Source: Thermodesulfobacterium hydrogeniphilum (GTDB lineage: Bacteria; Desulfobacterota; Thermodesulfobacteria; Thermodesulfobacteriales; Thermodesulfobacteriaceae). From it: 64,000 nt of DNA. The notes under the pieces were generated by a model. The model was not told the origin of the DNA and ran no database searches. It was given only the letters and a program-made list of their open reading frames with translations. Positions 1 to 64,000 of this stretch are shown here, one piece after another. Position numbers and translations under genes: made by a program. The stretch spans positions 124,001 to 188,000 of the forward strand of contig NZ_JQKW01000008.1 of assembly GCF_000746255.1 (NCBI RefSeq). Direction: 5' to 3'. Position 1 is the stretch's first letter; each line of letters opens with the position of its first letter.

Positions 1-293
1 TCCTGAGGAATAAGGATTTGATAGGGAATAATGATCTTCTTTTTAGGCTTGGGTACCCAAGGATCTATTTTTGGATTAGCAAGAGTTAAATGATAATATC
101 CTACTTCAAAAGTTACCGCTAAATCAACCAAAGTATCATTTTTTTGAATAATATAGGTTTTATTTTTTAAATAAATAAATCTATGAGGGAATATATAAAT
201 AAAAGAAAAAGCAAAAGCTTTTACTTGGCAAGTAAATAAAGTGATATAAAATAAAGCAATTAAAACTTTGAAGAGGATTTTATGAAATTTCAT
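1..293 (-). CDS. L,D-transpeptidase, N-terminal part (cut by window start)
   Basis: Only the first 97 residues are in the window. An N-terminal hydrophobic segment (about residues 5-33) looks like a signal peptide or anchor. It is followed by a LysM-like stretch (IIQKNDTLVDLAVTFEVGYY) and then LANPKIDPWVPK and IIIPYQILIP. This order is the hallmark of the periplasmic ErfK/YbiS L,D-transpeptidases, which make 3-3 peptidoglycan cross-links or attach lipoproteins. The catalytic YkuD domain lies outside the window. The ATG at 293 shares a 12-bp palindrome with the start of the divergent gene, so the two genes overlap at their 5' ends. No good Shine-Dalgarno sequence is visible, but no later start precedes the conserved domain. 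Confidence 0.8.
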   Translation of the reverse strand, partial: MKFHKILFKVLIALFYITLFTCQVKAFAFSFIYIFPHRFIYLKNKTYIIQKNDTLVDLAVTFEVGYYHLTLANPKIDPWVPKPKKKIIIPYQILIPQ

Positions 294-2612
294 AATATCT
301 TGCAAAAAATTGGTAATACTCCAATAATTAAACTAAGAAAACTAAAAGTCAAGTCTTCTATAGAAATTTTTGGCAAATTAGAAAGTTTAAATCCCGGAGG
401 TTCTATTAAAGATAGACCTGCTTTTTTTATGATTGAGGATGCTGAAAAAAAAGGGCTTTTAACTCCTGAAAAGATAGTCATAGAGGCTTCCAGTGGTAAT
501 ACAGGTATAGGCTTATCTTTAGTTTGTGCAGTAAAAGGCTATAAATGTATGATTGCTATGTCTGAAGCTGCTTCTATTGAAAGAAGAAAAATTATGCAGG
601 CTTATGGTGCAGAAATTTTATTAACCCCTGCTGAAAAAGGAACAGATGGTGCTATAGAGGCTGTATATGAATTAATAAGAAAATATCCAGATAAATACTA
701 TTGTCCTGATCAATTTAATAATCCTGCTAATTGGATGAGCCATTATCAAACTACTGCACCTGAAATCTGGAGAGATACAGAAGGAAAAGTTACCTATGTT
801 GTTTGTGGACTTGGAACCACTGGAACCGCGATGGGTATAGCAAAATATGCTAAGGATAATAATCTACCTTTTAAAGTTATAGGAGTTGAGCCTAATCCTG
901 GGCATAAAATTCAAGGCTTAAAAAATATGAAGGAATCCTATCCTCCGAGTATCTATAATAAAAAACTTCTTTACAAAATTATAAATATAGATGATGAAGA
1001 GGCCTTTTACTGGACAAGATGGCTGGCAAAAGAAGAAGGTATTTTTGTAGGAATTAGTTCTGGCGCTGCTCTGGCAGGAGCTTTAAAAATTGCTAAAGAA
1101 ATTGACAAAGGACTTATAGTAGTAATTTTTCCAGATGGAGGTGAAAGATATCTATCTACACCTTTATGGAGTTTTGATTTGGATAAAATAGATTCTACAG
1201 AAAAAGCTGATCTTATTCTTACTAATACTTTCTCAGGAAAAAGAGAAATCTTCAGACCTTTAAAAGATAAAGAGGTTAAAATTTATACCTGTGGACCCAC
1301 TTTAAACGCTAAACCCCATATAGGACTCTATAGAAGACTTCTTACTGTAGATCTCCTAAAAAATTATTTAAAACTAAAAAATTATCAGGTAAAACATGTA
1401 ATTAACCTTACTGATTTTGATGATAAAACTATAAAAGCTGTTTTAAAAAAAGAGATTGATTTAAAAGATTATACCTCTGATATAGAAAAAGGATTTTATC
1501 AAGATTTAGAATGGCTTAAAATTGATAAAGCTGATTTCTATCCCAAGGTGAGTGAACATTTAGAGGATATGAAAGAAGTTGCTTTGAAAATCTTAGAGAG
1601 AGATATGGCTTATATAAAATATTCAAGTCTTTATTTTGATATTTCAAGACTTCCAGATTATGGACAGCTCTCTAAAATAGATTTAAGGTATCTTAAACCC
1701 GGTGCTACCATAGATGTAGAAGAATATGATAAAGAAGAACCCTTTGATTTTGCTTTATTAAAAAGAGTTCAAATTTTAGAATTAAAAAAAGGCTATTTTA
1801 TAAATACTCCTTTTGGAAAAGTTAGACCGACCTGGCATATTCATTGTGCAACTTTAATTTTGAAATACTTAGGAAATGAAATAGATATTTTTACCAGCAG
1901 TAATGATCTTATCTTTCCTCATCATGAAAATACCAGAGCAGTAGTAAAAGCTTTAACAGGAAAGGAGGTTGCTAAATATTGGATACATACTGGCTTGGTT
2001 TTTTATAATGAAAAAAAACTTTCTTCAGAAAACAAAATCACTATAGATGATCTTAAGGCTAAAGGATTTTCAGGTAGAGATTTAAGATTCTATTTTTTAA
2101 GAACTCATTATCGGAATCCTTTTAATTTTAGCTGGAAAGGTCTTGAGGAAAGCAAAAAAATTTTAGAAAAAATTGACAAATATATAGCTCTTTTAGGAGC
2201 TGCTACAGAAATTTCAGAAAAAAAAGAAGAGCCCTGGAAATTTTTAAAAGAATTTAATCAAAATTGGCAAAATGCTTTAAAAGAAGATTTAAATACACCT
2301 GTGGCTATTTCGGAGTTAATAACCTTTTTTAAAAAAATTTATCCCTTTTTTAAAATTGGTTTACCTGAGGGATTTAAAGAAGAAATTTTTAAAAGTTTAA
2401 GAATATTAAACAAAGTTATTAAAGTTCTAAGATTTCCTGAAAAGGTTAAAGATAAAGAAATACTTGAAAAAATAGAATTAAGAAAAAAAGCAAAAAAAGA
2501 AAAAAATTATGCTCTTGCTGACCAAATAAGAGATGAACTTCATCAGCTTGGCTTTTGGGTTATAGACCTACCTTCAGGAACAGAAGTGATAAGATTAAAG
2601 GACGAGGTATGA
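282..2612 (+). CDS. Cysteine synthase / cysteinyl-tRNA synthetase fusion
   Basis: A 776-residue two-domain protein. Residues 1-305 are a PLP-dependent cysteine synthase (CysK/CysM fold): PLP lysine K43 in NPGGSIKDRP, the SGNTG loop at 71-75 and the phosphate-binding GLGTTGT at 176-182. Residues about 315-776 are a full-length class I cysteinyl-tRNA synthetase: YTCGPT with C337, WHIHC with C522, FPHHEN at 546-550, and a typical CysRS C-terminus ending in an LADQIRDEL helix. The ATP-binding signatures are abnormal: HIGL (346-349) stands where HIGH is expected, and KLSSE (579-583) where KMSKS is expected. A fusion would couple cysteine synthesis to tRNA charging, but the motif changes leave aminoacylation open. 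AGAGG lies 5 nt before the ATG. Its stop overlaps the next start (ATGA). Confidence 0.9.
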   Translation: MKFHNILQKIGNTPIIKLRKLKVKSSIEIFGKLESLNPGGSIKDRPAFFMIEDAEKKGLLTPEKIVIEASSGNTGIGLSLVCAVKGYKCMIAMSEAASIERRKIMQAYGAEILLTPAEKGTDGAIEAVYELIRKYPDKYYCPDQFNNPANWMSHYQTTAPEIWRDTEGKVTYVVCGLGTTGTAMGIAKYAKDNNLPFKVIGVEPNPGHKIQGLKNMKESYPPSIYNKKLLYKIINIDDEEAFYWTRWLAKEEGIFVGISSGAALAGALKIAKEIDKGLIVVIFPDGGERYLSTPLWSFDLDKIDSTEKADLILTNTFSGKREIFRPLKDKEVKIYTCGPTLNAKPHIGLYRRLLTVDLLKNYLKLKNYQVKHVINLTDFDDKTIKAVLKKEIDLKDYTSDIEKGFYQDLEWLKIDKADFYPKVSEHLEDMKEVALKILERDMAYIKYSSLYFDISRLPDYGQLSKIDLRYLKPGATIDVEEYDKEEPFDFALLKRVQILELKKGYFINTPFGKVRPTWHIHCATLILKYLGNEIDIFTSSNDLIFPHHENTRAVVKALTGKEVAKYWIHTGLVFYNEKKLSSENKITIDDLKAKGFSGRDLRFYFLRTHYRNPFNFSWKGLEESKKILEKIDKYIALLGAATEISEKKEEPWKFLKEFNQNWQNALKEDLNTPVAISELITFFKKIYPFFKIGLPEGFKEEIFKSLRILNKVIKVLRFPEKVKDKEILEKIELRKKAKKEKNYALADQIRDELHQLGFWVIDLPSGTEVIRLKDEV

Positions 2613-3259
2613 AAGATATTAGTAAAATTCTTGAGGAAATATATAACAGACTTTTCAGGCATTTTGGTCCTCAAGGCTGGTGGCCTGCTAAAACACCTTT
2701 TGAAGTTTGTGTAGGTGCTATTCTTACTCAAAATGCCAGTTGGAAAAATGTAGAAAAAGCCATAAATAATCTAAAAGAAAAAAATTTACTGGATCCCTTT
2801 AAGCTCTATGAATTACCTTTAAATATATTGGCAAATATTATAAAACCTTCTGGTTTTTACAATATAAAAGCTAAAAGGTTAAAGGAATTTATAAAATTTT
2901 TAGTAGAAAATTATGAAGGAAACCTGGAAAAGCTTTTTTCCAAGAATCTTAATGAAATAAGAAAAGAATTGCTAAACTTAAGAGGACTGGGGAAAGAAAC
3001 TGTGGACAGTATTTTACTTTATGCTGGTAATTTTCCTGTCTTTGTAGTTGATACCTATACCTATAGAATTTTAAATCGCCATTATTTAATTCCTGAAGAA
3101 TCAACTTATGATGAAATACAAGAATTATTTATGGAAAATCTACCACCTGATCCCAAGCTTTTTAATGAATATCATGCTTTGTTTGTAGCTTGTGGTAAAA
3201 ATTACTGTAAAAAGAAAACTCCAATATGTGAAAAATGTCCTTTAAAGGATCTCAAATAA
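2609..3259 (+). CDS. HhH-GPD DNA glycosylase, endonuclease III-related (MagIII-like)
   Basis: A 216-residue base-excision repair glycosylase of the endonuclease III superfamily. The WWPAKTPFEVCVGAILTQNA segment near the N-terminus is typical of the COG2231/MagIII branch (3-methyladenine glycosylase in Helicobacter) rather than of classical Nth. The helix-hairpin-helix (LRGLGKETVDS) and the catalytic aspartate (FVVDTYTYR) are present. The C-terminus has four cysteines spaced C-x4-C-x6-C-x2-C instead of the usual C-x6-C-x2-C-x5-C iron-sulfur motif, so the cluster ligands may be shifted. The start at 2609 is chosen because it overlaps the upstream stop as ATGA and follows GACGAGG; an in-frame ATG at 2555 lies inside the preceding gene and is less likely. 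Confidence 0.85.
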   Translation: MKDISKILEEIYNRLFRHFGPQGWWPAKTPFEVCVGAILTQNASWKNVEKAINNLKEKNLLDPFKLYELPLNILANIIKPSGFYNIKAKRLKEFIKFLVENYEGNLEKLFSKNLNEIRKELLNLRGLGKETVDSILLYAGNFPVFVVDTYTYRILNRHYLIPEESTYDEIQELFMENLPPDPKLFNEYHALFVACGKNYCKKKTPICEKCPLKDLK

Positions 3260-3262
3260 ATT

Positions 3263-4147
3263 ATGCTTTATTTTCTTTTTGCTATTTTAGCCGGATTTTT
3301 TGTAGCTTTAAGTGATGCTCTAAATAAAAAATTTCTATCTTCTCTGGGTTCTCCTTATATGGTAATTGCAAGAACATTGGGTAGTTTGCCTTTTCTTTTC
3401 CCTTTGTTTGTTTATCTAACCCTTAAACATAATTGTTTTTTTTATTTTTCTTCTAATTTTGTTTTTACAGTTTCAATTCTTTTAATCTTAGAAATTATAG
3501 CAACGCTTCTTTATATGAAAGGAATCCAGATTTCTCCTCTTTCTTTAAGTCTTCCTTTCCTTTCTTTTACTCCTATATTCATTATTTTAACAGGCTATAT
3601 CCTTCTGGGAGAAGAAATTTCTAAATTAGGAGCTTTGGGTATTCTTTTGATAGTCTTAGGAAGTTATTGTATCAATCTTCCCTCTATTAAAGAGGGTTGG
3701 TTATCTCCTATAAAGGCTATTAAAAAAGAAAAAGGAAGTTTGCTTTTACTTAAAGTGGCTTTTATTTATTCTATAACATCTGTTCTTGGTAAAAAAGGGC
3801 TTTTATTAACTGATCCTGTTTGGTTTGCCTCTTTTTATTTTTCTCTTTTGGGAGTTTTTGCAACTTTAGTAATAAAAATTTTTTATAAAATAAAAATTTT
3901 AGATTTTATCAAAAGATATAAAAATGCTATTTTACTGGTAGGTATCACTCAGGCACTTATGTGTTTTTGCCACATGATAGCCTTAAGTCATATAGAAACA
4001 GCTTATATGATAGCCCTAAAAAGAACAAGTATACTTTTTGCTGTAATTTTGGGATATTTAATATTTAAAGAAAGTTATTTTTTAATCAGACTTTTCTCTG
4101 TAATTTTTATGCTTTTAGGTATATTAATAATCACTTTGTTTAAATGA
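3263..4147 (+). CDS. DMT-superfamily (EamA) membrane transporter
   Basis: A 294-residue, very hydrophobic protein with about ten membrane segments arranged as two five-helix EamA repeats. The end of each repeat shows the usual pattern of an acidic LGEEIS or FKES motif followed by a Gly-rich helix. Members export amino acids, metabolites or drugs; the substrate cannot be told from sequence. It starts three bases after the glycosylase stop, so it is probably the last gene of the fusion-glycosylase-transporter transcript. It faces a convergent flavoprotein gene only five bases away. Confidence 0.85.
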   Translation: MLYFLFAILAGFFVALSDALNKKFLSSLGSPYMVIARTLGSLPFLFPLFVYLTLKHNCFFYFSSNFVFTVSILLILEIIATLLYMKGIQISPLSLSLPFLSFTPIFIILTGYILLGEEISKLGALGILLIVLGSYCINLPSIKEGWLSPIKAIKKEKGSLLLLKVAFIYSITSVLGKKGLLLTDPVWFASFYFSLLGVFATLVIKIFYKIKILDFIKRYKNAILLVGITQALMCFCHMIALSHIETAYMIALKRTSILFAVILGYLIFKESYFLIRLFSVIFMLLGILIITLFK

Positions 4148-4152
4148 CCTGT

Positions 4153-5109
4153 TTATTTTAAATACTTTTCTTTAATTCTTTTTATTACAATGTGTGCAGT
4201 ATTAAAGGCTTTCATAATATTGCCTTTTTCTACTGCTATATCTCCTACTAAAAAAACCTTGGGCAAGTTGGTCTCAAAATATTCATCTAAGGAGGGCTTC
4301 TTGTTATCCATTTGTATTCCTATTTTTTGTAAAAATCTTTTAGGAGTAGATCCACCTAAGCAATAAATAATATAATCATAAATATCTTCTTTATTATTTT
4401 TAAAATATACCTTTATTTTATCATCAAAAGGTTCTAATTTTTCAATATCTGTATTTAAAAGAAGTTTTATCTTCCCCTGTTTTGCTTTTTCATTTAGTAT
4501 TTTTAAATTGGTTTCATTAATTCTAAAAAATTGGGGTCTTCTGTAAGAAATATAAATTTCATTGTTATCACATAAACTATAAGCTACTTCTGCAGCAGTA
4601 TTTCCTCCTCCTACAACTAAAATTTTTTTATTTTCAAATTGTTGCTGAGGAGGTTCAAAAAAAATCTTGTTTTTTAATTCAGAAGGAATAGGATAAGAAG
4701 GTTTTCTGGGAGTGCCAAAAATTCCTATAGCAATAATCACAAATTCAGCCCAAATTTCAGGATTATCTTTAATCCAAATATCATATCCTTCTCCATTTTT
4801 AGTTATATTAGTAACTTCTGCCTTAAATCTAATATCTAAATTCCATTGTTTTGTCCAATTTTCTATTCTTTTTAAAAAATTTTCCTTAGTTTCTGTTTCA
4901 AAAGAACAAAGTCCTATAGGTTTTATACCTGCACTTTTAAAATTAGCATCAACCCTTTTTCCAGGTTTATAGAATTTGTTAATTGTATAACAAATTTGAT
5001 CACTCTTTTCTAAAATAACCACAGGCTCTATTTTAGAAGCTTTAGCTTCTATAGCAGAAGCTATGCCTGCTGGACCTGCTCCTATAATAGCTATTTTTAC
5101 TTTTTCCAT
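4153..5109 (-). CDS. FAD/NAD(P)-dependent oxidoreductase, YpdA-like
   Basis: A 318-residue two-dinucleotide-fold flavoprotein. The FAD-binding GAGPAG is at about residues 10-15, and a second Rossmann motif for NAD(P), VVGGGNTAAEVA, is near residue 165. A GDIAVEKGN motif near the C-terminus contacts FAD. It resembles thioredoxin reductase in layout but has no redox CxxC, which fits the YpdA (bacillithiol disulfide reductase) or ferredoxin-NADP reductase-like group. The substrate is unknown. GGAG precedes the ATG at good spacing. It is transcribed divergently from the MetF-MetV gene across a 123-bp AT-rich gap. Confidence 0.8.
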   Translation of the reverse strand: MEKVKIAIIGAGPAGIASAIEAKASKIEPVVILEKSDQICYTINKFYKPGKRVDANFKSAGIKPIGLCSFETETKENFLKRIENWTKQWNLDIRFKAEVTNITKNGEGYDIWIKDNPEIWAEFVIIAIGIFGTPRKPSYPIPSELKNKIFFEPPQQQFENKKILVVGGGNTAAEVAYSLCDNNEIYISYRRPQFFRINETNLKILNEKAKQGKIKLLLNTDIEKLEPFDDKIKVYFKNNKEDIYDYIIYCLGGSTPKRFLQKIGIQMDNKKPSLDEYFETNLPKVFLVGDIAVEKGNIMKAFNTAHIVIKRIKEKYLK

Positions 5110-5232
5110 TTTTACTCCTTTTTTTATTTTTTATTATTATGATTTTAAGATGTTTGTTAACTTATTTCCAACTATTTGATAAATTTTTAACAACCTAACC
5201 CTTTTTTTATTTTTGAAATTAATTTTTAAATT

Positions 5233-6801
5233 ATGAATCAACAAAAAAATGAATTAGCCTTACTTTTTAATTCTTCTGAATTTGTAATAACCTTTGAACT
5301 TGTCCCATCAAGAAGCACAAGAACACGGCAATATAAAGATATTATAAATTTTATTTCTAAAGTTTCTAAGGAAAATTTACCTATCAAGGTCTTCACTATT
5401 ACTGATAATGCAGGGGGAAATCCTACTTTAACTCCTTCAGTATTAGGCAATGATTTGAAAACTATGGGGTTTATACCTATAGTTCATTTTTCTTGTAAAG
5501 ATAAAAATAGAAATGCTATAGAAAGCGAACTTTTGGCTTTGGATAGAAATGAACTTCATAATTTACTAATTATGACAGGAGATTATCCAAGATACGGCTT
5601 TTTTGGAAAAGCAAAACCTGTTTTTGATTTAGATGCTATAAGTCTGCTTTATTTAATCACTGAAATAGAAAAAGGTATAGAACTTCCTTCCTGGGTTCCA
5701 GGTGGAGGAATTAAGCTTGCTCCTATTCCTTTTTATAAAGGCGCTATTGTTAACCCTTTTAAAACTCTTTCTGCAGAGCTTTTCTGGCAATATGTAAAAT
5801 TTTACAGAAAATTTAAAGCCAAAGCTTATTTCTTTATTACACAAGTAGGTTTTCATCCTCAGGGTTTTGCAGATTTCATAGGAATTATCAAATTAGGGTT
5901 TACTCGTTTATTTGCAGAATATCTACAAGATCCTTCTATTTATAATCCAGAAGATGATAAAAAATTAAAAGAACTTCCCATTTTAGCAGGTTTGTTTTAT
6001 GTAAATGAAAAAATAGCCAGAATTTTTAAAAATAATAATATTCCGGGTATTTATTTTAGAGATGATTTTTATAATATCCTTGATCCTATAGATTCTTTGG
6101 CAAAATTTATGTATTTAGTTAAAGAATTAGGATATAAAGGTGTTCATTTATGCGGTCTTCCTTTAAAATTAGAAAAATTTCAGCAACTTTTAGAAAAATT
6201 TAATAATTATTTAGCTAAAAAACCTGAATTAGATAAACTTTTTGGGAGCTCTCCAAAAAATCAAGGTGTTTCTCAACCTTATTCCTTATATGAAGTTTTT
6301 AATAGAAATAAAAAAGAAAATCCGGTCTCTTCTCAAATTTTTAGATATAAACTTTATAATGTTTTACATTATCTTTTCTTTTCTAAAACCAGCCCTATTT
6401 ATCCACAATTGAAAAAACTGGCTTTATTTATAGATCATCACGAAAGAATTAAAAATTTTTTTACTCGCACAGAATATTTTTTTAAAAAGCTTCTTTTTAA
6501 TTGTCAGGAATGTGGAGATTGCTTTTTACCAGAAGTTGCTTATTTATGTCCTCAAAGCCAATGTGCCAAATTTTTAGTTAATGGACCTTGTGGAGGGAGC
6601 TGGAATGGTTATTGTGAAGTGTATCCCAGAAAGAAAATCTGTGTCTATGTAAGAGCTTATGAAAGACTTAAAAAAGCTAAAAAATTAAATCAGGTTTTTA
6701 AAATATCTTTTGTTCCTCCAAGAAATTGGACTCTTTATAAAACCTCATCATGGCTTAATTTTTATCTGGATAGAGATCATCATTTCTATCTTACTAAATA
6801 A
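5233..6801 (+). CDS. Methylenetetrahydrofolate reductase with fused MetV zinc-type domain
   Basis: A 522-residue protein. The first about 300 residues form a MetF-type TIM barrel (early FELVPSRSTR, then VFTITDNAGGNP). The C-terminal region is a MetV-type cysteine-rich domain starting at C424 (CQECGDC), followed by LCPQSQC, NGPCGG and GYCEV. In acetogens and sulfate reducers MetF and MetV are usually separate subunits that reduce methylene- to methyl-tetrahydrofolate for the Wood-Ljungdahl pathway and methionine synthesis; here they are one chain. No Shine-Dalgarno sequence is evident. The 3' end overlaps the convergent CBS gene by 16 bp. Confidence 0.88.
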   Translation: MNQQKNELALLFNSSEFVITFELVPSRSTRTRQYKDIINFISKVSKENLPIKVFTITDNAGGNPTLTPSVLGNDLKTMGFIPIVHFSCKDKNRNAIESELLALDRNELHNLLIMTGDYPRYGFFGKAKPVFDLDAISLLYLITEIEKGIELPSWVPGGGIKLAPIPFYKGAIVNPFKTLSAELFWQYVKFYRKFKAKAYFFITQVGFHPQGFADFIGIIKLGFTRLFAEYLQDPSIYNPEDDKKLKELPILAGLFYVNEKIARIFKNNNIPGIYFRDDFYNILDPIDSLAKFMYLVKELGYKGVHLCGLPLKLEKFQQLLEKFNNYLAKKPELDKLFGSSPKNQGVSQPYSLYEVFNRNKKENPVSSQIFRYKLYNVLHYLFFSKTSPIYPQLKKLALFIDHHERIKNFFTRTEYFFKKLLFNCQECGDCFLPEVAYLCPQSQCAKFLVNGPCGGSWNGYCEVYPRKKICVYVRAYERLKKAKKLNQVFKISFVPPRNWTLYKTSSWLNFYLDRDHHFYLTK

Positions 6802-7205
6802 GATTCTCTGTCCAAAAATTTTAAGACATCTGTTGCAGATAAAATTCCTACAGGAACTGTTTTCCCTACCTTTTCTGAAACTACAAGTATTCTATGAATC
6901 TTGTGTTTTAACATTTTATCTATAGCTTGCTTCAAAGAGGCATTCCCTTCTATAGTATAAACACCTGGACTTATCAAATCCTCAGCTGTTAAAGAAAAAA
7001 CTTTTTCTCCATCTTTTAATAAAGCTTCTATAATATCGGTTTGACTAATAACTCCTGCAAGTTCACCAGTAGGAGATAATACAAGAACAGCATGAACTTT
7101 TTCTTTTCTTAAAGTCTCAAGTATTTCTCTAAAATTTGCTTCCATAGGAACAGTTATTAATTGTCTGTTCATTACATCTGAAACTTTAACCTCATCTATT
7201 TTCAT
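6786..7205 (-). CDS. CBS-domain protein
   Basis: A 139-residue protein made of a tandem pair of CBS domains. The first (about residues 8-65) contains GVISQTDIIEALL and the second (about 75-135) contains GILSATDVLKFL. Stand-alone CBS pairs bind adenine nucleotides and sense energy state; the partner cannot be deduced. AGGAGG lies just before the ATG. The 3' end overlaps the MetF-MetV gene tail-to-tail. The 205-bp region upstream is shared with the divergent porin gene. Confidence 0.88.
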   Translation of the reverse strand: MKIDEVKVSDVMNRQLITVPMEANFREILETLRKEKVHAVLVLSPTGELAGVISQTDIIEALLKDGEKVFSLTAEDLISPGVYTIEGNASLKQAIDKMLKHKIHRILVVSEKVGKTVPVGILSATDVLKFLDRESYLVR

Positions 7206-7295
7206 AATTCCTCCTAATTAAAAATTTAATTTTTAATTATAAAATTGTTAGTATATTTTTACAAGGTGGATCTTAAAAAGATTTAAAATTTAACC

Positions 7296-7355
7296 AAAAT
7301 TTTACATAATTTTAACTAAAATTTTATAAAAATTTTAAATTTTTTAAAATTTTTT
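7296..7355 (+). promoter_or_regulatory. Phased A-tract (curved DNA) upstream of porin
   Basis: Six AnTn blocks have centres at about 7299, 7309, 7321, 7332, 7339 and 7349, so most steps are 10-12 bp. A4T4-type tracts in helical phase are known to bend DNA and often act as UP elements or architectural-protein sites. They lie 55-115 bp before the porin start. No convincing -35/-10 pair was seen. Confidence 0.4.
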
Positions 7356-7410
7356 ATTTTACAATAAATACGGTTTTAATTGTTAAAAATCTCTAAAAAG
7401 GAGGGGAAAT

Positions 7411-8775
7411 ATGTTTAAAAGAAAAATCAGTAAGGCTTTAACCCTATTTTTTTCAGCTGGTTTAATAGGATCTACAGTTTCTTCTGGATTAGCTGAAGAT
7501 TTTCAATTAAAAACATCTCAAACTAAAAACATTGTCTATTCTAAAGAAGCACAATTAGATGCTAAAATAGAGGAATTAAGAGCTTTGTTAAGAGAATATG
7601 ATGTCAAAATAGCAGAAATTAAGCAATTGCTTAATATATTAGAAGATAAAGAAAGAAAATTAAAGGCTAAGGAAAAGGATATAGAAGCTATAAATAAAGA
7701 GATTGAAAAAACAAAAAAAGAGATTTCAGAAAAAAACAAAGATTTAGAAGACATAATTAAAAAATTAAAAGGTCTTAAAATAAATGGATTATGGTATATT
7801 TCTTATCAAAATTGGACACAAAACGGTCCAGATTACAAAAGCAAAATAGCTATAAAAAGAGGTTATGTAAGATTTACCAAAAGCATTACTCCTTGGCTTG
7901 ATGCTCATGTAACTTTTGATGTTACTCAAGCCAACGAGGATACTGGTAATTTAGATGGTTCTATAGTAGTAAGAACAAAATATATTTTTGGAAAATTTAA
8001 ATTTCCGGATATAGGATTTTTAACCAAACCTACTTTAGAATTTGGGCAGGTTCATTTCCCATGGCTTGATTTTGAAGAACATGTTAATTTTTTTAGATGC
8101 CAGGATACAATGTTTACAGAAAGGAATCATATTTACAATTCAGCAGATTTTGGAGCTACTTTTATGGCACTTCTTGGAGGAGAAATGCCTGAGTGGTATA
8201 AAAAGCATGTTAATTCTCATTATCCTGGGCGTTATGGTAGTATTGCTTTAGGAATATATAATGGTGCTGGATACCATGGCAGAGAGAAAAATAATAATAA
8301 ACCTATAGAAGCAAGAATTACCATTAGACCTTTACCTGAGATTTTACCTGGATTCCAAATTTCCTACTTTGGAATTCGTGGTAAAGGGAATAAAGCTGAT
8401 AACCCTCCTGATTGGAAAGTAAATCTTCTTTTTGCAAGCTATGAACATGAATATTTTACTACTACAGCTCAATATTATTGGGGAAAAGGCAATTTAAATG
8501 GAGATGATAATTATGATAAAGATGGTTATTCTTTATTTTTAGAATTAAAACCTTATGCTTTTTCAAGTTTGCCTATCAGTATAATAGGAAGATATGATTA
8601 TTTTGATCCAAATGACGATCAAGATAATGATGAAAGTAAAAGATATATTGTTGGTTTAGCCTATCATTTTGATAAACCTCATAAAAATATGGTTTTACTT
8701 GATTATGATCATTTAGACCAAGACAATAAAGATGATGACTCAAGAGTTCAGCTTACTTTGCAAATTAAGTTTTAA
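7411..8775 (+). CDS. Outer-membrane porin with N-terminal coiled coil
   Basis: A 454-residue secreted protein: signal peptide (about 1-29, ending SSGLAED), a charged heptad-rich coiled coil (about 45-115, rich in Lys, Glu, Ile and Leu), then a beta-barrel with alternating hydrophobic strands, many aromatics and a C-terminal Phe (QLTLQIKF), as expected for insertion by the Bam machinery. It resembles phosphate-selective-porin O/P-like proteins of anaerobes; the solute is unknown. The coiled coil may anchor the barrel to the cell wall, as in other thermophile porins with N-terminal periplasmic stalks. AAAAGGAGG precedes the ATG. The upstream region has phased A-tracts, and a hairpin terminator follows. 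Confidence 0.8.
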   Translation: MFKRKISKALTLFFSAGLIGSTVSSGLAEDFQLKTSQTKNIVYSKEAQLDAKIEELRALLREYDVKIAEIKQLLNILEDKERKLKAKEKDIEAINKEIEKTKKEISEKNKDLEDIIKKLKGLKINGLWYISYQNWTQNGPDYKSKIAIKRGYVRFTKSITPWLDAHVTFDVTQANEDTGNLDGSIVVRTKYIFGKFKFPDIGFLTKPTLEFGQVHFPWLDFEEHVNFFRCQDTMFTERNHIYNSADFGATFMALLGGEMPEWYKKHVNSHYPGRYGSIALGIYNGAGYHGREKNNNKPIEARITIRPLPEILPGFQISYFGIRGKGNKADNPPDWKVNLLFASYEHEYFTTTAQYYWGKGNLNGDDNYDKDGYSLFLELKPYAFSSLPISIIGRYDYFDPNDDQDNDESKRYIVGLAYHFDKPHKNMVLLDYDHLDQDNKDDDSRVQLTLQIKF

Positions 8776-8806
8776 GTGTAACCCTTCATACCACACCTCT
8801 TAAAAA

Positions 8807-8835
8807 GGAAGAGAGACAAGTTTTGGCTCTCTTCC
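8807..8835. terminator. Bidirectional hairpin terminator
   Basis: A perfect 9-bp stem (GGAAGAGAG / CTCTCTTCC) with an 11-nt loop lies between the convergent porin and J-domain genes. Read on the minus strand it is followed by a T run (from AAAAA at 8802-8806), so it serves that gene best; on the plus strand the trailing sequence is pyrimidine-rich but broken. Confidence 0.7.
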
Positions 8836-8841
8836 CCTCTT

Positions 8842-9768
8842 CTAATTTTCTTTAAGTTTTAATAGTTCTTCAAAAACTTTTTTAAGCTGGATAAACCTTT
8901 CATGAGAACCACCTTTATCAGGGTGAAGCTCTTTGGCTTTTTGTCTATATATTTTAAATAATTCCTTTTTTGTAGCTTTCTTAAGAATTTCAATAGAAAT
9001 TCCTAAAAGATTTGAGGCTTTTAGGAATATTTCATTTTCTTTAAAATTGTCTATGAAATGAAATTTTTTGGGTCTCTTAAATAAAGGAATAGCATCGAAA
9101 TAAAGCCAAATATATCTACAGAAATAAGTTTTCAGCAATTCTTCGGTATCCATACCCATTCTAAAAGTTTCATCTTTTAAAATTTTGCAAAAGTTATTTA
9201 AAAACATTTTATCTATATCTTCTTCTGAAAACCAAGAAGGAATATAATTCAAACCAAAGATAATCATTAAATATCTTATTTTTTCTTTAAACTTTAAGCT
9301 ATCTTCCAGATCCCAAAAATAATTTTCCAGCTCATCTCTTGATTTTTCATAAAGCTCACTCAAGAAAGGATAGGGACAGTCCATATATTTTTCTGGGTTT
9401 GACATGCCAAATTTTAAAACTATTCTTCTTTTTATATCAAAAGGATGGAAATCTTTTATATTTACCTTTTTTCTTTTTATTTTAATAACTTGTGATCGAG
9501 TGAATTGAGTAATAATCCTCTTAGCTTCAGAATTTAAAAATCGGAAAAATAATTTTTCAAGTTTCCATTGATCAACTTTATACCCTAATTTTTCAAGAGT
9601 TTCTTCTAAATCAATAAAAAAACCCACCTCACTGTAATATATGATATAATCTTCTGGAGATGAACCAAGATTTAAAATGGTTCTGCTCTTCCAATACGGA
9701 TCTTCATAATAAGATTCTTTTAAAGAATACTCATAATGTCCAAATACTGGTCTTCTTGCAATATACAT
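8842..9768 (-). CDS. J-domain (DnaJ-like) protein, J-domain at C-terminus
   Basis: A 308-residue protein whose last about 55 residues are a J-domain. The LFKIYRQKAKELHPDKGG helix-loop carries the HPD motif at 282-284 needed to stimulate an Hsp70 ATPase. The first about 240 residues match no family I recognise; they are rich in aromatic and charged residues with no membrane segment. A C-terminal J-domain on an unknown body suggests a specialised co-chaperone. The gene starts about 65 bp from the first parS site. Confidence 0.75.
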   Translation of the reverse strand: MYIARRPVFGHYEYSLKESYYEDPYWKSRTILNLGSSPEDYIIYYSEVGFFIDLEETLEKLGYKVDQWKLEKLFFRFLNSEAKRIITQFTRSQVIKIKRKKVNIKDFHPFDIKRRIVLKFGMSNPEKYMDCPYPFLSELYEKSRDELENYFWDLEDSLKFKEKIRYLMIIFGLNYIPSWFSEEDIDKMFLNNFCKILKDETFRMGMDTEELLKTYFCRYIWLYFDAIPLFKRPKKFHFIDNFKENEIFLKASNLLGISIEILKKATKKELFKIYRQKAKELHPDKGGSHERFIQLKKVFEELLKLKEN

Positions 9769-9831
9769 ATTTCTATTTTATCCCCCTTTTAGAATTTAAG
9801 AACAGCTTAAAAAACAAACTTTGTAAAAATG

Positions 9832-9855
9832 AAAGTGTTCCACGTGGAACACTTT
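9832..9855. other. parS site 1 (ParB-binding palindrome)
   Basis: TGTTCCACGTGGAACA at 9836-9851 matches the conserved bacterial parS pattern (TGTTNCACGTGNAACA) exactly. It lies inside a 24-bp perfect palindrome, AAAGTG...CACTTT. parS sites nucleate ParB spreading and chromosome segregation and usually cluster near oriC. No parA or parB gene is in the window. Confidence 0.92.
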
Positions 9856-9997
9856 AGGCTGGTGTATGAAAATTGCAATCAACCAAACTTTCAAGTTCTC
9901 TAATGTAAAGTAGTCTCCAGTCTAAAAATTCTTCATATTTTTTTCTATTAAGTTCCTCTACAAAATTAAAAGCCTCCAAGGTGGTCAAGTTTTTTAC
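9854..9997 (-). pseudogene. DUF1566 (Lcl C-terminal domain) fragment
   Basis: An open stretch of about 47 codons without a start codon, bounded by stops at both ends. Its translation contains TLEAFNFVEELN and then FLDWRLLYIRELESLVD, which follow the DUF1566/Lcl domain signature (a Trp-x-Glu-Ala...Leu helix, then DWRLP-x-I-x-EL-x-SLVD). The conserved Pro after DWRL is Leu here. It looks like the decayed remnant of a larger secreted protein gene. Confidence 0.6.
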
Positions 9998-10330
9998 CTA
10001 CTAAATAATTTTTTTTAATATTTAAAATTATTATAACCTAATTGTTTTAAAAATTCCATGCTTATCAACTTTTAAATTTTATTTACTTTTTAAATTATTT
10101 TTTAAATTTCTATCTATTTTGCTATTAGCTGGTTATACAAATCCCTGCTTAGCCAAATCCTTATTTTTATCATTTTTGGTTTTTTTATGAATCTACAAGC
10201 TCTTTTTAACTGATGTTTTATTGTTTAATAATAATTATAACTCCAATAGTAATGATTTTTGGAAATTTAAAACAACCAAAATCTTCTGTTCCAAAAGGCC
10301 CTATTTGTAGGTTTTGGTTTATATAATCAA
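9998..10330. other. Non-coding stretch between parS sites
   Basis: Very AT-rich with frequent stops in all frames. I see no gene, RNA or clear repeat. A short open run near 10128-10190 contains an AGYTNPCL-like peptide, too short to assign. The stretch is probably decayed coding sequence. Confidence 0.5.
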
Positions 10331-10346
10331 TGTTCCACGTGGAACA
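10331..10346. other. parS site 2 (ParB-binding palindrome)
   Basis: A second exact TGTTCCACGTGGAACA, 495 bp after the first. Two identical 16-bp palindromes this close together are very unlikely by chance in such an AT-rich sequence, which strengthens the parS call for both. Confidence 0.92.
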
Positions 10347-10359
10347 CTCTCATTTTTGT

Positions 10360-11228
10360 CAAATTTTAATAAATTTTCTTATCAATTCATTATATTTTTG
10401 TTCTATTGGTTTAGCTGTACCCAAAATTGAAGTATTATCCAGCCAAACAAGTGATTGAAAAAGGAGATGTATTTCAAATTCAGGTTAAAATAAGTACTTC
10501 TGCACATATCAAAAATATTACTGTTATACCTATTTTGCCAGTTGTTTTTCTCAAAACCTATGCTTCCGTCTATCCCTCAATATTATAAAACAATTAAAAG
10601 TCTTTCTCAATATAAAATAAAAGGTTCTATTGTTAAAATTAATTCTTTGTATCCTGGGAGTGAAATTATCATTCCTTTTAAAGTATTTTCTCCATCTGCA
10701 ATAGCTCGAGAACAAGTAAATGGAACTAAATATACATATACAACAGAAGAAAATAAGTATATTGGAGCTAATGTTTTTTACGAGTTATGTAACAAGCAAA
10801 CATGTAAAGTTTTTTCTACCTCTCAAAGAATACCTATAAGAGTTACCACAGATATGCGAATTTATTTGATTTTTGGTATATTAGGTATTTTTCTTAGTTT
10901 TATTGTAAAAACTATTACTAAACAACGAAAGAAAATCGTTTCTATGTTGCGCCTCTATTCTTCTTATAAAACTTTTATCAGAATTTTGAAATATATCTTT
11001 ATAATTTTCTTTAAATTTCCTCTAATTAATAGATTTACAGAATTTTCCACATCTTTAATTCTTGGTTTTGGAGTACTTATAATTTTAGCTGAAAAGTCTC
11101 ATATTGATTTTCACTATACCAGATTCTTTTAAAAAGAGACAAGCTGAAGCTGAATTAAACAAAATCCAGAGAATTTTTTTAAAAAAAGACTTTTTAGGGC
11201 TTATAAAAACTTCAAAAAAGGAGTTATG
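10360..11228 (+). pseudogene. Frameshifted secreted/membrane protein, DsbD N-domain-like
   Basis: A coding trace runs through three frames. One frame gives a signal-like SLYFCSIGLAVPKIEV. After a shift near 10430 a second gives YYPAKQVIEKGDVFQIQVKI. After another shift near 10545 a third runs to a stop at 11132 with a VFYELCNKQTCKV motif and hydrophobic segments. A further shift would extend it through KKRQAEAELNKIQ to about 11228. The order (pathway-exported N-domain, Y..C....C-like motif, membrane anchors) recalls the N-terminal domain of DsbD-type thiol-disulfide reductases. The 196-codon open frame at 10542-11132 alone has no signal peptide or ribosome-binding site and is better read as part of this broken gene. 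Confidence 0.5.
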
Positions 11229-11355
11229 AAAAAACACGGTTACAAGTAAGATCCCTTTCTTAGAGGGGGCTTATCTGCTAAATATGGAAATTTTAGTTTC
11301 TTACTAAAAATTTCATGAAAGAGTTTTTGAAAATACTGATTATTTCTAAATTTCA

Positions 11356-11428
11356 AGCCGGCGAGGGGATTTGAACCCCTGACCTGCGGATTACGAATCC
11401 GCTGCTCTAACCCCTGAGCTACGCCGGC
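11356..11428 (-). tRNA. tRNA-Thr (anticodon CGT)
   Basis: A complete cloverleaf on the minus strand: 7-bp acceptor stem GCCGGCG/CGCCGGC, D-arm with GCTC...GAGC, anticodon stem GCGGA/TCCGC enclosing TTCGTAA (anticodon CGT, reading ACG), and a T-arm with GGTTCAAATCC. The discriminator base would be U at 11356 and CCA is not encoded. Confidence 0.95.
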
Positions 11429-11484
11429 TTTTCAAACTATTTCTATCTTAAAATCTTGAATGTTTTTACTTTTATTTTAATTAT

Positions 11485-11492
11485 GATACAAT
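11485..11492 (+). promoter_or_regulatory. Possible extended -10 of recJ
   Basis: TATGATACAAT contains an extended -10 (TG-n-TACAAT, -10 hexamer at 11487-11492). A start point about 7 nt downstream would fall only a few bases before the recJ ATG, giving an almost leaderless mRNA; this fits the absence of a Shine-Dalgarno sequence there. No good -35 is seen. Confidence 0.35.
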
Positions 11493-11501
11493 AAATATAA
11501 T

Positions 11502-13184
11502 ATGTCGTCAACAAAACTGTGGATCAACAAATTACCTAATAAAGATCTTCTCTATGAATTTGTAACATATGGATTTTTTCCTCCTCTCTTAGCTCAAATT
11601 CTAATCAATAAAGGTTTCACAGATATTAAAACCGCTTATTCCTTTTTATATCCCCAATTAACAGATTTCTCAGATCCTTTCACTATTCCAGAGATGGATT
11701 TAGCAGTAAAAAGAATTTACAAAGCTTTAAAAAAAGAAGAAAAAATTCTTATTTATGGAGACTCAGATGCAGATGGTATAATAGGTACATTTATTCTTTA
11801 TGATTTTTTAAAGCTTTTCACTTCTGAAATAGACTGGCTTATTCCAAGTAAAAATAAAGAGGGATACGGCTTTCATGCCAAATTTTTACCTGAGATTAAG
11901 GCAAAAGGTGTAAAATTAATTATTACTGTAGATGTAGGTATTTCTGCTTATGAAACAGTAAATTCCGCTAAAGCTTTAGGAATTGATGTAATTATTACAG
12001 ATCATCATGAAGTTATTAATAAACCTGATACCATTACTGTCACAGGGAAACTTACCCCACCTTCTTCTCCTTTCTATCATCTTTGTGGAACCGGGGTTGT
12101 TTTTGCGCTTATCAGAGCTTTAAGAACTTATTTATATAAACAAGGATATTTTAAAGAAAAAAATCCCCCTTCTTTGAGAAAATATTTAGAACTGGTAAGC
12201 CTTGCTACCTTAGCAGATATGGTTCCTCTTACAGGAGAAAATAGAACCATTACTTATTTGGGGTTTAGAGATTTTTCTTCTCCTTCTTTTGTAGCAACCC
12301 AGGTGCTCTTAGAAAATTTCAATATAAAGCATAGCTTATCAGAGGAAGATTTTTATTATAGAATTATTCCCAAAATAAATGCCACAGGGAGGCTGGGATA
12401 TCCTGAATTAGCTTTTAAATTTTTAAATGCCAAGGACAAAGAAACCGCTCAGAAACACCTCTCTGAAATAGAAAATCTTAATTTACAAAGACAGGAAATA
12501 GAAACAGGGATAATAAAAAAATTTTTACCTCAAATTGAAAAAGAACTTAAAAAATTTCCTTTTTTATTTCTTATATTAGAAAATATTCCTAAGGGCTTGT
12601 TGGGATTGATTGCTAACAGGTTTAAAAATTTATACAATGTTCCTGTAATAGTAGTCTCTTTAGAAAACGGAATTGGTGTAGGCTCTGCCAGATCTCCAGA
12701 AGATTTAAATTTTTTTAAAGTATTTTCTCAATGTAAAGACCTATTAATACAATATGGAGGTCATAAACATGCTTTTGGATTTCAAATAGAAAAAGATCTT
12801 ATTCCACAGCTTAAAGAAAAATTAAAAAATATATTAAGTTCAATTTCTTGGAAAGATGGGTCAGAAAAATATCTTTACATAGATGCTGAAACTACTTTAG
12901 CAGAGTTATTACATCATGAAATTTTATATGCCTTGGCTCAACTTCATCCTTATGGAGAAGGACATTCTTCTCCCAATCTTCTTGTGAAAAATTTTGAAGT
13001 AAAAGATATTAAAATCCTGAAAGATAAACATTCAAAAGTTGTGCTAAAGCATGGAGTTAATGAGCTCTGTGCCATTTGTTTTAACAAAATTTTAGAACAA
13101 AATCAGATAAATTTAATAGTAGGAAATCCTTTTATAAATACTTTTACTAATACTTTAGAATTGAAAATAGAAGATGTTAAATAA
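11502..13184 (+). CDS. recJ: Single-stranded-DNA exonuclease RecJ
   Basis: A 560-residue DHH-family 5'-3' exonuclease for recombination and mismatch or base-excision repair. Metal-binding motifs are in order: YGDSDADG (85-92), TVDVG (142-146) and TDHHE (166-170). The DHHA1 domain with GGHKHAFGF sits at about 420-428, and an OB-fold-like C-terminus follows. Length matches compact thermophile RecJ. The start has no Shine-Dalgarno sequence. Its 3' end overlaps the dgt start by 11 bp, so recJ, dgt and the formyltransferase form a tightly coupled operon. Confidence 0.92.
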
Positions 13185-14262
13185 ATTTTGTATAAGAGAG
13201 CAAAAGGAATTATTGGAAGATCAAATTCTTTCTCCTTTTGCTACCAGGTCCAAGTATTCTAAAGGGCGATTAAAACCAGAAAAAGAATGTGATATCAGAA
13301 CCTGTTTTGAAAGAGATAGAGATAGAATAATTCATTCTAAAGCCTTTAGGCGTTTAAAACACAAAACCCAAGTGTTTTTAGCCCCCAGAGGGGATCATTA
13401 CAGAACCCGACTTACTCATACTTTAGAAGTAGCTCAAATTGCAAGAACCATAGCTAAGGCTTTAAGGTTAAATGAAGATTTAACCGAGGCTATAGCTCTT
13501 GGACATGATTTAGGACATACCCCTTTTGGTCATGCAGGAGAAGAAATTTTAAATGAATTACTCCCAGAAGGCTTCAGACATAATGAACAAAGTTTAAGAG
13601 TGGTTGATCTTTTAGAAAAAGAAGGAAAAGGTTTAAATCTCACTTTAGAAGTTAGAGATGGAATATTAAAACATTCTAAAGGTAAAGGACCTATTTTATG
13701 TGAAAAAGAGAAAGATAAACCTTTAACTTTAGAAGCTGAAATTGTCAGAATTTCGGATGTAATAGCATATGTAAATCATGATATAGATGATGCTATAAGA
13801 GCAAGTTTAATAACTTTAAATGATATTCCAGATAAAGCTAAGAAAATCTTAGGAGAAACTCATAGTAAAAGAATAGATACATTGGTAAAAAGTGTAATAT
13901 TTACTACCAAAATGACAAATAAAAAAATTATTCTTATGGAAGAAAAAGTTCTGGAAGCTTTAAACATTTTAAGAGAATTCCTTTTTGAAAAAATATATTT
14001 TTCTCAGACAGTAAGAAAAGAGTTTGACAAAGCTAAAAAGCTTCTTTATTCTCTTTTTGAATTTTATTATAAGAATTTTGAAAGTCTTGATTATTTTAAA
14101 AAAGCAAGAGAACTTTTCCCTAAGGAATCCAAAACAAGATTAATAGCTGATTATATTTCAGGAATGACTGATAGATATGCAGTTTATCAATATTTTGAAT
14201 ATTTTATACCTAAACCCTGGGAAATCCCTTTTAATTTAGGAGGTCTAAACTATGTACTCTAA
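13174..14262 (+). CDS. dgt: dGTPase-like deoxynucleotide triphosphohydrolase (HD domain)
   Basis: A 362-residue member of the dGTPase family (dNTP to deoxynucleoside plus triphosphate). The HD-domain metal ligands are visible: H82 in [10 protein letters not shown], the H111-D112 pair in [11 protein letters not shown], and a later [15 protein letters not shown] motif. The N-terminal block with FERDRDRI...[12 protein letters not shown] is typical. It overlaps recJ upstream and the formyltransferase downstream, each by 11 bp. It probably limits dNTP pools. Confidence 0.9.
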
Positions 14263-15043
14263 AAAATTGGGATGGTTTACTACAGGAAGAGATGAAGCAG
14301 CTATTGATCTTTTAAAAATTGTTTTTTCTTATATCAAGACAGGTTTTATACCTGCTAAAATTTCTTATGTATTTATAAGTAAAGATAAAGGAGAAAATTC
14401 TATTTCTGATAGATTAATAACTCTTGCGGAAAAAGAAATGGGACTCCAGGTTATTTGTTTTTCAGCTTTAAAGTTTGAGCCTGAGTTAAGGAAAAATGAT
14501 AAGGATTTGTGGAGAGATAAATACCATAAAGAGGTTCTCAAAAGACTGCCAGAGGATATAGATTTTGGTATTTTAGCGGGTTATATGTGGATTGTTTCTT
14601 CTGAATTCTGCAAAAGATTAAATTTAATAAACTTGCACCCTGCTTTACCAGGGGGACCTAAAGGCACCTGGCAGGAAGTTATCTGGCAACTTATTAGTGC
14701 AAGAGCCTTTGAGGCAGGAGCTATGATGCATCAGGTAACTCCTCAGTTAGATGAAGGACCAGCTGTAAGTTATTTTAGATTTTCTATAAGATCTCCTGAA
14801 TTTATACCTTTATGGGATTATACTGAAAAACTTCTTTTAAAACATCACCTAAGTGGTTTGCAAAAATTAGAGGGGGAAAATAATAAACTCTTTCAAAAAA
14901 TCAGAGAAGAGGAAGTTAAAAGAGAATTGCCTTTAATTGTTTATACATTAAAATATCTTTCAGAGGATAAAATAATTTTAGGGAGTGAAAATTTGCCTTT
15001 AGATTTAACAAATGAAGTTGAAAAACATTTAAAAACCCTTTAA
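14252..15043 (+). CDS. Formyltransferase-family protein, PurN-like
   Basis: A 263-residue protein with the formyltransferase fold. The catalytic triad is recognisable as N127 and H129 in [10 protein letters not shown] and D167 in QLDEGP. In PurN this enzyme formylates glycinamide ribonucleotide using 10-formyl-tetrahydrofolate. Here the N-terminal phosphate-binding region (TTGRDEAAI) differs from canonical PurN (GSGNGSN), and a charged C-terminal tail of about 60 residues is added, so the acceptor may differ. It is translationally coupled to dgt. Confidence 0.75.
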
Positions 15044-15057
15044 ATAAGGAGGATCTT

Positions 15058-16113
15058 ATGAAAAAATGGATTTATATAAGTTTTCTGGTTTTACCTTTGT
15101 TATTAGGTGGTTGTGTAGCTTATCAGGATGATTTCCAGACTTTAAAAATAAAAGTTATAAATTTAGAGACAACGGTAAATAAATTACAAATAGAAGTAAA
15201 TAAGCAAAACAAAAAAATTTCAGAGATTGAACAGAGATTAAGTAATTTAGAAAACAATTTTTCCAAAGATGTAATTCTAAACATTAAAACTCAAATTTTA
15301 TCAGATATAGAAGAAATTAAATCAAGACAGGCTCAACTTGCTTCTCAAATTGAAGAAATGCAATTTTCACAAGAAGAAAGAGATAAAGAAATCAAAAGCA
15401 AGTTTGAAGATTTAAACACCAAACTTATGGCTTTGGACTTAAGATTAAAAACTATAGAAAATAAACTCAATTTAGCTCCTGCAGAAAAATCCAATGCTAC
15501 TGCTAATGCTACAATTAATGGAACTTTAACTTCTTCTCTCTCTGAAAAAATTTCAAATAAAACCTTTGAAAAAAATTCCAATACTACTATAAATGAAAAC
15601 TCTAATAAAACCTCTACTATTGTTTCAAATCAAACCAAAATCAATAATATGACTTCTTTGAGTAACGCCACTTCAAATGTTACTGAAACTATTACTAATA
15701 ATTCTACTAACAATGCTACGCAATCTATTAAAAAACCTTTAACAGAAGCAGATCTTTTTCAAGAAGCTTATAATTACTATAAAAACAAAAATTTTGATAA
15801 AGCCATTGAAACTTTTAAAGAATATTTACAAAAATTTCCTAAGGGTAAATGGATTGGACAAGCTTATTATTGGATAGGAGAAAGCTATTTCAATCAAAAG
15901 AAATATGAAGAAGCTATTTTAAATTATCAAAAACTTATAGATTTACCTAAATTTCATCCTTTAAAACCCTCAGCTATGTATAAACAAGCTTTAGCTTTTA
16001 AAGCTTTGGGAGATAAAGAGGCTTTTAGTATTTTAATTAAAAAGCTTTTAGTGAATTATCCTCATAGCAACGAAGCTCAAAAGGCTAAAAAATTATTAAA
16101 ATCTAAATTTTAA
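15058..16113 (+). CDS. cpoB: CpoB/YbgF-like Tol-Pal lipoprotein with sequon-rich linker
   Basis: A 351-residue envelope protein: lipobox LLGGC (C19), a long heptad coiled coil (about 25-140) for trimerisation, a low-complexity Asn/Thr/Ser linker (about 145-222), then TPR repeats (about 230-351) such as AYNYYKNKNFDKAIETF and AYYWIGESYFNQKKYEEAI. CpoB couples peptidoglycan synthesis to outer-membrane constriction through Tol-Pal. The lipobox would make it membrane-anchored, unlike soluble E. coli CpoB. The linker holds 13 N-x-S/T sequons, which is remarkable. AGGAGG precedes the ATG. Confidence 0.85.
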   Translation: MKKWIYISFLVLPLLLGGCVAYQDDFQTLKIKVINLETTVNKLQIEVNKQNKKISEIEQRLSNLENNFSKDVILNIKTQILSDIEEIKSRQAQLASQIEEMQFSQEERDKEIKSKFEDLNTKLMALDLRLKTIENKLNLAPAEKSNATANATINGTLTSSLSEKISNKTFEKNSNTTINENSNKTSTIVSNQTKINNMTSLSNATSNVTETITNNSTNNATQSIKKPLTEADLFQEAYNYYKNKNFDKAIETFKEYLQKFPKGKWIGQAYYWIGESYFNQKKYEEAILNYQKLIDLPKFHPLKPSAMYKQALAFKALGDKEAFSILIKKLLVNYPHSNEAQKAKKLLKSKF

Positions 16114-16127
16114 AGTTTTAAATTTAG
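16103..16127. terminator. AT-rich hairpin between convergent genes
   Basis: CTAAATTT (16103-16110) pairs with AAATTTAG (16120-16127) and is followed by T-rich sequence in both directions. It overlaps the cpoB stop and lies beside the end of the uspA gene. The stem is nearly all A-T, so termination would be weak. Confidence 0.35.
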
Positions 16128-16582
16128 TTTATTTTGTATTTATAAGGATTAACTGTTAATACTGGTATGGGGGAATTTTTAACTACTCCCTCTGCCACAC
16201 TTCCAAATAAAATTTTATCAAGGCCCTTTCTTCCATGAGTTCCTATTATGATTAGATCTGCTTTATATTTTTGAGCTGTTTCTATGATTTTTTCTACTAT
16301 ATCTCCTTTAACTATTACAGGTTCCACTTCTGAACAATCAGAAAAATACTTTTTTATAAAATCTTTCATAGACTTTTCTGCCCCTTCAAGAAGCATATTT
16401 TCCAAATCTGTTAAAATTTTAGTTGAAGTATAAAGTCCCTCATAAGCTGTCAAATCTTCTAAAACATAAATTAAAATTATTTTAGCTCCTAATTTTTTAG
16501 CAAAATCCTTAGCATATTGAGCAAGTAAAGAAGCTACATCAGAAAAATCTACAGGAACTGCGATAGTTTTGATATTTAACAT
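16124..16582 (-). CDS. Universal stress protein, UspA family
   Basis: A 152-residue UspA-fold protein. N-terminal TIAVPVDFS is followed late by IIGTHGRKGLDKILFGSVAE, the G-2x-G-9x-G(S/T) ATP-binding signature, so this is the nucleotide-binding type. Such proteins accumulate under stress and act as homodimers. GGAGG lies before the ATG. It is convergent with cpoB. Confidence 0.9.
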   Translation of the reverse strand: MLNIKTIAVPVDFSDVASLLAQYAKDFAKKLGAKIILIYVLEDLTAYEGLYTSTKILTDLENMLLEGAEKSMKDFIKKYFSDCSEVEPVIVKGDIVEKIIETAQKYKADLIIIGTHGRKGLDKILFGSVAEGVVKNSPIPVLTVNPYKYKIN

Positions 16583-16703
16583 AAAATTTTCCTCCTGTTT
16601 ATTTTTAAATAAAATTATTGATTAAATATTACCAAAAGTCAAGTATATAAACTTTCATCAAAGTTTAAAATGAATCTTTGAAACCACAACTTTTACAAAT
16701 CTC

Positions 16704-16732
16704 TTGACAATATTCAAAAAATTTATTATTAT
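16704..16732 (+). promoter_or_regulatory. Promoter of tRNA-Gln
   Basis: A consensus -35 TTGACA (16704-16709) is separated by exactly 17 bp from -10 TATTAT (16727-16732). The predicted start near 16739 is a few bases before the mature tRNA 5' end. Confidence 0.7.
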
Positions 16733-16744
16733 ATTTTCAAAGAT

Positions 16745-16819
16745 TGGGGGATCGTCTAATCGGCAGGACGGTGGGCTCTGGACCCACTAGTGGAGGTTCG
16801 AATCCTCCTCCCCCAGCCA
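16745..16819 (+). tRNA. tRNA-Gln (anticodon CTG)
   Basis: Acceptor stem TGGGGGA/TCCCCCA, anticodon stem GTGGG/CCCAC around CTCTGGA (anticodon CTG, reading CAG), T-arm with GGTTCGAATCC, discriminator G and an encoded CCA at 16817-16819. Confidence 0.95.
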
Positions 16820-16832
16820 TCTGATTCAATTT

Positions 16833-16886
16833 AAGGTAATTATTAAAATTTATTCCACTTTGACAGAATTTTCTTACCTTTTTTTT
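16833..16886 (+). terminator. Probable terminator of tRNA-Gln
   Basis: AAGGTAA (16833-16839) pairs with TTACCTT (16874-16880); inside it AAAATT can pair with AATTTT. A run of eight T residues (16879-16886) follows. The loop is large, so the call is moderate. Confidence 0.45.
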
Positions 16887-17030
16887 ATAAATTTTATCAT
16901 AATCTGTCCTTAAATAGAATGTTTATCTTAATTTCTTAAAAGCAATAAGTAAGCATATTCATATCACAAAATATAGTAAAGTAGAATAGAAATATTTAAT
17001 TTATGTTATGAAAAAATTAGGTATTACCTC

Positions 17031-17058
17031 TTGACAAAAAAATATGTTAAGATAGGCT
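17031..17058 (+). promoter_or_regulatory. Probable promoter of the cobalamin riboswitch transcript
   Basis: TTGACA (17031-17036) is followed after 16 bp by TAGGCT (17053-17058), a weak -10. The inferred start near 17065 falls just before the first strand of riboswitch helix P1 at 17069, the expected geometry. Confidence 0.5.
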
Positions 17059-17068
17059 TTTAAAATAC

Positions 17069-17343
17069 AGGGGTGGAAGTCAGGGAAGAGGGGTGAAAGT
17101 CCCCCGCTGCCCCGCAGCCGTGACCGGGGACGAAAGCCGCTTGGGAGCTCTAAAATTTAGAGCTCCTAGGGAAGGAGGTCCCGAGTAGGAAGTTTTTACT
17201 TCTGAAAGGAGGCTTCCTTCCTTGGGCTAAGAGCTGAAGCTCACGGAGAGCAAGCTCTTAGCCGACAGGTCACTGGTGCCGAAAGGCACTGGGAAGGCGC
17301 GGCGAGTAGGATGATCCGGAAGCCGGAAGACCTATCCACCCTT
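17069..17343 (+). ncRNA. Cobalamin (B12) riboswitch
   Basis: The closing helix P1 pairs AGGGGTGGA (17069-17077) with TCCACCCTT (17335-17343). The conserved 5' core (GGGTGAAAGTCCCCCGCTGC...CCGTGACC) and the 3' B12-box-like AAGCCGGAAGACCTATCCA are both present. At about 275 nt it is larger than most, because the peripheral domain carries two long perfect hairpins (stems at 17144-17166 and 17225-17263). The L5 loop (CCC, 17111-17113) can kiss the G run at 17356-17361, which contains a Shine-Dalgarno sequence. It should repress the downstream cbiK/btuB/cobN operon when adenosylcobalamin is plentiful. Confidence 0.93.
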
Positions 17344-17368
17344 AAAAAACCTCGAGGGGGGTGTTAAA

Positions 17369-17395
17369 ATGAAACAACTCTCTTTTATCACCTGA
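17369..17395 (+). CDS. Possible 8-residue leader peptide (MKQLSFIT)
   Basis: An ATG follows the strong Shine-Dalgarno GAGGGGGG (17354-17361) directly after the riboswitch and opens an eight-codon frame ending at TGA. The Shine-Dalgarno G run is the candidate partner of riboswitch loop L5, so translation here, not at cbiK 78 nt downstream, would be what B12 blocks. It could act through coupling or Rho access. It may also be chance. Confidence 0.3.
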   Translation: MKQLSFIT

Positions 17396-17473
17396 ATCTC
17401 TTTATATTCCAATCTTTAGCTATTTTCTGTTTTTGTTTTTTTTAAGTTCAAAAATTCGAAAAGGGGGTATGTT

Positions 17474-18358
17474 ATGCGTAAAAATCTGATCTTAGCTATT
17501 TACTTTTTACTATGTGCCTTTCTTACAGTTCAAATTATATATAAAAAAGGAGTTGCTATGGAAATCAAGTCCAATAATGTAAACAAAAAAGCTATTTTAG
17601 TAGTAGCTTTTGGAACAACTTATCCATCTGGGCAAAAGGCTTTGAAGGATGTTCAAAGTATGCTTAAAAATGAGTTTTCCGATATCCCTATTTACTGGGC
17701 TTACACTTCTAAAATCATAAGACACATTTTAGCTAAAAGAGGAATTCATATCCTATCTCCTGAAATGGCTTTAGCAAAGCTCATGAACAATGGCTATAAA
17801 AAGGTTTATATCCTTTCTCTCCATGTTATTCCCGGAGAAGAATATCATTTACTCTATTCCAATGCAAAGCTATTTTCTCTTATGAAAAATGGGATAAAAG
17901 AAATCAAAGTTTCAAAGCCTCTTGTTTCTACTTATGAGGACCTGGAAAAAGTAGCAAATGCAGTATTAAAAAACATTCATCTAAAAGAAAAAGAAGCTTT
18001 GATTTTTATGGGACATGGAACAGAACATCCAGCTAATGCTATCTACATAGCCTTAAATAGCATTCTTAATAAGAAAAATCCCAGAGTCTTCCTTGCTACA
18101 GTGGAAGGGCATCCTACCATTTTTGACATTATTCCTAAGTTAAAAAAACAGGGAATAAAAACTGTCTATCTTATGCCTTTTATGTTAGTAGCAGGAGATC
18201 ATGCTAACAATGATATGGCTGGAGATCAACCAGATAGCTGGAAATCCATTCTTACTAAAGAGGGGTTTATTTGTAAACCTATTATTAAAGGATTGGGGGA
18301 AAATCCTGAAATTGTAAAAATTTATATAGACCATTTAAAAGAAATCATAAAGAAGTAA
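17474..18358 (+). CDS. cbiK: Sirohydrochlorin cobaltochelatase CbiK, with signal-anchor form
   Basis: A 294-residue class II chelatase inserting Co2+ into sirohydrochlorin, the committed step of anaerobic B12 synthesis. Family histidines are present: H117 and H125 in LHVIPGEEYH and H181 in MGHGTEH. Residues 1-28 form a hydrophobic export signal, as in the periplasmic CbiK of Desulfovibrio. The first start has AAAGGGGG 6 nt upstream. A second, in-frame ATG at 17558 (M29) is preceded by a perfect AAGGAG (17547-17552) at 5-nt spacing and would give a 266-residue cytosolic enzyme. It is the first long gene behind the cobalamin riboswitch. Confidence 0.9.
   Translation: MRKNLILAIYFLLCAFLTVQIIYKKGVAMEIKSNNVNKKAILVVAFGTTYPSGQKALKDVQSMLKNEFSDIPIYWAYTSKIIRHILAKRGIHILSPEMALAKLMNNGYKKVYILSLHVIPGEEYHLLYSNAKLFSLMKNGIKEIKVSKPLVSTYEDLEKVANAVLKNIHLKEKEALIFMGHGTEHPANAIYIALNSILNKKNPRVFLATVEGHPTIFDIIPKLKKQGIKTVYLMPFMLVAGDHANNDMAGDQPDSWKSILTKEGFICKPIIKGLGENPEIVKIYIDHLKEIIKK
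17547..17560 (+). promoter_or_regulatory. Internal ribosome-binding site and start within cbiK
   Basis: AAGGAG-TTGCT-ATG lies exactly at the end of the encoded signal segment, in frame with cbiK (codon 29). It is a better Shine-Dalgarno than the one at the upstream start, and suggests two products from one gene. Confidence 0.6.
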
Positions 18359-18374
18359 ATAAAGGAGGTAAATT

Positions 18375-20237
18375 ATGAAAAGAAAAGCAAGTGTTTTAAC
18401 AGGATTGATGATTTTAAATTTGTTTATAAATAATGTTTCAGCAAAGGAATCAACAAAAACTGATAACAAAACTTCTACTGAAATTCCAGAAGTAGTAGTT
18501 ACAGCAAGTAAAATAAAAGAGCCAATTTCTGAAACTACCAGTAATGTAATTGTAATAACAGAAAAGGATATAAAAAAAAGAAATATGCAATTCGTAACAG
18601 ATGTTTTAAGAACAATATCAGAAATAAACCTTACTCAATATGGAGGACCTGGGAAATCAGCAAGTGTATTTTTAAGAGGTGGAAATTCTGATCAAGTTTT
18701 AGTAATGATTGACGGAGTAAAAGTAAATGATCCTACTTCAGGAGGGTTTAATTTTGGAACGCTTAGCGTAGATGATATTGAAAAGATTGAAATTATAGAA
18801 GGACCTCAAAGCACTCTTTATGGTTCAGAAGCCATGGCTGGAGTGATAAATATAATTACTAAAAAAGGGAAAGGGAAACCTAAAATAGAAGCTTCTTTTG
18901 AAACAGGCTCTTTTGGGACTTATAAACCTTCTTTAACTTTATCAGGCGGCAATAAAGTGTGGGATTACAGAGTAACTACTTTTTATTATCATACAGATGG
19001 AATATCTGCTTACAGATACGACTCTGAAAGAGATGGTTATAAAAATGCTTTTATCTCTGGCAAATTTGGATTTAGACCTAATAAAAATATTGATATTGAA
19101 TTAATAGGAAGATATGGCTATGAACGGAATGAATATGATTTTGGGAATATTCCTGATGATCCTGATTATTTAAGCAAACAAAATCATTATATAATTTCTG
19201 GAAATGTTAAATTTACTATGTCAAAATATTGGCATCAAAAAATTGCACTTTCTAAAGTAGAAAGAATTGAAAGGAATTATGATCCAAATTTAACTTCAAA
19301 ATATAACAAACGTCTTTATATCATAGATTGGCAACATGATCTTTATTTTTCAAATTTTTATACATTAGTTGCAGGGATTGAATACAGAAAAGAGGAAGGC
19401 AAAAATCAAGGTAATTATGATAAAAGGATAGAAAACAAGGCATTTTATTTAAATAATAAAGTTAAACTACTTCAAGATTCTTTAATTTTAAATGCTGGAT
19501 TAAGATATGATGATCATCAAACCTTTGGAAGCAAAACCACTTATAGAATTGGATTTTTATATAATTTTAATCCCTGGGATCTGAAAATTAAAGGTAATTA
19601 TGGCACAGGATTTAGAGCTCCATCTTTAGACGATTTATTTTGGCCAGATACCGGCTGGGCCAAAGGAAATCCCAACTTAAAACCTGAGGAATCTTGGGGT
19701 TGGAATATAGGTATAGAAAAAAATTTTTTAAATCATAGATTAACTGTATCTTTGACTCAATTCTATGAAAAATATAAAAATCTTATTCAATGGACAGAAG
19801 TTGCTCCATGGGTGTGGCAACCTGAAAATGTAGGATGTGCTATTGCTCAAGGTTTAGAAGTTCATTTACACTTTGCTCTTTCTCAAAATTTAAATATCTC
19901 AACTGGTTATACCTATCTTGATACAAAAGATAAATCCAATGATACATATTTAATTTATAGACCTAATAGTAAACTTAAAATTTCAGCAGAATATACTTTT
20001 AAAAAATTGTCATTTATAGCAGATTATATTTATGTAGGAACAAGATATGCTGATAAATATAATACTCAAAAGCTTAGTGGTTACTCCGTTGTAAACCTAA
20101 GTTCCACTTATAAAATGAATAAAAATCTCTCCTTCTTTGTTAGAGTAGCTAATTTATTTAATAAACATTATGAAGAAAGAAGAAACTACAATACTTTAGA
20201 TAGCTCAATTTATAGTGGGATTAAAATAACTTTTTAA
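18375..20237 (+). CDS. btuB: TonB-dependent outer-membrane receptor, BtuB-like
   Basis: A 620-residue receptor: signal peptide (about 1-23), TonB box region (EIPEVVVTASK), plug domain (SVFLRGGNSDQVLVMIDG, then IEIIEGPQSTLYGSEAMAGV) and a 22-strand-type barrel ending in an aromatic residue (YSGIKITF). About 600 residues is the BtuB size class. Placement behind a cobalamin riboswitch and before cbiZ and a BtuF-like gene supports corrinoid uptake. AAAGGAGG lies 7 nt before the ATG. Confidence 0.88.
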   Translation: MKRKASVLTGLMILNLFINNVSAKESTKTDNKTSTEIPEVVVTASKIKEPISETTSNVIVITEKDIKKRNMQFVTDVLRTISEINLTQYGGPGKSASVFLRGGNSDQVLVMIDGVKVNDPTSGGFNFGTLSVDDIEKIEIIEGPQSTLYGSEAMAGVINIITKKGKGKPKIEASFETGSFGTYKPSLTLSGGNKVWDYRVTTFYYHTDGISAYRYDSERDGYKNAFISGKFGFRPNKNIDIELIGRYGYERNEYDFGNIPDDPDYLSKQNHYIISGNVKFTMSKYWHQKIALSKVERIERNYDPNLTSKYNKRLYIIDWQHDLYFSNFYTLVAGIEYRKEEGKNQGNYDKRIENKAFYLNNKVKLLQDSLILNAGLRYDDHQTFGSKTTYRIGFLYNFNPWDLKIKGNYGTGFRAPSLDDLFWPDTGWAKGNPNLKPEESWGWNIGIEKNFLNHRLTVSLTQFYEKYKNLIQWTEVAPWVWQPENVGCAIAQGLEVHLHFALSQNLNISTGYTYLDTKDKSNDTYLIYRPNSKLKISAEYTFKKLSFIADYIYVGTRYADKYNTQKLSGYSVVNLSSTYKMNKNLSFFVRVANLFNKHYEERRNYNTLDSSIYSGIKITF

Positions 20238-20267
20238 ATACCACACCTCCTTGTTTATATAAATTTT

Positions 20268-20300
20268 TAGCCTCCTCCTTTATATAAAGGGAGGAGGCTA
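20268..20300 (+). other. Strong intergenic hairpin before cbiZ
   Basis: A 14-bp stem (TAGCCTCCTCCTTT paired with AAAGGGAGGAGGCTA, one G-U) closes a 5-nt loop. There is no T run after it; the cbiZ Shine-Dalgarno AGGAGG follows immediately at 20301. It may stabilise mRNA ends, tune cbiZ translation or be a processing site. Confidence 0.6.
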
Positions 20301-20311
20301 AGGAGGATTAG

Positions 20312-21160
20312 ATGAGGCAAATTATTATGTTAATCTTATTTATATTGTTATTAAATACGTTCTACTTAACTCAGTTTGTATATGCCAAGAATATCCCTTT
20401 ACCAAAGGAATTACAGGCTAAGGCTTTTATCATCTATTCTCAAAGAGATGGATGGTGGGAAAAAACCTTGGTTATAAGATTTAACCGAGAAAGAAGATGT
20501 CTGTCCACTTATGAGTCTTTTAAAAATGTATTAGCAGTAGTGAATCATTCTGCCCACCCTAATTTATGGAAAAAAGTCTGTCAGGTTCTAAAAACAAAAA
20601 ACAAAGTAGGTGGCAAGGTTTATATGGAGGAGATAAGAGAAAAGGTTGCCGATTTGCTTAATATTCCCAAAGAAAAAGTTGCTATTTTAGCTACCGCTGT
20701 AAATATGGATAATCTCTCAGTGGTTACAAAAAGATTTAAGACTAAAGATGTAAATTTTGTAGTTACAGCTCTGGTTACTGCAGGAGCAAAAACCAACGCA
20801 TTAAGAGCTGGTGTTGATAAAGGAAATTATATAGAGACCGAAAAACCCCATGGAACAGTTAATATTATTTTACTAACAAATGTCATATTGACAGATGCAG
20901 CTATGGCAAGAGCAATTATTACTATCACAGAAGCTAAAACCGCAGCTTTTGAAGATTTAAAAGTTCCAAGTTCTTATACTCCAAATGTTCAAGCTACAGG
21001 AACTGGAACTGACAATGTAATTATTGTTTCAGGGACAACAACTCCTAAAATCACTTACACAGGTGGACATAGCAAAATTGGAGAACTTATTGGAAAAGCA
21101 GTTCATGAAGCAGTAGTAAAAGCTCTGGAGGAACAAAATGGCTTTAAAATCAAAAAGTAA
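20312..21160 (+). CDS. cbiZ: Adenosylcobinamide amidohydrolase CbiZ, exported form
   Basis: A 282-residue protein. After a clear signal peptide (1-25, ending FVYA) comes the CbiZ amidohydrolase domain: VNHSAHPNLW, VVTALVTAGAKTNALRAGVD, GTVNIILLTN, ITEAKTAAFEDL and the C-terminal ATGTGTDNVIIVSG...GGHSKIGELIGKAV. CbiZ cleaves the aminopropanol arm from (pseudo)cobinamides so that imported corrinoids can be rebuilt with another lower ligand. The known enzymes are cytosolic; this one should act in the periplasm, next to BtuB and BtuF. It overlaps the next gene by 23 bp. Confidence 0.9.
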   Translation: MRQIIMLILFILLLNTFYLTQFVYAKNIPLPKELQAKAFIIYSQRDGWWEKTLVIRFNRERRCLSTYESFKNVLAVVNHSAHPNLWKKVCQVLKTKNKVGGKVYMEEIREKVADLLNIPKEKVAILATAVNMDNLSVVTKRFKTKDVNFVVTALVTAGAKTNALRAGVDKGNYIETEKPHGTVNIILLTNVILTDAAMARAIITITEAKTAAFEDLKVPSSYTPNVQATGTGTDNVIIVSGTTTPKITYTGGHSKIGELIGKAVHEAVVKALEEQNGFKIKK

Positions 21161-22145
21161 AGAGATTATTTTTATATTCTTATTTCTGGTAACAGTCTCA
21201 TCTTCTATTTTTGCAAAAGAGATAACCATTGTAGATAAATTGGGGAGAAAAATTACTATAAATGCTCCTGTGAAAAGAGCCGTTGTTATTATGGCTCCAG
21301 AACTTATTCTAGCACTTGGTCTGTGGAATCAGGTGGTAGGAGTGAGTTATTGGGTTTACAGAGAATATAAATTTTTCAATTATATAAAACCAGACTGGAA
21401 GAAAAAAGTTTTCCCTGTAGGAAGTGGAATGGGAAAAGATATTAATATGGAAACACTTCTTAAACTTAACCCAGATGTAATTATTACAGGGCCTTTTTAT
21501 CCTGAAGTTGTAAAGTTTATGGAAAAACATGGTTTAAAAGTAATCACAATCAATCCTGAAACAATTTCTGAGTTTTATAAAGTTATCAAACTATTTGGCT
21601 TGATCTTTGGTAAGGAAAATAAAGCTAATTTTTTAATTAATGAAATGAATAAAACCTTAAATCTCATTCAAAAAAGATTAGCTCAGCTCTCTAAACCTAA
21701 AAAGGTTGTCTGGATTTATAGGTTAGCTCCTTTGGGTATAGCTTGTAAAGGAGCTATCATAGATGATATTTTTAAAAGATTAAAAACCATAAATATAGGT
21801 GATCTAATAAAACCTAATTGTAATGTTATAGCAAATATATCTATAGAAGACCTTATAAAATACAATCCAGATGTAATTTTTATTTGGGGATTTACAAGAG
21901 CAAAACCAGAGGATATTATACATAATCCTCAATGGCAACCTATAAAAGCAGTAAAAGAAAACGAGGTTTATAAAGCCCCGAGAAATCTTGGGACATGGTC
22001 TCCTTCTCTTGTTATTCTTAGCCTCTGGACTGCTGTAAGAGTTTATCCAGAATATTTTAAAGATATAAATTTTATAAAGTATAGTAATTCTTTTTATCTG
22101 AAAATTTTTGGAGTGCCCTATACCAAAGTTGTAGTAAATGAATAA
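21138..22145 (+). CDS. Periplasmic corrinoid/metal-chelate binding protein, BtuF-like
   Basis: A 335-residue class III substrate-binding protein: signal peptide (about 1-26, ending SSIFAKE), then the BtuF/FhuD bilobed fold with RAVVIMAPELILALGLWNQV, LLKLNPDVIITG and YNPDVIFIWGF. It would pass corrinoids or metal chelates from the BtuB-like receptor to an inner-membrane ABC transporter. No permease or ATPase gene accompanies it here, so it may use the BtuCD pair at 44.4-46.2 kb, whose own binding protein is clearly homologous (shared EITIVDK.GR/TFIDKRGK starts and YPEYFKDINF ends). Confidence 0.85.
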   Translation: MALKSKSKEIIFIFLFLVTVSSSIFAKEITIVDKLGRKITINAPVKRAVVIMAPELILALGLWNQVVGVSYWVYREYKFFNYIKPDWKKKVFPVGSGMGKDINMETLLKLNPDVIITGPFYPEVVKFMEKHGLKVITINPETISEFYKVIKLFGLIFGKENKANFLINEMNKTLNLIQKRLAQLSKPKKVVWIYRLAPLGIACKGAIIDDIFKRLKTINIGDLIKPNCNVIANISIEDLIKYNPDVIFIWGFTRAKPEDIIHNPQWQPIKAVKENEVYKAPRNLGTWSPSLVILSLWTAVRVYPEYFKDINFIKYSNSFYLKIFGVPYTKVVVNE

Positions 22146-23133
22146 AGGTATAAAACCGAAATTTTTAATGCTTTTGATAACAAATAATTGCAATTTAAAT
22201 TGCGTTTATTGTTATAAAGATAAACATTCTAAAATTCAAGATATGCCCTTTGAAATAGCAGAAAAGTCACTGATTTTAGCAGGTTCTTCAAAAAATTATT
22301 TCCATGTGCAATTAACAGGTGGAGAACCTCTTCTTAATCCAGAACTTATAGAAAGATTAGCTAAATTTATTTATAAAAAAAACTTGACTGCATCCATAGG
22401 TATCCAAACCAATGGAACTCTTTTAGACAATGCTTTAATTAATATTTTTAAAAGATATAAAATTCAAGTAAGTATAAGTATAGATGGACCTCCAGAAATT
22501 CAGGAAATTTTAAGAGATAAATCAAATAAGGTTTTTGAAAAATTGAGACTTCTGGCAAAAAATGAAGTTCCTTTTAAAGTAGTATCTGTGATCAGCAATC
22601 TAAATATAAATTTTTTACCAAAACTTTTACTTTTGTTAAGTACTTTTCCCAATTTTGAGGGCATTGCCTTAAGCCTTCTTGTTAAAAAAGGGCAAGCCTT
22701 AAAAAATCCTCAAATAAAATTACCTGATATAAAAAAGTTCAAAGCGATTTTAAAGGAATTTTTAAAAACTCTGGATTTAGTTAATAGAATTAGGCTAAAA
22801 CCTGTAAAATTTAGAGAACTTGAAATATTTAAAAATAGAGTTGAAAAAAACTTGAAATATCCCTTTTGTTTTGCTTTAAAAGGTAAAAGCTTGGCTGTTT
22901 GTCCTGATGGAACACTTTATCCTTGTTCTCAAACAGTTGACGATCCCAATTTCTTCTCCGGAACCCTTGAAAAATTGAATTTTGATGGATTTTTAGCTTT
23001 AAAAAAGATTTCTATCCTTTGCCCAGAAGACTGCCCAAGTAGAACATATTATAACAATGCAGAAAACAAAAAGCTCATCCATGCTATGCATAAAATTTTT
23101 AGAGAACATTTAGACTTTGGAGGTAAAAATTGA
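22138..23133 (+). CDS. Radical SAM protein with SPASM-like C-terminus
   Basis: A 331-residue radical SAM enzyme. The cluster motif CNLNCVYC has C18, C22 and C25, followed by LTGGEPLLN for SAM binding and QTNGT. A second cysteine set near the C-terminus (PFCFALKG...LAVCPDGTLYPCSQ...ILCPEDCPS) resembles a SPASM auxiliary-cluster domain, usual in peptide- or protein-modifying enzymes. It overlaps the BtuF-like gene (8 bp) and cobN (TTGA), so it belongs to the B12-riboswitch operon. It is not a recognisable corrin enzyme, and no candidate precursor peptide is adjacent. Function unknown. Confidence 0.8.
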   Translation: MNKGIKPKFLMLLITNNCNLNCVYCYKDKHSKIQDMPFEIAEKSLILAGSSKNYFHVQLTGGEPLLNPELIERLAKFIYKKNLTASIGIQTNGTLLDNALINIFKRYKIQVSISIDGPPEIQEILRDKSNKVFEKLRLLAKNEVPFKVVSVISNLNINFLPKLLLLLSTFPNFEGIALSLLVKKGQALKNPQIKLPDIKKFKAILKEFLKTLDLVNRIRLKPVKFRELEIFKNRVEKNLKYPFCFALKGKSLAVCPDGTLYPCSQTVDDPNFFSGTLEKLNFDGFLALKKISILCPEDCPSRTYYNNAENKKLIHAMHKIFREHLDFGGKN

Positions 23134-26100
23134 AGCCCTTTGTTCTTTATTACTATAGTCCTTTTTCCTTGGAAATTTCATCTTTAAGCGCTGGAGTGAA
23201 AAAATTGAAAGATGAAGGTGAAAAAATAAAAGTTGTAGCCAGAACAGGTTCACAGCTTTTGAATAAAGAAATAGCGCAGAAATTTGTAAAAGAGGCTCTT
23301 ATAGCAGATGCAGTTTTTATAACTCTTCACGGTGGAAGACAATCCTGCCCTGTGTTTGATACATTAATGAAAGCTATTTCAGAGAGAAAAAATTCTGGAA
23401 AAAAAATTCCTTATCTTCATATCTATCCTTCTGGAAAAGATGAAGACGCCATTTTAGCAGCTCAAGAATATGCCCCAGATTTTGGAAAAGAACCATGGAT
23501 AATTTTAAATCGCTATCTTTCTTATGGTGGAACAGTCAATTTTTACAATATGCTTAAATATCTCCGGTATCTTTTATTTAAAGAAGAACTTTCTTTTGAC
23601 GAACCTATTAAACCTCCAGAAGAAGGTATTTATCACCCTGATTTTTCCAGAATATTTACTTTGAAAGAATATTATCCTTTAAAAATAGATCCTCAAAAAC
23701 CCACTATAGGAATCTGGTTTTATCAAAGTTACTGGTTAAATGATGATTTAGCCTATATTGATGCCATAATAAAAGAAGTAGAAAAACAAGGAGCAAATGC
23801 AATAGCTGTTTTCCATTTAAGATATAAAGATGCAGAAAGAGGAAATAAAGGTGCAGATTTTATAGTGGAAAACTTTTTTAAAAAAGATGGTAAAACAATT
23901 ATAGATTGTTTGATAAGCCCTATGTTATTTTCTTTGACTCTTTTTGCTCCAGAATATAAAGATCTTTTAAAATATTTAGATGTGCCTGTTCTTCAGGCTA
24001 TCCCTATGTGGACTTCTTATAAAGATTGGAAAGAAAGTTCACAGGGAATTTCTATTATGGATGTAGCATATTCTGTTGCCCAGCCTGAATTTGATGGAAA
24101 TCTGATAACTGTGCCTGTTGCCTCAAGAGAAGAAAGTGAAATAGATCCTCTTACAGGTGCTTTGATAGTAAAACAAATGCCTATACCAGAAAGAATAAAA
24201 AAAGTTGTCTCCTTAAGTTTGAATTGGGCTAAATTGAGAAGAAAAAAGAATAATGAAAAAAGAATAGCTATTATTTTTCATCACTATCCTCCAAGAAATG
24301 ATAGAATAGGATGTGCTGCCGGACTTGATAGTTTTGAAAGTGTAAAGGAATTAATAAACAGATTAAAAGGTGAAGGATATAAAGTAGAAAGAACTTATAA
24401 AAGTGGAGAAGAAATAATAAAAGAGCTTCTTTCTGGAATGACATGTGATCAAAGGTGGTTAATACCTGAAAAGATTTCAAAAGAATCTCAAGCTATTATG
24501 GAAGAATTAGAGATAGAAGAAAGTTTCAAAGATTTGCCAGAAAAAGTAAAAGATAAATTGAAAAGAGATTGGGGAGAACCTCCAGGAGAACTTTTTGTAT
24601 GGCAGAACAAAATGTATTTTCCTGGTATAATAAATGGAAACATTTTTATAACAATTCAACCTCCCAGAGGTTATTTAGAAAATATAGAAAAAATTTATCA
24701 TGATACAAACCTTTCTCCACCCTATTATTATTTAGCTTTTTACAGGTGGATTAAAAATGTTTTTAAAGCTGATGCTATTATTCATGTAGGGAAACATGGT
24801 TCTTTAGAATGGCTCCCTGGAAAATCCGCAGGGCTTTCCAAGAAGTGTTATCCTGATATTGCTATTATGGATCTTCCTAATATTTATCCTTATATTATAA
24901 ATGACCCCGGAGAAGGAACTCAAGCTAAAAGAAGATCTTATTGCTGTATTATAGACCATCTCACACCGGTTTTTACAAATGCAGATTTATATGAAGAGTT
25001 GGCTAAGGTAGAAAATTTATTAAATGAGTATGCAGATGCTCAAAGAGAAGATCCTAAAAAAATAGAAATTCTTAAACCTTTAATATGGAAGGCTGTATGT
25101 GAGGCTAATCTGGATAAAGATTTAAAAATAAAAAAAGAAGAAGCTTTTGCAGATTTTGAAAAATTTTTGAAATCTTTGCACAATTATTTGGATGAATTAG
25201 GAGATACTATAATAAATGATGGACTTCATATCCTTGGTAGACCTCCTGATGGAGATAGATTGGTAGAATTTTTAGTGCAATTGACACGCCTGCCTAATGG
25301 AGAAATTCCATCCTTAAGAGAGGCTATTTTAAAGATTTGGGGATATGATTATGATGAGCTACTTAAAAAGAAAAAAGAAAGAAAACTCATTCAGGAAGCT
25401 CATAAAATAGCTGGATCCATTATAAAAGAATTAGAAAGGGAAAATTTTTCTATAGAAGCTATAGAAAATATAACAAAAAAATATTTTGAGAAACCTGACA
25501 AAGAACTTAAAAAGGTTTTAAAGTATATTTGTGAAAATTTAGTTTTAAACATAAAAAAAACCTCTGAAGAAATAGACGCAACTTTAAAAGCACTTTCAGG
25601 AAGATTTGTTTCTCCAGGACCTTCTGGAGCTCCAACCCGTGGTCAGGCAGATATTCTACCAACAGGGAAAAATTTCTATTCAGTAGATCCTCTTCAAATT
25701 CCCACTCCCTCTGCCTGGGAAATAGGTAAACGACTTGCTGAAGAACTTATAGAAAAGTCTTTAAAAGAAACAGGAAAATATCCCTCCAATGTAGGAATAA
25801 TTTTATGGGGAACAGGCACTATGAGAACTAAAGGCGATGATGTAGCTGAAATTTTTTATCTTATGGGGGTAAGACCTCGTTGGGCTAAAGGTAGTGGAAG
25901 AGTAGAAGGATTAGAAATAATACCCCTTGAAGAGCTCGGTAGACCAAGAATTGATGTTACTGTAAGAATATCTGGATTTTTCAGAGATGCTTTTCCAAAC
26001 CTTGTAGAACTCATTGATGAAGCTGTAAAAACAGTTGTAAAAATAAAAGAACCTCCTGAAATGAATATACTGAGGAAAAATGTTTTAGAGGATATTAAAA

Positions 26101-26870
26101 AGTATATAAAAATGGGAATGAACGAAGGGGAGGCTTTTAGAGAGGCTACTTTTAGAGTTTTTGGATGTCCTCCGGGGACCTATGGAGCCGGTGTCTCAGA
26201 ACTTATAGAATCCAAAGATTGGAAAAATCAGGAAGATCTAGGAAATATTTATATAAAATGGAGTGCCTATGCTTATGGAAAAAATACTTACGGAAAATTT
26301 AAAACAGAAAACTTTAAAAATCTTCTTTCCAGAATGGAAGTTACAGTAAAAAATGAAGATACCAGAGAATATGATATTATGTCTTGCACAGATTATTATA
26401 ATTATTATGGAGGATTAATTGCAGCAGTTAAAACTGTTAAAGGAGATTGTCCCCTTTCTTTAGTAGGAGACTCTTCTGATCCAAAAAGAGTAAAAATAAG
26501 AACTTTGGCAGAAGAGACAAAACATATTTTGAGATCTCGTTTAGTTAATCCTAAATGGTTGGAAGGTATGAAAAGACATGGATATAAAGGTGCAGGAGAT
26601 ATTTCTTATGTGCTTGATATTGTGTTTGGCTGGGATGCAACTACAGAAGTAATAGAAGATTGGATGTATGAAGAAATTGCCAGAAAATATGCCCTGAATA
26701 AAGAGATGCAGAAGTGGCTTAAAAAGGTTAATCCCTATGCCTTGCAAAATATCATTGAAAAATTGCTTGAAGCCATTTCCCGTGGGATGTGGAAAGCAGA
26801 TAAAAAAACAGAAAAACAACTAAAAAAAATTTATTTAGAAATCGAAGGAGAAATAGAAAAACTTATATAA
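23130..26870 (+). CDS. cobN: Cobaltochelatase large-subunit-like protein CobN (full length)
   Basis: A 1246-residue CobN/BchH family protein, the tetrapyrrole-binding subunit of ATP-dependent class I chelatases. The signature HVGKHGSLEWLPGKSAGLSK is near the middle, and the C-terminal block contains SPGPSGAPTRGQADILPTG and [12 protein letters not shown]. It begins at an unusual TTG, supported by GGAGG (23119-23123) and a TTGA overlap with the radical SAM stop. It lacks the CAGARC cysteine cluster found in the second, split CobN. No AAA+ subunits are adjacent; it may share those at 50-53 kb. Its role beside CbiK is unclear. Confidence 0.88.
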   Translation: MKPFVLYYYSPFSLEISSLSAGVKKLKDEGEKIKVVARTGSQLLNKEIAQKFVKEALIADAVFITLHGGRQSCPVFDTLMKAISERKNSGKKIPYLHIYPSGKDEDAILAAQEYAPDFGKEPWIILNRYLSYGGTVNFYNMLKYLRYLLFKEELSFDEPIKPPEEGIYHPDFSRIFTLKEYYPLKIDPQKPTIGIWFYQSYWLNDDLAYIDAIIKEVEKQGANAIAVFHLRYKDAERGNKGADFIVENFFKKDGKTIIDCLISPMLFSLTLFAPEYKDLLKYLDVPVLQAIPMWTSYKDWKESSQGISIMDVAYSVAQPEFDGNLITVPVASREESEIDPLTGALIVKQMPIPERIKKVVSLSLNWAKLRRKKNNEKRIAIIFHHYPPRNDRIGCAAGLDSFESVKELINRLKGEGYKVERTYKSGEEIIKELLSGMTCDQRWLIPEKISKESQAIMEELEIEESFKDLPEKVKDKLKRDWGEPPGELFVWQNKMYFPGIINGNIFITIQPPRGYLENIEKIYHDTNLSPPYYYLAFYRWIKNVFKADAIIHVGKHGSLEWLPGKSAGLSKKCYPDIAIMDLPNIYPYIINDPGEGTQAKRRSYCCIIDHLTPVFTNADLYEELAKVENLLNEYADAQREDPKKIEILKPLIWKAVCEANLDKDLKIKKEEAFADFEKFLKSLHNYLDELGDTIINDGLHILGRPPDGDRLVEFLVQLTRLPNGEIPSLREAILKIWGYDYDELLKKKKERKLIQEAHKIAGSIIKELERENFSIEAIENITKKYFEKPDKELKKVLKYICENLVLNIKKTSEEIDATLKALSGRFVSPGPSGAPTRGQADILPTGKNFYSVDPLQIPTPSAWEIGKRLAEELIEKSLKETGKYPSNVGIILWGTGTMRTKGDDVAEIFYLMGVRPRWAKGSGRVEGLEIIPLEELGRPRIDVTVRISGFFRDAFPNLVELIDEAVKTVVKIKEPPEMNILRKNVLEDIKKYIKMGMNEGEAFREATFRVFGCPPGTYGAGVSELIESKDWKNQEDLGNIYIKWSAYAYGKNTYGKFKTENFKNLLSRMEVTVKNEDTREYDIMSCTDYYNYYGGLIAAVKTVKGDCPLSLVGDSSDPKRVKIRTLAEETKHILRSRLVNPKWLEGMKRHGYKGAGDISYVLDIVFGWDATTEVIEDWMYEEIARKYALNKEMQKWLKKVNPYALQNIIEKLLEAISRGMWKADKKTEKQLKKIYLEIEGEIEKLI

Positions 26871-26890
26871 AAAGTTAAGGGAGAAGCAAT

Positions 26891-28003
26891 TTGCAAGATC
26901 TGTATTCTAATATTTTTAATCATGGAGGAAATTTGTCTTCCTTAGAAAAATTTTTAAATCGTAAAATCTTGGATTTTAGCAGTAATATCAACCCTTATGC
27001 TTTACCTTACATTAAAAATTTTTTTCAGAAAAACACAAACTCTATTGCTGAAGCAATTTCTAAATATCCTGATCCAGAAGCTAAGGAATTGACTCAGAAA
27101 CTTGCTGAATACTGGGATATTACTCCTGAAAATATTCTATGTGGGAATGGTGCTACAGAACTTATTTATTTAGTTCCAAAAGCCCTAAATCTTAAACATG
27201 CCCTTATTTTAATACCAACTTTCTCTGAATATGAAAGAGCTTTAAAATTGATAAATGCTAAAATTTCTTTTTATTTGTTAGAAGAAAGTAAAAATTTTGT
27301 ACCTGATTGGGAAAATTTAATAAATTTTCTAAAATCTCAAAACTCCATAGATAGTATATTTATTTGTAATCCTAATAATCCTACAGGAAATCTGATTTTA
27401 GACTTGGAAAAAATCCAAAAACTACTATCTCTAAATGCTTTTGCAATTATTGATGAAAGCTTTATGGACTTTTTGTATAAGGAAAAAAAGTATACTGCAA
27501 TTAAACTTACACAAATTTATCAAAATTTAATCATTATTAGAAGTTTTACTAAATTTTTTGGAATTCCTGGTTTAAGATTGGGATATTTAATTTCTCATCC
27601 TAAAACTATAAATAAAATTAAAAATTTTTTAATGCCATGGAATGTAAATGGATTGGCCCAGGCTTTAGCAAATTATCTATTGGAGTATAAAATCCAGATA
27701 GATGAAACAAAAAAAATTATTGCTAAAGAAAAAGAAAAATTTTTAAATTATTTTGCAAGTTCTAAAATTTTTAAAGCCTTTTCCTCTGTTACCAATTTTT
27801 TATTGATAAAAATTAACACTCCTTATATTAACTCTGAAGCCTTAACCCAGAAATTTCTTAAAAATGGTATTTTAATCAGAGATTGTAAAAATTTCAGAGG
27901 ATTAAATAATAAATTTTTTAGAATAGCTATAAAAACTTCAGAAGAGAATACTTTATTTTTAAAAATTTTAGAGAATATACTGGAGAAATTACAAAATGGA
28001 TAA
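26891..28003 (+). CDS. cobD: Threonine-phosphate decarboxylase-like aminotransferase CobD
   Basis: A 370-residue fold-type I PLP enzyme. The start FNHGGNLSSLEKF and LDFSSNINPY are the CobD/CobC signature that separates it from histidinol-phosphate aminotransferase. FICNPNNPTGN, IIDESFMDF and RSFTKFFGIPGLRLGY (PLP lysine in SFTK) complete the active site. CobD makes (R)-1-amino-2-propanol phosphate, attached by CbiB. A TTG start follows GGGAGAA. It overlaps the DUF71 gene by 8 bp. Confidence 0.87.
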   Translation: MQDLYSNIFNHGGNLSSLEKFLNRKILDFSSNINPYALPYIKNFFQKNTNSIAEAISKYPDPEAKELTQKLAEYWDITPENILCGNGATELIYLVPKALNLKHALILIPTFSEYERALKLINAKISFYLLEESKNFVPDWENLINFLKSQNSIDSIFICNPNNPTGNLILDLEKIQKLLSLNAFAIIDESFMDFLYKEKKYTAIKLTQIYQNLIIIRSFTKFFGIPGLRLGYLISHPKTINKIKNFLMPWNVNGLAQALANYLLEYKIQIDETKKIIAKEKEKFLNYFASSKIFKAFSSVTNFLLIKINTPYINSEALTQKFLKNGILIRDCKNFRGLNNKFFRIAIKTSEENTLFLKILENILEKLQNG

Positions 28004-28655
28004 AAAAGCCTTTGCCTGTTGGAGTGGGGGTAAAGATTGCACTCTTGCAGTTTTTAAGGCTCTAAAAGATGGATGGAAAGTATGCTATTTAGTTAACATG
28101 TTACAGCCTGATGGAAAAAAAAGCAGGTCTCATGGGCTCCCTGCTGAACTTTTAAAACTTCAGTCTCAAGCCTTAGGTATTCCTATTATTCAAAAAAAGA
28201 GTAGCTGGGAAGATTATGAAAACTCATTTAAAGAAATTTTAAAAGATTTAAAAAAAAGAGGTATTAATACAGGAATTTTTGGAGACATATATTTACAGGT
28301 TCATAGAAATTGGGTGGAAAGAGTTTGTAAAGAATCTGGAATAACTCCTCTTTTACCTCTTTGGCTAAAAGATACAGAAACACTCATTAATGAATTTGTG
28401 AATGCAGGTTTCAAGGCCTTAATAGTTTCCATCAATAAAAATTTTCTTGGAAAAGAATGGCTGGGACAGGAAATAAATAGAGATTTTATAGAAAAGGTTA
28501 AAAAATTAGGAAATATAGACCCTTGTGGAGAAGAAGGAGAATTTCACTCTTTTGTATATGATGGACCCATTTTTAAAAAAAGGGTAAAATTTAAAAAAGG
28601 AAAAATTTATCAAGAAGGTAAAAGGCTCTATTTAGAATTAATACCTTTGACTTAA
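27996..28655 (+). CDS. DUF71/COG2102 ATP-pyrophosphatase, B12-salvage type
   Basis: A 219-residue PP-loop ATPase with CWSGGKDCTLA near the N-terminus and CGEEGEFHSFVYDGPIF near the end, the signature of the Dph6/DUF71 family. Archaeal and eukaryal relatives amidate diphthine; bacteria lack diphthamide, and a bacterial subgroup linked to cobalamin genes has been predicted from comparative genomics to act in B12 salvage. Its position between cobD and cobU fits that prediction, and an amidation or ligation step on a corrinoid side chain is plausible. Confidence 0.82.
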   Translation: MDKKAFACWSGGKDCTLAVFKALKDGWKVCYLVNMLQPDGKKSRSHGLPAELLKLQSQALGIPIIQKKSSWEDYENSFKEILKDLKKRGINTGIFGDIYLQVHRNWVERVCKESGITPLLPLWLKDTETLINEFVNAGFKALIVSINKNFLGKEWLGQEINRDFIEKVKKLGNIDPCGEEGEFHSFVYDGPIFKKRVKFKKGKIYQEGKRLYLELIPLT

Positions 28656-28664
28656 GGAAAAGAC

Positions 28665-29180
28665 ATGCAAAAAAAGCTTGTATTGATACTTGGAGGAATT
28701 AAAAGTGGAAAAAGTAGTTTCGCTTTAAATCTTGCCAATCAGACTGTTGGAAAAAGGGCTTTTATAGGGACAGCAGAGCCTTTTGATGAAGAAATGAAAA
28801 AAAGAATAGAAAAACATAAATTAGAAAGAGGATACACCTTTGAAACCTTTGAAGAACCTATTCATCTTTCCAGCTTACTTAAGAAACTTCTAAAAATTTA
28901 TGATGTGATTTTAATTGATTGCTTAACAGTCTGGTTAGGGAACCTATTTTATTATAAAATAGATATAAAACCTGCTTTAGATGATTTTATAGAGGTTTTA
29001 AAAAATTTTAAAAGAGGATATGTATTTATAGTTTCAAACGAGGTGGGTCTAACCATTATACCTGCCAATGAGATTTCCAGAAATTATGCCAATTATTTAG
29101 GCATTTTAAATCAGAGAATAGCTGAGGTTTCTGATGAGGTTTATTTAGTAATCGCAGGAATTCCTTTAAAAATTAAGTAG
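28665..29180 (+). CDS. cobU: Adenosylcobinamide kinase / guanylyltransferase CobU
   Basis: A 171-residue RecA-fold enzyme. P-loop GGIKSGKSSFA (10-20) is followed by FIGTAEPFDEEM and IDCLTVWLGNLFY, all conserved in CobU/CobP. It phosphorylates adenosylcobinamide and transfers GMP to form AdoCbi-GDP for CobS. It starts 9 nt after the DUF71 gene and cobT follows at once. Confidence 0.92.
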   Translation: MQKKLVLILGGIKSGKSSFALNLANQTVGKRAFIGTAEPFDEEMKKRIEKHKLERGYTFETFEEPIHLSSLLKKLLKIYDVILIDCLTVWLGNLFYYKIDIKPALDDFIEVLKNFKRGYVFIVSNEVGLTIIPANEISRNYANYLGILNQRIAEVSDEVYLVIAGIPLKIK

Positions 29181-29189
29181 GAGGTGGAG

Positions 29190-30230
29190 ATGAAGATTAA
29201 GCCTTTAAAAAAAGAGTGGTTTGAAATAGCTCAAAAAAGACTTGACAGCCTTACCAAACCCAGAGGAAGCCTGGGAAGGTTGGAAGAATTTGCAGCAAAA
29301 TTGGTGGCTATTTTTGAAAACAAAATGCCAGCTATTAATAAAAAAGCTGTTTTTGTTTTTGCAGGAGATCATGGAATAGTAGAAGAAGGAGTTTCTGCTT
29401 TTCCAAAAGAGGTTACTGCTCAGATGGTTTATAACTTTTTAAGAGGGGGGGCAGGAATAAATGTGCTTGCAAGGCATGCAGGAGCAGATGTAATAGTAAT
29501 TGATATAGGAGTGGATGCAGATCTAAGTCATATAAATCATCCTAATTTCATTTCCAGAAAAGTTGTCTGGGGAACAAGAAATTTTAAAAATGAACCTGCC
29601 ATGACCAAAGAGGAAGCTGAAAAATGTATTAATATCGGGATTGAACTTGCCCATAAGTATATAGACCAGGGCTATAATCTTCTTGCCACAGGAGATATGG
29701 GAATTGGTAATACCACTCCTTCATCTGCTGTTTGTGCAGCTATCACAGGACAGCCTGTAAAAGATGTAGTAGGAAGAGGAACAGGAATTAATGATCATAT
29801 TCTACAGCATAAAATAAAAGTCATAGAAGAAGCTTTAAATAAGCATAAACCTGATCCTTCAGATGCTTTGGATGTGCTTTCCAAGGTTGGAGGAGCTGAA
29901 ATAGGGGCAATAGCAGGACTTATTCTTGGAGCAGCAGAAAAAAGAATTCCTGTAGTTATAGATGGTTTTATTTCTACAGCTGGAGCTCTTATTGCCTATA
30001 CCTTTGATCCTGCAGTAAAAGATTACATATTCGCAGGACATCTTTCAGAAGAAAAAGGACATAGAGTTATGCTTGAATATATGGGACTTGAGCCTATTCT
30101 CAGGCTTAACATGAGATTGGGAGAAGGAACAGGAGCTGCTCTTGCCATGACCATTATTGAGGCTGGTTTAAAAATCTATAAAGAAATGGCAACCTTTGAT
30201 GAAGCCGGGGTTTCAGAGGAAAAAAAATGA
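29190..30230 (+). CDS. cobT: Nicotinate-nucleotide-dimethylbenzimidazole phosphoribosyltransferase CobT
   Basis: A 346-residue CobT that activates the lower-ligand base to its alpha-ribotide. Visible signatures are [49 protein letters not shown] and the catalytic-glutamate region [12 protein letters not shown]. The ATG at 29190 is chosen because AGGAGG (29179-29184) lies 5 nt before it; a GTG two codons earlier sits inside that Shine-Dalgarno. It overlaps cobS by 4 bp. Confidence 0.95.
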
Positions 30231-30991
30231 AAAAACTTTTTATAGCTTTCTCTTTTTTAACCTTACTACCTGTAAGGTTAAAAGATATAACTGTGGAAGA
30301 CATTAAAAATTCCGTTATTTTTTTTCCATGGGTGGGTGCTTTTGAAGGACTTGCTTCTTTTTTAGCTGTTTTTATCTGCAAAAATTTTTTGCCTGTTGAA
30401 TTTTTGGCTCTTCTGGTATTAATAGTTATCTTTCTTATAAGAGGTATTTTCCATCTGGATGGGCTTTCTGATACTTTTGATGCCTTATTTTACAAATCCT
30501 CTGGTAATGGAGATTTTGATAGAAAAAAACGGCTTACTATTATGAAAGATAGCACAGTAGGTGTAGGAGGTGTTTGTGCAGTTTTTATGGATCTTCTTTT
30601 TAAATTTACTTTATTAAAATTTATCTTTACAAATCTTTTCTATTTCTGGCATTTAATTTTTACTTTTAGTTTTTCAAGATGGGCTCTACTTCCTCTGATG
30701 TATCATGGAAAACCCGCTAAAAAAGAAGGATTAGGAGCTATTTTTGTAGGAAGATTAAGTTTTAAACATATTTTACTGGGTTCTATTTTGCCTTTTTCCT
30801 TGCTAACTTTTTACATTTTTAAAACTAAAAAACTAATTTTTTTATTTTTTCCTGTTTTTCTCTATTTAACCAGTTTTTTTATAAATAGAGTCTGTATTAA
30901 GAAATTTGGGGGAATTACAGGTGATAATTTAGGAGCTACAGTAGAAATAAGCGAAATAATAGGTCTTTTTTTCTGGGGATTTTATGGCTAA
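30227..30991 (+). CDS. cobS: Adenosylcobinamide-GDP ribazoletransferase CobS
   Basis: A 254-residue integral membrane protein with six or seven hydrophobic segments. The [14 protein letters not shown] motif, with metal-binding aspartates, and [15 protein letters not shown] are diagnostic. CobS joins AdoCbi-GDP and alpha-ribazole (phosphate) in the last step of cobalamin assembly. It overlaps cobT (ATGA) and cbiP (8 bp). Confidence 0.93.
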
Positions 30992-32465
30992 AGCTTTGAT
31001 GATACAAGGAACATCTTCTGGAGCAGGAAAAAGTTTATTGGTAACCGCTCTATGCAGGATCGCAAAAAACTTGGGATTTAAAGTTGCACCCTTTAAAGCA
31101 CAAAACATGAGTTTACAGAGTTTTATTACTAAAAATGGTGGAGAAATAGGTCTTGCTCAGGCTTTACAAGCCATGTCTGCTGGATTAGAACCTGAAATAC
31201 ACATGAACCCCATCCTTCTTAAAGCTGATGGGAATAAAGGCTCTCAAGTAATTATTCATGGAAAGGTTTATAAAACACTTAAACCTAAGGAATATTATGC
31301 AGAAAAAAAGAAGCTCTGGAATAAAGTTTTGGAATCTCTTGAATATTTAAAAAAACACTATGAATTGCTTATAGTTGAAGGAGCAGGAAGCCCTGCTGAG
31401 ATCAATCTCAGAGATAGTGATATTGTAAATATGGCTGTAGCTGAATATCTAAAGGCACCTGTTATTTTGGTGGGAGATATAGATAAAGGTGGTGTCTTTG
31501 CCTCTCTTTATGGCACTATAAAACTGGTGGGCAAATCTGAAAAACTAATTAAAGGCTTTATAATAAATAAATTTAGAGGAGATGTAGAGATTTTAAAACC
31601 TGGAATAAGAGAGATAGAAAAACTTTGCCAGAAACCCTGCTTGGGAGTTCTTCCATATTTTGAAGAGCTTAGCCTTTCTTCTGAAGATAGCCTCGGACTT
31701 TCTTATCACAAAACTTTTTCTTCAGAGAAAAACAAACTTATTAAAATTGTAGTTTTAAGACTGAAATATATTTCCAATTTTAGCGATTTTGATCCTTTGA
31801 AATATGAGCCAGATGTAGAGCTTTTATATTCTCTGAGAAAAGAGGAACTTCTTTCTGCAGATGTAGTTATTATTCCTGGATCAAAAAGGACTGTGGAAGA
31901 CCTTTTATGGCTAAAGAGCCTTAAAATAGATAAAATTTTAAAATATCTTGCAGAAAAGGGAGTTGAAATTATAGGTTTGTGCGGTGGTTTTCAAATGCTT
32001 GGAAAAATTTTAAAAGATCCAGAAAAGGTAGAAAGCGATTTAAAAGAAATCAAAGGGCTTGGGCTTCTTGATATAGAAACCACTTTTTATCCCAAAAAAA
32101 TAACCACACAGGCAGAAGGTTATTGTAATCTTAAAGAGAATTTAAAAATCTGGGGCTATGAAATACATATGGGAGAAAGTGAGGGAGATTTAAATCTTTT
32201 TACCATTAAAAGATTTGCTACAAAAGAGATAAAAAAAGAGGGATCTCAAAAAGAAAGTATCTGGGGAACTTATCTTCATGGAATTTTTGAAAATGACGAT
32301 TTTAGAAGATTTATTCTTAACAAAGTAAGAGAAAAAAAGGGACTCACTCCCTTAGAAAAAAGCTACTCCTATAAAAAACTTAGAGAAATTACTTTTAATA
32401 CCTTGGCTAAATTAGTAGAAACACATCTCAATATGGAAAAAATCTGGAGTTTGATAAAGCTATGA
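30984..32465 (+). CDS. cobQ: Cobyric acid synthase CobQ/CbiP
   Basis: A 493-residue glutamine-dependent amidase that amidates four side chains of adenosylcobyrinic a,c-diamide. The ATP-binding domain starts with MIQGTSSGAGKSLLV and contains KAQNMSLQSF and EGAGSPAEINL. The glutamine amidotransferase domain has the Cys nucleophile in GLCGGFQMLG and the histidine in GTYLHGIFEND. It overlaps cbiB by 4 bp. Confidence 0.95.
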   Translation: MAKALMIQGTSSGAGKSLLVTALCRIAKNLGFKVAPFKAQNMSLQSFITKNGGEIGLAQALQAMSAGLEPEIHMNPILLKADGNKGSQVIIHGKVYKTLKPKEYYAEKKKLWNKVLESLEYLKKHYELLIVEGAGSPAEINLRDSDIVNMAVAEYLKAPVILVGDIDKGGVFASLYGTIKLVGKSEKLIKGFIINKFRGDVEILKPGIREIEKLCQKPCLGVLPYFEELSLSSEDSLGLSYHKTFSSEKNKLIKIVVLRLKYISNFSDFDPLKYEPDVELLYSLRKEELLSADVVIIPGSKRTVEDLLWLKSLKIDKILKYLAEKGVEIIGLCGGFQMLGKILKDPEKVESDLKEIKGLGLLDIETTFYPKKITTQAEGYCNLKENLKIWGYEIHMGESEGDLNLFTIKRFATKEIKKEGSQKESIWGTYLHGIFENDDFRRFILNKVREKKGLTPLEKSYSYKKLREITFNTLAKLVETHLNMEKIWSLIKL

Positions 32466-33481
32466 AAGTGTTTTATGTTAACTGGTGGGGTGTAGCAGGT
32501 TCTTTGGTTGGAGATTTAATTATAGGTGATCCCAAAAGGTTTCATCCTGTCTGTGCCATAGGGAAACTCATAGAACTTACTGAAAAATTTTTAAGAACTT
32601 TGATAAACCTTGGAATTAAGCTTGGCTTTTCCAAAGCTTTTTTAGAAAAAATTGGCGGAGTTTTTCTGGCATTAGTCGTCTACTCTGCCACTTTTTCTGT
32701 TTCTTTAGTTTTTATCTGTTTTTTAATTAAACTATGCAGTTTTTCTTTTTATGGAAAAATATTCTCAGAGATAATTTTAATACTTGTTGCAAGCCTTTTT
32801 ATAGCTTTAAAAGGGCTTATTAAGGCAGGTAAAGAGGTGGAGGATTTGGTTTTAATCAGTGATTTAAACTCTGCCAGAGATAAACTAAAAGCCTTAGTAG
32901 GAAGAGATACTGAAAGACTTTCTGAAAAAGAGATAAGAATAGCCATAATTGAAAGCCTGGGAGAAAATTTAAATGATGGCATAATCGCTCCTCTTTTTTA
33001 TTTTATAGTAGGAGGTTTCCCTTTTCTTGTGCTTTATAAAACTGTAAACACTCTTGATTCTATGGTGGGGTATAAAAACGAAAAATATTTAAACTTTGGT
33101 TGGTTTTCTGCTAAAATAGATGATTTGTTTAACTTTCTTCCTGCAAGATTAGCAGGGATTTCTATAATTTTAGCAAGTGCTATGCTTTTAGGTTTAAAAA
33201 ATGCTAAAAGGGCTTTTAAAATTATGCTAAGAGATGGAAGAAAACATCTCAGTCCCAATTCCGGAATTCCCGAGGCAGCTATAGCTGGAGCTTTGGGAAT
33301 TAGAATAGGAGGTCCTAATTATTATGAAGGTGTTCTTGTTGAAAAACCTTACATAGGAGAGTCTATCTCTGAAGTAAATCATCTAAAAGTGCTATTAGCT
33401 CAAAAAATTGTTCTTTTAAGTAGCTTTATTTTTACTATTTTTTCTCTTCTTCTTAGAGAATTTTTAAAGCAATTTTTATAG
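32462..33481 (+). CDS. cbiB: Adenosylcobinamide-phosphate synthase CbiB
   Basis: A 339-residue membrane protein with about five to seven hydrophobic helices. It begins with a GSLVGDLIIGDPKRFHPVCA motif and contains ESLGENLNDGIIAPLFY and NTLDSMVGYKNEKYLNFG, all characteristic of CbiB/CobD(Pd). It attaches aminopropanol (phosphate) from the CobD product to cobyric acid. ATGA overlap with cobQ. Confidence 0.94.
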   Translation: MKVFYVNWWGVAGSLVGDLIIGDPKRFHPVCAIGKLIELTEKFLRTLINLGIKLGFSKAFLEKIGGVFLALVVYSATFSVSLVFICFLIKLCSFSFYGKIFSEIILILVASLFIALKGLIKAGKEVEDLVLISDLNSARDKLKALVGRDTERLSEKEIRIAIIESLGENLNDGIIAPLFYFIVGGFPFLVLYKTVNTLDSMVGYKNEKYLNFGWFSAKIDDLFNFLPARLAGISIILASAMLLGLKNAKRAFKIMLRDGRKHLSPNSGIPEAAIAGALGIRIGGPNYYEGVLVEKPYIGESISEVNHLKVLLAQKIVLLSSFIFTIFSLLLREFLKQFL

Positions 33482-33494
33482 GAAAAGGTTTAAA

Positions 33495-34109
33495 ATGGAG
33501 AAATTTTTAAAAAATCTTAAAGATTTTGAAATAGAAAGTAAAAGCATGGATATTATTGAAAATGAAGTAAATTTATCAGGTTTTTCTTCCTTAGAAAAAG
33601 AGATTGTAAAAAGAGTTATTCATGCTACAGCAGACTTTGAATACAAAGACACTTTGAAATTTCATCCTCAGGCTATTTCTCTTGCCTTGAAAAATCTTAA
33701 AGAGGAGAAAAATATTCTGGTAGATGTAGAGATGCTGAGAGCTGGAATTTCTAAAAGATTTCTTGGAAAAATAAAAGTCCTTTGCTACCTTGACAAAATA
33801 AAAAATTATGAAACTACCAGAACAGAAAAAGCTATAGAGCTTGCTTTAGAAAAAGAAAAAAATTTAGGAATTGTAGCTATTGGCAATGCTCCTACAGCGC
33901 TTCTTAAAGCTATAGAAATTTTTCAAAAAAAAGAGATAAAAAATATAGTTTTAATAGGATTGCCAGTAGGATTTGTAAATGCTTTTTCTGCCAAGCTTTT
34001 ACTTTCTAAACAAGATTTTCCTTATATTACCAATTTAAGCAGAAAAGGGGGATCTCCTGCCACTGCAGCAGTTATAAATGCTTTTTTAAAACTAAAGGAG
34101 ATTTTTTAA
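33495..34109 (+). CDS. cbiC: Precorrin-8X / cobalt-precorrin-8 methylmutase CbiC
   Basis: A 204-residue CbiC/CobH. HATADFEY carries the catalytic histidine, and late GNAPTALLKAIE, GLPVGFVNA and SRKGGSPATAAVINA are conserved. It moves the C11 methyl to C12 to form (cobalt-)hydrogenobyrinate. Its last base is the first base of cobF (TAATG), so the two are translationally coupled. Confidence 0.94.
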   Translation: MEKFLKNLKDFEIESKSMDIIENEVNLSGFSSLEKEIVKRVIHATADFEYKDTLKFHPQAISLALKNLKEEKNILVDVEMLRAGISKRFLGKIKVLCYLDKIKNYETTRTEKAIELALEKEKNLGIVAIGNAPTALLKAIEIFQKKEIKNIVLIGLPVGFVNAFSAKLLLSKQDFPYITNLSRKGGSPATAAVINAFLKLKEIF

Positions 34110-34858
34110 TGAGAAAAGTATATCTTATTGGAATAGGACCTGGAGATCCTAAGTTTTTAACGCTTCAGGCTATAGAAACTATTAAAAATTTAAAAACCTT
34201 TCTCATTCCCGCTAAAAAAGGAAACAAAGAAGACTTAACCAGAATAAGGAAAAATATCCTTAAATTTGTCCATCCAGAAGAAAACTATGAATTAATAGAG
34301 CTTAATTTTCCCGAGAGGAAAAAGGGGAGAAATTACAGAGAAAAAATAAAACAATGGAGGAAAGAAAAAGCACGGATTATCATAGAATTTTTAAAAAGCA
34401 GAAACTCTTTAAAAGAGGTAGGATTCCTAATTATAGGAGACCCTTGTCTTTATGATGGACATATTGAAATTTTTAAAGAGGTTCAAAAGGAGATACCTTT
34501 AGAAATAGAGGTAATTCCTGGTATTTCAGCCATGCAGATTCTTTCTGCTAAATGCAAAACCTCTTTAAATGAAATAGCTGGAACTATTACAATTACCACT
34601 TCAAGAGGTTTAAGAAAAATGAAAAATATTTTTAATACTACTGTAGTTTTTCTGGATAATTATGAAACCTTTAAACTTTTTAAAAATCAGCCTTTAGAAA
34701 TTTACTGGGGAGCCTATCTTGGCACCGAAAAAGAAAAACTTATTGCAGGAAAATTAAAAGATGTAGCAGACACAATTTTAAAAGAAAGAAAAGAATTAAA
34801 AAACAAAAATAAATATATTATGGAAATCTATTTTTTAAAACCCTTTAAAGATGCCTAA
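34109..34858 (+). CDS. cobF: CobF-type precorrin C1-methyltransferase (precorrin-6A synthase, deacetylating)
   Basis: A 249-residue SAM-dependent class III methyltransferase starting with IGIGPGDPKFLTLQA. It is CobF rather than another corrin methylase: IPAKKGNKEDLTRIRK near residue 33, an ERKKGRNY-x9-W insertion, IGDPCLYDGHIEIF at 109-122, VIPGISAMQ, ITTSRGLRK at 162-170, and the C-terminal block EIYWGAYLGT (197-206)...IMEIYFL. CobF methylates C1 with loss of acetate in the aerobic pathway. Here it sits among anaerobic cbi genes where CbiD would be expected, so it presumably works on a cobalt-precorrin. It overlaps cbiET by 8 bp. Confidence 0.88.
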   Translation: MRKVYLIGIGPGDPKFLTLQAIETIKNLKTFLIPAKKGNKEDLTRIRKNILKFVHPEENYELIELNFPERKKGRNYREKIKQWRKEKARIIIEFLKSRNSLKEVGFLIIGDPCLYDGHIEIFKEVQKEIPLEIEVIPGISAMQILSAKCKTSLNEIAGTITITTSRGLRKMKNIFNTTVVFLDNYETFKLFKNQPLEIYWGAYLGTEKEKLIAGKLKDVADTILKERKELKNKNKYIMEIYFLKPFKDA

Positions 34859-36065
34859 ATTGTATATTATAGGAATTGGATTTAAACCTCTGGAAGATAG
34901 GGTTAAAAAGCTTCTATTGGATGTTCCTTATATTATAATCTCAACAAGACTTGTAGAAGTATTTAAAAACTATGAAATTTACCCTCTGGTAAAAGAAAAA
35001 TTGGTTTTAATGAAAAGTTTTAAAGAAACCATGTCTTTTGTAGAAGAAAAACTTAAAAATAGTAATTTAGCACTTTTAGCATCTGGAGATCCTCTTTATT
35101 TTGGTATAGGAGTAAAGGCTTTAGAAAAGTTTGGAGAAGAGCAGGTTGAAATCTATCCTGATCTTAACTGTTTACAAAAAGGTTTAAGTCTTATTAAAAA
35201 ACCTTGGCACCAAATAAAAACTATAAGCTTACATGGAAGAGCTGTGAATTTTAATTATCTTATTAGTTTGCTTAAAAAAGAGGGAAAGGTTTGTATCCTT
35301 ACAGACTCACGAAATAATCCTTCTTTTATAGCTCAGGTTCTTCTGAAAAAATTTCCTCAACCTGAAAAATTAACCTTTTATGTTTTTGAGAGATTAGGTT
35401 ATCCAGAAGAAAAAGTATTTGTAAATAAACCTCAGATAATAGCTAAAACCAAATTTAAAGATCCTAATTTTTTTATCATAAACTACGAATTTTCTGATGA
35501 TGAAGATATAATCTTTGGTCTGGAAGAAAAGGAAATAGCACATCAAAAGGGAATGATTACAAAAGATGAAATAAGAGCTATAGTAATTCACAAATTAAGG
35601 CTTCCTGAAAAAGGAATAATCTGGGATATAGGTGCAGGGTCTGGCTCTGTAAGTCTTGAAATAGCCAGACTAAATCCTAAATTGAAAGTTTATGCCATAG
35701 AAAAAGGAAATACTGAACTTATAGAAAAAAATAAAAATCGTTATTATATTAGTAATTTGGAAATTATAAAAGGTATAGCTCCTGAATGCTTAAAAAATCT
35801 TCCATCTCCTAACAGAGTTTTTATTGGAGGTAGTGGAAACAAATTAAAAGAAATTTTAGAATTTCTCTCAGGGATTTCTTCTCTTAAAACTGTAGTTCTT
35901 ACAGCTGTTACATTAAAAACCTTGGATACTTCTTTAAAATATTTGAGAAAAAATTTTCGTAAAGTTGAAGTTTTTCAAATAAATGTTACAAAATTAGAAA
36001 ATTTTCAAGATAATTTAATTTTAAAAGCCAAAAATCCTATTTTTATAATTAGAGGAATAAGATGA
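34851..36065 (+). CDS. cbiET: Precorrin-6B/7 C5,15-methyltransferase-decarboxylase, CbiE-CbiT fusion
   Basis: A 404-residue two-domain enzyme. The N-terminal about 200 residues are CbiE, with an IGIGFKPL start and LLASGDPLYFGIG. The C-terminal part is CbiT, with the Rossmann-methyltransferase motif GIIWDIGAGSGSVSLEIARL and RVFIGGSGNKL. It is equivalent to aerobic CobL; together the domains methylate C5 and C15 and decarboxylate the acetate on ring C. It overlaps neighbours on both sides by 4-8 bp. Confidence 0.93.
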   Translation: MPKLYIIGIGFKPLEDRVKKLLLDVPYIIISTRLVEVFKNYEIYPLVKEKLVLMKSFKETMSFVEEKLKNSNLALLASGDPLYFGIGVKALEKFGEEQVEIYPDLNCLQKGLSLIKKPWHQIKTISLHGRAVNFNYLISLLKKEGKVCILTDSRNNPSFIAQVLLKKFPQPEKLTFYVFERLGYPEEKVFVNKPQIIAKTKFKDPNFFIINYEFSDDEDIIFGLEEKEIAHQKGMITKDEIRAIVIHKLRLPEKGIIWDIGAGSGSVSLEIARLNPKLKVYAIEKGNTELIEKNKNRYYISNLEIIKGIAPECLKNLPSPNRVFIGGSGNKLKEILEFLSGISSLKTVVLTAVTLKTLDTSLKYLRKNFRKVEVFQINVTKLENFQDNLILKAKNPIFIIRGIR

Positions 36066-36742
36066 AACTTTATGTAGTAGGTATAGGTCCTGGGAATCCA
36101 GAACTTTTAACTCTTAAAGCTAAAAATATTCTTGAAAAGATATCCCTTATTTTTTATCCTACAGGAGGGAAAAATAGAACAGCTCTTTCTATAATAGAAA
36201 AAATCGTAGATCTTAAACACAAAACTCTTATTCCTCTCCATTTTCCTATGAAAAAAACCAGAAATACAGATTTAAATCTTCACTGGCAGAAGCTTGCAGA
36301 AACAATTTTAAAAAATTTGGAATTTTTTAAAGAAGCTGTTTTTATAACTCTGGGAGATCCTTCATTTTATTGCACTTTTTTTTATTTATATCCCTTTTTA
36401 AAAGATAAAATAAAAGTTAAAATTATTCCTGGAGTTAGTTCTATTAATGCCTGTGCCTGTGCCATTCCTGTAAGTCTTGCCTTAGGAGATGAAACCATAG
36501 CTATTATTCCTGCTAATTATGTAAATAGAATCAAAAATCTTCTTTATGAATTTAATACCATAATTTTTATGAAACCCCATAAATCTCTAAATAAAATTTT
36601 TGATTTTTTAGAAGATGAGAAATTTCAAGTTTACGGAGTAAAAAACGCCTCAAGTTCTGAAGAAAAAATCTTTTTAGATATAGATGATTTTAAAAAAGAA
36701 GATTTAAATTATTTTACTACTATAATTGTAAGGAAAAAATGA
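36062..36742 (+). CDS. cbiL: Cobalt-precorrin-2 C20-methyltransferase CbiL
   Basis: A 226-residue class III methyltransferase. GIGPGNPELLTLKA is followed by FYPTGGKNRTALSII, LHFPMKKT, ITLGDPSFYCTFFYL and IIPGVSSINACACA; the FPM and GDPSFYCTF features mark CbiL/CobI rather than CbiF or CbiH. It performs the second ring methylation after CobA-type C2/C7 methylation, which is not encoded here. ATGA overlaps on both sides. Confidence 0.92.
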   Translation: MKLYVVGIGPGNPELLTLKAKNILEKISLIFYPTGGKNRTALSIIEKIVDLKHKTLIPLHFPMKKTRNTDLNLHWQKLAETILKNLEFFKEAVFITLGDPSFYCTFFYLYPFLKDKIKVKIIPGVSSINACACAIPVSLALGDETIAIIPANYVNRIKNLLYEFNTIIFMKPHKSLNKIFDFLEDEKFQVYGVKNASSSEEKIFLDIDDFKKEDLNYFTTIIVRKK

Positions 36743-37488
36743 AAGTTTATTTTGTAGGAGCAGGACCAGGGGATCCAGAACTTCTCACTTTAAAAGCCTA
36801 TAAGCTTCTAAAATCAGCTGATTGTGTAATTTTCCCAGGAAGTTTAATTAACAAAGAAATTTTAAAAATTACTAAGGGTGATCTTTATGATTCTTCTAAA
36901 ATGTGTTTAGAAGAACTGATTACTGTTATGGAAAAGTATATCAAAAAGACCAAAAAAGTAGTGAGACTTGTGAGTGGAGATCCTTTTATTTATAGTGCTA
37001 TTCAGGAACAGATAGAGATTTTAAGAGAAAAAAACATTCCTTATGAAGTTATCCCTGGTATCTCTTCTGCTATGGCTGGAGCAGCTAAAATGGGAATAGA
37101 ATTAACCTTGCCAGAAATTTCCAACTCTGTTATTTTTACCAGAATAGAAGGTAAAACCTCTGGAGCTTCCTCTGAAGAAATTAAAAGTTTTGCTAAAACC
37201 AAATCAACTCTTGTTTTCTTTTTAAGTGCCGGGCTTGGTGAGAAGCTTGAAAAAACGCTTTTAGAAATCCTTCCTTCTGAAACACCTATTATTATAGCCT
37301 ATAAAGTTACACAAAAAGGAGAAAAAATAATTTTTGGGAATCTTAAAGACCTTTCTAAAATACTTTATAAAAATAATATTAAAAAAACAGCTCTTATTTA
37401 CGTAGGAGAAACTTTGAGGACTTTTAAAGAGAATCTTGGTAAAAAATCCAAACTCTACAATAAAAACTTTAAAAATGGAAAAGAATAA
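36739..37488 (+). CDS. cbiF: Cobalt-precorrin-4 C11-methyltransferase CbiF
   Basis: A 249-residue class III methyltransferase. VGAGPGDPELLTLKA, DCVIFPGSLIN, RLVSGDPFIYSAIQEQ, VIPGISSAMAGAA and the late FTRIEGKTS match CbiF/CobM. It methylates C11 after ring contraction by CbiG/CbiH. The 3' end overlaps cbiGH by 14 bp. Confidence 0.93.
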   Translation: MKVYFVGAGPGDPELLTLKAYKLLKSADCVIFPGSLINKEILKITKGDLYDSSKMCLEELITVMEKYIKKTKKVVRLVSGDPFIYSAIQEQIEILREKNIPYEVIPGISSAMAGAAKMGIELTLPEISNSVIFTRIEGKTSGASSEEIKSFAKTKSTLVFFLSAGLGEKLEKTLLEILPSETPIIIAYKVTQKGEKIIFGNLKDLSKILYKNNIKKTALIYVGETLRTFKENLGKKSKLYNKNFKNGKE

Positions 37489-39241
37489 AGCTATTATTTA
37501 TCTTTCTGAAAAAGGAAGAGAAATCGCAGAAAAAATTAGAAGTATTTTTCCTGAAGCTAAATTATATAAATTTAAAAAAGAGCTTCTTCATGAAATATGG
37601 AATAAATATAATGCCTTTATTTTTGTTTCTGCCATAGGTGTAGCTATAAGATGCATAGCATCTTTTATAAAAAATAAAAAAGAAGATCCTGCGATAATTG
37701 TAATAGATGAAGAAGGGAAAAATGTAATTCCTCTTTTAGGAGGACACTCTGCAGAAGCTAATAGTTTAAGTCTGACCATTGCCTCTTTTATTAAGGCTAA
37801 TCCTGTTATAACTACTGCCTCTGATCTTAAAAATCTTCCTGCTCTTGATTTGTGGATAAAAAAAACCGGATTAAAGATTAAAAATCCCTTTCTCCTGCCT
37901 AAAATTATGGCAAAATTCAATTCCTCAAAAGAACTAAAAATTTTTTTAAACACTCAGGTAAAACTCCCCTTTCCTAAGCACTTTTCTCTTGTTTCTACAA
38001 TTTCAGAAGCAGATATAATTGTAACAAACAAATTTATAAAAGATGTAGATGAAAATAATCAATTAGTTCTTATACCTAAGAATTTATTTGTAGGGATAGG
38101 GTTTCACGATTGGATAAAAGAAGAGGATTTGGAGAAAACATTAAAAGAGGTTTTTAAAGAGGCAGGGTTTTATTGGGAAGCTCTTTCTGGAATAGCAACT
38201 ATTCAGAAAAAAGGCTCTCATCCTGCTTTAAAAAAATTATCAGAGAGATACAAAATTAAACTTTTTGCTTTTACTTCAAAAGAGCTAAATCAAGTAAATA
38301 GTTCAAGCCCTCCTGGAGCATCTATGAAAACTCTTGGAGTAGCTTCAGTTTCAGAACAGGCAGCCCTTTTTTCAGCTTTTACTGAATTTCAAAAGGCTTT
38401 TTTGTGTGTTCCCAAACAAGTTTTCAAAGACCTTACCATAGCCATAGCTGAAGGTGTTTATAAAATTAAAGGTAAGCTTTATATTGTAGGCACAGGACCA
38501 GGTGATTTAGAAAATCTTACCCCTAAAGCTATTTCTATTTTGAGAAGCTCTGATTTTATTGTGGGTTATAAAACTTATATAAATTTAATAAAACCTCTTA
38601 TTGAAGATAAGGAAATTTTAGCTTATGGAATGATGGAGGAGGTAGAAAGAGCTAAAATTGCTATTAAAAAGGCTTTAGAAGGAAATGTGGTAAGCTTAAT
38701 TAGTGGAGGAGATCCTGGAATTTATGGAATGGCAGGACTTGTTTTGGAAATTTTGTCTAAAAATAGCTTAGATTTAGAAATAGAGATAATTCCTGGCATT
38801 TCTGCTTTAAATGCCTGTGCCTCTTTAGCTGGTGCACCTCTTATGAATGACTTTGTAGCAATAAGCCTTTCTGATAGACTAACTCCCTGGGATGTTATAG
38901 AAAAAAGATTGCATTTAGCAGGAAAAGGAGATTTTGTAATAGTTTTATATAATCCAAAAAGTAAAGGAAGAAAAGAGCATTTATCTAAAGCCAAAAATGT
39001 TCTTCTTTCTTATAGAAAATCTGAAACCCCTGTAGCTATTATAAAAGGAGCTTTTAGAAAAAATCAGGAAATTATTTTAACCACACTAAAGAAGATAGAT
39101 TTATATCCTATAGATATGCAAACTACTATAATTATAGGAAATTCTAATAGCTTTATTTTTAAAAATTGGCTGATCACTCCCAGAGGATATGAGGTAAAAT
39201 ATGGAGAAAAATTGCAATTTAGCAGCCCTTCTTTGGGATGA
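37475..39241 (+). CDS. cbiGH: CbiG-CbiH fusion (cobalt-precorrin-5A hydrolase / C17-methyltransferase)
   Basis: A 588-residue fusion. The first about 330 residues are CbiG: FVSAIGVAIRCIA, LLGGHSAEAN and a C-terminal GIGFHDW...PPGASMKTLGVASVSEQAAL domain. The rest is CbiH: YIVGTGPGDLENLTPKA, SLISGGDPGIYGMAG, IIPGISALNACASLAGAPLM and VLYNPKSKGR. Together they contract the ring and release acetaldehyde. The ATG at 37475 is chosen; a TTG 13 codons earlier would lie deeper inside cbiF and has no better Shine-Dalgarno. Fusions of these two domains are known in anaerobes. Confidence 0.92.
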   Translation: MEKNKAIIYLSEKGREIAEKIRSIFPEAKLYKFKKELLHEIWNKYNAFIFVSAIGVAIRCIASFIKNKKEDPAIIVIDEEGKNVIPLLGGHSAEANSLSLTIASFIKANPVITTASDLKNLPALDLWIKKTGLKIKNPFLLPKIMAKFNSSKELKIFLNTQVKLPFPKHFSLVSTISEADIIVTNKFIKDVDENNQLVLIPKNLFVGIGFHDWIKEEDLEKTLKEVFKEAGFYWEALSGIATIQKKGSHPALKKLSERYKIKLFAFTSKELNQVNSSSPPGASMKTLGVASVSEQAALFSAFTEFQKAFLCVPKQVFKDLTIAIAEGVYKIKGKLYIVGTGPGDLENLTPKAISILRSSDFIVGYKTYINLIKPLIEDKEILAYGMMEEVERAKIAIKKALEGNVVSLISGGDPGIYGMAGLVLEILSKNSLDLEIEIIPGISALNACASLAGAPLMNDFVAISLSDRLTPWDVIEKRLHLAGKGDFVIVLYNPKSKGRKEHLSKAKNVLLSYRKSETPVAIIKGAFRKNQEIILTTLKKIDLYPIDMQTTIIIGNSNSFIFKNWLITPRGYEVKYGEKLQFSSPSLG

Positions 39242-40460
39242 GTCTTATCTTTATGGAATCTGGCTTTATCAGGCTCTTTTAAAATCTCGTATAAATTTTG
39301 ATCTTATAAAAGCTTCTGAGCTTACAAAATTAGAAAAATATAAAATCCTTTTTGTTCCTGGGGGATGGGCTTCTAATAAAATTAAAGCACTTGGATCTAA
39401 AGGTGCAAGTTATATTAGAAGATTTGTAAAAAAAGGAGGAATTTATTTTGGAATTTGTGGAGGCGCAGGGCTTGTTACTTCTGAAGAGTTAAATTTAGTA
39501 AATATAAAAAGAAAAAAACAGAGAGTTCCGGCTTTTAGTGGGAAAATAAAAGCTAAACTTTATTCTCATCCTCTTTGGCAAGGAATTAATATCCCTGAAT
39601 TTTATCTCTGGTGGCCCTCTGAATTTTTGTTAGAAGAAACTAACAATATGAAAATTTTGGCAAAATTTGATAAAGCCTTAAAAGATTCTTTTTCTTCTGA
39701 TTTGCCTGTTCGAGACTTTCAAAATCTCTGGAAAGAAGCGGAAAAGCTTTACGAAATCTTTCTTAATCCAGAAAGAATGAAAAATACCCCTTTATTAATA
39801 GAAATTACTTATGAAAAAGGTAAGATTTATTTATCTCTTATTCATTTTGATACCCCTGGAGATAAAAATGGCTTAAGAGTTTTAAAAAATATTAAAAATC
39901 TTTTTAATTTAGCCCCTTTAAAACCAAGAACTTTTAAAAATTTTTCTATCTTTAAAAAATCCCCAAATTATTTTTTAGCCAAAACAATTATCAGGTTTTT
40001 ATTAAAAGAAATGGAAGAAATAATGATTTTAGGTGAGAGAAATTTTCTATGGTTTAAAAGGCATCCAGAAATCTATCAATGGAAAAGAGGAATAAGAGGT
40101 TCGGAATATGTTAATCTCTGGTACATGCTTAAAATCTTAAAAAAGAACTTTATCTATTTTCCTTTTACTGATATTCCTTTAAAAAAGCTTAAAGAGATTA
40201 AAATAGATTTAAAAAAATTTTCTAAAGAGGCTAAAAAGCTTTTAGCAAAAGAAAGATTAGCTTTACAAAAAGATAAAATAATTTTTAACTTTTGTGAAGA
40301 CGAAGAAATAAATGAATTAAGAACTTTTCTTTTTGGTAAAAGTAAGAGTTATGGAGGGTATTATAAAACTCTTATAAAAAAAATAGATGAGGTGCTTTTT
40401 GAAGTGTTAAAAACAAAGCTTATTCTGATAAAAGGTCTGCATTCCAAAGAGAAAGAGTAA
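39201..40460 (+). CDS. GATase-like (biotin-protein-ligase N-domain type) protein in B12 locus
   Basis: A 419-residue protein. The first about 230 residues resemble the BPL_N class I glutamine-amidotransferase-like fold: ALLWDESYLYGIW, ILFVPGGWASNKI and a nucleophile elbow GICGGAGL with C86. The remaining about 190 residues match nothing I recognise and are rich in Lys, Phe and Leu. GAGGT precedes its ATG, which lies 41 bp inside cbiGH, so it is co-translated with the B12 genes. CbiA, the glutamine-dependent a,c-diamide synthase, is not in the window, but this protein lacks the CbiA ATP-binding half. Function unknown. Confidence 0.65.
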   Translation: MEKNCNLAALLWDESYLYGIWLYQALLKSRINFDLIKASELTKLEKYKILFVPGGWASNKIKALGSKGASYIRRFVKKGGIYFGICGGAGLVTSEELNLVNIKRKKQRVPAFSGKIKAKLYSHPLWQGINIPEFYLWWPSEFLLEETNNMKILAKFDKALKDSFSSDLPVRDFQNLWKEAEKLYEIFLNPERMKNTPLLIEITYEKGKIYLSLIHFDTPGDKNGLRVLKNIKNLFNLAPLKPRTFKNFSIFKKSPNYFLAKTIIRFLLKEMEEIMILGERNFLWFKRHPEIYQWKRGIRGSEYVNLWYMLKILKKNFIYFPFTDIPLKKLKEIKIDLKKFSKEAKKLLAKERLALQKDKIIFNFCEDEEINELRTFLFGKSKSYGGYYKTLIKKIDEVLFEVLKTKLILIKGLHSKEKE

Positions 40461-41040
40461 AAATACCATCTGGAAAAAAATTAAATATAGATATAGATGA
40501 ATAGTTTAGATTTAAAGAAAAGTATAAATAAGAGGGTAGATTAAAAATTTCACAAAATATAGCTTTAATAACTCCAGCATGGCTAAAAACCAAAAAATTT
40601 CCTTTTTCTTCTCTTTTAATCTTTTCTAAAAAACTCCTTACTCTTTTTCTCAAGTCTTTAAGAGTTTCTCCATTAGGAGGTGCTATATTCTCTGGATCTT
40701 TATATCTTTCCCAGAAAACAGGATTTTGAGAAAGCTCTTTTATTGGTTTCCCTGCCCATTCTCCAAAGTTTATTTCTTTTATTTCTTCAACCTGCACCAG
40801 AGGTATATTTAGTTTCTCTGCCAATAATTTAGCAGGATAAAGGGTCCTTTTTAAAGGGCTTACAAAAATCTTATCCCAGGTATAAAGAGATAGCTTTTCC
40901 ACCAGTTTTTCTGAATCTTTTTTCCCTTTTAAAGATAATTCTATGTCTATCTGTCCATAAAGAATAGAAGGATCTATCACTTCTGAGTGCCTCACCAGAA
41001 CCAAATTAATTGCCTCTCTGAAAAGAAAATTATTTACCAT
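40420..41040 (-). CDS. cobC: Histidine phosphatase, CobC-like (alpha-ribazole phosphatase)
   Basis: A 206-residue phosphoglycerate-mutase-fold phosphatase. The catalytic motif is LVRHSEV (RHS in place of the usual RHG), with SPLKRTLYPAKLLAE, the acid/base region IKEINFGEWAGK, PPNGETLKDLRKR and FSHAGVIKAI. CobC removes the phosphate of alpha-ribazole 5'-phosphate or adenosylcobalamin 5'-phosphate. The ATG at 41040 gives the normal short N-terminus; an in-frame ATG at 41118 would add 26 basic residues. It is convergent with the GATase-like gene, with a 41-bp tail overlap. The genomic setting, not sequence alone, favours CobC. Confidence 0.75.
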   Translation of the reverse strand: MVNNFLFREAINLVLVRHSEVIDPSILYGQIDIELSLKGKKDSEKLVEKLSLYTWDKIFVSPLKRTLYPAKLLAEKLNIPLVQVEEIKEINFGEWAGKPIKELSQNPVFWERYKDPENIAPPNGETLKDLRKRVRSFLEKIKREEKGNFLVFSHAGVIKAIFCEIFNLPSYLYFSLNLNYSSISIFNFFPDGIFTLSLWNADLLSE

Positions 41041-41194
41041 TTTTATTTTCTGTATTTTCAATTTTACTCTTTGATTTTCATTTAAACAAGAAAAAAATTT
41101 ATAAATTTTAATTAACACATTTTTAAAAATTTTTTAACATTAAATAATTTTTATTTTATTTAAAAATGTTATTATGAAAATTTTTTAAATATTA

Positions 41195-41222
41195 TTGACA
41201 TTTATTCTATTTCTGTTACTAA
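41195..41222 (+). promoter_or_regulatory. Possible promoter of second uptake/chelatase operon
   Basis: TTGACA (41195-41200) is followed after 16 bp by TACTAA (41217-41222); TAAAAT at 41220 with 19-bp spacing is an alternative -10. I see no cobalamin-riboswitch sequence between here and the receptor start, so this operon is likely controlled differently from the first. Confidence 0.4.
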
Positions 41223-41276
41223 AATTAAAGTGATGTTATTTTTTAAAATTTTTTAAATCTATATTAGGAGGTAAGT

Positions 41277-43484
41277 ATGAAATTTAAAAAGATTTTCATT
41301 AGTTCAGTTTTAATTTCTGTTATGGGATTGAAAGGTGTTTGTTTTGCAAAAGAAAACAATGCTAAAGATGCAACTCAGGAGCTTCCCGAGGTAGTGGTTA
41401 CAGCAACCAGAACAGAAACACCAATTACTGAAACCCCAGGAAGTGTAACAGTAATAACCAAAAAAGACATAGAAATTAAAAATCCTAAAACCATTGATGA
41501 GGCTTTAAATGATATTCCTGGTGTTTTGGTTAAAAGAGGTAAAGGATTAATGGATACCTTAGCAAGAATTACTTTAAGAGGGATTCCCGGCCAACAAAGA
41601 ACTCTCGTAATGATGGATGGAATAGTGCTTAATAATCCTTATTATGGGGGCATCAAAATAGCTGGGTTTTTTCCTGAAAATTTAGAAAAAATAGAAGTAG
41701 TAAAAGGACCTTTTTCTTCTCTTTACGGTGGATATGCTATGGGAGGTGTGGTGAATTTTATTACAAAAATGCCTGAAAAAAGAGAATTCACTCTTAAATC
41801 AGGCTATGGTTCAAGTTTTGATCGCGGTGAAGCTATGGATGATTTGCGAAGATTTTATATATCCTTTGGGGATAAAATTGCCAATAAATTTAGTTTTTTT
41901 ATAAGTTACGGAAGGCATGACACCAATGGATATCCTACAAATCCTGTAATAAGAAATTCTGCGCCCCCTGCAGGAATTCTCGGCTATATAAATAGCTATG
42001 ATAAATATGGAAATCCTGTTTATATTTATGGAGACAAAGGAGATAATACCTGGTGGGATGATGGAATTACTGTAAAAGCTCAGTATGATTTTTCAAAAGA
42101 TACCGCACTGAGATTAACTTTTATGAGGAATCGTTATAAATATGATTATGACAATCCTCATACCTATCTTTACAATGCTACTACGGGACAGTCTTTATAT
42201 TATCCTAAGGAATATTATTATCTTGCAGGAAGCGGTGGAAGAACACAAAATATTTTTGGTCTAAATTTTAATACAAAAATTTTAAAAAATCTTTTAATGA
42301 AATTCAATCTATCTTATTTAACCACGGAAAAAGACTGGTATATTTCCCCTTCTTATGGAGCAACTATTTCTGGAGGACCAGGTAAACTCTCAGATACTAT
42401 CCAGAATAGATATTATATAGATCTTCAATTTTCTTTACCTTTGTTTACTAATCAAATCTTGACTTTTGGAGGGAGCTTTATTAAGGATTATGCAAATACC
42501 AAAGAAAAAAATCTTAGTGACTGGAGAGATGAAACATCTACCACTACTTTAAAATATCAATCTAAGGGTAAAACCCAAAGTTATGCTATTTTTATCCAAG
42601 ATGAAATAGAAATATCTCCTAATTTGACTGCTTATCTTGGTATTAGAGAAGACTGGTGGAAAACTTATGATGGGTATGTAAATCAGATAGGTACTACTGG
42701 ATATCCTATAGAATATGATTCACACTCTGAATCTTGCTTTTCTCCTAAATTTGCCATAGTTTATAAACCTTTTGAAAAAACTACCTTAAAAACATCCATT
42801 GGTAAAGCTTTTAGACCTCCTACGGTATACGAACTTTACAGAACATGGACATCATCTTATAGTGGAATTACATATGCTGGAAATCCAAATTTAAAACCAG
42901 AAACTGTTGTTTCCTGGGATATAGGGATTGAACAGAAACTTTGGAAGGGAGCTAAAATGGAAATTACCTATTTTCAAAATAATATGAAAAATCTGATCTA
43001 TAGTAAGACAGTAAATGCTACTTATCAAGAAAAAGTTAATGTAGGTAAAGCTCAATCAAAAGGTATAGAATTTAGTATTGAACAAAAGTTTAGAAAATGG
43101 TTAAAACTTTTTGCTAATTTCACTTATACTGACTCTGAAATAAAAGAAAACGATGCTAAACCTTCTACTGAAGGGAAAAGACTCACTTATACTCCCCTTT
43201 GGATGGGAAATATTGGAGCAGAGCTTAAAAGAGGAAAGTTTTCAGCTTATATCGTAGGAAGATATGTGGACAAGATGTATGGTAATGATGAAAATAAAGA
43301 TAAAAAATCTTATGTATATGGTTCCTATGATGAATACTTTGTAGTTGATGCCAGTTTTTCTTATAAATTTAATAAATTCACAACGCTTTCTCTTACCTTA
43401 AATAATATTTTTGATGAAGATTATTATCAATATTATAAGGCCCCTGGTAGATCATGGTTTGCAGAGCTTTCCATAAAATTCTAA
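41277..43484 (+). CDS. TonB-dependent outer-membrane receptor (second)
   Basis: A 735-residue receptor: signal peptide (about 1-23), TonB box (ELPEVVVTATRTETP), plug (GIPGQQRTLVMMDGIVLNNP, VVKGPFSSLYGGYAMGGVV) and barrel ending WFAELSIKF. At 735 residues it is larger than BtuB and closer to siderophore or heme-type receptors. It heads an operon with BtuFCD-like genes and a split CobN chelatase, so the ligand is probably a tetrapyrrole or metal chelate. TAGGAGG lies 6 nt upstream. The next gene starts inside it (31 bp). Confidence 0.88.
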   Translation: MKFKKIFISSVLISVMGLKGVCFAKENNAKDATQELPEVVVTATRTETPITETPGSVTVITKKDIEIKNPKTIDEALNDIPGVLVKRGKGLMDTLARITLRGIPGQQRTLVMMDGIVLNNPYYGGIKIAGFFPENLEKIEVVKGPFSSLYGGYAMGGVVNFITKMPEKREFTLKSGYGSSFDRGEAMDDLRRFYISFGDKIANKFSFFISYGRHDTNGYPTNPVIRNSAPPAGILGYINSYDKYGNPVYIYGDKGDNTWWDDGITVKAQYDFSKDTALRLTFMRNRYKYDYDNPHTYLYNATTGQSLYYPKEYYYLAGSGGRTQNIFGLNFNTKILKNLLMKFNLSYLTTEKDWYISPSYGATISGGPGKLSDTIQNRYYIDLQFSLPLFTNQILTFGGSFIKDYANTKEKNLSDWRDETSTTTLKYQSKGKTQSYAIFIQDEIEISPNLTAYLGIREDWWKTYDGYVNQIGTTGYPIEYDSHSESCFSPKFAIVYKPFEKTTLKTSIGKAFRPPTVYELYRTWTSSYSGITYAGNPNLKPETVVSWDIGIEQKLWKGAKMEITYFQNNMKNLIYSKTVNATYQEKVNVGKAQSKGIEFSIEQKFRKWLKLFANFTYTDSEIKENDAKPSTEGKRLTYTPLWMGNIGAELKRGKFSAYIVGRYVDKMYGNDENKDKKSYVYGSYDEYFVVDASFSYKFNKFTTLSLTLNNIFDEDYYQYYKAPGRSWFAELSIKF

Positions 43485-44452
43485 CTTTGTGGATTTTGGT
43501 TAACCTTTGGATTGGGGTAGCTTTTGCTACCCCTTATACCTTTATTGATAAAAGAGGAAAAAGAATTGTTATTAATGTCCCTGTAAAAAGAGCAGTAATT
43601 GTTATAAGCTATGAGCTTATTCCTGCTTTGAATCTCTGGGATCAGGTAGCAGGTGTTTCAACCTGGGCTGAAGAGCATTGTGACATTTACAAAGCTTTTA
43701 TAAGCTTAAATCCCAAATTAAAAAAACCAACTGTAGGAGTAGGCACAAATTTAAATATAGAAGCAATTATCAAATTAAAACCTGATTTGATTATTACCTG
43801 GACCTATGCTCCTCAGGTAATTAAATATTTAGAATCTAAAGGACTTAAAGTTTTTGCTATTTATCCAGATAGTTTAAAAGAATTTTATCAGGTTTTAAAA
43901 ATTCATGGTAAACTGTTTGGTAAAGAAAAAAGGGTTGAAGAAGTCATCAAAGAAATGGATAAAATTTTTAACTTGATTAAAAAAAGAGTAGCCAAAATTC
44001 CTCCTGAGAAAAGAAAAAAGGTTATTTATCTTTTAGGAAAACCTACTACAGTTTCTGCTGGAATTGGAATTACTGATGAAATAATTAATTTTATAGGAGG
44101 TATTAATCCTGCTGGTTTTATAAAACAGCGATATGCTGATGTTTCTATAGAACGGATTTTGCTGTGGAATCCAGATGTTATTTTTATCTGGGGATATGCA
44201 GGATATACTCCTGAATGGATTTTAAATAATTCTCAGTGGGAGCATATTAAAGCTGTTAAAAATAAACAGGTTTATAAACTACCCCACTGGTCAACCTGGT
44301 CTCCAAGAGTAGCTCTTGTTGCTCTTTATATGGCTATGAAAATTTATCCAGAATATTTTAAAGATATAAATTTTGAAAAAATAGCGGATAATTTTTATCG
44401 CAAGGTTTTTGGTATCTCTTATAAACAGGTTAAACCTTATGAAGAACCTTAA
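43454..44452 (+). CDS. Periplasmic binding protein, BtuF/FecB-like
   Basis: A 332-residue class III binding protein: signal peptide (about 1-25, ending GVAFATP), then RAVIVISYELIPALNLWDQVAGV, IIKLKPDLIITWTYAPQV and LLWNPDVIFIWGYAGYTPEW. It is a clear paralogue of the 21.1-22.1 kb protein. It delivers substrate to the downstream permease. Its ATG lies inside the receptor gene, and it overlaps the permease by 14 bp. Confidence 0.87.
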   Translation: MVCRAFHKILTLWILVNLWIGVAFATPYTFIDKRGKRIVINVPVKRAVIVISYELIPALNLWDQVAGVSTWAEEHCDIYKAFISLNPKLKKPTVGVGTNLNIEAIIKLKPDLIITWTYAPQVIKYLESKGLKVFAIYPDSLKEFYQVLKIHGKLFGKEKRVEEVIKEMDKIFNLIKKRVAKIPPEKRKKVIYLLGKPTTVSAGIGITDEIINFIGGINPAGFIKQRYADVSIERILLWNPDVIFIWGYAGYTPEWILNNSQWEHIKAVKNKQVYKLPHWSTWSPRVALVALYMAMKIYPEYFKDINFEKIADNFYRKVFGISYKQVKPYEEP

Positions 44453-45440
44453 AGCTATCTTTCTTATCTTCTCCCCTTTAGTTATTGGTTGGATTGCTTT
44501 ATTTTTGGGAGCTTATAAAGTTAATCCCTTAATGGTTCTTAAAATTATTTTAAATGAAGTTTTTCATGTTTTTAACTTAAGGGATTCTGCTGAAAAGGCT
44601 ATTATTATAGATATAAGACTTCCTAGAGTATTACTGGCTGGAATTGTGGGAGCAAGTCTATCTGGATCTGGAGTGGTCTTGCAAGGAATTTTTAGAAACC
44701 CTCTGGTTGACCCTTTCATTCTTGGTATTTCTGCAGGTGCTGCTTTTGGATGTGCTATTACTGTTGGTTTTTTTCCTCATTGGTCTATTCAGCTTAATGC
44801 TTTTATTTTCGCCCTTTTAGCAGTAGCATTGACATATTTCATAGCAAGAACTCAAGGAGAAATTTCCCGTCTTCCTCTTATTCTTTCAGGAGTGATTGTT
44901 TCTGCTTTTTTTCAGGCTCTGGTTTCTATAGTAAAATTTCTGGTTGATCCTCATAAGTTGCAAGCTATAGTTTTCTGGCTTATGGGTAGCTTCAGTTTGG
45001 CTGATTGGCAAACTTTAAAAATAGCAGGTTTGGGTGCTTTAATCGGCCTTTTACCTGTTTATTTTATGAGATGGAGATTAAATGTCCTGAGTTTATCAGA
45101 AGAAGAGGCTAAATCCTTAGGTGTAAATGTAAAAAGGGAAAGATTGATTTTAATTGTCTTTTCCACCTTGGCAGTAGCAACTGCTACTTCTGTTTGTGGA
45201 ATAATCGGATGGATAGGACTTATGGTTCCTCATTTAGTTAGAATGACTATAGGACCTGATCATAAAGTTCTCTTTCCTCTAAGTTTAACTGCTGGAGCAG
45301 CTTTTATGATTTTAGCGGATACTATCTCAAGAACTATCACAAATTTTGATATTCCAGTTGGTATTATAACAGCTTTAACAGGTGCACCTTTTTTCTTATA
45401 TCTCTTGAAAAAAGGCGGAAAAGAAGCTTGGGGAAAATAA
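44439..45440 (+). CDS. FecCD-type ABC permease, BtuC-like
   Basis: A 333-residue permease with about ten membrane helices. RLPRVLLAGIVGASLSGSGV, NPLVDPFILGISAGAAFG, the cytosolic coupling helix region, CGIIGWIGLMVPHLVRM and GIITALTGAPFFLYLL are FecCD/BtuC signatures. The ATG at 44439 is chosen; an upstream TTG at 44409 would add ten polar residues before the first helix. It pairs with the adjacent binding protein and ATPase. Confidence 0.92.
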   Translation: MKNLKAIFLIFSPLVIGWIALFLGAYKVNPLMVLKIILNEVFHVFNLRDSAEKAIIIDIRLPRVLLAGIVGASLSGSGVVLQGIFRNPLVDPFILGISAGAAFGCAITVGFFPHWSIQLNAFIFALLAVALTYFIARTQGEISRLPLILSGVIVSAFFQALVSIVKFLVDPHKLQAIVFWLMGSFSLADWQTLKIAGLGALIGLLPVYFMRWRLNVLSLSEEEAKSLGVNVKRERLILIVFSTLAVATATSVCGIIGWIGLMVPHLVRMTIGPDHKVLFPLSLTAGAAFMILADTISRTITNFDIPVGIITALTGAPFFLYLLKKGGKEAWGK

Positions 45441-45442
45441 AT

Positions 45443-46252
45443 ATGTTGGAAATCAAAGAACTTTGGTTTAAACATAAAGGGCAAAAGGAGGATATTTTAA
45501 AAAATGTGAGTTTTACTACAGAAAAAAGAAGACTAACAGTAATACTTGGTCCTAATGGCTCTGGAAAAAGCACACTTTTTAAATGTATAACAGGGATATG
45601 GAAACCTTACAAAGGTTCAATTTTGGCAGATGGAAAAGAGATTAACAAACTTTCTCACTTGGAAAGAGCTAAAATTTTTGCAGTTGTTCCTCAGGAGCAT
45701 GAGCCAGCTTTTCCTTATTCTGTATTTGATATAGTTTTAATAGGCAGAGCTCCTTATGTTGGGCTTTTTTCTTCACCTAATTCAAAGGATTATAAAAAGG
45801 CAGAACAAGCTCTTCAGATCTTGGGAATCTATCATCTGAGAGATAAACCTTATAATAAAATAAGTGGAGGCGAAAAACAACTGGTGCTTCTTGCAAGAGC
45901 TTTAGCTCAAGAAGCACCTTTTATGCTTCTTGATGAACCCACTTCTAATTTAGATTTCAAAAATCAAATAAAAGTGCTCTCCAAAATAAAAAAATTGGCT
46001 TATGAAAAAGGGCTTACAGCTTTGGTTACTTTACATGATCCAAACCTGGCAAGCCTGTTTGCAGATAAAATTATACTAATTAAAAATGGCAAAATAGTGG
46101 CAGAAGGTAAACCTGAAAAAATTTTAAACGAAAAACTTATAGAGAAGATTTACGGAGTGAAAGTGCGAATTGTGCAAAACAATGGCTTTAGATTAATATT
46201 TCCTATTTTAGAAACTTCATGTATAAACAAGCCTTTGGAGGCACAAAAATGA
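45443..46252 (+). CDS. ABC transporter ATPase, BtuD/FecE-like
   Basis: A 269-residue ATPase: Walker A LGPNGSGKSTL, Q-loop VVPQEHE, signature ISGGEKQLVLLARALAQ, Walker B FMLLDEPTSNLD and switch histidine in VTLHDPNLA. It energises the permease just upstream. The ATG at 45443 starts 2 nt after the permease stop; an in-frame TTG at 45428 is less likely. The stop overlaps the next start as ATGA. Confidence 0.93.
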   Translation: MLEIKELWFKHKGQKEDILKNVSFTTEKRRLTVILGPNGSGKSTLFKCITGIWKPYKGSILADGKEINKLSHLERAKIFAVVPQEHEPAFPYSVFDIVLIGRAPYVGLFSSPNSKDYKKAEQALQILGIYHLRDKPYNKISGGEKQLVLLARALAQEAPFMLLDEPTSNLDFKNQIKVLSKIKKLAYEKGLTALVTLHDPNLASLFADKIILIKNGKIVAEGKPEKILNEKLIEKIYGVKVRIVQNNGFRLIFPILETSCINKPLEAQK

Positions 46253-48639
46253 AGGTAATAGCTATTGTGTGGCAATCTTATTATAACATGCTTTATAAAG
46301 CTTCTAAAAATTTAGAAAATCTGGTAGATATAGAAGTCCATTCTGCAAGAGCATTGGATATGGATTATGAAAGATTTGAAAGGGTTTTAAAAGATTTGAA
46401 AAAAGCTGATCTTATTTTCCTCTACCGTTCTAACGAGCCCTTTTGGGAGACCTTAGAAAAAGAAATAAAAAAAATAAAAGCTAAGATTGTCTGTTTAGGA
46501 CATGATACTTCTTATTGGCTTTTATCCAATATTTCAGTAGATGTGTTAAGCAAGGCTTATAAGTATTTAGTTATAAATGGAGAAAAAAATCTTACTAATA
46601 TGCTTAAATTTTTGCTTAAAGAAACCCTTGATATGGAAATAAACTATGAGGAGCCTGAGGAAATTCCCTGGGAAGCACTTTATCATCCCTCTGCTAAAAG
46701 TATTTTTAAAAGTGTAGATGACTATCTAAACTGGTATGAAAAATACTGGGGAGCTAAAGAAAGTAAAGGCACCATAGGAATTCTTTTCTCAAGGCATTAT
46801 TGGATAAATGGGAATACTGAAGTAGAAGATATTTTAATTAAAGAGTTTGAAGCAAAAGGTTTTAAAGTGATTTCAGGCTTTGCTTATTCTGTTAAAGATG
46901 AATCTCTGGGAACTAAAGGTTCTGGAGAGGTAGTTTTAGAATGGTTTTTAAATAAAGAAGGAAACCCAAGAATAGATGCTTTTATTAAACTTATTTCTTT
47001 TTTCTTAGGAACAAGCAGAGAAAAAAGTTTTGATAAAAAAGAAACAGCCTTTGATGGAATTGAAATTCTTAAAAAACTGAATGTTTCCTGTTTTTGCCCT
47101 GTTAGCTCCTATTATAAAACTATTGAAGAGTGGGAAAAAGAAGAGCTTAATTTGGATATAGGATGGTCTATTGCTCTTCCTGAATTTGAGGGAGTAATTG
47201 AACCCATTATAATTTCTGCTCAGGTAAATGGAGAGGCTGATGAGAGAAAAAGAATGCCTATTCCTGAAAGAATAAAAAAATTCATCTCCCGTATAGAGAG
47301 ATGGATAGAGCTTAGAAAAATTCCTCCAGGGGAAAGACGCATTGCTTTTATTTTACATAATAATCCTTGCGCTTCTGTTGAAGCTACAGTTGGTTCTGCT
47401 GCACATCTTGATAGCCTTGAATCAGTGGTTCAGATTATGCGTAAAATGGAAAAAGCGGGGTATAAAGTAGAAAATATTCCAGAATCCGGGAAGGCTCTTA
47501 TTGAAAAAATTATGCAGAAAAAGGCTATTTCTGAATTTAGATGGACCACAGTAGAAGAGATCGTAGAAAAGGGAGGAGCTCTGGCTTTGGTGCCTGTAGA
47601 AAAGTATTTAGAATGGTTTTCTGAGCTTCCAGAAAAAACTCAAAAAAGAATGTGTGAAGCCTGGGGAAATCCACCTGGAGAATGGAAAGAAGGTATTCCT
47701 CCTGCTATGGTTTATAATGGGAAGATAGTAATAACTGGGCTCAGATTCGGGAATGTAACAGTGCATGTGCAACCTAAAAGAGGGTGTGCTGGAGCAAGGT
47801 GCGATGGAAAAGTCTGTAAGATTTTACATGACCCAGATGTGCCCCCTCCTCATCAATATGTAGCTACCTACAAATGGATCTCCAGGGAATTTAAAGCTCA
47901 TGCTATAGTTCATGTAGGAACTCATGGAAATCTGGAATTTTTACCTGGAAAAGGGGTAGCCCTATCCTCAGCCTGTTTCCCTGATATAGCAATTGATACT
48001 ATACCACATCTTTACATATACAATGCAGATAATCCTCCTGAAGGAACAATTGCTAAAAGACGCTCTTATGCTGTGCTTGTTGACCACATGCAAACTGTTA
48101 TGACAGAATCAGGAGTTTATGATGAACTGGAAGAGCTTGATAGATTGATAGGCGAATACGAAGAATCCAAAGTTAAAGATCCAGCAAGACTCCATGCCCT
48201 TCAACACTTAATTTTTCAAGCTTTAAAAAAATCCAATCTTGATAAGGAAATTAAAATTAGATGGCAGGGAAAAAGATTAGCTATTTCAGAATTAACTCAT
48301 GAAGAACTTCATCAAATTTCTTTTGATATTATAGTAGATGAAATTCATGGCAGATTATCTCTAATTAGAAATACCCAAATTCAGGATGGTATGCATATTT
48401 TTGGTAAGCTTCCAGAGGGAGACAGAAGGATTGATTTTATTTATGCTATTATGCGATATGACGCAGGAAAAGAAATTTCTTTAAGAAGAGAAATAGCTAA
48501 ACTTTTAGGTTATGATTTGAAAAAGCTTTTACAGAATCAGAATAAATTTGATTCAAGGCTAAAAAAATCTTATGGAGCTATTCTGGAAATGATAGATAAA
48601 ATTGGGAAAGAAGTGATAAAAGAGGTGCTGAAAAGTTAA
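46249..48639 (+). CDS. CobN-like chelatase large subunit, N-terminal part (split gene)
   Basis: A 796-residue protein covering about the first two-thirds of a CobN/BchH subunit. It contains VGTHGNLEFLPGKGVALSSA, AKRRSYAVLVDHMQTVM and a cysteine cluster C513-x4-C518-x4-C523 in RGCAGARCDGKVC that is absent from the other CobN in this window but is known from archaeal-type CobN/BchH. It ends in a linker after LLGYDLKKLL, exactly where the full-length CobN has its low-conservation linker. GGAGG precedes the ATG at 46249. Confidence 0.88.
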   Translation: MKVIAIVWQSYYNMLYKASKNLENLVDIEVHSARALDMDYERFERVLKDLKKADLIFLYRSNEPFWETLEKEIKKIKAKIVCLGHDTSYWLLSNISVDVLSKAYKYLVINGEKNLTNMLKFLLKETLDMEINYEEPEEIPWEALYHPSAKSIFKSVDDYLNWYEKYWGAKESKGTIGILFSRHYWINGNTEVEDILIKEFEAKGFKVISGFAYSVKDESLGTKGSGEVVLEWFLNKEGNPRIDAFIKLISFFLGTSREKSFDKKETAFDGIEILKKLNVSCFCPVSSYYKTIEEWEKEELNLDIGWSIALPEFEGVIEPIIISAQVNGEADERKRMPIPERIKKFISRIERWIELRKIPPGERRIAFILHNNPCASVEATVGSAAHLDSLESVVQIMRKMEKAGYKVENIPESGKALIEKIMQKKAISEFRWTTVEEIVEKGGALALVPVEKYLEWFSELPEKTQKRMCEAWGNPPGEWKEGIPPAMVYNGKIVITGLRFGNVTVHVQPKRGCAGARCDGKVCKILHDPDVPPPHQYVATYKWISREFKAHAIVHVGTHGNLEFLPGKGVALSSACFPDIAIDTIPHLYIYNADNPPEGTIAKRRSYAVLVDHMQTVMTESGVYDELEELDRLIGEYEESKVKDPARLHALQHLIFQALKKSNLDKEIKIRWQGKRLAISELTHEELHQISFDIIVDEIHGRLSLIRNTQIQDGMHIFGKLPEGDRRIDFIYAIMRYDAGKEISLRREIAKLLGYDLKKLLQNQNKFDSRLKKSYGAILEMIDKIGKEVIKEVLKS

Positions 48640-48666
48640 ATCTTAAAAGCAAGGAGGTGAAGAAGT

Positions 48667-50148
48667 GTGAATATTAAAGAAGTTCTTAAAAAGATAAACT
48701 GGAAAGACCCGGTCTGGCAAAAAATAAAGGAAGAAATTTTGGATTTAAATCGCAGGATTGAAGAATCTAAGGAAATAAAAACTCTTTTAAATGGATTTAG
48801 TGGAGGATATATTCCAGCTGGGCCTTCTGGGCTTATTACTCGTGGAAGAGATGATGTTTTACCCACAGGAAGAAACTTTTATAGTCTTGATCCCTATAGA
48901 ATTCCTACTAAATCTGCCTATGAAATTGGGAAAAGGCTTGCAGAAAAACTTATAGAAAAACATTTAAATGAAGAAAGTCGTTATCCTGAAAATGTGGCTA
49001 TTTTTTGGATGGCAAGTGATGTAATGTGGGCTGATGGAGAAGGAATGGCTCAGATTATGCACCTCATTGGAGTTAAACCTATTTGGCTTCCTAACGGAAG
49101 AATAAAAGGTTTTGAGATAATTCCTTTGGAAAACCTTGGACGTCCAAGGATTGATGTAACTATAAGGGTTTCAGGAATAACAAGAGATAACTTCCCTAAT
49201 TGTATAGAACTAATTGATGAAGCCATTCAAAAAGTAGCAAGTCTTGATGAACCACCTGAAAAGAATTTTGTAAAAAAGCATACTCTGGAAATTATGAATA
49301 AAAATGGAGGAGATTTTAGAGCAGGAACTCTTCGCATTTACTGCTCCATGCCTGGAACTTATCAAGCAGGAACGCAATTAGCAGTTTATGCCTCTGCCTG
49401 GAAAGAAGAAAAGGACCTTGCAGAAGTATTTCTTTACTGGAATGGATATGCCTATGGCAAAGGTATTTGGGGAGAAGCCAAACATAAAGAATTTGCAGAA
49501 GTTTTAAGAAGTGTGGATATTACTTACAATAAAGTTGTATCAGATGAATATGATTTATTCGGATGTTGCTGTTATTTTGGAACCCATGGAGGGATGACTG
49601 CAGCTGCCAGATACTTATCTGGAAAAAATGTAAAAACCTATTATGGAGATACCAGAGATCCTGAAAATGTAGAAGTGAGAGATTTAGCAGATGAAATAAG
49701 AAGAGTGGTAAGAACTAAACTTCTAAATCCTAAATGGATTGAAGGGATGAAAAGACATGGTTACAAAGGTGCAGGAGATATATCTAAAAGAATTGGTAGA
49801 GTTTACGGCTGGGAAGCTACTACTCAAGAAGTGGATGACTGGATTTTTGATGACATTGCAAGAACCTTTGTTATGAATAAAGAAAATAGGGAGTTTTTTA
49901 AAGAAAACAACCCTTGGGCTTTGGAAGAAATAGCAAGAAGACTCTTAGAAGCTTGGGAAAGGGGACTGTGGGATCCTGCAGAGGATGTTAAAAAAGCCCT
50001 TAAAAAAGTTTACTTAGAAATTGAAGGCTGGCTGGAAGATAGCATTGGAGATGTAAAAGGTGATTTTCAAGGAGGAAGTATTGACATTGTAACTGCAGAA
50101 GAAGTAAAATACTGGAAAAAGAAAATGCAAAAAATAATAAATGTCTAA
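48667..50148 (+). CDS. CobN-like chelatase large subunit, C-terminal part (split gene)
   Basis: A 493-residue protein equal to the C-terminal third of Cob[60 protein letters not shown] and the [17 protein letters not shown] block. It has its own GGAGGT ribosome-binding site and a GTG start, 27 nt after the stop of the first part. This is therefore an ordered split with conserved domains on both sides, not a simple frameshift. The two chains presumably associate to form one chelatase subunit. Confidence 0.87.
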
Positions 50149-50159
50149 AGGAGGTTACT

Positions 50160-51170
50160 GTGATTTTTCCGTTTACAGCTATAGTTAATCAAGAGGATAT
50201 GAAACTCGGGCTTATTCTTAATGTTATAGATCCATCTATTGGTGGTCTTCTTATTATGGGAGAAAAAGGAACAGCTAAAAGCACAGCAGTTAGAGCTTTA
50301 GCAGATTTACTTCCTGAAATAGAGGTTATTAAAGGTTGTAAGTTTAATTGTGCACCAGAAGGACCTTATTGCATAGAATGTTTAGAGAAAATCAAAAATG
50401 GAGAATCCATAGAAATTGAAAAAAAGAAGATGGAGGTGGTGGAACTTCCTCTCGGAGTTACAGAAGATAGAGTCGTAGGAACCTTAGATATAGAGTACGC
50501 TATTACAAAGGGTAAAAGACATTTTGAGCCAGGACTTCTTGCCAAAGCCAATAGAAATTTTCTTTATATAGATGAGGTAAATCTACTTGAGGATCACATA
50601 GTGGATTTACTTTTAGACTCAGCAGCTATGGGAATAAATAGAGTTGAAAGAGAGGGTATTTCTTTTTTCCATCCTGCAAGATTTATTCTGGTTGGAACTA
50701 TGAATCCAGAAGAAGGTGAACTCCGTCCTCAATTTTTAGATAGATTTGGTCTTTGTGTAGAAATAAAGGCTATTACAGATAAAAATTTAAGAAAAGAAAT
50801 TTTAAAAAGAAAAATAGAATTTGATACAAATCCTGAAAAATTTATGCAAAAATGGGAACCTGAACAAAAAAAACTGGTAAAAAGAATTCTTGAGGCTAAA
50901 AAATTAATCTCTGAAATAGAAGTCTCTGAGGAAATTTATGAAAAAGTAGTGGAGCTTACCTCTGAACTCAGTTTAGATGGTCACAGGGGAGACATAGTGC
51001 TTCTTAAATCAGCCAAAGCACATGCAGCTTTTAATCTCAGAAAAAAAGTTGAAAAAGAAGATATAAAAAGAGTTGCTTATTTTGCCTTAAAACACAGATT
51101 AAAAAGACTTCCCTTTGAAGAACCTGAAAGCGAGGTGAAACGACTTTATGATATCCTTTCCAGAATTTAA
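50160..51170 (+). CDS. ChlI/BchI-like AAA+ chelatase subunit
   Basis: A 336-residue AAA+ ATPase: Walker [15 protein letters not shown], Walker [21 protein letters not shown], sensor [21 protein letters not shown] and the arginine region [10 protein letters not shown] cysteine-bearing insert ([18 protein letters not shown]) follows the first strand, as in many chelatase I subunits. It hexamerises with the D subunit to drive metal insertion by the H/N subunit. GTG start behind AAAGGAGG. It overlaps the ChlD-like gene by 23 bp. Confidence 0.92.
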
Positions 51171-53034
51171 AGAGGCTTTCCCAGAATTAATTGGTAATTA
51201 TCCTGCCAAACTTGCTTTGGTTTTAAATTTAATAGATCCAAATTGTGGAGGAGTTTTATTAGCAGGAAAAAGGGGATTAGGAAAATCTCTTCTTTTAAAG
51301 CTTTTTAAAAAGTATTTAAATCTCTTTAAGATTCCTTATGTGGAAATCCCTCTCAATGTTACAGAAGAAAACTTAGTAGGAGGAATAGATGTAGAAAAAA
51401 CCTTGGAAATAGGTTATAGAGTCTATCAAAAAGGTTTGTTAGACAAAGCCAAAAATGCTTATGTTCTCATTGAAGAAATTAATTTATTTCCTGCAGAATA
51501 TCTATCTCTTATTTTCCAAAGGTCTTATAATTACACTATAATTGCAACTCTTAATCCTGAAGAGGGCTTCATTTCTTCTCACTTTTTGGATAAAATCGGC
51601 ATGTGTGTATTTTTAGAAAAACTGGAAGACAAAAAGGCTTATTTTGAACTTCTCAGGTTTTGGGAAAAAGAAAAAGATTTGGAAAATTCTTATTTAGAAA
51701 GTTATTCTAATCTATATAAATATATAGAGATTATTAAGTCCTGGAGAACCAATGTAAAATATGAGAATTTTATCTGGGATTATATAGTTGAGATTTGTTT
51801 AAAAAATAGAGCTTTCACGCATAGAGCTGAGATTTTCCTCTTTTTTGCTTCACGTGCCTATGCAGCTTTGAAAGGAGACTCTGTAATTAAGCCAGATTAT
51901 GTTAATTTTGTAGCGCCTTTAGTGCTTTTACACAGAATGAAAAATGTAGAAGAAAAACTTCAGCCTCAACAAGAAAAAAAAGAAAATCAAGAACAATCTC
52001 AGAAAAATCAAGAAGAGCCACAAAATCAATCTCAAAATAAACCAGAAAAGCTCCCTCAAAAAGAGCAAGAAAAATCCTCTTCTCAAAATGAAGAAAATAA
52101 AGAAGAAAATGAAGAGCCTGATCTGGATAGCTTAGAAATTTTTTTACCATCAGCTCCTAAGGAAGAAATTTTTGATTTGGGAGATGTATTTAAACCAAAA
52201 AGACTTCTACTTAAAAAGGACCGCATAATAAGAAGTATAAGTGGAAGAAGAACTAAAAGTAAAACCCACCTTAAAGGAGGAAGATTTGTAAGAAGTGTAA
52301 TCTTTAGCAAAGATAAAGATATAGACCTTTTTGGAACAATTAAAACAGCTTCTCCTTTTCAAAAGTTAAGAGGAAGAAAAGATAAGCTTATTATTTACAA
52401 AGAGGATATAAGGTATAAAGAAAAGGAAAGAAAAATAAGCCATTTGGTAGTTTTTGTGGTAGATGGTTCAGGTTCTATGGCGGCCCAACGAAGAATGATA
52501 GCTACCAAAGGTGCTATATTATCTTTGCTAATGGATTGTTATCAAAAAAGAGATAAAGTAGCTATGATTTTATTTAGAAAATTTAATGCAGATGTGGTTT
52601 TACCTCCCACATCTTCTGTAGAACTTGCTTATAAAAAATTAAAAGATCTTCCTACAGGAGGGAATACTCCTTTATCTGCAGGCCTTTTTGAGGCTTATAA
52701 ACTTATCAAAAAGTATCATCTTAAATCTCCTGAAGACCGAATCCTTCTTATGCTGGTTACAGATGGTAAAGCAAATATTCCTATTAAAATAGCATCTGAT
52801 CCTTTAGAAGAGACAGAAAATATCTGTTATGAATTAAAAAATCTTTCTTATGTAGATGCAGTAGTGGTAGATACAGAGATAAAAAGAGATTTTTTAAAAA
52901 TGGATCTGGCAAAAGAGATTGCAGAATGGCTGGGAGCTCTTTATTTCGCTTTAGAAGAAATAAAGTCAGAAAGTCTTTTAAATATTGTTAATCTTTCTAA
53001 AAATTTTTTATATAGAAATGAAGCTAAAAGTTAA
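51148..53034 (+). CDS. ChlD/BchD-like chelatase subunit (AAA+ plus VWA)
   Basis: A 628-residue protein: an AAA+ domain (about 1-265) with Walker [14 protein letters not shown], a Gln/Glu/Lys/Pro-rich linker (about 270-330), and a C-terminal VWA domain (about 430-628) with the MIDAS motif [19 protein letters not shown] and LMLVTDGKA. It bridges the I subunit and the tetrapyrrole-binding subunit. An A8 run in the linker (51974-51981) sits in the frame needed for -1 slippage. Its stop and the next start share one base (TAATG). Confidence 0.92.
51973..51984 (+). other. Possible -1 frameshift site in chlD-like gene
   Basis: GAA-AAA-AAA-GAA gives a heptamer A-AAA-AAA in the correct frame for -1 slippage, at the junction between the AAA+ domain and the linker. 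After slippage the frame stops at 52038-52040, giving about 297 residues, that is, an AAA+-only product. Programmed frameshifting in chlD has been described in cobalt-chelatase systems, but A runs are common in this genome. Confidence 0.3.
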
Positions 53035-54029
53035 TGGATATATTAATTTATGAGATCTTTTCTTTATTTCTTAAAACTGGGATTGAAACATTAAAATTTA
53101 TCTGCCCTATTCTTCTTTTAATTTTTATTAGCCTCTTTTTGTGTCAGATATTTATTCAATTAGGTCTTTTTAAAAAATTAGAACCATTAGGGAAAATTAT
53201 GACCAAACTTGCTAATCTCCCTCCTCAAATAATGGTTCCTTTTATAGTATCCTTAGGCTCCCATGTAGCAGCCAATACTATTTTGCAAAACTTAAGAGAA
53301 AATCAAGAACTTACAGACAGAGAAGTCCTTTTAGGATCTATTTTAAATTCTTCTATAGGTCCTTTAAAAGAAACCTTTACTTATCATCTCCCTATTATCT
53401 TACCTGCTCTTGGTTTAAAAATAGGTAGTTTTTATATTTTAACTCTCTGGTTTGGAAGCTTTTTATTATTTTTATTTGTGGTTATAACAGGTAGAATCCT
53501 TCTCCCAAAAAGAGATTATAATAATTTTATAAAATTGCCAGAGAATCTCTTTTATGAAAAAATTCCTAAAAATTTTAAAAATTTGTTGATTTCTGCTTTT
53601 AAAAAAATCTTAAAAATCTATAAAAGAATATCTATTTTATTTTTTACTACCACCTTTTCAGTATTTTTATTAAGCAATTTGGGTTTTTTTAAAAAACTGG
53701 GAAAATTATTTTTCCCTATAATAAATTGGATTCATCTTTCTCCTAAGGTTATTCCAGCTTTATCTACTTTTATATTTTCTCCTATTATAGGTTATGCTTC
53801 TCTTGGCTCTTTACTTCAAAAAGGAGAAATTATGGATAAAGAAGCTTTTATTGCTTTACTTATAGGAAGTATTTTTATGCTTCCCATTATATATTTACGC
53901 TTATATTTTCCTCAATGGATAGCTATTTTTGGTTTAAGATTAGGGCTTTTACGTGGAATTATTTCTTTAAATCTTATTCTTTTTTCCAGAATCTTAGTTT
54001 TGATAGCATTTTTAACTTTTATTAGATAA
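53034..54029 (+). CDS. Membrane protein with two Gate (nucleoside-recognition) domains
   Basis: A 331-residue protein with about eight membrane helices. Two hydrophobic halves each carry a Gate-like pattern (LPPQIMVPFIVSLGSHVAAN in the first; LSPKVIPALSTFIFSPIIGYASLG in the second), related to the gate modules of FeoB and nucleoside transporters. Its start overlaps the chlD-like stop, so it is made with the chelatase. A role in moving metal ions to or from the chelatase is inference from context. Confidence 0.7.
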   Translation: MDILIYEIFSLFLKTGIETLKFICPILLLIFISLFLCQIFIQLGLFKKLEPLGKIMTKLANLPPQIMVPFIVSLGSHVAANTILQNLRENQELTDREVLLGSILNSSIGPLKETFTYHLPIILPALGLKIGSFYILTLWFGSFLLFLFVVITGRILLPKRDYNNFIKLPENLFYEKIPKNFKNLLISAFKKILKIYKRISILFFTTTFSVFLLSNLGFFKKLGKLFFPIINWIHLSPKVIPALSTFIFSPIIGYASLGSLLQKGEIMDKEAFIALLIGSIFMLPIIYLRLYFPQWIAIFGLRLGLLRGIISLNLILFSRILVLIAFLTFIR

Positions 54030-54073
54030 GTGGTAAAATTGAAAATAGATTTTTGACATTACAGGAGGTTTTT

Positions 54074-56698
54074 ATGCTTTACAAATCTATAGTTTACTCT
54101 AAAATTATGCATATTTTAATAATATTTCTTTTTCTTTTAGGAGGATTTTCTATGGAAGGAAAAGCCCAGGATTTAAAACCAATAGTAAACAAAGTGGTAG
54201 AAAAAAAACTTTCCAATGGTCTTACAGTGCTTTATTATCCTTATGAAAGAGGAGATGTAGTTACAGTTAGACTTTGTGTTAAAGTGGGAAGTGCCTATGA
54301 AACAGAAAAAGAAGCAGGGCTTACTCATTTAATAGAACACATGATTTTTAAAGGAACTGAGACTAAAAAACCTGAAGATATTGTAGGAGCTATTGAGGCT
54401 CTGGGTGGTTATATGAACGCCTTTACTTCTTATGATTACACCTGTTACTATGCAGAAGGGCCTTCTATTATTACAGAAAAAGCCTTGGATATTCTTTCTG
54501 ATGTGGTTTTTCATCCCTATTTTGATCCTAAGGAATTGGAAAAAGAAAAAGAGGTTGTTATAGAAGAAATGAAAATGCGTTTAGATAATCCTTTTGTGGT
54601 TCTATTTGAAAATATTATGAAAGCTACTTATAAAACTTATCCCTATAGAAGACCTATTATAGGTTATGAAGAAAATGTAAAATCCTTTAAAAGAGAAGAT
54701 CTTTTAAAGTTTGTAAATCAATTTTATGTTCCTGAAAATATGGTTCTTACAGTAGTAGGAAATATATCTGAAAAAAAGCTTTTTTCCCTTATTAATAAAT
54801 ATTTTACAGATCTTCCTCAAAGAAAGCTGAAGATAGTAAAGTTTCCAGAGGAAACATATACAGATAAACCTACTTTAGTATGGGTAAAAAGACCTGTTAA
54901 AGAGGGATATTTTGCTTTTACATTACCAGGAGCTTCTTTTAGAAATGAAGATGCTCCTTACTTAGATCTTTTGGCTCAAATTTTAGGAGGTGGTGAATCT
55001 TCTCGCCTTTATTTAAAATTAAAAAGAGAACTTAATTTAGTAAAAACTATATCCGCTTCTTCTTTTACACCTTATGGACCTGGAGTTTTTGAAATTTTTG
55101 TAACAGCAGATCCTAAAAATTTTAAAGAAATTGTAAAAGAAATAGGAGAAGAACTGGAAAGAATAAAAGAAGGTGGTGTTTTAGAAGATGAATTAGAAAA
55201 AGCAAAAACTCAAATTCTTTCTGATTTTATTTTTTCTGCTGAAACCTCAGATGGATTATCTGGGACTTTATCAAGTTTTTATTTAACTCGCGGAACTTAT
55301 AAAGATATAATATGGTATGAGAATAAAATAAAAACCGCAACTCCAGAAGATATAAAAAGAGTTGCTCAAAAATATTTTAATCTTCAAAAATTAGTAGCTG
55401 GGTTTCTTTCTGAAAAAGAGCTTTTTAATGAAAAAGAGTTTCAGAATATTATAAATTGTATAAAAGTTAAAAAAACCGCAGAAGTTTTTACTTTAAATAA
55501 TGGATTAAAAGTGATTCTTTATCCACAAAATGATTTACCTACTATAGGATTAACTCTTGCATTTCCGGGAGGATTAAGGTTTGAAACAAAAGAAACTAAT
55601 GGTCTTTTTCAGGCTTTAAGTTTACTCTGGACAAGAGACACAAAAAATCATACTGCAGAGGAACTTGCTGATAAACTTGAATCTATAGGAGCTACTATAA
55701 AAGGTTTTTCAGGTAGAAATACTTTTGGTTTAAAAGCAACTTTCCTTTCTTCTAAACTTGATGAATCTTTAAATCTATTTAAAGATATTATTTTAAATCC
55801 ATCCTTTAATGAAAAGGAATGCGAAAAGGCAAAACCAGAACTAATTTCCTTAATTCTAATGCAACAGGATCAACCCATTTCTTTAGCTGTTAATGACTTT
55901 TTAAGAGAGATCTTCCCTGGTCATCCCTATGGTTTAAATATAGCAGGAAATATAGAATTTTATCAAAGGTTTACTTCTAAAGATTTAATCTCAGCTTATA
56001 AAAAATTTGTAAATCCTGAAAAAGGAACCCTTGTAATTGTAGGAAATTTTGACCCTCTTTTTATGAAAGAAAAAATTGAAGACCTTTTAAAGGATTGGAA
56101 AAAACCTTTATCAGAAATAGAAATAGAAGAAAAAGAACCTCCTGAACCTAAGGAAAGATATAAAAAAGTAGAAAAAGATACTTTTCAAACTCAGATTTTA
56201 CTTGGTTTTCAAACTCCAGGGTTAAATTCTAAGGAAAAAGTTGCATTAGAAGTTTTAAATGCTGCTCTTTCAGGTCAAGATGGAAGACTTTTCAGAATTT
56301 TAAGAGACGAAAGGTCCTTGGCTTATACTGTTACCTCTTTTGTAATTTTTTATCCTAAAAAATCTGCTTTTGTTTTTTATATAGGATGCTCTCCTGAAAA
56401 AGAAAAAGAGGCAATTTCTGGATTTTGGGAAATACTTGAAAATATCTCTAAAAACGGACTTACAGAAGCAGAAATAAAAAAGGCTAAAAATAGACTTATA
56501 GGAAAACTCAAGATTGGTTTACAGAGTAATATTTCTATAGCTGAGGATATGGCTGTAAATGAAGTCTTAAAATTAGGATGGAACTATAGCTCAATTTATG
56601 AAAATCTGGTAAAATCTATTACACAAGAGGATATAAAAAATTTAATTAGTAAATATTTTAAAAAAGATAAAGCAGTTTTGTTTATTTTGGGAAAATAA
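54074..56698 (+). CDS. M16 (pitrilysin/insulinase-type) metalloprotease, two-domain, secreted
   Basis: An 874-residue zinc protease. After a signal peptide or anchor (about 1-32) comes an active M16 half with the inverted zinc motif H85-L-I-E88-H89 and the downstream IEEMKMRLDNP ligand region. A second M16 half without the zinc motif (about 440-874) has R/Y substrate-binding features (RILRDERSLAYTV). Such fused enzymes degrade peptides in the periplasm. The ATG at 54074 lies behind AGGAGG; an in-frame TTG at 54053 is less likely. It may be unrelated to the upstream chelatase operon. Confidence 0.9.
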   Translation: MLYKSIVYSKIMHILIIFLFLLGGFSMEGKAQDLKPIVNKVVEKKLSNGLTVLYYPYERGDVVTVRLCVKVGSAYETEKEAGLTHLIEHMIFKGTETKKPEDIVGAIEALGGYMNAFTSYDYTCYYAEGPSIITEKALDILSDVVFHPYFDPKELEKEKEVVIEEMKMRLDNPFVVLFENIMKATYKTYPYRRPIIGYEENVKSFKREDLLKFVNQFYVPENMVLTVVGNISEKKLFSLINKYFTDLPQRKLKIVKFPEETYTDKPTLVWVKRPVKEGYFAFTLPGASFRNEDAPYLDLLAQILGGGESSRLYLKLKRELNLVKTISASSFTPYGPGVFEIFVTADPKNFKEIVKEIGEELERIKEGGVLEDELEKAKTQILSDFIFSAETSDGLSGTLSSFYLTRGTYKDIIWYENKIKTATPEDIKRVAQKYFNLQKLVAGFLSEKELFNEKEFQNIINCIKVKKTAEVFTLNNGLKVILYPQNDLPTIGLTLAFPGGLRFETKETNGLFQALSLLWTRDTKNHTAEELADKLESIGATIKGFSGRNTFGLKATFLSSKLDESLNLFKDIILNPSFNEKECEKAKPELISLILMQQDQPISLAVNDFLREIFPGHPYGLNIAGNIEFYQRFTSKDLISAYKKFVNPEKGTLVIVGNFDPLFMKEKIEDLLKDWKKPLSEIEIEEKEPPEPKERYKKVEKDTFQTQILLGFQTPGLNSKEKVALEVLNAALSGQDGRLFRILRDERSLAYTVTSFVIFYPKKSAFVFYIGCSPEKEKEAISGFWEILENISKNGLTEAEIKKAKNRLIGKLKIGLQSNISIAEDMAVNEVLKLGWNYSSIYENLVKSITQEDIKNLISKYFKKDKAVLFILGK

Positions 56699-56706
56699 TT
56701 TTATAA

Positions 56707-57183
56707 ATGCGAATAGAAATAATAAGTAATAAAGAAGAAGATACTATAAATATAGGAAAAAATTTAGCAAAATTTTTAAGACCCGGAGATCTGATTCTTC
56801 TTTATGGAGATCTTGGATGTGGTAAAACTACTTTTGTAAAAGGTTTAGCAGAAGGGCTGGAAGTAGACCCAGATATTTATATAACCAGCCCCACTTTTTC
56901 TTTGATTAATATCTATGAAGGCAAATATACTATTTATCATGTAGACCTCTATCGCTTGGAAGAATTTGAAATAGAAGAGCTTGGAATTTGGGAATACTTA
57001 AATAGCGGTATTGTAATTATTGAATGGGCAGATAAATTATCAGGAATTCCTATAGAGAATTTTTTGGAAATAAAATTTGAGTATTTTGACTTTAGTAAGA
57101 GAAAAATCACTTTAATTGGTTACGGAGAATGGCAAGATATTTTAAAAGAATGGAAAAAATCTTCAAATTTGATATACAAGTAA
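56707..57183 (+). CDS. tsaE: tRNA threonylcarbamoyladenosine biosynthesis ATPase TsaE
   Basis: A 158-residue P-loop protein: Walker A LYGDLGCGKTTFVKGLA (about 31-47), SPTFSLINIYEG, HVDLYRLEEFE and IIEWADKL are all TsaE/YjeE signatures. TsaE binds the TsaB-TsaD complex for t6A37 modification of tRNAs reading ANN codons. It starts 8 nt after the protease stop. Confidence 0.93.
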   Translation: MRIEIISNKEEDTINIGKNLAKFLRPGDLILLYGDLGCGKTTFVKGLAEGLEVDPDIYITSPTFSLINIYEGKYTIYHVDLYRLEEFEIEELGIWEYLNSGIVIIEWADKLSGIPIENFLEIKFEYFDFSKRKITLIGYGEWQDILKEWKKSSNLIYK

Positions 57184-57242
57184 AAAATAAGAATTAAAAT
57201 GGAGTTTTTCACAGAAAGCACCATTACTTGATTTTTAACATT

Positions 57243-58175
57243 CTATATTTGATTACGAAGAATAGCAAGAGCTCCTAAAAGGCATGGATTGGGATGAGTT
57301 ATAATATTAATAGAAAATTCTTCTAAAACTTTTTGCATCTTTTTATTTTCAAAATAACCTTTTAAAAATTTTTCTTTAAATTCTTTTTTTTCTAAAAATA
57401 TCTTTAAAGCATGAATAACTCCTCCAGCTAAATAAATTCCTCCTTGAGGCAATGAATACAAAGCAAGTTGTGAGCTCTTTCTTCCTAAAAGCTCTAAAAA
57501 TTTTTGAATTACTTTTAAAGCTTTTTTATCTCCTTTTTTAGCAAATTCTGTTATTTCTTCTGGTTTAAGAATTTCTTTATAAAAATATTCATACCAATAA
57601 CTTAAAGCTTTTCCTGATAAAGCTTTTTCCCAGCTAAGTTCTTCTTCTTTTTCTTTTAAAAAATTTAAATATCCAAATTCTTCATCATTTAAAGGGGAAA
57701 AAAAGATATGTCCTCCTTCTGTAGGTAAAATGATCAATGGATCTTTTTTTACAAGAATTGCTTCTCCAAGCCCTGTTCCAGGAGCAATAAAAGCCTTAGG
57801 AACACTTTGTTTAACTTTTCCTTTTTTTAAATTTAAAATATATTGCCTTTTTAAAAGTAATGAACTTGCAGAAAGAGAATATAAATCATTCACCAAAATA
57901 ATTTTTTTAAAACCAAAAGATCTTTTTAAATAAGGCACTGAAATCTTCCAATTTAAATTGGTAAGATAAGCTATATTTTTAAAAACAGGGCCTGCTACAG
58001 CAAAAAAGGCAGTAACAGGCTTTGTCTCAATTTTTAAGTCTGATAAATATTGCCTTAATACCTGATAAAAACTTTTAAAATTTTTACTTTTATATATTTT
58101 TAAACTACAAATTCTACGATTTTTTAATAAACCAAAACGAGAATTTGTACCTCCAATATCTGCTATTAAAATCAT
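57243..58175 (-). CDS. glk: Glucokinase (Glk, ROK-independent type)
   Basis: A 310-residue ASKHA-fold kinase: phosphate-1 motif LIADIGGTNSRFG at the start, LVNDLYSLSAS with the catalytic Asp, IAPGTGLGEAIL and a late LYSLPQGGIYLAGGVI matching bacterial Glk (PF02685). It makes glucose 6-phosphate from glucose and ATP. It is the last gene of the minus-strand group with ompH and pal, with an ATGA-type overlap to ompH. Confidence 0.88.
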   Translation of the reverse strand: MILIADIGGTNSRFGLLKNRRICSLKIYKSKNFKSFYQVLRQYLSDLKIETKPVTAFFAVAGPVFKNIAYLTNLNWKISVPYLKRSFGFKKIILVNDLYSLSASSLLLKRQYILNLKKGKVKQSVPKAFIAPGTGLGEAILVKKDPLIILPTEGGHIFFSPLNDEEFGYLNFLKEKEEELSWEKALSGKALSYWYEYFYKEILKPEEITEFAKKGDKKALKVIQKFLELLGRKSSQLALYSLPQGGIYLAGGVIHALKIFLEKKEFKEKFLKGYFENKKMQKVLEEFSINIITHPNPCLLGALAILRNQI

Positions 58176-58714
58176 TTTTTAGATTTCTTCATCTCTTCGT
58201 AATGTTTATTAAAAAGCTGTATAATCTTAGATGTAAGATCTATTTTAGAAGAAGTGTAATATATACCTGGCTGATTTTTTTCTAAAATTAAATCATAATT
58301 TTCTTTTTCAACAAAATCTTTTATTACCTTTTCTAATTCTTTAAATACAGGATCTAACATTTGCTTTTCATATTGTTGCATTTCATATTGAGCATCTTCT
58401 TGCATACTTTTTAACTCTCTAAGTTTTTTTTGATATTCTGCTTGTTTTTTATCTTTTACTTCTTGAGACCAAAGAGAACTCTTATTCTCTATCTCATCTT
58501 TTAAAGCTTTTAATTCTTTAGCTTTAGCTTGAATTTTAGCAGAAAGTTCATTATATTTTTTTTGCAATTTTTTCATTACTTCCTGACCATATTTAGAATT
58601 ATTAACTACTTTTTTAATATCAACAACACCTATTTTTAAATTTTCTGCTTTTGAAATTCCTGTAAAAAATAAAAAAACAAAAATAAAAAAATAAAAAAAT
58701 GTTATTTTTTTCAT
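58172..58714 (-). CDS. OmpH/Skp-family periplasmic chaperone
   Basis: A 180-residue protein: signal peptide (about 1-23, ending GISKAEN), a small beta segment (KIGVVDIKKVV), a long Lys/Gln/Glu-rich coiled-coil arm (about 45-120) and a closing segment with YDLILEKNQPGIYYTS and KIDLTSKII. Skp is a trimeric holdase for outer-membrane proteins, fitting the porin and TonB receptors in this genome. It is co-transcribed with pal. Confidence 0.88.
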   Translation of the reverse strand: MKKITFFYFFIFVFLFFTGISKAENLKIGVVDIKKVVNNSKYGQEVMKKLQKKYNELSAKIQAKAKELKALKDEIENKSSLWSQEVKDKKQAEYQKKLRELKSMQEDAQYEMQQYEKQMLDPVFKELEKVIKDFVEKENYDLILEKNQPGIYYTSSKIDLTSKIIQLFNKHYEEMKKSKK

Positions 58715-58728
58715 AAATTAAACCTCCT

Positions 58729-59328
58729 TTATTTTATGATAACAAAATCTACCCTTCTATTTACAGCCCAACAGGTTTCATTATGACAGGTAGCTAAAGG
58801 TCTTTCTTCTCCAAAACTTATGGTAGAGATTCTACCCTCTTTTATTCCAAGTTTAACCAGCATTTTTTTAACTTCTAAAGCTCTTTTAGCTCCAAGAGCC
58901 ATATTATATTCATTAGTTCCTCTTTCATCACAATTTCCCTGAAGCTGGATATTTACTTGAGGATGTTCTAAAAGATATTTTACATTTTGTTTTATTCTAT
59001 CCCACATATCTTCCCTAATGCTATAATCATCATAATCAAAAAAAATAGCTAAAAGAGGAGAAGTTCCTCTTCCATAAAGTTGCCAATAAGTCCAATTTTC
59101 TTTTCCTGCTTTTTTATTTTTTTCTTCTGAAAAAACCTCAGAAACAACCTCTTTAGAGGGTTTTTCTTTAGTTTGATTGTTTATAAATACAGTCTCATTG
59201 TAAGAAGGAATCTTTTTAACAGGTGCTTCATAAGAAGGAATTTCTATAATAGAAGGTGCCTCCTTTTTAGCACAGCTACATAAAAAAAAGATTATAAAAA
59301 GCATAAAAACATAAAAAATATATTTCAA
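58729..59328 (-). CDS. pal: Peptidoglycan-associated lipoprotein Pal (OmpA-like)
   Basis: A 199-residue lipoprotein: lipobox ending at C19 (FFLCSC), a variable linker, and an OmpA/Pal domain (about 88-199) with IFFDYDDYSIRED, IQLQGNCDERGTNEYNMALG and the diaminopimelate-binding region RISTISFGEERPL...NRRVDFVI. It anchors the outer membrane to peptidoglycan within Tol-Pal; its probable partner CpoB is at 15 kb. The linker also carries N-x-T sequons (NET, NQT). Confidence 0.92.
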   Translation of the reverse strand: MKYIFYVFMLFIIFFLCSCAKKEAPSIIEIPSYEAPVKKIPSYNETVFINNQTKEKPSKEVVSEVFSEEKNKKAGKENWTYWQLYGRGTSPLLAIFFDYDDYSIREDMWDRIKQNVKYLLEHPQVNIQLQGNCDERGTNEYNMALGAKRALEVKKMLVKLGIKEGRISTISFGEERPLATCHNETCWAVNRRVDFVIIK

Positions 59329-59343
59329 TTTTGTACTCCTTTT

Positions 59344-59919
59344 TTAAGCATATCCTGTTAAATCAAGCTCAATTAAAAAATCTCCTAATAAAAATTCTAA
59401 TTCTTTCTTAATATAACTACATATCTCATAAAGTAAAGTGAGTTCTTCATTTAATACTTGGGTAACTAATATATAACCTTTTTCTCCGAGTTTATCAAGT
59501 AACCTTCTACAAAAATAATCTCTACATAAAAAGGGCCTGGCAAAAATTTTACAACCTGTAGGACCTACAAAAAAACATCTTAAAGGAACCTCTCTTTCCT
59601 TAGGAATTTGAACTCCTAAGAACATATTTATAAGTAATATATTAATAGTTACTTCATTTTCTAAACCTGCTTTACAACATCCTTTTTTTTCTAATACAGA
59701 ACAAATATAACATTCATTAAAGGTTCCCAATTTTTCCATGGTTTTATTAGATTTTAAAACAGCTTCTTCATATCTTTTTAAAAGATCTATAAATTTTTCA
59801 TCTTTAAAAAAATAATCAGACCAGTGTTCATAAAGTTCCTGAGCGACTCTTATCTTTTCAAGAATAAGAGAAGTTGGATCGTAATCAATACTTTTAAGAT
59901 ATTTGAGATTCTTTAACAT
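59344..59919 (-). CDS. Cysteine-rich protein, distant YkgJ-like
   Basis: A 191-residue soluble protein of no family I firmly recognise. It has CYIC-x7-CC, then CFFVGPTGCKIFARPFLCRD followed by YFCRR; the order CxxC...CC...C-x-I-x2-RP...C-R-x2-x-C recalls YkgJ (CxxCxxCC) putative zinc/iron-binding proteins. It appears to be the first gene of the minus-strand group with pal, ompH and glk, starting 15 nt upstream of pal. Confidence 0.5.
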   Translation of the reverse strand: MLKNLKYLKSIDYDPTSLILEKIRVAQELYEHWSDYFFKDEKFIDLLKRYEEAVLKSNKTMEKLGTFNECYICSVLEKKGCCKAGLENEVTINILLINMFLGVQIPKEREVPLRCFFVGPTGCKIFARPFLCRDYFCRRLLDKLGEKGYILVTQVLNEELTLLYEICSYIKKELEFLLGDFLIELDLTGYA

Positions 59920-60132
59920 TGAAGATCCTTATTTATTATTTTCTAAAATTGTATTATAAAAAAGAAAAAATAAAAGAGGATAATTATTAAAATTGTTTCA
60001 TATAAACAAAATTTTTGAAACTAAGAATTTATCAAGTTTTTAAACTTTTAATTTTATAGTTAAAACTTTTATAAAACTGCTTTAATTTTATGTAGAAAAT
60101 TTAAAAAAGTTTCTACATGGTTTTGAACATAA

Positions 60133-61287
60133 TTATAACTTAATTTTAGACAATTTTATCAACAGAGGTACAGAAAGTAATTGCAAGATTATAGAAACCA
60201 TAATCAGAGCATAAATAGAAAAGTCATAAAGAATTCCTAATAGAGAGCTTCCTAAGAACCATAAAAATCCATAAAATGCATTAAAAATCCCATAACCTGT
60301 AGCTCTTTTTTCTTTTGGTATAAAAAAAGATATAGCAGCTCTCATGATGGATTCCTGAGCTCCCATTCCTATACCCCAAAGAATCATTCCTAATAGAACT
60401 ATATAAAAATTTCCTAAGAATACACAAGGAGCAAATAAGGCCGAAATAAAAACTGAAAAAATTAGAACTATAAAACCTATTTTATCAAAAAGATATCCAA
60501 AAATCAATGCAGCCACTGCATCAATTCCCATAGCTATAGCATAGAAAAGAGGTATCCATTCATTGTTTAAAATTTCTATTTTTTTTAAATGATAAGCTAT
60601 AAGAGCAAAATCTGCATAACCAGCTCCATAAATTCCTATAGCAAAAGCATAAAGCCAAAAACCTTTAGAAAAAACTTTTTGTTCTATAGAAGATTCTTCT
60701 TTTTCAAATTTTTGAGGATGAGGATATAGAAAAATAGAAATAAAAAGTATAAAAAGTGCTAAAAAAGCGGGTATTAATAAAATAGTAAAGGAAAGTTTAT
60801 AACTTCCAGTATAAAATAAAATTGAAGCTATTATTAGAGGTCCTGTTATAGCACCAATCTGATCCATAGCTTCGTGAAAACCAAAGCCTTTACCTCTTCC
60901 TATTTTAGAAGTAGCATAAGATAAGATGGTATCTCTGGCAGGAGTTCTTATAGCTTTTCCTATTCTTTCAGTTAAGACTAAAATAACAGCTTGAGACCAG
61001 GTTTTAACTAAAGCAAGAGATGGAACAGAGAATAAGTTTATAATATAACCTATAAGAGTAACAGTCCAGTATTTTTTAATCTTATCTGTAAGATAGCCAG
61101 AAATTAAGCGTAAACCATAGCCTATAAATTCTCCTAAACCGGCTACAAATCCAACTACAGTAGCACTTGCTCCTAAGGTAGCAAGATAAGGCCCTATAAT
61201 ACTTTTGGCACCTTCATAGGTTATATCTCCTAAAAGACTAACTAAACCAAGCAAAATAACTAATAAAAAAGGAGACCTTAAAGACAA
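60133..61287 (-). CDS. Major facilitator superfamily transporter
   Basis: A 384-residue protein with twelve predicted membrane helices. The loop 2-3 motif is GYGLRLISGYLTDKIKKYW, and TERIGKAIRTPARDTILSYAT lies after helix 4. It resembles multidrug or efflux-type MFS proteins. It starts 18 nt after the DUF190 gene and therefore appears to be the last gene of the fluoride-riboswitch operon, although its substrate is unknown. About 210 bp of AT-rich, gene-free sequence separates it from the next operon. Confidence 0.88.
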   Translation of the reverse strand: MSLRSPFLLVILLGLVSLLGDITYEGAKSIIGPYLATLGASATVVGFVAGLGEFIGYGLRLISGYLTDKIKKYWTVTLIGYIINLFSVPSLALVKTWSQAVILVLTERIGKAIRTPARDTILSYATSKIGRGKGFGFHEAMDQIGAITGPLIIASILFYTGSYKLSFTILLIPAFLALFILFISIFLYPHPQKFEKEESSIEQKVFSKGFWLYAFAIGIYGAGYADFALIAYHLKKIEILNNEWIPLFYAIAMGIDAVAALIFGYLFDKIGFIVLIFSVFISALFAPCVFLGNFYIVLLGMILWGIGMGAQESIMRAAISFFIPKEKRATGYGIFNAFYGFLWFLGSSLLGILYDFSIYALIMVSIILQLLSVPLLIKLSKIKL

Positions 61288-61305
61288 GTTAATCCCCGCT
61301 TATTT

Positions 61306-61635
61306 TTAAGGAATATATTTTACAATTTTTACAGGAAAAGCAATAACCAAACCATGTTGGATAAGACTGTTTATTTCTTTTAAAAATTCTTCCACTTTTT
61401 CCTTTGATTCTATAATTTCTATTAAAATAGGGAGATTAGATCCCAAATCTAAAAAAGAAATACCTCTTATTTTTTTAGAAGGTCCATACCCCATAATAGC
61501 TTTAAATATAGTTACTCCGCTTAAATTTTTTTCTTTTACTATTTCTAAAATCTTTTTATAAAGAGGTTTTCCTTCAATTCTATCTTCCTCTCTAATGTAA
61601 ATTTTTATCATATAAGCTTCTTTATATTCTTGCAT
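61306..61635 (-). CDS. DUF190 family protein
   Basis: A 109-residue protein with the DUF190 pattern: KIYIREEDRIEGKPLYKKIL, GVTIFKAIMGYG and a ferredoxin-like/PII-like fold predicted from strand-helix order. DUF190 genes very often neighbour crcB. The ATG at 61635 is supported by GGAGG; an in-frame ATG at 61701 would sit inside crcB and lacks one. It may regulate or sense for the fluoride channel. Confidence 0.88.
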   Translation of the reverse strand: MQEYKEAYMIKIYIREEDRIEGKPLYKKILEIVKEKNLSGVTIFKAIMGYGPSKKIRGISFLDLGSNLPILIEIIESKEKVEEFLKEINSLIQHGLVIAFPVKIVKYIP

Positions 61636-61669
61636 AATTAAAAACCTCCAAAATAAATTATAAAAAATT

Positions 61670-62050
61670 TTATTTAAAAAATAAAAATCTGGCAAGGGCA
61701 AAGCCTAAAAATCCAGATAAAAAAGAAATAAAAAAATTAAAAAAGACATTTAAAATGCTTAATAAAAAGTATCCCTGTTGAAATAAAGAAAGGGTTTCAA
61801 AAGTAAAAGAAGAAAAAGTAGTAAAAGCACCTAAAAATCCTATAATTAGGAAATATCTATAAAGTGGATCTATTCCAGAATATAAAAAATGCAAAGATAA
61901 AAAACATGCTAAAAAAGAACCGATTACATTTACTGTTAAAGTGCCAAAAGGAAAAGTATCAGATATTAGTTTGGTTGATAATAAAACAACTCCATAACGG
62001 GCTAAGGCACCAAAGGATCCTCCAAGAGCTATTAATAATAACTTAAACAT
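61670..62050 (-). CDS. crcB: Fluoride channel CrcB/Fluc
   Basis: A 126-residue four-helix membrane protein. GGSFGALARYGVVLL, FGTLTVNVIGSFLACF with the central Asn, and GFLGAFTTFSSFTFET with the Phe-box and Thr/Ser polar track are the Fluc signatures. Dual-topology dimers export fluoride. It lies third in an operon headed by a fluoride riboswitch, which independently supports the call. Confidence 0.95.
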   Translation of the reverse strand: MFKLLLIALGGSFGALARYGVVLLSTKLISDTFPFGTLTVNVIGSFLACFLSLHFLYSGIDPLYRYFLIIGFLGAFTTFSSFTFETLSLFQQGYFLLSILNVFFNFFISFLSGFLGFALARFLFFK

Positions 62051-62062
62051 TTGATCCTCCGT

Positions 62063-62827
62063 TTAAAAGATTAAAATTTTTTCAGAATCCATAAAGCATA
62101 ATATTGTGCTTTCTAAAAAAGAAATTCCTTGAGAATTTCTTCCAAAACCTCCATCTTTATTCCTGCAGGATAAAACAAATTCCTTTAGTTTATCTAAATC
62201 TTTGGGATAAAGATTAAAACAGTGCAAAACATAACAGGCGTAATAAGTATTTTCCATATAAGATGTGGTGCCTTTAAAAAATCCAAAACCTCCATCAGAA
62301 TTTTGAGCTTCTAAAATAAACTCAAAAAAATCTTTAGGAAAATCCTGTTGAAGAATTTTATATAAAAAATATAAATCTTTAATGGTTCTAAAGTATCCTT
62401 TTGATAACTCCTTTAATGTCTTTTCCTTTAAAAAAGACAAAATAGCTTTATCTTTTAAGATCGTAAAAATTTCTGTCAAGTCCTTTATTTCTTTTAAAGA
62501 AAGTTGTTTCTTTTGAATTTTATATTTCAGGTTTTTATAGCAAAATTTTAAGCAATCTTTATTCAACTGATTTAATAAAGAAAGATTATTCAAAATTTTA
62601 AAAAACTTAGCCAAAGGGTCTAAAGTAAGACTTAATATATTCTGATTTAATAAAAAATTTTTTTGTTTTTTTATGTTTATAGGATAATTGCAGATATTTA
62701 AGATTTTTATAGCAAAATAGGTATCTTCTATAGTGGGAGGTAAAAGAGGCGTTCCAGCAAATCCTCCTTCTTCCTTTTCTCGCTTTAAAACAAATTCAAT
62801 AGCATTTTTTATTATTTCTTTTTTCAT
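62063..62827 (-). CDS. Prenyltransferase/squalene-cyclase-like repeat protein
   Basis: A 254-residue protein with three alpha-alpha repeats of the type GGF...ExTYxA: EEGGFAGTPLLPPTIEDTYFA near the N-terminus, then SDGGFGFFKGTTSYMENTYYA and KDGGFGRNSQGISFLESTIL near the C-terminus. This is the prenyltransferase beta-subunit/terpene-cyclase repeat seen also in protein geranylgeranyltransferases. It lacks an obvious signal peptide or the DxDD motif of cyclases. It is the second gene behind the fluoride riboswitch; function unknown. Confidence 0.7.
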   Translation of the reverse strand: MKKEIIKNAIEFVLKREKEEGGFAGTPLLPPTIEDTYFAIKILNICNYPINIKKQKNFLLNQNILSLTLDPLAKFFKILNNLSLLNQLNKDCLKFCYKNLKYKIQKKQLSLKEIKDLTEIFTILKDKAILSFLKEKTLKELSKGYFRTIKDLYFLYKILQQDFPKDFFEFILEAQNSDGGFGFFKGTTSYMENTYYACYVLHCFNLYPKDLDKLKEFVLSCRNKDGGFGRNSQGISFLESTILCFMDSEKILIF

Positions 62828-62839
62828 AAAAAAACCCCC

Positions 62840-63211
62840 TTATGTCTCTTTCAAAAGATTTAAAATAACTTTTCGTAAGATAAGATTTTTGGTATTACTG
62901 GCTGCTTTTAAATAGTTTATTGCTTCAGGTGTATTTATTTTTTTTAAAGTCCTTGCAATTTCGCAAAGTTCAAAGGTATCTCTATTTTCTAAAAGCATTT
63001 TTCCTAAGATTTTTACAGCTTTATAGCTTTTGATATTTCCTAAGACATGAATAACAAATTTTCTATTTTGAGTAACAGGGTTTTTTAAACCGAGAATAAG
63101 TTTATCTTCAAAGGAAAACTTTTGAAATTCCTGCAGATTTTTATTACATTTTGGACAGATCTTGGTATTTTTTTGAATTTCTGCCCAGCAGAAAGGACAA
63201 AACCATTTCAT
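62840..63211 (-). CDS. Zinc-ribbon / HEAT-like repeat protein
   Basis: A 123-residue protein: N-terminal zinc ribbon with C5-x2-C8 and C19-x2-C22 (CPFC...CPKC), then two or three short HEAT-like helical repeats (KFVIHVLGNIKSYKAVKIL; CEIARTLKKINTPEAINYL). The ATG at 63211 is chosen with the Shine-Dalgarno GAGGCG upstream; a TTG at 63226 overlaps that site. It is the first gene after the fluoride riboswitch, and its Shine-Dalgarno is the predicted target of the switch. Confidence 0.65.
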   Translation of the reverse strand: MKWFCPFCWAEIQKNTKICPKCNKNLQEFQKFSFEDKLILGLKNPVTQNRKFVIHVLGNIKSYKAVKILGKMLLENRDTFELCEIARTLKKINTPEAINYLKAASNTKNLILRKVILNLLKET

Positions 63212-63217
63212 TATAAA

Positions 63218-63251
63218 ACGCCTCAACTTTAATTTTTAAAGCTGCAGGCGT
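63218..63251 (-). promoter_or_regulatory. Expression platform of the fluoride riboswitch
   Basis: Aptamer 3' strand ACGCCT (plus-strand 63246-63251) can pair with AGGCGT (63218-63223), which contains the Shine-Dalgarno of the first gene and is followed by TTTT. CTTTAA/TTAAAG inside extends the stem. Without fluoride this hairpin should hide the ribosome-binding site or terminate transcription; with fluoride ACGCC is held in the aptamer pseudoknot. Confidence 0.7.
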
Positions 63252-63302
63252 CATCAGCCCTGCTGGGCAGTTATTAAGGGAGGACGCCATCTCCCTTAAT
63301 AA
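63242..63302 (-). ncRNA. Fluoride (crcB) riboswitch
   Basis: Read on the minus strand: P1 GGGA...TCCC (extended by TTATTAA/TTAATAA) closes a loop GATGGCGTC. A second hairpin, CTGCCC-AGCA-GGGC, follows, and then the conserved CTGATGACGCC. GGCGTC in the first loop pairs with GACGCC at the 3' end, forming the hallmark pseudoknot. The layout closely parallels described crcB aptamers, and crcB lies downstream. The aptamer begins within 2 nt of the ftsY stop. Confidence 0.94.
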
Positions 63303-63303
63303 A

Positions 63304-64000
63304 CTAATCTGGTAAAATAGCAGAAACAAAAGCCTTTTTATCAAAAGGTACCAAATCTTCTGCTTTTTCTCCTAATCCTATAAATCTTATAGGAAGATTA
63401 AATTTATGGGAAACAGCTATAGCTATTCCACCTTTAGCAGTTCCATCCATTTTTGTAATTATTACACTGTGTATGGGAATAGCAGAAGAAAAATGTTGAG
63501 CTTGACTCAAGGCGTTTTGTCCAGTAGTAGCATCTAAAACCAAAATAATCTCCTGATATTTTTCAGGAATAAGTTTGTTCATAACTTTTACCATCTTTTT
63601 GAGCTCTTCTATAAGATTATATTTAGTGTGAAGCCTTCCTGCTGTATCAATAAGAGCTACATCAATATTATTTTTTTGAGCATAGGTTATTCCTTGATAA
63701 ATTACAGCTCCTGGATCAGCTCCTTCTTGAAGAGCTACTACAGGAACATCAATTCTCTCTCCCCAGGTTTTTAATTGATCTATAGCAGCAGCTCTAAAAG
63801 TATCTGCAGCTACAAGAACTACAGAATAGCCATTATCTTTAAGTTTCTTACCTATTTTTGCTATAGTAGTAGTTTTCCCTACTCCATTAACTCCTAAAAA
63901 AAATAAAACTGAAGGTTTCCCATCTGGTGGAAAAGGTTTGTCCGTTTCTTTTAAAAAAGAAAGCATTTGTTCTTTTAGAAAAGACTTGAGCTGTTTAGTA
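63304..64000 (-). CDS. ftsY: Signal recognition particle receptor FtsY (5' part outside window)
   Basis: The frame stays open to the window edge, so the start is not seen; 232 codons are present. These form the NG GTPase domain: P-loop FFLGVNGVGKTTTIAKIG, VAADTFRAAAIDQL, LIDTAGRLHTKYN, VLDATTGQNAL, TKMDGTAKGG and the C-terminal PIRFIGLGEKAEDLVPFD. FtsY docks SRP-bound ribosomes at the membrane. An internal Met at 63966 is not the start, because upstream in-frame codons (KQLKSFLKEQ) continue the N domain. Confidence 0.95.
   Translation of the reverse strand, partial: TKQLKSFLKEQMLSFLKETDKPFPPDGKPSVLFFLGVNGVGKTTTIAKIGKKLKDNGYSVVLVAADTFRAAAIDQLKTWGERIDVPVVALQEGADPGAVIYQGITYAQKNNIDVALIDTAGRLHTKYNLIEELKKMVKVMNKLIPEKYQEIILVLDATTGQNALSQAQHFSSAIPIHSVIITKMDGTAKGGIAIAVSHKFNLPIRFIGLGEKAEDLVPFDKKAFVSAILPD

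Follow-up and report, generated by a model that had tools for sequence, protein, structure and literature searches.

Two marker enzymes usually separate the routes to B12: CobF marks the oxygen-dependent route and CbiD the anaerobic one; the two proteins are unrelated and differ in fold. CbiG is an enzyme of the cobalt route. In the anaerobic route, CbiG removes a two-carbon fragment as acetaldehyde and CbiD then methylates C1, whereas the aerobic CobF does both (PMC7242693). CbiD has been suggested as a substitute for a missing CobF in the Methylobacterium plasmid pCMU01 and in Streptomyces (PMC3621897). Magnusdottir et al. 2015 apply a PubSEED rule, '(CobF or CbiD)', to either route, and none of their gut genomes had CobF (PMC4403557). 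According to Shelton et al. 2018, annotated gene content cannot separate the two routes (PMC6461909).

Here we analysed a 64,000-nucleotide stretch of the Thermodesulfobacterium hydrogeniphilum genome (the window), in which a CobF gene lies among cbi genes. At a probability of roughly 80%, we propose that this CobF takes the place of CbiD in methylating C1 in an oxygen-independent corrin pathway with early cobalt insertion, acting after CbiG. The ring genes are tightly packed in the order cbiC-cobF-cbiET-cbiL-cbiF-cbiGH, as follows.

33495-34109, plus strand: cbiC (precorrin-8 methylmutase); PF02570, 204 bits; shares 1 base with cobF
34109-34858, plus strand: cobF, 249 aa; probable C1-methyltransferase in the cbiD slot, assigned by TIGR02434 match, predicted fold and tree
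34851-36065, plus strand: cbiE-cbiT fusion; TIGR02467 and TIGR02469 above cut-off; 8-base overlap with cobF
36062-36742, plus strand: cbiL (C20 methyltransferase); TIGR01467, 199 bits, above cut-off
36739-37488, plus strand: cbiF (C11 methyltransferase); TIGR01465, 260.7 bits, above cut-off
37436-39241, plus strand: cbiG-cbiH fusion (lactone hydrolase / ring contraction); PF11760, PF01890 and TIGR01466 above cut-off
39201-40460, plus strand: putative BPL_N-like protein; weak PF09825 match; directly 3' of cbiGH

The overlaps of cobF with both of its neighbours therefore make it a member of a tight operon. A BPL_N-like protein (39-53% identity) follows cbiGH in most Nitrospirota and in several Thermodesulfobacteriaceae cobF clusters. 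Elsewhere in the window, a Dph6-like ATP pyrophosphatase gene (27996-28655) sits between cobD and cobU in the cob operon, and a fluoride riboswitch is found on the minus strand at 63238-63303.

The initial annotation had named the C1 methyltransferase as CobF, and three lines of evidence bear this out. In profile searches, the 34109-34858 product reached 232.7 bits with TIGR02434, the curated model for CobF (cut-off 195.8), with CbiL as the runner-up family at 92.6 bits, and it had no match to the CbiD profile PF01888. The solved folds closest to its AF2 model (pLDDT 93.6) were the CobF structures 3nd1 (Z 28.1) and 2npn (Z 26.0), the best CbiL reaching Z 21.4. In a tree with 20 CbiL, CbiF, CbiH and CbiE proteins, it grouped with all CobFs (SH-aLRT 99), inside that family and not outside it. 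Curated scores, tree and fold together rule out that the protein is CbiL or another tetrapyrrole methylase. The further list of the remaining ring enzymes (CbiK, CbiL, CbiF, CbiG-H, CbiE-T and CbiC), given there as cobalt-early in type, also stands, each of them having been recovered by profiles.

The source genome (1.69 Mb in 13 contigs; estimated completeness 100%, contamination 0.2) was scanned by profile searches, on which all whole-genome statements rest. PF01888 had no match anywhere in it, so that the absence of CbiD noticed in the cluster extends to the whole genome and a cbiD located elsewhere is ruled out. Neither CobG nor CobZ was found above cut-off in the whole genome, which rules out a hidden aerobic pathway; the weak CobG matches spanned the C-terminal half only, as expected for sulfite reductase relatives. 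Incompleteness of the genome is ruled out as the cause by its completeness of 100% and by the identical pattern in three independent genomes (G128, G269 and G072). CbiJ (PF02571) also lacked a match in the whole genome, leaving the pathway with another gap besides CbiD, one that is common to CbiD-bearing relatives (no PF02571 match in G289 and G014) and has been reported for delta-proteobacteria (PMC545781).

The single CbiA/CobB-family gene of the source genome lies on another contig, C13 (L136:9795-11183), directly 3' of dsrMKJOP-like genes, and therefore may be a DsrN serving both pathways, B12 synthesis included; the DsrK-like protein near it carries iron-sulfur and CCG domains, as a DsrK should. 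Four congeneric genomes (G028, G065, G100 and G204) had neither CbiD nor CobF above cut-off, and this species may be unusual within its own genus in making B12.

Across the phylum, CobF was above cut-off in 5 of 297 genomes: the source genome (G000), two members of the same family (G128 and G269), G072 and G014. CbiD was absent from the first four in whole-genome profile searches, while G014 has both CobF and CbiD, its cobF lying apart from the cob cluster. CbiD was present, with no CobF above cut-off, in the same-family G289 and in the order relatives G155, G180, G227 and G248. A scan of GTDB species genomes yielded seven more anaerobe CobFs with 43-59% identity, the next ones, mostly aerobic, being at 34-40%. 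No intact CbiD was found in the whole genomes G297-G303, where G300 has a fragment only. Altogether, the anaerobe-clade genomes searched whole (G000, G128, G269, G072 and G297-G303) had no intact CbiD (0/11) and no CobG or CobZ above cut-off, and all 11 had CbiG_N. Most of the aerobic controls had CobG, and two Chromatiaceae had CobZ and lacked CbiG.

On the Nitrospirota side (the phylum of G302), CobF was above cut-off in 13 of 296 genomes, G302 included. The other 12 clusters, where the contigs reach, contain cbiX-C, cobF, cbiET, cbiL, cbiF and cbiGH with no cbiD nearby, the absence of CbiD in these 12 referring to the cob neighbourhood. Surveyed in this way, cobF without cbiD recurs in anaerobes of both Thermodesulfobacteriota and Nitrospirota. 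An in-frame CobF-CbiT fusion, possibly an assembly error, was seen on the L041 contig of a Nitrospiraceae UBA665 genome (L144:9194-10636); the stretch fetched around it has no CbiE, and the cluster of its sister G594 (L185) has CbiE without CbiT.

The 23 CobFs of Thermodesulfobacteriota and Nitrospirota anaerobes formed a single clade (UFBoot 100, SH-aLRT 99). In this weakly rooted tree, the clade appears to lie within the aerobic CobFs, adjoining Halochromatium. The G014 CobF falls outside this clade and is a separate acquisition. An alphaproteobacterium, Devosia (L148; G304:C9), has CbiX, CbiG and CobF, with no CbiD and no CobG or CobZ above cut-off; it is apparently an independent hybrid outside the anaerobe clade.

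That CobF stands in for CbiD, as had been proposed from the window alone, is supported by the way in which one gene takes the place of the other. The cbiD-containing clusters of G289 and G227 have the order cbiC-cbiD-cbiET-cbiF-cbiGH, with cbiD in the slot held by cobF in the window. The CobFs of G072, G300, G301 and G303 are 80-85% identical to that of G299, a Thermodesulfovibrionia MAG of the Nitrospirota, whereas their CbiE, CbiT, CbiC, CbiF, CbiG and CbiH are 33-53% identical to those of G299. These identities indicate that cobF was transferred by itself into existing anaerobic operons of the four genomes. The excess identity does not reflect slow evolution of CobF, because between G299 and G334 CobF (61%) is less conserved than CbiF and CbiH (78-79%). 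In G300, an 81-codon frame (L039:5070-5315) directly upstream of cobF, which starts at 5528, matches the N-terminus of CbiD (PF01888 positions 1-54, 39 bits, 7e-10); this stub was missed by tblastn with one CbiD query and found by the PF01888 profile. The 101-aa frame that follows it had no Pfam match and was ruled out as further CbiD. In the lineage of the window, CbiF and CbiH share 64-65% identity with their G407 counterparts and 45-51% with those of the same-family G289, so that the operon seems to have travelled as a block.

These observations also bear on whether some unrecognised enzyme methylates C1 while the CobF-like protein serves another role. The CbiJ gap shows that unknown enzymes exist in the pathway of the source genome, but the slot replacement, the transfer of cobF by itself and the cbiD remnant next to it link this gene to the loss of cbiD, and the core CobF residues are conserved in the alignment of the anaerobe clade. 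We therefore regard such an enzyme as very improbable, and CobF as the probable C1-methyltransferase.

The CbiG of the source genome is encoded by an intact gene (PF11760, 1.2e-32, and PF01890), and the residues conserved in CbiG proteins encoded beside cbiD are also kept in those encoded beside cobF, including that of the window. With CbiG kept in this state, CobF would only need to methylate C1 of cobalt-precorrin-5B. CobF might instead methylate cobalt-precorrin-5A at C1 and itself expel the two-carbon fragment, CbiG being dispensable or otherwise engaged. Coupled deacetylation is indeed the known reaction of CobF (PMC7242693), and the fold and conserved core are retained; however, CbiG_N occurs in all 11 genomes searched and the conserved CbiG residues show no decay, although redundancy would predict it, and we consider this direct reaction unlikely. 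A decayed CbiG with CobF covering both steps is ruled out by the same residues. The pathway context also argues against methylation of metal-free precorrin-5 at C1 with release of acetate by the window CobF. Methylation after CbiG would remain the preferred order. Genes that bear on the entry of cobalt, and others upstream of the ring genes, are as follows.

17058-17353, plus strand: cobalamin riboswitch; RF00174, 53.2 bits; upstream of cbiK and cob genes
17474-18358, plus strand: cbiK; PF06180; NF047852 at 231.6 bits, short of the cut-off (400)
23130-26870, plus strand: CobN-type large chelatase subunit; TIGR02257, 1050 bits, above cut-off
30984-32465, plus strand: cobQ/cbiP (cobyric acid synthase); profile match

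The cbiK gene, which precedes the ring genes by some 15 kb, is the sole gene for a class II chelatase that the searches of the source genome recovered. Translation from its first start (17474) gives an export-like, signal-peptide-like N-terminus. A second in-frame ATG at 17558 is preceded by a strong Shine-Dalgarno sequence (AAAAAAGGAG-TTGCT upstream), and dual localisation of CbiK from the two starts is possible, the start at 17558 giving a cytosolic form. Besides the intact CobN, there is a split CobN-type subunit (46219-48639 and 48667-50148) with a ChlI-like gene after it (46219-51170 overall). In relatives, cobF has a CbiX-CbiC fusion as a neighbour, next to which G299 carries cobalt transporter genes. 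Early insertion of cobalt is well supported in these relatives and is less certain in the source genome, because of the export-like CbiK start and the CobN/ChlID-type genes nearby.

Cobalt could accordingly be inserted late in the source genome, by CobN with a ChlI/ChlD pair, CobF then working on metal-free intermediates within an anaerobic pathway. The sole CbiK, export-like at its start and lying within a transport-like gene group, together with the full CobN and the split set, would fit such an order; but the second CbiK start would yield a cytosolic enzyme, the operons of the nearest cobF relatives include CbiX-CbiC fusions, CbiG is part of the cobalt route, and cobalt chelatase annotations are exclusive to neither route (PMC6461909). 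We judge late insertion to be quite unlikely and retain the cobalt-early reading.

The anaerobe CobFs also carry a residue signature. Among 23 anaerobe and 22 other CobFs, aligned and compared with set thresholds for fixed differences, two columns passed, 117 and 118, directly after the GDPxLYD motif. Position 117 is Gly in 23/23 of the anaerobe clade and Ser in 18/22 of the others; position 118 is His in 23/23 and Thr in 21/22, respectively, His118 being absent from every CobF examined outside the clade (0/22). In the window, the pair is encoded as follows.

34457-34462, plus strand: Gly117-His118 codons, GGA CAT

Both solved CobFs (3nd1 and 2npn) have Ser-Thr at these positions, G014 and Devosia (G304) have Gly-Thr, and Chromatiaceae have Gln-Thr. 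Tyr5 is invariant in the anaerobe clade and rare outside it. Position 117 corresponds to Arg111 of NirE by motif alignment, not by residue-level structural superposition; in NirE, this arginine contacts the side chains of rings A and D, and its replacement by lysine lowers activity by 94% (PMC4731766; PMC9539859). From these alignments we infer a role of Gly117-His118 in substrate contact. More tentatively, and with rather more doubt than confidence, the anaerobe clade might be a distinct enzyme, a cobalt-precorrin-5B C1-methyltransferase of the tetrapyrrole-methylase fold that replaces CbiD, in which His118 contacts the substrate or its cobalt, Gly117 leaves space for the cobalt intermediate, and the two residues track the change from the oxygen to the cobalt route.

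In the pathway that we propose, CbiK (CbiX in relatives) would insert cobalt into sirohydrochlorin, CbiL, CbiH and CbiF would produce cobalt-precorrin-5A, and CbiG would open the ring-A lactone with release of acetaldehyde. CobF would then methylate C1 of cobalt-precorrin-5B with SAM, with no deacetylation of the kind that accompanies this step in the aerobic pathway. A single capture of an aerobic-type CobF by an anaerobe probably stood at the outset. The enzyme would then have gained the Gly-His pair, in the loop with which NirE contacts rings A and D of its substrate, and would have passed between Nitrospirota and Thermodesulfobacteriota, in some cases as a lone gene displacing cbiD. Of these points, the substrate, the reaction order and the direction of transfer are inferred.

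On this evidence, CobF appears able to function without CobG, probably on cobalt intermediates. By CobF/CbiD marker logic, a genome of this kind would be scored as incomplete, or misassigned. The natural lone-gene transfers, together with a cbiD stub in one genome, come near to a complementation experiment, and the true requirement of CobF (the acetyl group, a metal-free ring, or C1 alone) becomes testable, with two candidate residues at hand.

Searches of open-access literature turned up no account of CobF taking the place of CbiD in anaerobes, nor of the anaerobe CobF clade, the single-gene replacement of cbiD or the Gly-His signature. The PubSEED rule already permits CobF in the CbiKX/CbiG route; in its accessible part, that source presents a pathway rule without clade, transfer or residue evidence (PMC4403557). 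The evidence for the swap of CobF for CbiD thus appears to be new, though one published rule allowed it. In the Methylobacterium plasmid pCMU01 and in Streptomyces, the same pair of enzymes was treated as interchangeable in the opposite direction and in aerobic organisms (PMC3621897). With CbiD (cobalt-precorrin-5B C1-methyltransferase, PF01888), the window CobF would share its reaction, and it shares the slot between cbiC and cbiET. With the aerobic CobF, precorrin-6A synthase (deacetylating) (TIGR02434; 3nd1, 2npn), it shares family, fold, length, the GDPxLYD motif and the core residues; in contrast to that enzyme, it occurs with CbiG and without CobG or CobZ, has Gly117-His118 in place of Ser-Thr, and its expected substrate would carry cobalt and no acetyl group.
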